Source of the DNA: Streptomyces sp. NRRL B-1347
GTDB taxonomy: Bacteria; Actinomycetota; Actinomycetes; Streptomycetales; Streptomycetaceae
DNA: 26,622 nucleotides
Assembly (NCBI RefSeq): GCF_000720325.1
Contig: NZ_JOJM01000105.1
Location: 1-26,622 of the forward strand
Reading direction: 5' to 3'
Below the pieces are notes generated by a model, which did not search any database, was not told the origin of the DNA, and saw only the letters and a list, made by a program, of their open reading frames with translations. The translations under genes and the position numbers were made by a program. Shown one piece after another: positions 1-26,622 of the stretch (within the stretch, counting starts at the first letter, position 1; each line of letters starts with the position of its first letter).

Positions 1-90
1 AACTCCACCGGATATGGAGACTTCCGTCCCACCAGGACACCCTTCCTCGGACCTACAAGATCCATTGTCAGAGTGTCCACACGACGGGAG

Positions 91-1074
91 TCACCTCAGC
101 AGATCGGAGACGCTGAGTCCTGGTTCGTGCTCGGTCTCCGGCAGGTGGCCCCCGCGTTGCTGGCGCTCTGGCTGTTCGTTCTCAGGGCGGAAGGCCGAGG
201 CGGGGGTGGCCATGTCGAGGGCTTGATGCGGCCGGCTGTGGTTATAACCGTGGACCCAGGCGTCGATGGCCGCCTGGGCGGTGGGCTGATCGGCGAACGG
301 CCCGACATGGTCCAGCAGTTCCCGGCGAAGGGATTTGTGGAACCGTTCGATCTTGCCGGTCGTGGTGGGCGATCGAGGCTTGGTGAGACGAGCGGTGATG
401 CCGTTCTCCCGGCAGATCCGCTCGAAGAGCACCTCGGCCGGCACGGGCTTGGTGAACCGGCCGGTGAACTGCTTACCGTTGTCCGTCAGCACCTCCGACG
501 GCACTCCATAGGACCGCATCGCTTCAGCGAAGGCCGCACTCACAGCCAGGCCGGAGGGCTCGGCCACCACCTTCGCGATCACGATGAACCGGGAATGGTC
601 GTCGATGCCGGTGACGAGCTTGCACTCACGGCCACCCTCGAGGAAGACACCGCTCATGATGTCCAGCTGCCACAGCTGCATCGGAGCGTCACGCTGCCAG
701 CGGCGATAGACGCGCCGGTGATTCTGCGCCTGTCGGTCAACCAGCCCGTTGCGGGTCAGGACGCGATGGACGGTGGACCGGCCCGGCACCGGTGTCACCC
801 CGCGCCGCTGCAGTTCGTGGACGATGCGACGAGCTCCCCAGCGCGGATGTGCCCGACGCAGTTCGCAGACCAGGGCCTCAATCTCGGACGCCACCTGATG
901 AGGCGAGACATGTGGACGCCGTGACTTGTCGACCAGACCGGCGAGGCCTTCGGCGTGATACCGCTCCAACCACGAGTAGATCGACTGGCGTGACGCCCCG
1001 AAACGACGCGCGACCTCCGCAACCGCGGCCCCCTCCAGGACCTGCAGCACGGCGCGATACCGATGCTCGGCCAT
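91..1074 (-). CDS. IS481-family transposase (DDE integrase core)
   Basis: DNA-cutting and joining enzyme of an insertion sequence, about 327 aa from an ATG at 1074. The N-terminus has a helix-turn-helix (VARRFGASRQSIYSWLERY, about residues 18-36), followed by a second HTH-like part with ARRIVHEL. The rve-type catalytic core shows the expected acidic residues: D in WQLDIMSG, D in LTDNGKQF and E in KIERFHKSL. The C-terminus has the usual YNHSRPHQAL motif. Length and layout fit an intact IS481 transposase. The reading frame stays open upstream to 1608, but I prefer MAEHRYRAVLQ because the HTH begins there. I could not define terminal inverted repeats with confidence, so the element borders are not given. 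Confidence 0.88.
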   Translation of the reverse strand: MAEHRYRAVLQVLEGAAVAEVARRFGASRQSIYSWLERYHAEGLAGLVDKSRRPHVSPHQVASEIEALVCELRRAHPRWGARRIVHELQRRGVTPVPGRSTVHRVLTRNGLVDRQAQNHRRVYRRWQRDAPMQLWQLDIMSGVFLEGGRECKLVTGIDDHSRFIVIAKVVAEPSGLAVSAAFAEAMRSYGVPSEVLTDNGKQFTGRFTKPVPAEVLFERICRENGITARLTKPRSPTTTGKIERFHKSLRRELLDHVGPFADQPTAQAAIDAWVHGYNHSRPHQALDMATPASAFRPENEQPERQQRGGHLPETEHEPGLSVSDLLR

Positions 1075-1365
1075 CCATCGATAGTCATCCGGCGGCTCAG
1101 GGCCTGGCAGTTCCCCCATGCCCAGTACAACGAGCAAGCCCCGTCCAGGATGTGCCAGTACCGTCCAACAAGTCGCAGGACCGTCCAGCATCAACCAGGG
1201 ACGTCCTGTCCAAGAACTCGTGGGCTGGGCGTCGGCGCCGATCGCGTCGGCCAGGGTCGTCACGCCGGCCAGTCTGCCCTCAAATGACCATGGATAGATC
1301 CGATCCGTCGGTATGGAGCCGCCCTCGGCTGACCCGTGCCTGATCCGGCCAAGCAGTTCATCCAT
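1075..1365 (-). other. Open frame in phase with the transposase, possibly a gene remnant
   Basis: An open frame starting at an ATG at 1365 (MDELLGRIRHGSAEGG) runs in phase into the transposase start. It lies just after the hairpin that ends the upstream operon. The first 50 codons look moderately coding-like, with WSFEGRLAGVTTLADAIGADAQP. The last third overlaps a 20-bp-spaced DNA repeat. The repeat spacing is not a multiple of three, which argues that this last part is not coding. It may be a gene interrupted by the insertion sequence. I do not recognise the product. Confidence 0.25.
1141..1209. repeat. 20-bp-spaced direct repeats upstream of the transposase
   Basis: CCGTCCA occurs at 1141, 1161 and 1181, and a weaker copy ACGTCCT at 1201, so the spacing is exactly 20 bp, about two helical turns. 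Copies two and three share more around the motif (accgtccaacaagtcgcagg versus accgtccagcatcaaccagg). Their position just upstream of the transposase gene suggests protein binding sites at the end of the element. That role is inferred. Confidence 0.5.
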
Positions 1366-1391
1366 CACATCGACCTGTGACCGCAGAAGGC

Positions 1392-1425
1392 GAAGGCCCC
1401 CACCGCTTCCGCGGTGGGGGCCTTC
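1392..1425. terminator. Hairpin terminator between the 1446-3748 operon and the IS region
   Basis: A perfect 15-bp stem (1392-1406 with 1411-1425) closes a 4-base TTCC loop. The stem is very GC-rich (GAAGGCCCCCACCGC). It lies 21 bases past the stop of the minus-strand GIY-YIG-like gene, where a terminator would be expected. There is no T-run, which is common for Streptomyces terminators. Confidence 0.8.
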
Positions 1426-1445
1426 CCTGTGCCCTCTTCCTCCAG

Positions 1446-1868
1446 TTACTCGGAGGCCCTGCGCGAGGCAGGTCGCCGGGGAGCGCCAAGGGTGGGGAGC
1501 CGCTTGGTGTCGAGCGGCCGCAGGACCGTTCCGATCCGACCCTCGATCCTGCGAACCAGATCTTCCTCGGTGCCCGGTGCCAGCGGGACCACCATCAGGC
1601 GGGTCCACTGAGCGGCGCGTCCGCGCAGTACGTGCTCTTGAACGCGGTCACCGATCGACCCCTCGCGGACCGCGCTCCCGGTGTAGCGGATGACGTTCTC
1701 GAAGTCGGCGGCGATGTAGACGCCTGTCGAGAACTCGTTCCAAGCCCCACCCTCGGTGATCTGCAGGACCGTCGAGGCAGCCGGGACACGCCGCAGCAGC
1801 ACGGAGCCAGCGAGATCGCACGCGGTGCCGTAGTTCTCCGGGGTGAGCGTGTACGCGGCGCGCTTCAT
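1446..1868 (-). CDS. GIY-YIG-like nuclease domain protein
   Basis: A 140-aa protein. From about residue 47 it shows the order expected of a GIY-YIG endonuclease: GVYIAADFENVIRYTGSA (the GVY and YTG strands), then a helix with an arginine in IGDRVQEHV, then IEGRIGTVLRP, where the Glu would be the metal ligand. The usual Asn near the end of the domain is replaced by DTKRLP, so activity is uncertain. Its ATG overlaps the stop of the upstream 627-aa gene as ATGA, so the two are translationally coupled and probably act together. GIY-YIG enzymes cut DNA in repair, restriction and mobile elements. The assignment rests on motif order only. Confidence 0.5.
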   Translation of the reverse strand: MKRAAYTLTPENYGTACDLAGSVLLRRVPAASTVLQITEGGAWNEFSTGVYIAADFENVIRYTGSAVREGSIGDRVQEHVLRGRAAQWTRLMVVPLAPGTEEDLVRRIEGRIGTVLRPLDTKRLPTLGAPRRPASRRASE

Positions 1869-3748
1869 CGGGCGTCACCGCTCTCGTCCAGGTCGGCCCG
1901 CATCCGGTCGGCCCGGCGCCGCGCGCCTCGCCATTCCGAAACGAGGTCAGTGATCTCGACGAGCGTGTCCCGCACGTTGGAGTTGCTGAATCCCAACGTG
2001 TCCACCAGCGCCACGCCGTCCTCGCCGGTCACGTGGCCGACGGCCTGGGCTGCGGCGAGGAGGTCGTCGAGGCGCTCCTGGAAGTCCTTGAGCGCCGCGG
2101 CGAGTCGGTCTTCGGGGGTCTCGTGCGTGATGCCTTCCCCCTCGGACAGGTCGGCGAGTTCGCGCAGCCGCCCGGCGGTGAGGATCTCGGCGGCCGCGAT
2201 GAGCGTGTCCTGCGGCATGGCGCCGTCGGCCAGCTCCTGCGGGTCCCGTCCGGCCCGGCCGTCCAGCACAACCTGGCACAGCTGGCGCAGACCGACGTCG
2301 GACTTGGCCAGCTGCCGCATGATCTGCTGGGGCTCGGCGTTGCTGCCGCGGCCGCCGAACTCGGAACGGGTCAGCAGCTGGGTGCGGCCCCCGACCAGGT
2401 GGTAGCTGGCAAGCGCGGCGAGCTCGGCGGTGGCGGGACCAGCGGCGTCACCGGCCTGTACGAGTTCGCGGAGCGCCTCGGCCAGCAGGTCGAGCGGGTG
2501 GCCGCACGTCAGCTCGACGCCGCGCAGGACCGACCAGCGCCAGGCCCGGTCGAGCGCGGATCGCAGGGCCGTGAGCCGCTTGTCCGCAGGGAAGCCCCGC
2601 AGGGCGACCTCGGCAGCCAGCTGGGTGCGCTCCTCCAGCTTGGGCTTCGCGCCCGTGAGGTCGGCGATCGCGTCGTTGACCGCGCGGGCCTGGCGCTTGT
2701 TCGGGTGGGGGTTGAGAGTCCCGCAGGCCAGAACAGCGACCTGGTCGGGGAGGAGGCCGTGCTTGCGGTCCGTGCCGTCGAGGATGTCCCGGACGCTTTC
2801 GGCGGTCATCCCGGAGGGAATGATCAGCAGGCCGCGTTCGTAGAGGTTGTCCACCGCAGCGTTCGCCTTGGCGTTCAGAGTGGTGGCAGTGGAGAAGGTC
2901 ATGGGCGGCGCCATGTGCAGGTGCGCCACGAACCGCCGGCGCGCCCGGTCGAACCCCCGCGGGGCCGAGTAGCCGATGATCACCCGGGCGTTGGGCATGA
3001 TCGAGCAGCGGACCATGCGGGCCTGGTCGTCCGTGACGATGTCGCTTACAGCCCACTCCACAAGGTCACGGAGCAGCATTTTCGCGCGACGGCTGCCGGG
3101 CCGCAGGTTCCAGGCGGCGTCCTTGAACGTGATGCCGAGGCCCTGGTGGCTGGCGACGGTACGGCCGAAGGCGTCCGTGGACTCCAGTCGGGTCACCGTG
3201 CCGAGGTCCGTGGTCAGCCGGACGGCGCTCAGCCATCCCGGCGTTTCGATACCGCGGTCCAGGATGGAGCCGATGTGCGGGTTGTTGTTCACCATGTCGG
3301 TGATCCGCGGGGCCATCGCGTCGATCATCTTGTCAGCCGAGTCCATCTCGAAGGTGAGCAGCGCCTCGCCCTCGACGGCTCCGAATCGAGGCATGGGGAT
3401 CGTGCCGCGGGCGCGCTCGTCCTCGAACCGGATGTTGTCCGGCGACGGCAGGATGCGCCAGGTCACGACGTCGAACTCGATGTACGTGAACTCCTCGGAG
3501 CCGAAGCGCTGAATCTTCGGCGAGCGCAGCGCCCGGCGAAGCTGCTGCTGGTCGGCGGCGGCGGCGGCCAGCACCTCGGCCATCTCGGGGCTCAGCCCGA
3601 TCGCAACACCTGCGGCGACGCTCTTGTCGATCACCGCCTGCGAGGCGGGCGGACGCAGACGCGCACCGATGAGTCGGTGATCGACAATGTCCGACTCGGT
3701 GGAGAAGGGGAGCGGCGGCTCAGCCGCCGAAGTGGGTATGTGGGACAC
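1865..3748 (-). CDS. Unrecognised 627-aa protein, first gene of the GIY-YIG operon
   Basis: A large soluble protein with no signal peptide or clear membrane segment. I start it at a GTG at 3748 (VSHIPTSAAEPPLPF) because GAGGAAGAG lies just upstream, although the frame stays open 47 codons further. The N-terminal half carries compact folded-looking stretches such as EEFTYIEFDVVTWRILPSPDNIRFEDE, RTVASHQGLGITFKDAAWNL and the basic run RGFDRARRRFVAHLHMAPPMTF. The C-terminal third is rich in Ala and Leu helices and could be coiled. I see no catalytic motif I can name. A DGQHR/DndB-type domain came to mind, but the motif is absent. Overlap with a GIY-YIG-like gene suggests a DNA-directed role. This is inference. 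Confidence 0.8.
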   Translation of the reverse strand: MSHIPTSAAEPPLPFSTESDIVDHRLIGARLRPPASQAVIDKSVAAGVAIGLSPEMAEVLAAAAADQQQLRRALRSPKIQRFGSEEFTYIEFDVVTWRILPSPDNIRFEDERARGTIPMPRFGAVEGEALLTFEMDSADKMIDAMAPRITDMVNNNPHIGSILDRGIETPGWLSAVRLTTDLGTVTRLESTDAFGRTVASHQGLGITFKDAAWNLRPGSRRAKMLLRDLVEWAVSDIVTDDQARMVRCSIMPNARVIIGYSAPRGFDRARRRFVAHLHMAPPMTFSTATTLNAKANAAVDNLYERGLLIIPSGMTAESVRDILDGTDRKHGLLPDQVAVLACGTLNPHPNKRQARAVNDAIADLTGAKPKLEERTQLAAEVALRGFPADKRLTALRSALDRAWRWSVLRGVELTCGHPLDLLAEALRELVQAGDAAGPATAELAALASYHLVGGRTQLLTRSEFGGRGSNAEPQQIMRQLAKSDVGLRQLCQVVLDGRAGRDPQELADGAMPQDTLIAAAEILTAGRLRELADLSEGEGITHETPEDRLAAALKDFQERLDDLLAAAQAVGHVTGEDGVALVDTLGFSNSNVRDTLVEITDLVSEWRGARRRADRMRADLDESGDAR

Positions 3749-4471
3749 GGGAGTCTCTTCCTCAGCCTCTCGATCTGCTCGCCGATATGGCGGCAGAGGG
3801 CGAGGGCTGGGACCTGACTTCGGCACCGTGCCCCCACCTGCCCTCCCGGCGCGGGTGGCCGTCCAGGGTTGTGGCGCGCCACCACCCAACTCACGGTCCT
3901 TTCAGGGCACTCGCCGGCTAATGACGAGTGTTGCCTTGGTACGACCTGGCTACCTGGCTGGCAACCTTCGTACTGGAAAAGTGAACTGACGATGATGCAA
4001 CTGGCCGAGAAGCGTAGCACCAAGTGGGTCGTGTCGAACAACGTTGCCGTCAGGGTCAGTTCCATGGCCTCGACCGTGGTCGACTCGCTCCGGAGGAGCT
4101 GTGCTACCGGACCAACGGACTCCGCTCCTGTGATCGCGAGCACCTCTTCATGCTTGCTCAACAACCGATCGTTTTATGAGGATCGGCCGACGATCACCGA
4201 GAGGGGCTCCACAGCCCTCAACAACTCCCTCAAAAACCCTGGTCCGGGCCGCGAGGGCGCGGTGCGCTGGCGCTGTCGCGGTGTGGCTGGTTTGTGCCGA
4301 GAAACCTTCACAGAAGTGGGTACGTATGTTCGAGTTAGGTGATGGGGCCACGCCTGCGGGCGGCGCCTGGTTGGATGCCGATGTCCGTTGCTCTGGTGGC
4401 TCGTTGGGCATGAGTCGCGTCGGTGCCGCGCCTGTGGCAGGGCCCGGTTGGCGGGGATGGAGGGCCGGGCG
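3749..4471. other. Divergent intergenic region, about 720 bp
   Basis: The region separates the minus-strand 627-aa gene from the plus-strand DUF5131 gene and should hold promoters for both. It is less GC-rich than its surroundings, with TTTTATGAGG at about 4173. A minus-strand frame from 4164 (MLSKHEEVLAITGAESVG) looks partly coding for about 70 codons, then turns into low-quality sequence. I do not recognise it. No clear operator or hairpin was found. Confidence 0.4.
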
Positions 4472-5227
4472 GTGAGTGATCGCAGTGCGATCGAGTGGAC
4501 CGAGGCGACGTGGAATCCGACCACGGGATGCGACCGCGTCTCGGCGGGCTGCGACAACTGCTACGCGCTGACGCTGGCGAAGCGGCTGAAGGCGATGGGC
4601 TCGGCGAAGTACCAGAACGACGGTGACCCGCGCACGTCCGGGCCAGGATTCGGCCTGACGCTGCACCCGGAGGCGCTCGCCGTGCCGTACGGGTGGAGGA
4701 GCCCGCGCACCGTGTTCGTGAACTCCATGAGCGACCTGTTCCACGCCCGGGTGCCGCTCGTTTACGTGCGCCGGGTGTTCGAGGTGATGGCGGGCACTCC
4801 GCAGCACACCTACCAGGTGCTCACCAAGCGGGCGCGCCGGCTTCGTCAGGTCGCTGACCGGCTGGAGTGGCCGGCGAATCTGTGGATGGGCGTGTCGGTG
4901 GAGAGCGCGAAGGAGCTGTCGCGCGTGGATGACCTGCGGCAGGTGCCGGCGGCGGTGAAGTTCTTGTCGTGCGAGCCGCTGCTCGGCCCGCTGGACGGGC
5001 TGGAACTCACGGCGATCGACTGGGTCATCGCCGGAGGGGAGTCCGGCCCTGGGCACCGGCCGCTCGAGGAGGCGTGGGTGACGCAGATCCGTGACACCTG
5101 CCAGTCCGCTGGGGTGGCGTTCTTCTTCAAGCAGTGGGGCGGCCGTACTCCGAAAGCCGGCGGCCGCGAGCTGGACGGCCGTACCTGGGACGACATGCCT
5201 CAGCAGCTGGTGCTTCCCGCGCGCTAG
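4472..5227 (+). CDS. Phage Gp37/Gp68 family (DUF5131) three-Cys-motif protein
   Basis: A 251-aa protein starting at a GTG (VSDRSAIEWTEATWNP) with GGAGGG 7 bases upstream. The N-terminus carries IEWTEATWNPTTGCDRVSAG, then CDNCYA, giving the family's three cysteines at residues 20, 27 and 30. Such a cluster could bind Fe-S or metal. Further family signatures are NSMSDLFH, QVLTKR, LWMGVSVE, LSCEPLLGPL and VIAGGESGPGHRP, and near the C-terminus FFFKQWGG. The fold is related to radical-SAM-like TIM barrels, but the reaction is unknown. The adjacent convergent gene encodes TcmP, the partner named for this motif, and the two stop codons overlap. The pair is common in phages and accessory islands, so a mobile-element or phage-conflict role is plausible but unproved. 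Confidence 0.9.
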   Translation: MSDRSAIEWTEATWNPTTGCDRVSAGCDNCYALTLAKRLKAMGSAKYQNDGDPRTSGPGFGLTLHPEALAVPYGWRSPRTVFVNSMSDLFHARVPLVYVRRVFEVMAGTPQHTYQVLTKRARRLRQVADRLEWPANLWMGVSVESAKELSRVDDLRQVPAAVKFLSCEPLLGPLDGLELTAIDWVIAGGESGPGHRPLEEAWVTQIRDTCQSAGVAFFFKQWGGRTPKAGGRELDGRTWDDMPQQLVLPAR

Positions 5228-6330
5228 GAGGCTTCGTCGGCGACGTCCTCGGGGGCGTAGAAGCGCACGGTGCACCCTTCCGGCCAGGAGGTGCGCGCGC
5301 GGACCGGGTCGACGCGGAACGCCAGGCCCTGTGCGGCGAGGTTGTCCAGGACCTGGCGCAGGTGCTTGTCCATGTGGTTCAGCCGGGCTGCCTGGCTGGA
5401 GAGCGTCTCCCACCGCTGGGCGGTGCCGGCGTGGGCGCGCAGTGCGACATCCAGCCGGTCCACGACTGAGGCCTCGTCGAACAGCGACAGGGCGCCTGCG
5501 GTCTCGGCGGAGGCGCCCTGGCCGCTGTAGTGGTCCAGTTTCCAGGTCACGGGGGCCCAGCACTTCAGGCCTGCTTCGCTGTGGGTGGCCAGGACCAGGT
5601 GGTACCGGGCGCTCTGGCTGCTGACCTTGATGCCGAAGCTGCCGGTGAACAGGCCCTGCTCCGTCAAGCCCTGCTGGTAGGCCGTGGCGAAGGCCTCTCT
5701 GCGGCCGCGCCGCTCGAGTACGGCGGATGTCCAGTGGGTGCCACCGAAGTAGGGGGTCATGGTCTTGTCGTAGCCCTCGCGCTGGCAGAAGCGGTGCAGC
5801 TCGTTCGTGAAGAGGGTGAACAGCACCTCGTCACGTGGTCCGGCGAGGCACTGCCTGATCAGCGAGAAGGGTGCGCTCTTCAGGTCGAACGGGTCGATCA
5901 GCCACAGTACGGGCGTCTCGGCGCGGCCGCGGTGGGCGAGCGCGGACAGCCGGGGCTGCTGTTCGGCGAAGACACCGGGCGGCTGCACACTGATGTTCAG
6001 CTGCGGTGACGGGGGCAGCTTGGCGAACTGCTGCCGCAGTTCCTCCACCCGGTCGGGCCGCTCCTCGAGACAGACCAGGTTGAGCTTGTTGAAGCGCCGG
6101 TGCGCCGCGTGCTCGAGGAAGGTCTTGGCAACCACGACGGGGGAGCCGGGCGGACCGTCGGAGTAGACGCCCGGTCCCGCGAAGGCGTCGACGATGGTGG
6201 CCTCCGGGAACTTCTGGAGGATCTTGCCCATCCAGCACTGCAGGTAGTGCCGGTACACGAGGTGTTTCACCTGGGTGTGCGGATCGCTCTTCCAAACGGT
6301 CCGCTCCCGCAGCTCGTCGACTCTCCGCAT
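5224..6330 (-). CDS. tcmP: Three-Cys-motif partner protein TcmP
   Basis: A 368-aa protein starting at an ATG at 6330 (MRRVDELRERTVWKSDPHTQ) with GGGAGGGA just upstream. A longer frame to 6366 lacks a ribosome site. Family signatures are WKSDPHTQVKHLVYRHYLQCW, IVDAFAGPGVYSDGPPGSP and the acidic ends of strands such as LVCLEE. The DAFAGPG loop resembles a nucleotide or SAM-binding glycine loop of methyltransferases, so a SAM-dependent activity is possible. Further on are LWLIDPFDLK and TPYFGGTHW. The gene is convergent with the DUF5131 gene, which is its expected functional partner. The opposite orientation of the pair is notable, because partners are more often co-directional. Confidence 0.9.
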   Translation of the reverse strand: MRRVDELRERTVWKSDPHTQVKHLVYRHYLQCWMGKILQKFPEATIVDAFAGPGVYSDGPPGSPVVVAKTFLEHAAHRRFNKLNLVCLEERPDRVEELRQQFAKLPPSPQLNISVQPPGVFAEQQPRLSALAHRGRAETPVLWLIDPFDLKSAPFSLIRQCLAGPRDEVLFTLFTNELHRFCQREGYDKTMTPYFGGTHWTSAVLERRGRREAFATAYQQGLTEQGLFTGSFGIKVSSQSARYHLVLATHSEAGLKCWAPVTWKLDHYSGQGASAETAGALSLFDEASVVDRLDVALRAHAGTAQRWETLSSQAARLNHMDKHLRQVLDNLAAQGLAFRVDPVRARTSWPEGCTVRFYAPEDVADEAS

Positions 6331-6545
6331 GGTTCCCTCCCCTGGCCCCACACCGATCGAGCACACCCAGCGTGACCGCAGAAGGACTTGTTGTCTATAA
6401 CACCAAGTCAGCCAACCTCAGCCCGAAGGCGTCAGCGCCCTCGTGACAAGCCGGAGCCGTAGCTTGCCTCGACGGGCGCGTCGGCCGTCTGTGGGGCCAA
6501 CGCCGTGGGTGGCACGATGAGTTGGAACGGCTGGAGGGGGATGGT

Positions 6546-8372
6546 GTGCAGGCTGATAAGCGGCAGATCCAGACGGCGGTCCTGGGCAGCGCGGATTCTG
6601 AGGAGCCGCTTGTGCTGCCGTTGGAAGCCATCGAGCTGGGGGCCTTCCGGCAGCGACATGAAGGCGACACCTTCTGGTGCGGAATCCTGCTCGGCGGCTG
6701 CGGGCTGCAGCTGACCACCAAGCTGTATACCGACCGGGTCTGCCATTTCGCGCACCATCCCGGCCCTGACGGGCACCTCCATGTGTGCGGCCGTCGGGCG
6801 CGCGGCATCTCCAGTGCCGACCACCTGTATGTGAAGGCCGCTGCCGCCGCGTGGCTGCACCGCCGTTGCGAGCAGGCCGGCTTTGAGTTCGCCCGGCCGG
6901 AGGGGGCGCCGATCGGCTCGGTCGTGGACATCCAGCTCCCACGCCGGGGGCGCCGTCTGCGCGTGCACCTGGACCAGGTGGTGCCCCCGGTGTGGGACGG
7001 CCCGAGCGAGCCGGTGCTGGGTCTGTCCGTCCCCGTCGACCGCAGCACCCTCATTCAGCGTTGGTACGTGCACCGCATCCGCCTGGACAGCCAGGGCACG
7101 GCGCGGCATGTCCGTATCGGCACTGAGGCTTTCGCCCGGCCCACCGAGTGGTTCACGCTGGACGAGTGCGAGATGACCGAGCGTGGCCTGTCGACTCCGG
7201 CGGTTGAGCGGATCATCCGTTCGCGCAGTACGCCCCCGCCGACCCGCCGGGCCTTGGGCAATGGCAGGAAGGCGCCGGACTCGCGGGCCCAGGCTCAGGC
7301 CCTCCTGCGCCGTCTTGGGGAGGCCCGCACCGTCGGGGCCGTGGTCGTGGTGAACAGGGTGAGCAGCACCCTCACCGCCATGGACGGTGTGGACCAGGGG
7401 ACTCGTACGCAGATCGACGCCGCCCTTGAAGATGCGAAGGTCTGGCTGGAGGAGCAGGCCGAACTGCGCCGGCAGATGTTCTCCCGCCTGGGCGACGCGG
7501 TATCCGAGGGAAACGCTCAGGAGGCCGGCGGGCTCCTGGTCCGTGTGAACGCGATCGCAGCCCATGACCGCACCGATGCTGAGAACCAAACCGCGGGAGC
7601 AGCAGCGGAGTTCCTTGCCGCGCTGGTCAGGGAGCAGGAAGAAGCTGCCCGGAAGCTGAACGCCGAAGCTGAGGCCGAGGCCGAGGCCCGCCGGAGGAAG
7701 GTCCGAAAGAAGATGGATGCAGCGCAGCAGGTGCGAGTGAGCCTGCGTGCCCTGCGCCGCCAGCGCCGCTCTATGCCCCAGGCGGACAAGCGCCGCCTGG
7801 TCGCCGAGCTCGCTGAGGTGGCCTCAGTGGCTGGTGATCAGCTCACGCCCAGCGAGACAAGCCAGATCAACACCTGGAAGGCGCGCGTGGAACGCGAGCG
7901 GGCGCCCGCCCCCGAACGCGTCCTCCCAGTGCAGCGGCAGCCCGACCAGGTGCGGCCGCCGAAGGCCCGCAAGGACGGACGGTCGCAGCCGGGCAAGAAG
8001 GATGAGCCCCAGCTGCACCACCAGGTGGCACGCAAGGACTGGTACCGAGGGAAGTGCCCGCGATGCCACGCCGGACCGGGGAAAGCCTGTGCCAACGACG
8101 ACCGCGTCGGACCGGGCAAGACGCGGCAGGTCCCCCACGACGAACGCCTGCTCCGGATCCTGCGAACCCGCAAGACCAAACCCCAGCCTCCTGCGCCACG
8201 CAGGGAACGGCGGGGAGAGCAGTACGGCGGCTCTCCGGCGCGTACCTGGCACGCGATGGACGTCACCTGCCCAAAGTGCAATGCCTCACCCAAGGCCCGG
8301 TGTACGCCCCACGGCACGCACCACGAACGGGTGGAATGGGCGAGGGAATTCACCCGAAAGCTCTGGGGCTGA
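6546..8372 (+). CDS. CoiA-like nuclease with two phage-type zinc-binding domains
   Basis: A 608-aa protein from a GTG at 6546 with GGAGG 8 bases upstream; a TTG eight codons earlier is less likely. The N-terminal domain resembles competence protein CoiA-like nucleases: GGCGLQLTTKLYTDRVCHFAHHPG has HFAH at residues 67-70, followed by SADHLYVK with H93 and K97. The middle (about 240-460) is charged and helical, with runs such as AEAEAEAEARRRKVRKK, probably coiled coil. The C-terminus has two zinc modules: CPRCHAGPGKAC from residue 504 with downstream His, and CPKCNASPKARC-THxER from 575. These match the CPxCxAxPGxxC-HxxR type common in actinophage proteins. A DNA-binding nuclease of mobile origin is the best guess. 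Confidence 0.72.
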   Translation: MQADKRQIQTAVLGSADSEEPLVLPLEAIELGAFRQRHEGDTFWCGILLGGCGLQLTTKLYTDRVCHFAHHPGPDGHLHVCGRRARGISSADHLYVKAAAAAWLHRRCEQAGFEFARPEGAPIGSVVDIQLPRRGRRLRVHLDQVVPPVWDGPSEPVLGLSVPVDRSTLIQRWYVHRIRLDSQGTARHVRIGTEAFARPTEWFTLDECEMTERGLSTPAVERIIRSRSTPPPTRRALGNGRKAPDSRAQAQALLRRLGEARTVGAVVVVNRVSSTLTAMDGVDQGTRTQIDAALEDAKVWLEEQAELRRQMFSRLGDAVSEGNAQEAGGLLVRVNAIAAHDRTDAENQTAGAAAEFLAALVREQEEAARKLNAEAEAEAEARRRKVRKKMDAAQQVRVSLRALRRQRRSMPQADKRRLVAELAEVASVAGDQLTPSETSQINTWKARVERERAPAPERVLPVQRQPDQVRPPKARKDGRSQPGKKDEPQLHHQVARKDWYRGKCPRCHAGPGKACANDDRVGPGKTRQVPHDERLLRILRTRKTKPQPPAPRRERRGEQYGGSPARTWHAMDVTCPKCNASPKARCTPHGTHHERVEWAREFTRKLWG

Positions 8373-8503
8373 CCCGCCCAGCGACCGCCCAGGACCTCGA
8401 CAAGTTTGCTGGCACCCGCGTGGTGCGCAACGGACTGGTGACCATCGACCGGGTCACGGACTGGCTGGTTGGCCGGGTCAATACGGAGAGGGCATCTGCG
8501 TGA
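8336..8503 (+). CDS. Possible small protein, 55 aa, unrecognised
   Basis: A short frame (MGEGIHPKALGLTRP) overlaps the 3' end of the CoiA-like gene and ends with DWLVGRVNTERASA. The part beyond the overlap (TAQDLDKFAGTRVVRNGLVTIDRV) looks protein-like, with a regular mix of hydrophobic and charged residues. The start is not certain: GGGTGGA sits too close to the ATG. It could be a real small gene coupled to the preceding one or the tail of a lost gene. Confidence 0.3.
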   Translation: MGEGIHPKALGLTRPATAQDLDKFAGTRVVRNGLVTIDRVTDWLVGRVNTERASA

Positions 8504-8630
8504 CCCCGTTGCCAGGTGGATGCTTACCTGCTGGTGGCGGGACGAAGGCCCGGCCGGGGTTCCGCCTGGGCAGGGGGCATTTCACAGGAGGAGTATTCGT
8601 GGCGGTACCTGTGGGTGGATACTCGGGGGT

Positions 8631-8882
8631 ATGAGCGACACGACGATGAAGGTCGACTCCGCGACCCGGGATCGGTTCGCTGCCGTCGCCGCGGCGCGCG
8701 GGCAGAGCATGCGTGCCTACCTGGCGCAGTTGGCCATAGAGGAAGAGAACCAGGTCAAGCTGAACAAGGCGACGCTGGTGTTCCGCGAGGTCACCGGGAA
8801 GCCCGGCATAGCCGAGGCGTTCGATGCGGCGTTTCCCGAGGACGCCCCGGGCCCCCGGGGCACCGCCGGGCGGGCGGCCTGA
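8631..8882 (+). CDS. Ribbon-helix-helix type antitoxin
   Basis: An 83-aa protein. The first 45 residues (MSDTTMKVDSATRDRFAAVA, then ARGQSMRAYLAQLA) fit a beta strand followed by two helices, as in ribbon-helix-helix DNA-binding antitoxins. The tail, ending in PGIAEAFDAAFPED, would wrap the toxin. The next gene, two bases downstream, encodes a Fic-like toxin, so this is a type II toxin-antitoxin module. The antitoxin would bind the toxin and repress their common promoter, which should lie in the about 130 bp upstream. The start is the ATG behind CTCGGGGGT. The frame stays open further upstream without convincing coding sequence. Confidence 0.82.
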   Translation: MSDTTMKVDSATRDRFAAVAAARGQSMRAYLAQLAIEEENQVKLNKATLVFREVTGKPGIAEAFDAAFPEDAPGPRGTAGRAA

Positions 8883-8884
8883 CG

Positions 8885-9265
8885 TTGGAGCTGCACATCG
8901 ACATCCGGTGGCTCCTGGATCGTCAGGAAGAGCTGCTCGGCAAGGACCTCGGGGTGCGGGACTACTCGGCCCTGGTGGCTGCGGTGGCGCGTCACAAGGT
9001 GAACACTCCGCAGCTGGAGATGGGCGAGCCGGATGTGTACTGGCGTGCGGCGGCGCTGCTGGAGCAGCTGGTGCTGTTGCGTCCGTTGCCGGCCCGCAAC
9101 GCGTTCTTCGCGTACGGGGTGGCGGTGGCGTACATCCGGTCATCCGGGAAGGACGTGGATGATGCCTTCGGGCCGTGGGAGACGTTGATCCGGGATATCC
9201 GATCGCTGCGGCTGACGGTGTATGACGTCGCAGACCGGCTGCGTTCGATGCGGCCGAGGCGATGA
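8885..9265 (+). CDS. Fic/Doc-like toxin component
   Basis: A 126-aa protein that probably starts at a TTG two bases after the antitoxin stop (LELHIDIRWLLDRQEELLGK). It matches in outline the actinomycete proteins annotated as the toxin component of Fic-family toxin-antitoxin systems: DIRWLLDRQ, LGVRDYSALVAAVARHKVNTP, AAALLEQLVLLRPLPARNAFFAYGVAVAYIR. The stretch LRPLPARNAFFAYG sits where Doc and Fic proteins carry HxFx(D/E)GNKR. The catalytic His and GNKR residues are replaced here, so AMPylation or phosphotransfer by the known mechanism is doubtful. Only the Asn of ARNAFF remains. The stop overlaps the next start as ATGA. Confidence 0.75.
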   Translation: MELHIDIRWLLDRQEELLGKDLGVRDYSALVAAVARHKVNTPQLEMGEPDVYWRAAALLEQLVLLRPLPARNAFFAYGVAVAYIRSSGKDVDDAFGPWETLIRDIRSLRLTVYDVADRLRSMRPRR

Positions 9266-9456
9266 CCGGCTTCGACTTGATCGTGGTGGGGGCAGGCCCG
9301 GCCGGGGTGTCGGCAGCGGTGATGGCGTCGAGTCTTCGGATGCGCACGGTGGTCGTCGAGGCCGAGCAGGTCGGGGCGAAGCTCCGGTCGATCGACGCGC
9401 TGCAGAAGCGATTGGCCAGCACATCACCCTTGGGGGGTCAGACGCACAGGCGCTGA
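9262..9456 (+). pseudogene. Truncated NAD(P)/FAD-dependent oxidoreductase
   Basis: The frame begins MTGFDLIVVGAGPAGVSAAV, a complete N-terminal Rossmann dinucleotide-binding motif (GxGxxG, residues 11-16) followed by MRTVVVEAEQVGAKLRSIDA, typical of thioredoxin-reductase-like flavoproteins of about 300 aa. After about 48 residues the similarity stops and the frame ends in LASTSPLGGQTHRR. Only the first FAD-binding strand-helix-strand is left. Its ATG overlaps the toxin stop (ATGA), so the intact ancestor formed a three-gene operon with the toxin-antitoxin pair. Confidence 0.75.
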
Positions 9457-9540
9457 TGCCAGCCGTCTGTCGTTGGACCGTCAGGGGGAGAGGCAAGCGG
9501 TCTGTGAGTGGCGTGCGGTCGGTCCGGTCAGGGCTGGGGC

Positions 9541-10485
9541 ATGGCTGTCTTGCCGCGGATCGCTCCTATGCTCGCCTCGCCGGGCTTCCTCCCGCCTGCA
9601 CGTTCTGATCATCTGTGGGCTGCGGAGACGAAGTACGACGGGCAGCGCGTGATCGCCTACCTGCCCGGGGACGGCTCGGTGCTGTTGCGCTCCCGCTCGG
9701 GTGCCGACATCACCGCCGCCTATCCCGAACTCCATAGCCTCGGCCGGAGCGTGGAGGGGCCGGCGATTGTGGACGGGGAGGTCGTGGCCCTCGATGAGGA
9801 GGGCCGGCCGGACTTCGCGCGCCTGCAGCCTCGGATGGGCCTGGTCGGCTCCCCGGTGCGCGCAGCCCGCCTCGCCGCTCAGGAGCCCGCCCACCTGGTG
9901 CTGTTCCTGGACGGGCAGCTGCTGACGGGCCAGGCCTACAGCACACGCCGCCACCACCTGACGCAGGTGGTGGCACCCGGCCCGCACTGGTCGGTGCCGG
10001 CGTCCGTGGCCGGGCACAGCCGCCGGGCCCTGGAGCTGGCCCGCACCCGGCAGCTGGAGGGCATCGTCCTCAAACGCCTGGACTCGATCTACGAGCCGGG
10101 GACGCGCTCCCGTGCCTGGATCAAAATTCGTAACCTGCGCACCGTGGACGCGGTCATCGGTGGCTGGGTGCCGGGCCAGGGTCGGCTGAGCGCCCTGCCC
10201 GGCGCGGTCCTGCTGGGCGAGCCCCACGACGGTGTGCTGCGTTACCTGGGCAGCGTGGGCACCGGCTGGAATGAGCACGAACACACCCAGCTGAACGATC
10301 TGCTGACCATCGCCGCAGATGACGTATGCCCCTTCTCGCCGCCTCCGCCGGTGCGCGGCGCCCGCTGGGTCCTCCCACGCCTGGTGGCGGAGATTCGCTA
10401 CACCACCCGCACACGAGCCGGCCTGCTGCGCCAGCCGGTCTGGCACCGGCTGCGCCTTGACCTCGCACCGGGCGACGAGTCCTGA
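9541..10485 (+). CDS. ATP-dependent DNA ligase (LigC-like)
   Basis: A 314-aa enzyme that seals DNA nicks through a ligase-AMP intermediate. Ligase motif I is ETKYDGQR with nucleophilic Lys31. Next come LLRSRSGADIT (motif Ia region), IVDGEVVALDE (motif III), GIVLKR (motif IV) and WIKIR (motif V). A C-terminal OB-fold domain follows (VIGGWVPGQGRL onward, with YLGSVGTGW). The size fits the short LigC-type ligases of actinobacteria, which lack the LigD polymerase and nuclease domains. No Ku gene is visible in the window. I start at the ATG at 9541; an upstream GTG at 9508 adds eleven weak residues. The gene seems intact and stands alone between two decayed stretches. Confidence 0.92.
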   Translation: MAVLPRIAPMLASPGFLPPARSDHLWAAETKYDGQRVIAYLPGDGSVLLRSRSGADITAAYPELHSLGRSVEGPAIVDGEVVALDEEGRPDFARLQPRMGLVGSPVRAARLAAQEPAHLVLFLDGQLLTGQAYSTRRHHLTQVVAPGPHWSVPASVAGHSRRALELARTRQLEGIVLKRLDSIYEPGTRSRAWIKIRNLRTVDAVIGGWVPGQGRLSALPGAVLLGEPHDGVLRYLGSVGTGWNEHEHTQLNDLLTIAADDVCPFSPPPPVRGARWVLPRLVAEIRYTTRTRAGLLRQPVWHRLRLDLAPGDES

Positions 10486-10970
10486 CGCCGGCGATAAGGA
10501 GGGCCGGGATTCTTCGGGCCCCTGCTCATCCGGTGTGTTCTCAGCCGCCGTGCGGGAGCAGACGGCTGTTCGGCCAGGGGCTCGACGGCGGTGATGGGCT
10601 CGGCGGTCCAGCCGGACTGAGGCGTGAGGTGTACCGGGTTCCGCGGGGGAGGACCTTCACCCGTGCTGTGCAGAAGCCTCGGTCAGGGATGACCTGTTTG
10701 TCAGCGGGAGCCTGCGTCGCCATACCGGGATTCAACGAGTCGGCTCACCTCGCCGGTCTCGGCTCAACGGATGGACTTGAGACCGTGCCGCACGCGTGGG
10801 TTCCCGCGTCGGTCGGCGGAACGCCAGCCCCTCACCAGCGTGATCCTGGAGTTCGTCGCGAGCCCGCCCACCTTCATCTGCATCACGGGAGTCCTGTTCG
10901 CGAATCATTCTGGCCGGTCCTCGGCAGTGGAGCAGCGGGGGGACGTCTTCCATTGTGCGGCCGGGCGTTC
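10486..10970. other. Gene-poor stretch after the ligase
   Basis: About 480 bp without a convincing gene on either strand. Open frames exist, as expected at this GC content, but none has recognisable motifs or a good ribosome site. A lower-GC segment at about 10840-10910 suggests inserted or decayed DNA. Confidence 0.5.
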
Positions 10971-10985
10971 ATGGTGCCCGCGCTG

Positions 10986-11105
10986 ATGGCCGAGCAGGCG
11001 CGGGCCGCGCTGAAGGCGTGGAACGGCTACGCGCCCACCCCTGCTGAGGAGCAGGGCCTGGACAGCGAGCTGGACCGCCGCCTGGCCCAGGCGGCCGTGC
11101 GGTGA
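10986..11105 (+). CDS. Small protein upstream of the broken PIN-type gene, possibly a truncated antitoxin
   Basis: About 39 aa from an ATG at 10986 (MAEQARAALKAWNGYAPTPA), ending RLAQAAVR; an ATG at 10971 adds MVPAL. The stop overlaps the next GTG start as GTGA, so the two genes are coupled. Position ahead of a PIN-like toxin gene suggests the C-terminal part of a VapB-like antitoxin or a short accessory protein. The short length suggests loss of the 5' part. The function is inferred from context only. Confidence 0.4.
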   Translation: MAEQARAALKAWNGYAPTPAEEQGLDSELDRRLAQAAVR

Positions 11106-11438
11106 GCGACGTCGTGCGCATCGTCCTGGACGACACCGCGATGGCCGCGGCCGGCCGGGGCAACGTGCTCGCCTCGCGCCTCCTCCACCGCGCCCACGCC
11201 CAGGCCGGCTGGTACCTGTACGCCCCCGCGTGCGCGCTCGTGGAAGCCGACCGGGACCGGGCCGGCACAGCGGAACACCTGGCCGCACTGTTTGGCATTA
11301 CCGTGCTCGTCTCTGGGCGGCGGCGCACTGCCAGTACGCCGCCCAGCCGTCTTCGGCCCGCCCAGACGGCGCGATCATCACCACCACCGCACCAGAGCAG
11401 TGGATCGGGAGCCGGTCCGTGTCCTGGACCTGACGCCC
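11102..11438 (+). pseudogene. Decayed PIN-domain-like toxin gene (VapC-type)
   Basis: The first 68 codons read well: IVLDDTAMAAAGRGNVLASR has the paired acids expected at the first PIN strand, followed by LVEADRDRAGTAEHLAAL and GITVL. The frame then fails. In the next frame coding resumes with WAAAHCQYAAQPSSARPDGA and IITTTAPEQWIG. It must shift again to reach EPVRVLDLTP and the stop at 11436-11438. The gene therefore has an internal deletion with a frameshift near 11305 and a second shift near 11408. The acidic residues that would lie in the lost segment are missing. I take it as an inactive relic of a VapBC-like module. Confidence 0.7.
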
Positions 11439-11753
11439 TGACCGAGCCGACCGCTCCCGGCGAAGCAGCCCGCCGTCGACGGGCCAGCCGTGCGCGTTCG
11501 CCGTCGTGCTCCATGGCCCGATGGCCGGGCCGCGCCTGGAACGTGTCGGCCGCTGGCGGCAGCGTGCTGGACCAGTAGCCGGACATCACAGGATCTTGCG
11601 TGAAAGGTTCCCTGGATCGGCGTGTGTTCACCGGGATCAAGGGCCCCGAGTCCCACGCGTAGGTGCTCACTCCTTTGGGGGCGCGCCAGTGAACCGAGGG
11701 ACGTCGAGGCTGTGAAACGTTCGGCGTAACTCAGGATCCAGGAAGAGGCGCTC
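11439..11753. other. Stretch without a recognised gene
   Basis: About 315 bp between the PIN relic and the small secreted protein gene. No open frame shows known motifs. It should contain the promoter of the downstream small gene, but no clear -35/-10 pair was picked out. Confidence 0.4.
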
Positions 11754-11945
11754 ATGCGGCGAACCGCGTCCATCGTCATGACTTGCACTGCTCTGGCGCT
11801 CACCGTCATCGGTGCGACACCGTCCATCGCAGATCCAGGGCCAATCTCGGAGGCGGACTGCCGCGCCAAGAACGGTGTGGTGGACGACATCCAGGGGACC
11901 TACTACTGCGTAGCCGTCCACGGGGTCATCGAGGGGGCCGAGTAA
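11754..11945 (+). CDS. Small secreted protein with two cysteines, 63 aa
   Basis: The N-terminus MRRTASIVMTCTALALTVIG has two arginines and a hydrophobic core, followed by ATPSIADPG, where signal peptidase I would cut after SIA. The mature part is about 36 aa and acidic, with Cys37 and Cys52 that could form one disulfide (DCRAKNG and YYCVAVHG). GGAAGAGG lies 6-7 bases before the ATG. Base use is less GC-biased than nearby genes. It stands alone, without an obvious partner. A secreted signal, inhibitor or surface peptide are all possible; I do not recognise the family. Confidence 0.65.
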   Translation: MRRTASIVMTCTALALTVIGATPSIADPGPISEADCRAKNGVVDDIQGTYYCVAVHGVIEGAE

Positions 11946-12089
11946 GAGGAACGGCCCTCGTAACCGGCACGCCAGGCAGGGGGCAGCAGTGTGCGGGGCC
12001 TGGCCGTCGGCCCCGCCCTCCCCCGGGGGGGCGGTTCCCGAAGCCACCAGTCGCTGCGCCGGACGCTCCGCAGGCACGGGTGAAAGCGC

Positions 12090-12318
12090 ACGAGTGGGAC
12101 CTGTACCGCGCCCGGCAGGCCGTCGCAGCTCAGGCCCGTGCCGAAGCCGCGGCCGCGCAGCCCGAGGACCAGGTCCCGGCTGCGGCGGTGGCCCCGGTCG
12201 TGCGGCTCGCGCCCCGGCTGGCCTCCGTCACCCCGGCCCCGGAGGTCGTGGACGTCGATGACGGCCAGGAGCTGGTCCTCGAGGACCTGACCCGCGAGCA
12301 GGTGCTCGACTGGCGCAC
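12090..12318 (+). pseudogene. Gene fragment, copy A of a duplicated segment
   Basis: A plus-strand frame reads EWDLYRARQAVAAQARAEAA, then PEVVDVDDGQELVLEDLTRE and QVLDWRTR before it breaks. It has no proper start or end. A diverged second copy lies at about 12735-12960. The source gene is not recognised. Confidence 0.5.
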
Positions 12319-12324
12319 CCGCGC

Positions 12325-12479
12325 CCGGACATCGCGGTGTCGGGGTAGCGGCCGGGCGGGTGCAGCACGATGGCGAGGACGGCGCCGTACGCCTCGTCCA
12401 GGCCGATGAGGGAGACGACCAGGACGTCGCGGCCGTCGGGCAGGGTCCAGATCTCCCCGCGCTTGATCTCCGAGGTCAC
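12325..12479 (-). pseudogene. 5' remnant of a MazF/PemK-like toxin gene
   Basis: The frame starts at a GTG at 12479 and reads MTSEIKRGEIWTLPDGRDVL, then VVSLIGLDEAYGAVLAIVLHP. KRGEIW plus a following strand-rich stretch is the usual opening of MazF/PemK-type mRNA interferases. The likeness ends near 12325, where the frame runs into the duplicated fragment. About half of the domain is missing. The start overlaps the upstream RHH remnant stop as GTGA, the usual antitoxin-toxin order. Confidence 0.5.
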
Positions 12480-12679
12480 AGACTGTCGCCCTCGCCCGCC
12501 AGGTCATGGCCCAGACCGAGCGCGGCGAGCTGCTGCGCGGCGTCCAGGGTCGCGGCGCGGCGGGCGGCGCGGACCACGTACGCGTTCACGCTCAGGCCGG
12601 CCGCCTTCGCGGCCTGCCGGATGGAGGGGGCGAGCTCGTCGGGGATAGCGCGTACCCAGGGGTCGCGTACTGGGCGTCG
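12476..12679 (-). pseudogene. 5'-broken ribbon-helix-helix antitoxin remnant
   Basis: The minus strand reads DPWVRAIPDELAPSIRQAAK, AAGLSVNAYVVRAARRAATL and ends GHDLAGEGDSL. This is a clear strand plus two helices of the ribbon-helix-helix type (compare DELAPSIRQAAKAAGLSVNAYV with Arc-like antitoxins). No ATG, GTG or TTG is available in frame; a stop lies shortly upstream, and the nearest GTG is in another frame. The gene has therefore lost its start through a frameshift or rearrangement. It precedes the MazF-like remnant, giving a dead toxin-antitoxin pair. Confidence 0.55.
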
Positions 12680-12734
12680 TGACTCGGCTCGTTCTCACCG
12701 GCTGGGGAAGGAGGCTGCGGCCGGGACGGCGCGC

Positions 12735-12960
12735 GCGAATGGAGCCTGTGCCGGAGACGGCAGGCCGCCGCAGCTCAGGTTTCGCGGCCGCGCAGCTGGA
12801 GGACGGCGTCCCAGGCGCAGCGGTGGATACGGTCGTACTGCCGCTCCCCGCCCGGGCGTCCTCGCCTCGGCCCCGGAGCAGGAGCCCGTGGACGTCGTCG
12901 TCGACGTCGATCGGGAGCTGCTACTGGAGGACTCGTCCCGCGAGGTCAGTTGCTATGGCG
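12735..12960 (+). pseudogene. Gene fragment, copy B of the duplicated segment
   Basis: The DNA aligns with copy A: ggcaggccgccgcagctcag here against ggcaggccgtcgcagctcag there, then gcggccgcgcagc, gtggacgtcg and a matching GAGGAC...CCCGCGAG near the end. Small insertions and deletions have broken the reading frame. The copies are in the same orientation and flank the antisense RHH and MazF-like remnants. Confidence 0.5.
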
Positions 12961-13410
12961 GTCGGTGTGATTTCCGGTCATGAGAGAGAGGAGTGGGGCA
13001 AGGGTTGTGACGTGTTCTCGGTGCACCTCGTAGTGACCGCGAGAGGGGGTTGTGAGCCAGTTGGCGTGTACCAGGAGGCGAAGGTGGTGGTAGAGCTGCC
13101 CGGTGGTGCCCATGTCGTCGTGGGCGGAGAGTTCACTGGTTTTGTGAGTCCCTTCCAGGCATGCCCGCAGGATCCTCAGGCGTACCGGGTGAGCGAGGGC
13201 ACTCAGGCGTGTGCTGAGTGTTGTTAAGTCAGCATCTGCCAGGGCTGATCTGGCCAGTTGGTGGGGCTCTGCTGCAGTTGGCGTCTCGTGCTCCGGGGGC
13301 GGCGTTGTGCAGGCTGGCATGCTGCTCAGTTGTTGTTGCAGCGCGGAGAGGTGCTGTTCCAGTAGTTCGACGCGCTGGGTCAATGTCGGTTCTGGAGCGG
13401 CTTCAGTCAC
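12946..13410 (-). CDS. ArsR-type winged helix transcriptional regulator
   Basis: A 154-aa protein from a GTG at 13410. The N-terminus has a short coiled coil (LTQRVELLEQHLSALQQQL), then a polar linker. The winged helix begins near residue 63 with LTTLSTRLSALAHPVRLRIL, continues with the recognition region TSELSAHDDMGTTGQLYHHL and the wing RGHYEVHREHV. ALAHPVRLRIL is the hallmark of ArsR-like regulators. No metal-binding cysteine pair is visible, so it probably senses something other than metal. GAGG lies very close to the start. The target is unknown; no divergent gene is evident upstream. Confidence 0.8.
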   Translation of the reverse strand: MTEAAPEPTLTQRVELLEQHLSALQQQLSSMPACTTPPPEHETPTAAEPHQLARSALADADLTTLSTRLSALAHPVRLRILRACLEGTHKTSELSAHDDMGTTGQLYHHLRLLVHANWLTTPSRGHYEVHREHVTTLAPLLSLMTGNHTDRHSN

Positions 13411-14081
13411 ATCCTCATCGTAGTGCGGGTGTGGATCATGGGTTTTACTCCCGGCACGAGGGCCGCCGTGCCGTTCTTCTTGGCCCGCTGCGAGGCGAAG
13501 CTGGCGAGCCCTGGCAAGAGCCGGTGGAAGCCCTCCCTGAGTGGGGGGGGAGGGACACGGTGCTCGGCAGGTACGTGAGCGTTGGGGGCGGCGTGCGCCC
13601 GGTGGACCATGCGAGCGTGCGGTAGTCCGCCCGCGGCTGCTGGCCTTTGACCGTCTGTACGGGCATCCCGGTGGTGGTTGGGGAACTTGAACAGTCGGGC
13701 TGCCGCTCGCGCGGTGCTGGCCTGCCGCGAAGCACGTGGCCTTTCGGCTATCGGCGGCGATTGGCTGCTGGCAGTGGCATGGAGTCGGCGTTGCGGTCGG
13801 GTGCCCGAGGCAAAGAGGTGAGTCTGCGAGCGCTTCAGGCCGGTCTTCTGGCTGCCATCGTGGCCTAGCTCACGGCGGGTGGGCTGCTGCACTGACATGA
13901 GCGGAGCGATTCCTTCCGCACGAGGTGACCTGCTAACCGAGTGTGGCAGCACCTGCGTGAGGCGTGATCACAGCCCTGGATTGGCGGAGATCATTCTGGA
14001 CAGTCCCGGTGCCAGTCCGATGAGGTAAAGCTGACCACATCTGCTACTGCAAACATCAGATGATGAGGGGGGAGAGGGGCC
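13411..14081. other. Gene-poor stretch before the RiPP cluster
   Basis: About 670 bp with no gene I can support. Frames such as the minus-strand one covering 13407-13952 have no recognisable motif and poor starts. It separates the decayed region from the biosynthetic operon and may hold transposon debris. The promoter for the gene at 14082 should lie within its last 100 bp, which are AT-richer (around 14020-14060). Confidence 0.4.
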
Positions 14082-14408
14082 GTGGGACGTCCTCCAGCAC
14101 TTCCAGTGGATGCGAAGCTTTCACTCGTTATCAAGGTGATCTCCGGAGAGGAAACCGCTGTAGAGGCAGCCAAGAGGGCGGGGGTATCTGTGCAGGCTGT
14201 ATCGAACTGGAAGCGCCGTTTTATGGAAGGGGCGCGGCTCGGTCTGGAAGGTGAGCCGGTGCTGCGTGATGCTGCCCGAGAGGAGGCCTTGAGTGATGAG
14301 AACCGTGCCCTTAAAAGGGCGCTGGGGGAGCTCTATATGGAAACTCGCCGCCTCAAGGCAAGGTGGCGTGACCGTGTGATCAGCAGTGATGACCGTGAAG
14401 CGGCCTAG
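14082..14408 (+). CDS. Orphan IS3 OrfA-like helix-turn-helix protein
   Basis: A 108-aa protein from a GTG behind GGGGAGAGGGG. Residues 11-50 (AKLSLVIKVISGEETAVEAA, then KRAGVSVQAVSNWKRRF) form the helix-turn-helix seen in OrfA of IS3-type elements. The C-terminus (LSDENRALKRALGELYMETR) is the usual leucine-rich dimerisation coil. There is no OrfB with a DDE core downstream; the biosynthetic operon follows after about 80 bases. It may be a leftover of a lost insertion sequence. It may also be a domesticated DNA-binding protein that controls the cluster. Its lower GC content resembles the next genes, which supports joint transfer. Confidence 0.7.
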   Translation: MGRPPALPVDAKLSLVIKVISGEETAVEAAKRAGVSVQAVSNWKRRFMEGARLGLEGEPVLRDAAREEALSDENRALKRALGELYMETRRLKARWRDRVISSDDREAA

Positions 14409-14490
14409 AAGATTCAACTAACTCCATTCTTGACTCCGCTGCCCCATGGTACGAATGTCCCACGACGATGCATTCGAAAGTCGGGGGCAC

Positions 14491-15447
14491 ATGCACACCA
14501 TAGAACGTCAGGTTGTAGCCGGTCTCGGGGCGCTAACTGTAGTTGGTGCGCTGGGAGGGAGTCTGGTTCGGATGGCGGGGGCTCGGGAACGAGCCCGCCG
14601 CAGCACTACATATCGACGCTCGGACGGCAGCGTGATCGAGGTTGAGGTTCACTTACCTGCGGATGCGCAATCGGCAGTCATGTTTGAGAACGGCCTGGGA
14701 ATGGCGCACGAGTGCTGGGACTGGGTTTCCAGTAGTCTTCCCGGGGGGGTAGCGTACGTTCGTTACAACAGGCCCGGCTACGGAGTGAGCAGGTCAGCCT
14801 CCCCTCCGACTCTCGATGAGCATATTTCGCTTCTCAGTGAGCTTCGCTCCGAGTACGTTTCTAGTTTGCCGGTCACGCTTGTCGGGCACTCCTTGGGCGG
14901 ATACTTGGCTGCCGCATATGCAGCTTCGTGCGGCGCGGACGACTCCATTGAACGAGTCGTGCTCGTGGATGCAACAAATATCGATTCGCTGCATGCGGCC
15001 CGCGATTTGGACTTCTATCCATGGGTGCGCCAGTCCCTCATCATGGAGGCGGTATGGTCGGCCATCGGACTTGCCGCTCTGGCTCCGGTACGAGATGCTC
15101 CAGGGTTCCGGCCAGAAATAGAAAAGTCCCTTCAGGATTTCTCTGTGCAGCCCGGGACCTGGCTCACTTCCTTTCGCGAGTTCTGCGCCGCCGCGAAATA
15201 TCCCTCGCTGCAGCCGCTCAACTTGCCGCTTGATGTTGTGTCGGCCCATAACAACCTGCGAGCTGCTGACCATGATGCCGACCAGCTCGGGCTTCTCAAG
15301 CTGTCCGACCGTTCCAGGCATCACATCATTGGGGATGCGGAGCATCTGAGTGTGCTGTCGATACCCGCGCATGCTCGGCATGTCTCGCAGATCATCATGG
15401 GGGATCGTCAGGCCGTGCTGGATGCATCGGAAATCGGAGAACGGTGA
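14491..15447 (+). CDS. Membrane-anchored alpha/beta hydrolase of the linaridin-like cluster
   Basis: About 318 aa from an ATG at 14491 with GGGGG just upstream; ATGs at 14446 and 14458 have no ribosome site. An N-terminal hydrophobic segment (VVAGLGALTVVGALGGSLV) anchors it. The hydrolase core follows: VMFENGLGMAHECWDW (oxyanion region), YVRYNRPGYGVS, the nucleophile elbow LVGHSLGGYLAA, the strand RVVLVDATN, and a late His in GDAEHLSVL. The triad looks complete. In cypemycin-type linaridin clusters a hydrolase-fold protein (CypH/LinH) acts with a membrane protein on the precursor, in dehydration or epimerisation. This gene is the best candidate for that role. It contains a TTA codon at 14653. 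The stop overlaps the next start as GTGA. Confidence 0.8.
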   Translation: MHTIERQVVAGLGALTVVGALGGSLVRMAGARERARRSTTYRRSDGSVIEVEVHLPADAQSAVMFENGLGMAHECWDWVSSSLPGGVAYVRYNRPGYGVSRSASPPTLDEHISLLSELRSEYVSSLPVTLVGHSLGGYLAAAYAASCGADDSIERVVLVDATNIDSLHAARDLDFYPWVRQSLIMEAVWSAIGLAALAPVRDAPGFRPEIEKSLQDFSVQPGTWLTSFREFCAAAKYPSLQPLNLPLDVVSAHNNLRAADHDADQLGLLKLSDRSRHHIIGDAEHLSVLSIPAHARHVSQIIMGDRQAVLDASEIGER

Positions 15448-15992
15448 GAGGCGTGCAGCAGAAGAGAGTGGCACTGGTCACGGCGGGACTGGCCGGATGG
15501 CTGGTCCTTACGGCGGCCGGGCAGCTTCCTGACCACCGCTTTGACGCGCTGCTGCAGCGCGGCCGGTGGCGCATACCCGTTCCGAACTGGCGGTTCTTCG
15601 GCCCGAACCCGGGTGTTACCAATACGCATCTGCTCTACCGCGACTTCTGCGCCAACAGGCCCAGTATCTGGCGAGATCTTGAAGTAGGGGAAGACAGGCC
15701 GTGGTACGGACTGGTGTGGAACCCCCGAAACCGGGCCCCGAAGTCAATATTTGACGCCTCGCAGCGCACGATCGTGGCGATATCGAGCCACGATACAGGA
15801 CAGCGCGTCACGGATACATCGGACTATATCTTTCTGTCGCGTTACGTGCAGCGTCATGCCCCACATGAGCCAGGAGCATCGGAAACCCAGTTCCTGCTGG
15901 TGGAATCCAAGGCGCTGGACACCAGCAACGAGCAGATTACACCGGCCTTTGCCTCCGAAAGGCTGCCCTTGCCCGAATTTTCAGAGCGATAG
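15444..15992 (+). CDS. Membrane-anchored SdpA-like protein
   Basis: A 182-aa protein from a GTG overlapping the hydrolase stop, with GGAG upstream. It has one N-terminal membrane segment (VALVTAGLAGWLVLTAAG) and a presumed extracytoplasmic domain. The motif IPVPNWRFFGPNPGVTNTHL is close in spirit to the W-FF-NP signature of SdpA-family proteins from the sporulation delaying protein system, and SIFDASQRTI may match their conserved end. SdpA works with SdpB to mature a secreted peptide toxin. An SdpB/HTTM-like gene lies two genes downstream, so the same type of pair is present here. It could instead correspond to a separated C-terminal domain of CypH-like proteins. The assignment is tentative. 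Confidence 0.6.
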   Translation: MRGVQQKRVALVTAGLAGWLVLTAAGQLPDHRFDALLQRGRWRIPVPNWRFFGPNPGVTNTHLLYRDFCANRPSIWRDLEVGEDRPWYGLVWNPRNRAPKSIFDASQRTIVAISSHDTGQRVTDTSDYIFLSRYVQRHAPHEPGASETQFLLVESKALDTSNEQITPAFASERLPLPEFSER

Positions 15993-16006
15993 TTCTTCGG
16001 CCGGAA

Positions 16007-16042
16007 GCCGTGTAGTCAACTCTCTGGGGTTGACTACACGGC
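16007..16042. promoter_or_regulatory. Perfect hairpin upstream of the precursor gene
   Basis: GCCGTGTAGTCAAC (16007-16020) pairs perfectly with GTTGACTACACGGC (16029-16042) across an 8-base loop. It sits 15 bases after the SdpA-like stop and 47 bases before the precursor start. There is no T-run. It may act as a partial terminator, protect the downstream mRNA end, or serve as a dyad operator. Confidence 0.75.
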
Positions 16043-16088
16043 GTCCAGCCGAACGGCTGGAGCTTTACAGGATGATGAGGAGAAGCTC

Positions 16089-16280
16089 TTGAGTAATGTT
16101 GCCGACTACATCAACAGCAACGACAAGATCACGCAGGGTCTTCAGGTCGCTTTGCGTCCTGAGACGAACGGCCCGGTCATGATCACCCCGATTGCAGCTG
16201 TCGCCGCCGGAGCCGGTGTCGTCGCTACGGCCAGGGTTGGTCAGCACGTTGCTCGCTACGTCGCGCACCGCGATCACTGA
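16089..16280 (+). CDS. Linaridin-like RiPP precursor peptide, 63 aa
   Basis: It starts at a TTG (read as Met) with AGGAG 6 bases upstream, the best ribosome site in the area. The leader is polar (MSNVADYINSNDKITQGLQV). Residues 29-34 read PVMITP, which fits the PxxxTP motif of linaridin precursors (cypemycin has PAMATP at the same place). By analogy the core starts at Ile32: ITPIAAVAAGAGVVATA, then RVGQHVARYVAHRDH, 32 aa in total. Only Thr33 and Thr47 could become dehydrobutyrine. There is no Cys, so no aminovinyl-cysteine ring is expected. N-terminal dimethylation of Ile by the methyltransferase is predicted. Hairpins flank the gene on both sides, typical of highly expressed precursor genes. 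Without the neighbours I would only call it a small hydrophobic peptide. Confidence 0.68.
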   Translation: MSNVADYINSNDKITQGLQVALRPETNGPVMITPIAAVAAGAGVVATARVGQHVARYVAHRDH

Positions 16281-16298
16281 GCTGACTAGGTGACCTAG

Positions 16299-16337
16299 GG
16301 AGGCACGGTGTGCTGCCGATAGGCGCACCGTGCCTCC
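16299..16337 (+). terminator. Hairpin between precursor gene and membrane protein gene
   Basis: GGAGGCACGGTGTGC (16299-16313) pairs with GCGCACCGTGCCTCC (16323-16337), 15 pairs with one G-U, around a 9-base loop. It lies 19 bases after the precursor stop. A leaky terminator here would give more precursor mRNA than mRNA for the enzymes. Confidence 0.75.
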
Positions 16338-16382
16338 GTGGCCAAGGTTGCATAAACCCTGGAAAAAGAGGATACGACTGCA

Positions 16383-17219
16383 GTGTTTCAGAGTGTTAGG
16401 CCCGAGATTGTTTCCCGGCGAATAGCATCCTTGGGGACTTTGGTTTCATCTGTCGAAATCCTTACTCAGGTGAAAAGGTTCAAACGGGATGAACTCCTGG
16501 CTTCGCAGATAGCAGCTGGACACCCCAATTTCGCGCGCCGGTTCCCAAGGCTGGTGCATGCATTGGACTCCAGAGCGGCAGCTGTTGCCACCTACGGGAT
16601 CCAGGCAGCTGCTTCCGCGGCGACTCTGATCTGGCCGCGGAGTCGGGCCGTTCAGATGTGGGGTGGCGCCGTACTCGTGGCGGCCGGCGGCTTTGATCGC
16701 ATACGGAGTCCGTATGGAGCAGATGGAGCCGACCAACTGCAACAGGTCATCAATGTGACTCTCTCAGCCACAGCCACTTTCACCGATGCTCGTGAAAGAC
16801 GCGAAGTCGCGATGCGTGCTCTGGCGCTGGAGACGACCATCTCGTACGTTGCTTCAGGCGTCGTCAAGGCTGTTTCTCCGGTATGGCTTAAAGGTGAAGC
16901 ATTCGCTGGAATTATCGGCACGCAAGCATACGGGGACAAGCGCCTCTTTGCCCTGGTTACCAAGTATCCCTTAGTCGGTCGCATTATTTCGTGGGGAACG
17001 ATCGTCGCAGAGGTTGGATTCCCGCTGGTATTCATTTTGCCGAAGCCGGCGGCTCGCGCCTATCTCGGCTTGATGGCAGCCTTTCATCTTGGGATCGGGC
17101 AGTTCATGGGACTCAACAGGTTCGTTCTCGCCTTCGGTGCGACCCATCCTGCGCTTCTCTATGTCATCGATCAGCGTTCCTTATCCGCGGCGGATCGAAA
17201 GTCTCTCACGATGAATTAG
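16383..17219 (+). CDS. HTTM/SdpB-like multi-pass membrane protein
   Basis: A 278-aa protein from a GTG. Hydrophobic helices include residues around 58-76 (AAVATYGIQAAASAATLIW), 85-100, 145-165 (ALETTISYVASGVVKAVSPV), 195-225 (VGRIISWGTIVAEVGFPLVF) and 230-250 (AYLGLMAAFHLGIGQFMGLN). The order SYVASGVVK, W-KGEAF, E-GFPL, then FHLGIGQFMGL-F, fits HTTM proteins, the family that includes SdpB and vitamin-K-dependent-carboxylase-like membrane domains. In SDP systems SdpB matures the toxin. Linaridin clusters need a membrane protein of LinL type, and this gene is the candidate here. It has TTA codons at 16971 and 17181. GC content is low for Streptomyces. Confidence 0.68.
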   Translation: MFQSVRPEIVSRRIASLGTLVSSVEILTQVKRFKRDELLASQIAAGHPNFARRFPRLVHALDSRAAAVATYGIQAAASAATLIWPRSRAVQMWGGAVLVAAGGFDRIRSPYGADGADQLQQVINVTLSATATFTDARERREVAMRALALETTISYVASGVVKAVSPVWLKGEAFAGIIGTQAYGDKRLFALVTKYPLVGRIISWGTIVAEVGFPLVFILPKPAARAYLGLMAAFHLGIGQFMGLNRFVLAFGATHPALLYVIDQRSLSAADRKSLTMN

Positions 17220-17340
17220 GTCACATTTCTGGGAATGCCCAAGGATTACTGCTGGTGCACATGACCAGGTCTCATGTAAACCTGCCAGGCCGAGATCGTG
17301 ATACGCCCTATGTGATGATACTTAAGCGGGAGGGATTCTG

Positions 17341-18105
17341 GTGGCAAGCGTGGTGCGGGACATCGGCTACGGGCGAGAGTTTCAAGGATGGTATGATCGG
17401 CTCTTCCCTGATGACACCCTGACTGCACTGACAGTCGAAACTCTGGTTTCCCTGCTACCTGGGGCCGGTGGAGGGGCATTAGAATTAGGGGCAGGTACTG
17501 GCCGTGTTGCCATCCCCCTGTCCCGGTTCACTCCAGTAGTCGCTGTCGACTCCTCAAAGGAAATGATCCAGGCTCTTGACGTTTCGATCTCAAAGCATGG
17601 GGCGAATGTGCAGAGCATGTGGGCAGACATGCGCGACTACGCGGATGACGAGCAGTACGCAATCGTGTACTGCATTTGCGGATCTCTATCTCTACTGCTT
17701 GAAGTCGAGGAGCAGCAGGAAGCGATGAATCGTGCGGCGGCCCGGCTCGCGCCCGGTGGGCTGCTCGTGGTCGAGACCTACAATAGACCGGCAATTCTCG
17801 CGATGCATGGCGATTTGCCGCGCACCACATACTTCACGAAGTACCCGGAGCCCGGTACCGGAGTTCAGACCCACTCAACGCTTGTTCCCGGAAGCGACCT
17901 TTGGGAGTGCGCGCACATCTGGTTCGACAAGGACGGCACTTCACGTGTCGGGCACGAGATATCACGCCTTATCTCTCCTGAAGATGTCGACGCCTACGCG
18001 GCGAACTGCGGGCTTTCCGTCGTGGCGCACTGGGCGGACTGGAATCAGACGCCGTACCACGAGCAGTCGGGCACCTACGTCTGCGTCTATCAGCGTGCCG
18101 CATGA
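17341..18105 (+). CDS. SAM-dependent methyltransferase of the cluster
   Basis: A 254-aa class I methyltransferase starting at a GTG behind GGGAGGG. Motif I is ALELGAGTGRVAIPL (about residues 47-61), followed by the acidic end of strand two in VVAVDSSKEMI, then MWADMRDYADDEQYAIVYC and LAPGGLLVVETYN. Linaridins carry an N,N-dimethylated N-terminus made by CypM-type enzymes, so that is the likely job here, with Ile32 of the precursor as substrate. Two TTA codons lie three bases apart at 17479 and 17485 inside motif I. The stop overlaps the ABC transporter start as ATGA. Confidence 0.85.
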   Translation: MASVVRDIGYGREFQGWYDRLFPDDTLTALTVETLVSLLPGAGGGALELGAGTGRVAIPLSRFTPVVAVDSSKEMIQALDVSISKHGANVQSMWADMRDYADDEQYAIVYCICGSLSLLLEVEEQQEAMNRAAARLAPGGLLVVETYNRPAILAMHGDLPRTTYFTKYPEPGTGVQTHSTLVPGSDLWECAHIWFDKDGTSRVGHEISRLISPEDVDAYAANCGLSVVAHWADWNQTPYHEQSGTYVCVYQRAA

Positions 18106-19820
18106 AACTCAGTGACATGACCCGGGACAACTGGGCGCTGCTCAGTTTCGGGATGGTGCTCGGCCTGGCAGGAACGGCTTCCACCCTTGTCCAGCCGCTC
18201 TTCATAGGCGACCTGATCGAGGCGGTCGGGGCCGACGATCCCGTGGTGTGGCCGATCGTGTTCCTCGCCGCTCTGTTCACGATCGACGCGTTGCTCGCCG
18301 TCGGACACTTCTACCTCATTGGCCGTGCTGGGGAGAACATTGTCTTCAGCATGCGCACGACACTCATCGGCCGCCTCCTGCACGCTGAGGTCGGAGCGTT
18401 CAACAGGCTAGAGCACGGCGATATTTTCACCCGCACAGTGGCTGACACATCCGTTGCACGCATCGCTATGTCCACCTCCGTCGCCGAGATGATCACAGCC
18501 GGTTTCACCACGGCCGGCTGTGTCGCGGTCATGGCTTGGATCGACTGGAGGCTGCTGCTGGCCGCCGTGGGGTGTCTCGGGATCGCCTCCGTGATCGCGT
18601 TGCGCCTGGCTCGGGCCGTCCGCAGCGCAGCAGTGACCAACCGGCAAGACACCAGCGCCCTCGGCTCCGGGCTGCTGCGCGCGCTCAGCGCCCTGACCAC
18701 CGTCAAGGCCTCCCGCGCCGAGGCGCGCGAAGCCGACCGCCTTTGCGAACTCGCCGATGCCACACGCATCAGCGGCCTCCGCGTCACCCGTCTGTCATCG
18801 ATGCTGACACCCGCGATGAACGTGGGCACCCAGGTATCCCTCGCTGTAGTCATCACCTGGGGCATGGCGCGCGTCGCCACCGGGACGCTGCCCATCGAGG
18901 ACCTCACCGCGTTCATCATGTACCTCTTCTACCTGGTGTCCCCGATGGTGACGCTGTTCATGGCGCTGGGAGAGTTCCAGCAGGGCCGGGCCGCCATCGA
19001 CCGGGTCAAAGAGCTGGCCGCCATCCAGCAGGAGCCCACTGCAAGCACCGGTGGCACCGCCCGCATCACCGGAGCTCCAGCCATCGAATTCGATGAAGTC
19101 ACCTTCACCTACCCTGACTCCGCCGTTCCGGCAATCAGCCAGATGTCCTTCAGCCTGCCCACCACGGGCGTCACGGCGATTGTCGGCCCGTCCGGTGCGG
19201 GCAAGACCACCTTGTTCCAGCTCATCGAACGCTTCCACCATCCCGGCCAGGGCACGATCCGCATCGCCGGCACCGACACTGACGCCATGGGCCTGCCCGA
19301 ACTTCGCTCTTACATCGGCCTGGTAGAACAGGACACTCCACTGATGCGGGGGACAGTCTGGGAAAACCTCACCTACGCCTGCCCCGACCCATCCCCCGAT
19401 GACGTCACCGAGGCACTCAAGGCAGCGCACCTCACCGAGGTCATCGACAAGCTGCCGCACGGCCTGGACAGCGACCTCGGCGAAGGCGGTGCCGGATTGT
19501 CCGGGGGCCAGCGGCAGCGCCTGGCCATTGCCCGCGCTCTGCTCGCCCGCCCCGCCGTTCTGCTGCTCGACGAGGCCACCTCACACCTCGACTCCGACTC
19601 CGAGGCAGCCTTGCGCGAGGCCCTCACCGTCCTCGGAACCCGCTGCCAAGTCCTTACCATCGCTCATCGCATCTCCACCGCCCTCGGCGCCAGCCACATC
19701 CTGGTCGTCGAGGACGGACGACTGCGCGCCAGGGGCACCCACGCCGAGTTGATGGAAAGCGACGCCACCTACCAGCGGCTGGTCACACAACAACTCACCC
19801 CCGCCGGAGCCGGAACATGA
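18102..19820 (+). CDS. ABC exporter, fused membrane and ATPase domains
   Basis: A 572-aa half-transporter. The first 300 residues hold the membrane domain (for example ALLSFGMVLGLAGTASTLVQ and VVWPIVFLAALFTIDALLAV). The ATPase domain shows Walker A GPSGAGKTT at 362-370, a Q-loop LVEQDTPLMRGTVWENL, signature LSGGQRQRLAIARAL, Walker B VLLLDEATSHLD and the H-loop IAHR. There is no C39 peptidase domain, so the leader must be cut by another enzyme. It most likely exports the finished peptide and may give self-resistance. It is coupled to both neighbours by ATGA overlaps. GC content rises sharply at this gene compared with the preceding ones. Confidence 0.93.
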   Translation: MKLSDMTRDNWALLSFGMVLGLAGTASTLVQPLFIGDLIEAVGADDPVVWPIVFLAALFTIDALLAVGHFYLIGRAGENIVFSMRTTLIGRLLHAEVGAFNRLEHGDIFTRTVADTSVARIAMSTSVAEMITAGFTTAGCVAVMAWIDWRLLLAAVGCLGIASVIALRLARAVRSAAVTNRQDTSALGSGLLRALSALTTVKASRAEAREADRLCELADATRISGLRVTRLSSMLTPAMNVGTQVSLAVVITWGMARVATGTLPIEDLTAFIMYLFYLVSPMVTLFMALGEFQQGRAAIDRVKELAAIQQEPTASTGGTARITGAPAIEFDEVTFTYPDSAVPAISQMSFSLPTTGVTAIVGPSGAGKTTLFQLIERFHHPGQGTIRIAGTDTDAMGLPELRSYIGLVEQDTPLMRGTVWENLTYACPDPSPDDVTEALKAAHLTEVIDKLPHGLDSDLGEGGAGLSGGQRQRLAIARALLARPAVLLLDEATSHLDSDSEAALREALTVLGTRCQVLTIAHRISTALGASHILVVEDGRLRARGTHAELMESDATYQRLVTQQLTPAGAGT

Positions 19821-21280
19821 CCGATGCCGCGATCGTCGGCACCGGCCCCAACGGGCTGGCTGCCGCGGTGACCCTCGCCCGGGCCGGCCTGGAGGTGTCC
19901 CTCTTCGAATCCGCCGACACCATCGGCGGAGGCCTGCGCACCACAACACTGTTCGACAAGGACATCGCGCACGACATCTGCGCCGCCGTCCACCCGATGG
20001 CTGCCGCATCGACCTTCTTCCGGCAGTTCGACCTGCCCGCGCGGGGAGTTCGTCTCCTGCAGCCGGGCATGCCGTACGCCCATCCGCTGCCCGACGGTTC
20101 GGCGACCGCGGTCTGGCGCAGCATCGACCGCACTGCGGACCACCTCGGCATGGACGGGCCCCGGTGGGCCCGTCTCATGGCTCCGCTGGTCCACCGCACC
20201 ACCGAGGTCGTCGACCTGCTCCTGTCTTCCCAGCGTGCCCTGCCGCGCAGCCCGGCCGCCCCCTTGTTGCTGGCGCCGCGAGTGCTGGCCCACTCCACGA
20301 GGTGCACTCCCTTCGCCACCGAGCGAGCACAGGCCCTGCTGACCGGGGTCGCCGCACACGCCGTAGGCAAGCTGCCCTCGATACCCTCAGCCGCTGTCGC
20401 CCTGCTGCTCGGCCATCTCGCGCACAGCAGCGGCTGGCCCCTGCCCGAGGGAGGTAGCGCCCGTATCGCTGACGCCATGGCCGCCGATATCACCGCACAC
20501 GGCGGGGTCATCCACACCGGACACCACATCAAAGACCTGGCGGAGCTCAGCGGCATTCCCCTCGTCATGCTGGATGTCGGCCCCCGGGCCCTGTTACGCA
20601 TGGCCGGGCCGCGGCATCCGTTGCCTCCCCGCTACCGCAACGCCTTGATGTCCTATGCGTATGGTCCAGGAGCTGCCAAGGCCGACTTCCTCGTCAACGC
20701 TCCGATTCCCTGGACCAACCCCCTCATCGGCAAGGCTGGCACCGTCCACCTGGGCGGGACACGCTCAGACATCCTCCGCCAGGAGGCTGCCACCGCGTCC
20801 GGACGCCCAGGGGATGCGCCCTTTGTCCTGGTCGTCGACCCGGCGGTCACCGATCCGTCCCGAACCTCAGGCGGCAAGCGCCCCATCTGGGCCTACGCCC
20901 ATGTCCCTCATGGCGATACACGCGACCCCGTCAACCTGATTCGGGAGCGCATTGAAGAGTATGCGCCGGGCTTCACCGACACGGTTGTCTCCAGCCGGGG
21001 CCTCTCAGCCACCCAGTACGAGGAGTACAACCCGAGTTACGTCGGAGGCGACATCTCCGCCGGAGCATTGACGCTACGTCAGTCGCTGGCCCGGCCCACC
21101 CTTCGCTGGGATCCCTACACCACACCGCTGCCCGGCGTGTACCTGTGCTCGGCATCCACCCCGCCCGGCCCCTCTGTCCACGGCATGTGCGGATATCTCG
21201 CCGCGCTCTCCGCACTCCGCCGCCACCACGCTGTACGAACTCCACCCGTCCTGTCCCCGAAAGAGAAGGAGACCACCTGA
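19817..21280 (+). CDS. FAD-dependent oxidoreductase, phytoene-desaturase-like
   Basis: A 487-aa flavoprotein. The N-terminus AAIVGTGPNGLAAAVTLARA has the GxGxxG dinucleotide loop, followed by VSLFESADTIGGGLRT, typical of CrtI-like desaturases and related amine-oxidase-fold enzymes. The C-terminal FAD-binding part is YLCSASTPPGPSVHGMCGYL. CrtI-like enzymes oxidise C-C bonds, while relatives act on peptides or amines. In this cluster it probably tailors the RiPP. I recall oxidoreductases of this kind in some non-cypemycin linaridin clusters. Its start overlaps the transporter stop (ATGA). It carries one TTA codon at 20594. Confidence 0.85.
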   Translation: MTDAAIVGTGPNGLAAAVTLARAGLEVSLFESADTIGGGLRTTTLFDKDIAHDICAAVHPMAAASTFFRQFDLPARGVRLLQPGMPYAHPLPDGSATAVWRSIDRTADHLGMDGPRWARLMAPLVHRTTEVVDLLLSSQRALPRSPAAPLLLAPRVLAHSTRCTPFATERAQALLTGVAAHAVGKLPSIPSAAVALLLGHLAHSSGWPLPEGGSARIADAMAADITAHGGVIHTGHHIKDLAELSGIPLVMLDVGPRALLRMAGPRHPLPPRYRNALMSYAYGPGAAKADFLVNAPIPWTNPLIGKAGTVHLGGTRSDILRQEAATASGRPGDAPFVLVVDPAVTDPSRTSGGKRPIWAYAHVPHGDTRDPVNLIRERIEEYAPGFTDTVVSSRGLSATQYEEYNPSYVGGDISAGALTLRQSLARPTLRWDPYTTPLPGVYLCSASTPPGPSVHGMCGYLAALSALRRHHAVRTPPVLSPKEKETT

Positions 21281-21720
21281 TGCATGTACGCCACTGGGCC
21301 ACTACCGCCCTCGCAGTCACTGGCCTCGTAGTGACACTCACAACCCCGGCCACGGCAGACGACGCCACAGCACGCCGCACAGTCAAGTGGTCGGCCACAC
21401 ATCAGACCTCGGCTGCAAGCGGTGAACGGTGGATCGAATCCGGGAGCACGCCGAGCAGTCCAGAGCTCGTTCTCAGCGGCACTCTGTCCAACACTGGTAG
21501 CGCCTGCTACTCATTGTGGACGAGGTTCAGGTTCGACCGCACCCCGGGGCCAGTCCGGAAACACGCTGAGATATGCGGACGCAGTAGGGTCGAAGTCAAG
21601 ATGAATCAGGCATATCAGTTCATCACCAGCGGCTATGTCGCAGTCTGCGAGGGCACAGAGAACCCCGACAACTGCGGCCCGTGGGAGAACATCACCTCGT
21701 GGCCGGTCAACCACAGCTGA
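21280..21720 (+). CDS. Secreted four-cysteine protein at the end of the cluster
   Basis: A 146-aa protein whose ATG shares its A with the TGA of the oxidoreductase gene. AGGAG lies 8 bases upstream. A signal peptide is evident (WATTALAVTGLVVTLTTPAT, cut after ATA). The mature part is about 119 aa with four cysteines (ACYS, EICG, AVCE, DNCG) and looks like a small beta-rich disulfide-bonded domain, with many Ser, Thr and aromatic residues. Tight coupling suggests it belongs to the operon. Extracellular immunity, a carrier or a partner of the peptide are possible roles. I do not recognise a family. Confidence 0.75.
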   Translation: MHVRHWATTALAVTGLVVTLTTPATADDATARRTVKWSATHQTSAASGERWIESGSTPSSPELVLSGTLSNTGSACYSLWTRFRFDRTPGPVRKHAEICGRSRVEVKMNQAYQFITSGYVAVCEGTENPDNCGPWENITSWPVNHS

Positions 21721-22221
21721 GCGGGCGTCCATCCCCTGCCTCCGGCCCTCTCGACCTCTGCTGTAGAACAGTGTGGTGCGGACGCGGCGCCCGGGTGAAC
21801 ACGGCCCAAGGCGATGACGATGGCCCTTCTGCGGTGAGCATTCCGCAGACGGTGCGTCCGGCATCCTTTGCGCCCGTCTTCTCCTGGGCGCCTGGGGAAT
21901 TGCGCTGAGGATGAGCTCTCCTCACCATGGCGGTCGACGCCACATGGGCCGCGCGGACGCCGAGCGGCTCTGGGTCCCCGGGCTGGTGCGCCGTGCTCCG
22001 CGGTTGGTGAGCAGCGCCTGCGGCTCGCTGATGATGTACGGGCGTCGGTAGGGGTCCAAGATGCCCGAGACGACCGCCCTCAGAGAGCAGTCGGCCGTCG
22101 ACGGCCTGGAGCTGTCCGGGACCGACCTCGCGCGGGTCGCGCTCCACCAGGCCCGCGCGAGGCGGCCGGGGAGCGCGGACAGAGCAAAGCTCGTGCCCCG
22201 CACCGCCGCTGGACCCGGGGC
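21721..22221. other. Stretch without a recognised gene after the cluster
   Basis: About 500 bp. No terminator as strong as those around the precursor is visible after the operon. A short hairpin (TCTGCGG...CCGCAGA) lies near 21828-21849. The segment 21926-21983 resembles 22879-22934. The open frames show no known motif. Confidence 0.4.
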
Positions 22222-22506
22222 ATGCAGGGCGACGGCCGGAAGGCCTCTGGGTTCGGCCGCCGCCGTGCAATCGGTGAGGTCATCAACGAACCCGGCGGAT
22301 ACTTCGGCCGGAACCTTGACGCTCTGGACGACTGCCTGTGCGGCGGGTGGGGAGCCACTGCTCCATTCACCTTGCACTGGGATTCCTCGGCCGAGGCTCG
22401 GGAACGGTTGGTAGAGCGCGTGCCCGCCGGTGACCGCGAGCTTGTGCTGTTCGACCTCCTCCTGGAGATCTTCGAGGAACGGGGCGTGAACGTCATCCTT
22501 CGGTGA
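22222..22506 (+). CDS. Barstar-family ribonuclease inhibitor
   Basis: About 94 aa from an ATG at 22222 (MQGDGRKASGFGRRRAIGEV). The family core is unmistakable: INEPGGYFGRNLDALDDCLC, then GGWGATAPFTLHW. It is followed by a helix with acidic residues and the final strand ERGVNVILR. Barstar binds and blocks secreted ribonucleases such as barnase. In polymorphic toxin loci orphan barstars serve as immunity proteins. The first strand is shorter than usual, so the 5' end may be worn; GRKASGF could be the remains of the usual DGR-V-tDvdgF start. No ribonuclease gene is visible nearby. Confidence 0.7.
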   Translation: MQGDGRKASGFGRRRAIGEVINEPGGYFGRNLDALDDCLCGGWGATAPFTLHWDSSAEARERLVERVPAGDRELVLFDLLLEIFEERGVNVILR

Positions 22507-22763
22507 CGGCTGGTCGCTTCCGGGCATTGGGCTGGGAAAGGTCATTCGGACTCCTGGAGACGGCGGCGTGCGGGGACGCCGAGGTGAACGGCCGGTCGCT
22601 GGGCTCGGCGTTGGCTCTCGTCGCGCTTCGCGCGGAGGAAATTGAGGGTGAGGTCGATGCCCTCGATCTCACCCGGGCTTCACCTGAAGCTCGCGACGTC
22701 TCTGTGGCGATCGCCCTCCAGGGCGGCCGAAGCTCGCAATCAGTAGGTGCCGGAGGCTTCCCG
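22503..22763 (+). CDS. Possible truncated gene coupled to the barstar gene
   Basis: A GTG start overlaps the barstar stop (GTGA). The frame reads MTAGRFRALGWERSFGLLET, then NGRSLGSALALVALRAEEIE, helical and plausible for about 80 codons. After about 22760 it turns into Arg-rich sequence typical of non-coding high-GC DNA, though it stays open to 23183. I do not recognise the product. It could be the 5' part of a gene whose 3' part was lost. Confidence 0.3.
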
Positions 22764-23056
22764 CGCGGCCGCGCTGCGCTGCGCCCGGCACGGAGGCACT
22801 GCCGGAGGTGGCCGGGGCGTGGAGGACCTCGAGGGCGACGTCGGCAGCGGCTGATGGTGGACGACACATCGCCGGTGACCGTGGTGGTCGACGCCATGGG
22901 CCGCGCCGCCGCGGAGCGGCTCTGCGGCCCCGGATGCGCTTTGCTGGGGTCATGGAGCCCTTCCCGGTTCCCGGGGGTCCGCTCCCTCGCCAGTCTGTGG
23001 CGCAGCGTCGAGGCGAGCGGGCCCTGTCATCAATGCTGGTGGGCCCCGGACATGCC

Positions 23057-23114
23057 GATGGCCCTTCGTGTTCCGCGCAGACGTCTCCATTTGCGCGGCA
23101 CACGAAGGGCCATC
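23057..23114. repeat. Long imperfect palindrome, 23-bp arms
   Basis: The arms 23057-23079 and 23092-23114 match at 22 of 23 positions and close a 12-base loop. The outer part is GATGGCCCTTCGTG / CACGAAGGGCCATC. It lies about 100 bases beyond the 3' end of the minus-strand NERD gene and after the barstar region, so it could terminate transcription from either side. There is no T-run. Confidence 0.7.
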
Positions 23115-23279
23115 TCGTCTCCAACCGCGAATTCTGTCAGCCGGTTCCGACACGGCCACAGCAGGTCGCTACACGAAATTTGAACCCTCTGACTGTCTCG
23201 ACGTCGGCGACCGCCGCCTACAGCCTGCGCGGCACGCAGTCGGTCGCAGTGAGGAGGGGGACGGCGCGTGCGGTCAGGT

Positions 23280-24021
23280 GCCGTGCGGGGGCAGCTGCTG
23301 CTCGGCCAGCTGCGCGAGGGCCGTGACGCGGGCGGCGTCCCCAGCCCGATTGCGGGGCCAAGCCCTGGAGCATGGTGCGCAGCTTCTTCGCCTCGATGAC
23401 GGTGACGCCGTGCAGTTCGGTGCACCCACGAGGGGCGGGCACGCGCGCGCCGTGCACGGCCAGGACCGGGCGGACCGGTACCCCCAGCACCTTCGCGGCC
23501 TGCTCCGCCTCCCACACCACGGTGCTGAGGGCCTTGGTCTGGTCGTACTGGCCGTAGCGCAACAGGGAGCCGTTGATGGTGAGGCGGGAGCGCTTGGAGC
23601 GCCAGTTCTTGCTGTCGACCAGGGCCATGCCGAAGGCGCCGACGACCAAGTGGTCGAGGTTGGCGCGGGAGCGGGATATGGCCCGGTCGTGCAGGACGGC
23701 ATAGCCGCGGCGGGTGAGCGGGGCCAGCAGCCGGGCGGTCGCCACCTCCTCGCCGGCCGCGCCGGATGCCCAGCTGTTGGGCGCGCGGCGGTAGGTCCGG
23801 CGGATGCCGTAGGCGAGGACAGCCGCGGCGGCGACGGCGCCCGCCGGCCACCCGAGCAGTGTGGCGGCGGCTGCGCCGATGACGGCGGCGCCCGCGGCGG
23901 TCAGCGGCAGCGTGAGCTTCGCGCGGCGGTGCTGCTGGAGGCGCTCGGCGGTGCGGGCTAACTCCCCGATCCGGCGCGCGCTGGCCCCCGCTGCGCTGGT
24001 TCGGCGTCCAGTGATAGCCAT
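23280..24021 (-). CDS. NERD-domain nuclease-like membrane protein, frameshifted near its 3' end
   Basis: It starts at an ATG at 24021 (MAITGRRTSAAGASARRIGE). Two hydrophobic segments at about 36-70 (LTLPLTAAGAAVIGAAAATL, AVAAAAVLAYGI) place it in the membrane. The NERD (nuclease-related) domain follows: GAAGEEVATARLLAPLTRRG, VLHDRAISRSRANLDHLVVG and GMALVDSKNWR. E, D and D-x-K fit a PD-(D/E)XK-type site. After LQGLAPQSG the likely true ending is in another frame (DAARVTALAQLAEQQLPPHG, stop near 23280). A GGGG run at about 23347-23350 with one extra G would explain this. As written, the frame runs on to 23218 with low-quality sequence. The real ending is a guess. Function: probably DNA- or nucleotide-related, unproved. 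Confidence 0.8.
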
Positions 24022-24118
24022 GCCCCCCTTCCCTGTCCGGCTGTTGCTGACTGTACTGGGGCGGTAGCGCTGCGCACTTACAGCGCGTCAGGGGCCCCGG
24101 TGCCGGGCCGGGCGGTCA

Positions 24119-24238
24119 GCGGCTACGCCGGAACGGGTCGGGGAGCTGGCCGCGCAGGATGTCGTGGACGATCACGGCGACCTCCTGGGCGCCCTCGGCG
24201 GTGATTGAGTCGTGGATGACCGCCAAGTCCCTGACCCT
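24119..24238 (-). pseudogene. 3' remnant of an unknown gene
   Basis: The minus strand reads RVRDLAVIHDSITAEGAQEV, then AVIVHDILRGQLPDPFRRSR and a stop. It is regular helical sequence with good codon use. Upstream the frame degenerates into Arg/Pro/Ser-rich translation, and no suitable start is close. It lies between the NERD gene and the small membrane protein gene, on the same strand. Confidence 0.3.
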
Positions 24239-24363
24239 GGATCGGGCGGAGCGAGGTGCTCCCTCGTCGGTCGGGCGCGCGAGCAACTGACGGCAGGTCC
24301 TCGCGCTCCGCCGTGTCCTGCGACGCGAACGCAAGGACCTCGGACGCGCGGACCTGTTGTGTT

Positions 24364-24561
24364 TCAGAGGTGGTGCTGGAGCCAGTAGAAGAGGATGCCG
24401 ACCAGGCCGGCGCCCAGGCCGTAGGAGAGGCCGCGCAGGAGGTGGAGGGCTGCGTAGCGGCGTCGGCGGCGCAGCCATCGGCGGATGCGGGTGGTTCGGG
24501 TGGGTGGGGGTTTGTCGAGGGAGGCGATGGCCGTCTGTGTGGTCGCGGGCGTACGCTGCAT
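24364..24561 (-). CDS. Small basic single-pass membrane protein, 65 aa
   Basis: It begins MQRTPATTQTAIASLDKPPP behind AAAGGA. A strongly basic stretch (RIRRWLRRRRRYAALHLLRG) precedes one membrane helix (LSYGLGAGLVGILFYWLQHH). The positive side would stay in the cytoplasm, giving an N-in topology. No partner is evident. Small proteins of this kind occur on actinomycete plasmids and accessory islands, but I cannot name a family. Confidence 0.55.
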   Translation of the reverse strand: MQRTPATTQTAIASLDKPPPTRTTRIRRWLRRRRRYAALHLLRGLSYGLGAGLVGILFYWLQHHL

Positions 24562-25018
24562 TGCGGTGAGTCCTTTCTGGAGGGCTGTGCCGGGTTGAGG
24601 AGCCTGTCGGCGGTCGGTGGCCTGGAGACCGGAGACCGCCGGGGGCTCTTCGCTATTTCGGGCTGGTCAGGGCTGCTGGGCGAAGTACTGCAGCCGGGAG
24701 GCGATCTCCCGTTGCACCCTGAGTCACGTCGCTATCACTGGTGCCGAGTTGACGATGTGAGTGATTGGATAATCGCTGGGTGGAACGACGCTCGGCGGAA
24801 CGGCCCCTTCCGCTGCTCGGCTCACGGCCAACAGGGCCGGTGTCTTCTCGGCAGGCGTGACCGCCGAGACCGTGCGTAAAGGTGGAGTGCTGGCAGCGAC
24901 TTCTGACTTCCTGCAGCGGCGCTTCGAGGAGGCCGAGCAGCTGCCTGAGTACCGCTGGACGCTGGAGGGACGCCTCTATGGGTTTCGTCAACCTGTGGGG
25001 CGGTTGGGGGCGAGATGT
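24562..25018. other. Region with gene debris
   Basis: On the minus strand 24667-24717 reads VQREIASRLQYFAQQP and a stop, a protein-like tail with no body. On the plus strand a GTG-started frame at about 24857 reads TAETVRKGGVLAATSDFLQR and RFEEAEQLPEYRWTLEGRLY, also protein-like, then loses its frame near 25010. Both look like ends of genes cut by rearrangement. Confidence 0.35.
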
Positions 25019-25930
25019 CTACCAGACGTCGACGTCGGGTCCGTACGCGACCACGCTCCAGGGAGTTCTGCTGCGTGTACGAGGGACGGGGCTCCGATGG
25101 GCTGGCCTTCTGCGAGGGAGGGGGGGCACTTCGGGGCGTGTGGGTTTCGGGCGGGGTGTGGTCAAGTCCCGGATGCGGTTGTGGAAGCCCTCCTCGAGGA
25201 GAGGGAGCTCGATGTCGGGGTCGATGCTGAACCGCACGGTGATGGCGATGTAGTCCATGACGGCGGCGACTGCCGAAGGGAAGATACGCACCCCGCCGTG
25301 GTTGCTGAGCTTGAGGATGCTCAGCAACCGCAGGGTGGTGGCAACGCTGAGCGTCTCCGTAGCACCGGGCCATTCCAAGTGCATGAGCGTGTGTGATTCG
25401 GGCTGTGTGTCCTGGTCGGCAGGTTCCTTGCCTGGGTGGAGCTTCAGTGTCTGGGAGGGGTGAGGGATGGGCGGCGCGGCTTCGGGTGTCTGCCGCTGCC
25501 ACCAGGCGGCGTCGTGGTGCTCGCCGAGGGCTAGATGGTGCAAGTACAGGCAGTAGGCGGCCGTGGTGGCGTCGTCGTCTCCTGCGCCAGCGGCGTACTG
25601 CCACCAGAAGCGGGCAGCCTCATCGGCGCGGTTGAGCCGCAGGACGCAGGCCAGGACGAGACCACCGGATGGGGTGGGCAGGCGGTTGCTGAGTGCGCTG
25701 AGAAGCGTGGTGAGCGCAGGGCCGGTGACTACGGCCTCGCAGAGGGAGCGCAGATCTCGGGCAGCGGCCGTTGCCAGTCGCTCGCGATCTTGGTCTGGGT
25801 CGGAGAACGCGCGGCCGCTAGCGGGCTCTGGAGAGGGGCAACCGGTCGGTAGGGACTCGGCTTCGGGCGTCGTGGTGGTGTGATCGATGAGCAGAGCGCG
25901 GGTAAGCAGGTCGTCAAGTGCTGAGATCAC
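25019..25930 (-). CDS. Unknown 303-aa protein downstream of the sigma-like gene
   Basis: It starts at a GTG at 25930 (MISALDDLLTRALLIDHTTT) with GGAGG about ten bases upstream, overlapping the 3' end of the sigma-like gene by 17 bases. The middle is helical with TPR-like features: LACVLRLNRADEAARFWWQY, AAYCLYLHHLALGEHHDAAW. Later comes LRLLSILKLSNHGGVRIFPS, AVAAVMDYIAITV, DIELPLLEEGFHNRIRDLTT. The last 40 residues are Pro/Arg-rich. I do not recognise a named family. The overlap suggests that it acts with the regulator, perhaps as its sensor or antagonist. That is inference. Confidence 0.75.
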   Translation of the reverse strand: MISALDDLLTRALLIDHTTTTPEAESLPTGCPSPEPASGRAFSDPDQDRERLATAAARDLRSLCEAVVTGPALTTLLSALSNRLPTPSGGLVLACVLRLNRADEAARFWWQYAAGAGDDDATTAAYCLYLHHLALGEHHDAAWWQRQTPEAAPPIPHPSQTLKLHPGKEPADQDTQPESHTLMHLEWPGATETLSVATTLRLLSILKLSNHGGVRIFPSAVAAVMDYIAITVRFSIDPDIELPLLEEGFHNRIRDLTTPRPKPTRPEVPPLPRRRPAHRSPVPRTRSRTPWSVVAYGPDVDVW

Positions 25931-26459
25931 CGCAGTGTCCCTCCTGGTTGGTCGGTGCGGAGAGATAGGCCGTCATGTGCTGTTTGGCGTGCCGTTCGGC
26001 CGCGCGGACGGTGGCGGCTTGCAGGCCCATCGCTCCGGCGGCGTCGTGCTCGGTTAGGTCGCGCAGATGCAGCAGGACCATGACGTCGAGCTGGATGGGC
26101 GACAGGCGGCGCAGCGCGTCGAACAACGTGAGGGTCTTGCACAGGTGCCCGACCGGGTCCACTGTCCGGGACAGGCTCAGAGCGTGGGTGTCAAACGCGG
26201 ATTCAGCCAGTGAGGGGTAGCCGCCGATGTGGGGGGTGTGCTCGAGTACGCTGCGGCGCAGCTGTTCCCATGCATACCGCTCCAGTTTCGGGCTGCACAG
26301 GGCCTCGTCCCAGACGATCAGTAAGATCAGAAGTGCTTCGTCAACGGCGCGCTTCGCCTTCTGGGGAACCCGAACGAACGTGCCCGCGTATGCGTCGTAG
26401 ATCGTGTGATGCTTGCGAATGAACGCGGCGTAGTCAGGGGGCTCGTGATGGCTGGACAG
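25914..26459 (-). CDS. Sigma-70 region-4-like regulator with an unclear start
   Basis: The C-terminal part has the features of sigma region 4: ALRRLSPIQLDVMVLLHLRD, LTEHDAAGAMGLQAATVRAA, ERHAKQHM, a helix-turn-helix after a hydrophobic helix. The frame is open and protein-like far upstream of the first GTG (26162): DYAAFIRKHHTIYDAYAGTF, VPQKAKRAVDEALLILLIVW, LERYAWEQLRRSVLEHTPHI. No ATG, GTG or TTG begins that part. A CTG at 26459 (LSSHHEPPDYAAF) has GGGAG upstream. An ATG five bases before it is out of frame, so a single-base shift near the start is also possible. It probably directs or modulates transcription of an accessory operon. A TTA codon is present. Confidence 0.62.
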   Translation of the reverse strand: MSSHHEPPDYAAFIRKHHTIYDAYAGTFVRVPQKAKRAVDEALLILLIVWDEALCSPKLERYAWEQLRRSVLEHTPHIGGYPSLAESAFDTHALSLSRTVDPVGHLCKTLTLFDALRRLSPIQLDVMVLLHLRDLTEHDAAGAMGLQAATVRAAERHAKQHMTAYLSAPTNQEGHCGDLST

Positions 26460-26524
26460 GCCATCTCCCGCTCTCGCCAGACAATCAGTGATCCAGACGT
26501 TGCTCTTCCGCGTTTCCTGAGCTC

Positions 26525-26622
26525 CTACTGATCTTTTCGTAAGTTCGGTGGGTGTTGTGGGTGGATGGTCAGGCCGGTGTGGGTGAGGAAGGACCAGGGC
26601 AGTTGCGGGTTGCGGTTGATGC
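26525..26622 (-). CDS. 3' end of an unidentified gene running off the window
   Basis: The last 32 codons on the minus strand read INRNPQLPWSFLTHTGLTIH, then PQHPPNLRKDQ and TAG. The sequence is protein-like and lies in the same direction as the sigma-like gene, 65 bases upstream of its proposed start. Too little is visible to name it. Confidence 0.5.
   Translation of the reverse strand, partial: INRNPQLPWSFLTHTGLTIHPQHPPNLRKDQ

Follow-up and report, generated by a model that had tools for sequence, protein, structure and literature searches.

For the enzymes that give linaridins their D-residues and dehydro residues, the available portion of the corynaridin paper states that the "exact mechanism remains unclear" (PMC9927463). 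In the accessible part of a review, grmL is described as indispensable in grisemycin and as potentially encoding a novel peptide epimerase (PMC10373908). The corynaridin paper, in the same portion, calls crdG an HTTM-domain protein (PMC9927463). Another article, in its available text, applies the domain name HTTM to GGCX, the vitamin K-dependent gamma-carboxylase (PMC5343777); a family-level link is thus already implicit in print. In the literature searched, whose scope took in a minority of subscription papers, we found no statement of a residue-level link between LinG and GGCX, of a link to SdpB or of a partnership with a CrtI-like enzyme. The published legonaridin cluster contains 10 further ORFs in 12.1 kb.

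Positions 14082 to 21720 of the window (the whole 26,622-nucleotide stretch analysed) hold nine ORFs, all open and all on the plus strand. As stated in the preliminary description, these are eight genes around a gene for a 63-aa peptide with the motif PVMITP; its claim that most junctions overlap was too generous, as only four of eight do (15444/15447, 18102/18105, 19817/19820, and 21280). Pfam and NCBIfam supported a methyltransferase of class I, an ABC exporter, a CrtI/CrtO-like FAD enzyme, and an alpha/beta hydrolase, and no family scored above cut-off for the "SdpA-like," membrane, peptide, or secreted proteins. The Daptide methyltransferase model NF041820 reached 72 bits in the window, below its cut-off of 175. 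The two halves of the fused LinH-type proteins of clusters with PVMATP or PVLATP peptides correspond to the membrane protein and the hydrolase of the window, which bears out the earlier assignment to the linaridin family. The cypemycin-type decarboxylase was rightly said to be missing: no flavoprotein-decarboxylase family was found among the nine proteins, and the peptide, which ends in HRDH, has no C-terminal Cys. To judge from its genes, the region is a type-B-linaridin-like RiPP cluster, and its product would probably be antibacterial against other actinomycetes.

Homologues were counted at E 1e-6 in 23 loci, of which 22 came from a membrane-protein scan with one genome per species (55 to 69% identity) and one, L001, was the best of 17 plasmid records matched by the window membrane protein. 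The first gene (14082 to 14408, plus strand, as are all that follow) encodes a 108-aa HTH protein (Pfam HTH_Tnp_1, 4.5e-6) whose homologue, at 54 to 59%, occupies the corresponding position in 17 of 23 loci; the protein resembles IS3 OrfA without its partner and is a probable domesticated cluster regulator. The LinE-like hydrolase (14446 to 15447; GHSLGG elbow; Abhydrolase_6, 1.2e-13) has 41 to 45% homologues in all 23 loci and corresponds to the C-terminal half of fused LinH, aligning to residues 350 to 606 of the fused protein of plasmid locus L027. Downstream of the LinL-like, peptide, and membrane genes lie a LinM-like SAM methyltransferase (17341 to 18105; Methyltransf_25, 6.6e-14; 21 of 23 loci), predicted to dimethylate the N terminus, and a LinT-like ABC exporter (18102 to 19820; ABC_membrane, 5.9e-33; ABC_tran, 1.4e-30), which is 68% identical to that of plasmid cluster L026 and has homologues in 22 loci (weak in L021). 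The CrtI/CrtO-like FAD oxidoreductase (19817 to 21280; Pfam/NCBIfam) recurs in 23 of 23 loci, as a partial match in L022. The secreted four-Cys protein of 146 aa (21280 to 21720) has no Pfam or NCBIfam match and no homologue in the 23 loci; it may have an immunity or accessory role.

The LinG-like HTTM membrane enzyme (278 aa; 16383 to 17219) proved homologous to SdpB and to the vitamin K-dependent gamma-carboxylase by hhalign profile comparison. Its structure model (pLDDT, 94.4) matched GGCX in Foldseek/VIA with the same membrane fold, the match covering GGCX residues 59 to 329 only. Residue alignment placed LinG Lys162 on GGCX Lys218, the catalytic residue, and quinone-pocket Trp223 and one conserved His are kept as well. 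In GGCX, this Lys deprotonates the hydroquinone. Across four families whose substrates are unrelated, all 29 sequences compared carry the same quinone-site Lys, Trp, and His. An HTTM match (E up to 0.1) was obtained for 35 of 53 LinG relatives; the window LinG itself gave none but was matched by profile comparison, and it scored 20.1 bits against the SdpB model TIGR04033 (cut-off, 178.4), its homology notwithstanding. LinG has no Asn159/His160 Glu site, the corresponding stretch reading DGxDQ without the Asn-His pair, and no fused lumenal propeptide-binding domain. By these profile, model, and residue comparisons, LinG is related to the vitamin K-dependent carboxylase of humans, a kinship that points to a chemistry of peptide modification open to testing.

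The protein at 15444 to 15992, earlier called "SdpA-like," consists of one predicted TM helix followed by a PNWxFFxPNP domain (alignments A3 and A5). It aligns with the gene that follows fused LinH in L026 and L027 (25 to 28% identity when 11 sequences are aligned, 19 columns being invariant; BLAST E, 5e-20 and 2e-14). DUF5819 was matched at E up to 0.1 by 43 of 58 of its relatives (best, 5.7e-8); at that threshold the window protein itself matched no family, DUF5819 included, and SdpA was absent from the family's matches. The SdpA domain PF17418 had no match among the nine window proteins or in the window's genome, and hhalign gave LinL-like against SdpA a probability of 5.8%, with a score somewhat above controls. 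The former label was therefore dropped: on its sequence relationships the protein is LinL/DUF5819-like, and the name LinL rests on cluster position.

The precursor peptide (16089 to 16280) is identified by its motif and by a profile of the peptides in the 23 other loci: of 460 reading frames searched with that profile, it scored best (E, 4e-4), the runner-up reaching 0.26. Among 1,000 shuffles of the window gap, 15 produced an ORF with PxxxTP and a length of 45 aa or more; the motif alone is not rare, appearing in 446 of 2,300 shuffles of the 23 other gaps, which are mostly longer. The predicted core is ITPIAAVAAGAGVVATARVGQHVARYVAHRDH, for which a mass of 3225.77 is computed on the assumption of dehydration at both Thr and N-terminal dimethylation. 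Full-length Streptomyces-type peptides have 5 to 8 core Thr and Embleya-type peptides 2 to 4.

The suggestion that this combination of genes may be undescribed did not survive the comparison, as the hydrolase, LinL-like, and CrtI-like genes accompany the membrane gene in 23 of 23 loci. Each of them also encodes a homologous PxxxTP peptide (truncated in L025) between its LinL-like gene and its membrane gene, so that homologous loci lacking the peptide, which had been named as evidence against a linaridin cluster, were not encountered. In 17 Streptomyces loci the order is exporter, CrtI-like, methyltransferase, HTH, hydrolase, LinL-like, peptide, membrane; six loci of Embleya, Micromonospora, and Streptomyces begin with the hydrolase, end with the CrtI-like gene, and have no HTH gene. 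The window follows the second order yet keeps the HTH gene. Chromosomal Streptomyces loci hold the nearest kin of its HTH, hydrolase, LinL-like, and membrane genes (membrane protein, 64 to 69%), and its exporter (68%) and CrtI-like enzyme (69%) are closest, among the loci compared, to plasmid locus L026; GC content is 57 to 61% from the HTH gene through the methyltransferase and 66 to 69% in the exporter and CrtI-like genes. Even closer late genes were found in two genomes of the genus, G504 and G008 (exporter, 74 to 76%; CrtI-like, 78 to 79%; four-Cys, 54 to 57%), together with a different, distant LinG-LinE-LinL front; PVMATP peptides were also read at both.

LinL-like genes occur at 26 places in 23 of 150 genomes of the genus, and a CrtI-like match lies within about 5 kb of 14 of these 26 (13 loci). 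We compared 19 other places that had a CrtI-like match of at least 59% among the matches listed (18 full length, one partial) with 20 hand-picked CrtI-like paralogues at 40 to 43%. HTTM-type enzymes were present in 16 of 19 test and 0 of 20 control stretches of 8.5 to 19 kb (Fisher test, 2.6e-8, with related genomes not independent). Five test loci and L090 contributed to one of the HTTM profiles; those five are also found by the LinG profile, which was built without them. In the partial case, L129, the HTTM gene is about 7.5 kb away. The CrtI-like copies of G519 and G520 (43 to 45%) lie beside LinH and LinL; they had been fetched earlier for that reason and were left out of the controls. The three exceptions among the 19 adjoin purine-type genes, by our own reading of the ORFs. 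The HTTM partners are of three kinds: LinG/LinH with LinL; SdpB with SdpA (L092); and an L034-type HTTM protein (L091, L095 to L097, and L129). Next to this third kind stands a DUF5819 protein in L091 (4.1e-25) and a weakly LinL-like one in L096 and L097. L092 carries, on one strand, SdpC (1.6e-32), SdpA, SdpB (2.6e-84), a four-Cys protein, and a CrtI-like gene. The four-Cys gene was located at 17 places, spread over 12 of the 150 genomes of the genus (its own included). At the seven of these that were looked at, namely the window and six places in five other loci, it lies beside CrtI-like and/or sdpAB genes. It was put forward as an atypical partner; it is indeed rare, given its absence from the 23 loci, but it has the same genes next to it in two relatives and in SDP-type loci. 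A joint reading, which we offer tentatively and regard as rather doubtful, is that the CrtI-like flavoprotein is a shared redox partner, in which case SDP too may carry unseen D-residues. If true, a common CrtI-like partner would tie linaridins to the SDP system and to a peptide system of the HTTM-DUF5819 type.

We propose that LinG and LinL form a quinol-driven strong-base enzyme acting on peptide alpha-carbons, with the CrtI-like flavoprotein as redox partner, a reading of the chemistry to which we give an even chance. LinG and LinL would bind the leader, and (mena)quinol oxidation would generate a strong base in the membrane, which would take alpha-protons from core residues and so lead to inversion to D-residues. 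The same carbanion might expel water from the few Thr, and Thr dehydration is not required by the proposal. The CrtI-like flavoprotein family passes electrons to quinones; its member here would exchange electrons with the quinone pool and thereby recycle the cofactor. LinE or another protease would then cleave PVM/ITP, LinM would dimethylate the new N terminus, and LinT would export the peptide. In S. atratus, the cluster around a LinG-LinE-LinL module has genes annotated as lantibiotic dehydratase and LanC, so that dehydration is already covered there. Together with the report on grmL and the conserved quinol site, this module makes a quinol-driven base the simplest reading. With no more than two Thr in the window core, inversion may outweigh dehydration here, and this core would be a clean substrate for telling the two apart. 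The residue-level link to GGCX renders the mechanism behind linaridin D- and dehydro-residues testable and, if the proposal is true, a quinol-as-strong-base cofactor logic would be added to RiPP chemistry.

Alternatively, this could be an ordinary type-B linaridin cluster in which LinG and LinL are a non-redox membrane scaffold or dehydratase complex. The retained Lys would then have a structural role, and the peptide itself would be the substrate of the CrtI-like enzyme, for instance of an alpha,beta-dehydrogenase activity. The core gene set does recur in 23 loci, CrtI-like enzymes are dehydrogenases by family, and dehydrated Thr in linaridin products is described in the available portion of the corynaridin paper (PMC9927463). 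However, a structural role for the Lys sits poorly with a quinone site that is invariant across four families, and a close CrtI-like gene also accompanies HTTM enzymes with non-linaridin peptides; we consider this explanation unlikely. That HTTM proteins with LinL, SdpA, or DUF5819 partners serve hydrophobic peptides in export, processing, or immunity, with the hydrolase as leader peptidase, appears improbable in view of a dedicated exporter in 22 of 23 loci (one weakly) and of conservation centred on the quinol site, even though NCBIfam names TIGR04033 export_SdpB and linaridin clusters, corynaridin's included, are presented without a protease gene in that same portion (PMC9927463). The mosaic GC content, the split of nearest kin between chromosomal loci and L026, and the broken look of some relatives (the truncated peptide of L025 and the partial CrtI-like match of L022) would suit a decayed or hybrid remnant without product; with nine open frames in the window and the same late genes and four-Cys gene recurring in G504 and G008, we regard this as very improbable.

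Set against GGCX and its bacterial relatives, LinG shares the fold, Lys218, Trp223, and the His and differs in its missing Glu site and lumenal domain and in an unrelated peptide substrate. In the SDP system, SdpB is homologous to LinG and carries the same Lys together with a DGGDQ/H motif, and one SdpC-SdpA-SdpB locus also has four-Cys and CrtI-like genes; in contrast to the window peptide, SdpC is a secreted proprotein, and SdpA is not recognisably related to LinL. The plasmid loci of Streptomyces sp. GBA 94-10 and S. californicus (L026 and L027) resemble the window in their LinL-like gene and PVMATP/PVLATP first peptides, with identities of 43 to 50% for the methyltransferase, 55 to 68% for the exporter, and 63 to 69% for the CrtI-like enzyme. 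They encode the HTTM protein and hydrolase as one fused protein followed by the LinL-like gene, whereas the window has the two separate; L027 has an annotated NTF2-like gene, and neither locus has a four-Cys homologue among the annotated proteins compared. Two further loci lie in Streptomyces sp. CT34, the legonaridin producer (L017), and in S. monomycini (L009, which we take to be the mononaridin locus). Both have the LinE, LinL, peptide, LinG, LinM, LinT, CrtI-like, and HTH genes of the window, which differs from them in placing the exporter and CrtI-like genes last, in late genes of another lineage, in its extra four-Cys gene, and in a core with 2 Thr, against 5 to 8 in full-length Streptomyces-type peptides. 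The CT34 genome has two LinG matches and two LinL matches plus one weak. Cut at PTM/ITP, with eight Dhb and a dimethyl group, the L017 peptide has a computed mass of 3600.87 Da, and the CT34 peptide is reported at 3.6 kDa (PMC4319589). This agreement hinges on the cleavage site, as a cut after TP gives 3290 to 3308. We chose PTM/ITP because the mass fits and because the cypemycin precursor is reportedly cut at an analogous site. L017 is very probably the legonaridin cluster. The available portion of the corynaridin paper terms the type-B oxidoreductase "short-chain" (PMC9927463); we infer that the CT34 enzyme so named is the CrtI-like one. We take the CrtI-like gene to be a normal component of the legonaridin-type group.

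The cluster opens on the plus strand with a gene for an IS3-OrfA-like helix-turn-helix (HTH) protein (14082-14408), which is without a transposase partner. The HTH protein is 54 to 59% conserved and occupies the matching position, adjoining the hydrolase gene, in 17 of the 23 related loci. It is probably a domesticated regulator of the transposase type. Upstream, the gene surroundings at 4388-10485 resemble a mobile island and encode a DUF5131 protein (4.2e-100), a protein with a phage zinc-finger domain and an ATP-dependent DNA ligase; a NERD (nuclease-related) domain protein (3.8e-10) is encoded on the minus strand at 23221-24021.

Smaller and additional gene sets were also observed. The Streptomyces californicus plasmid (L027) carries two neighbouring gene sets: a full linaridin-type cluster and, on the minus strand at 3907-6859, a minimal one that consists of genes for a peptide (PIMATF), an HTTM protein and a hydrolase plus a LinL-like gene. 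The window's own genome contains a second LinL-like/LinG-like pair (L003; G000:C128, approximately 8437-9767; 26 to 28% identity). Divergent second precursor-like peptides, lacking PxxxTP, follow the main precursor in two related loci (L023, 9545-9745; L021, 9521-9664).

In L091 (genome G011, 5600-10974), a secreted Ala-rich peptide is encoded with DUF5819 and HTTM proteins and a nearby CrtI-like gene, and the four-Cys gene joins this locus. Similar HTTM and CrtI-like pairs occur in L034 and L095 to L097.

A Streptomyces atratus plasmid (L028, 4272-11316) carries its own LinG-LinE-LinL module inside a cluster with annotated lantibiotic dehydratase and LanC genes. Its product may be a lanthipeptide whose D-residues come from linaridin enzymes.
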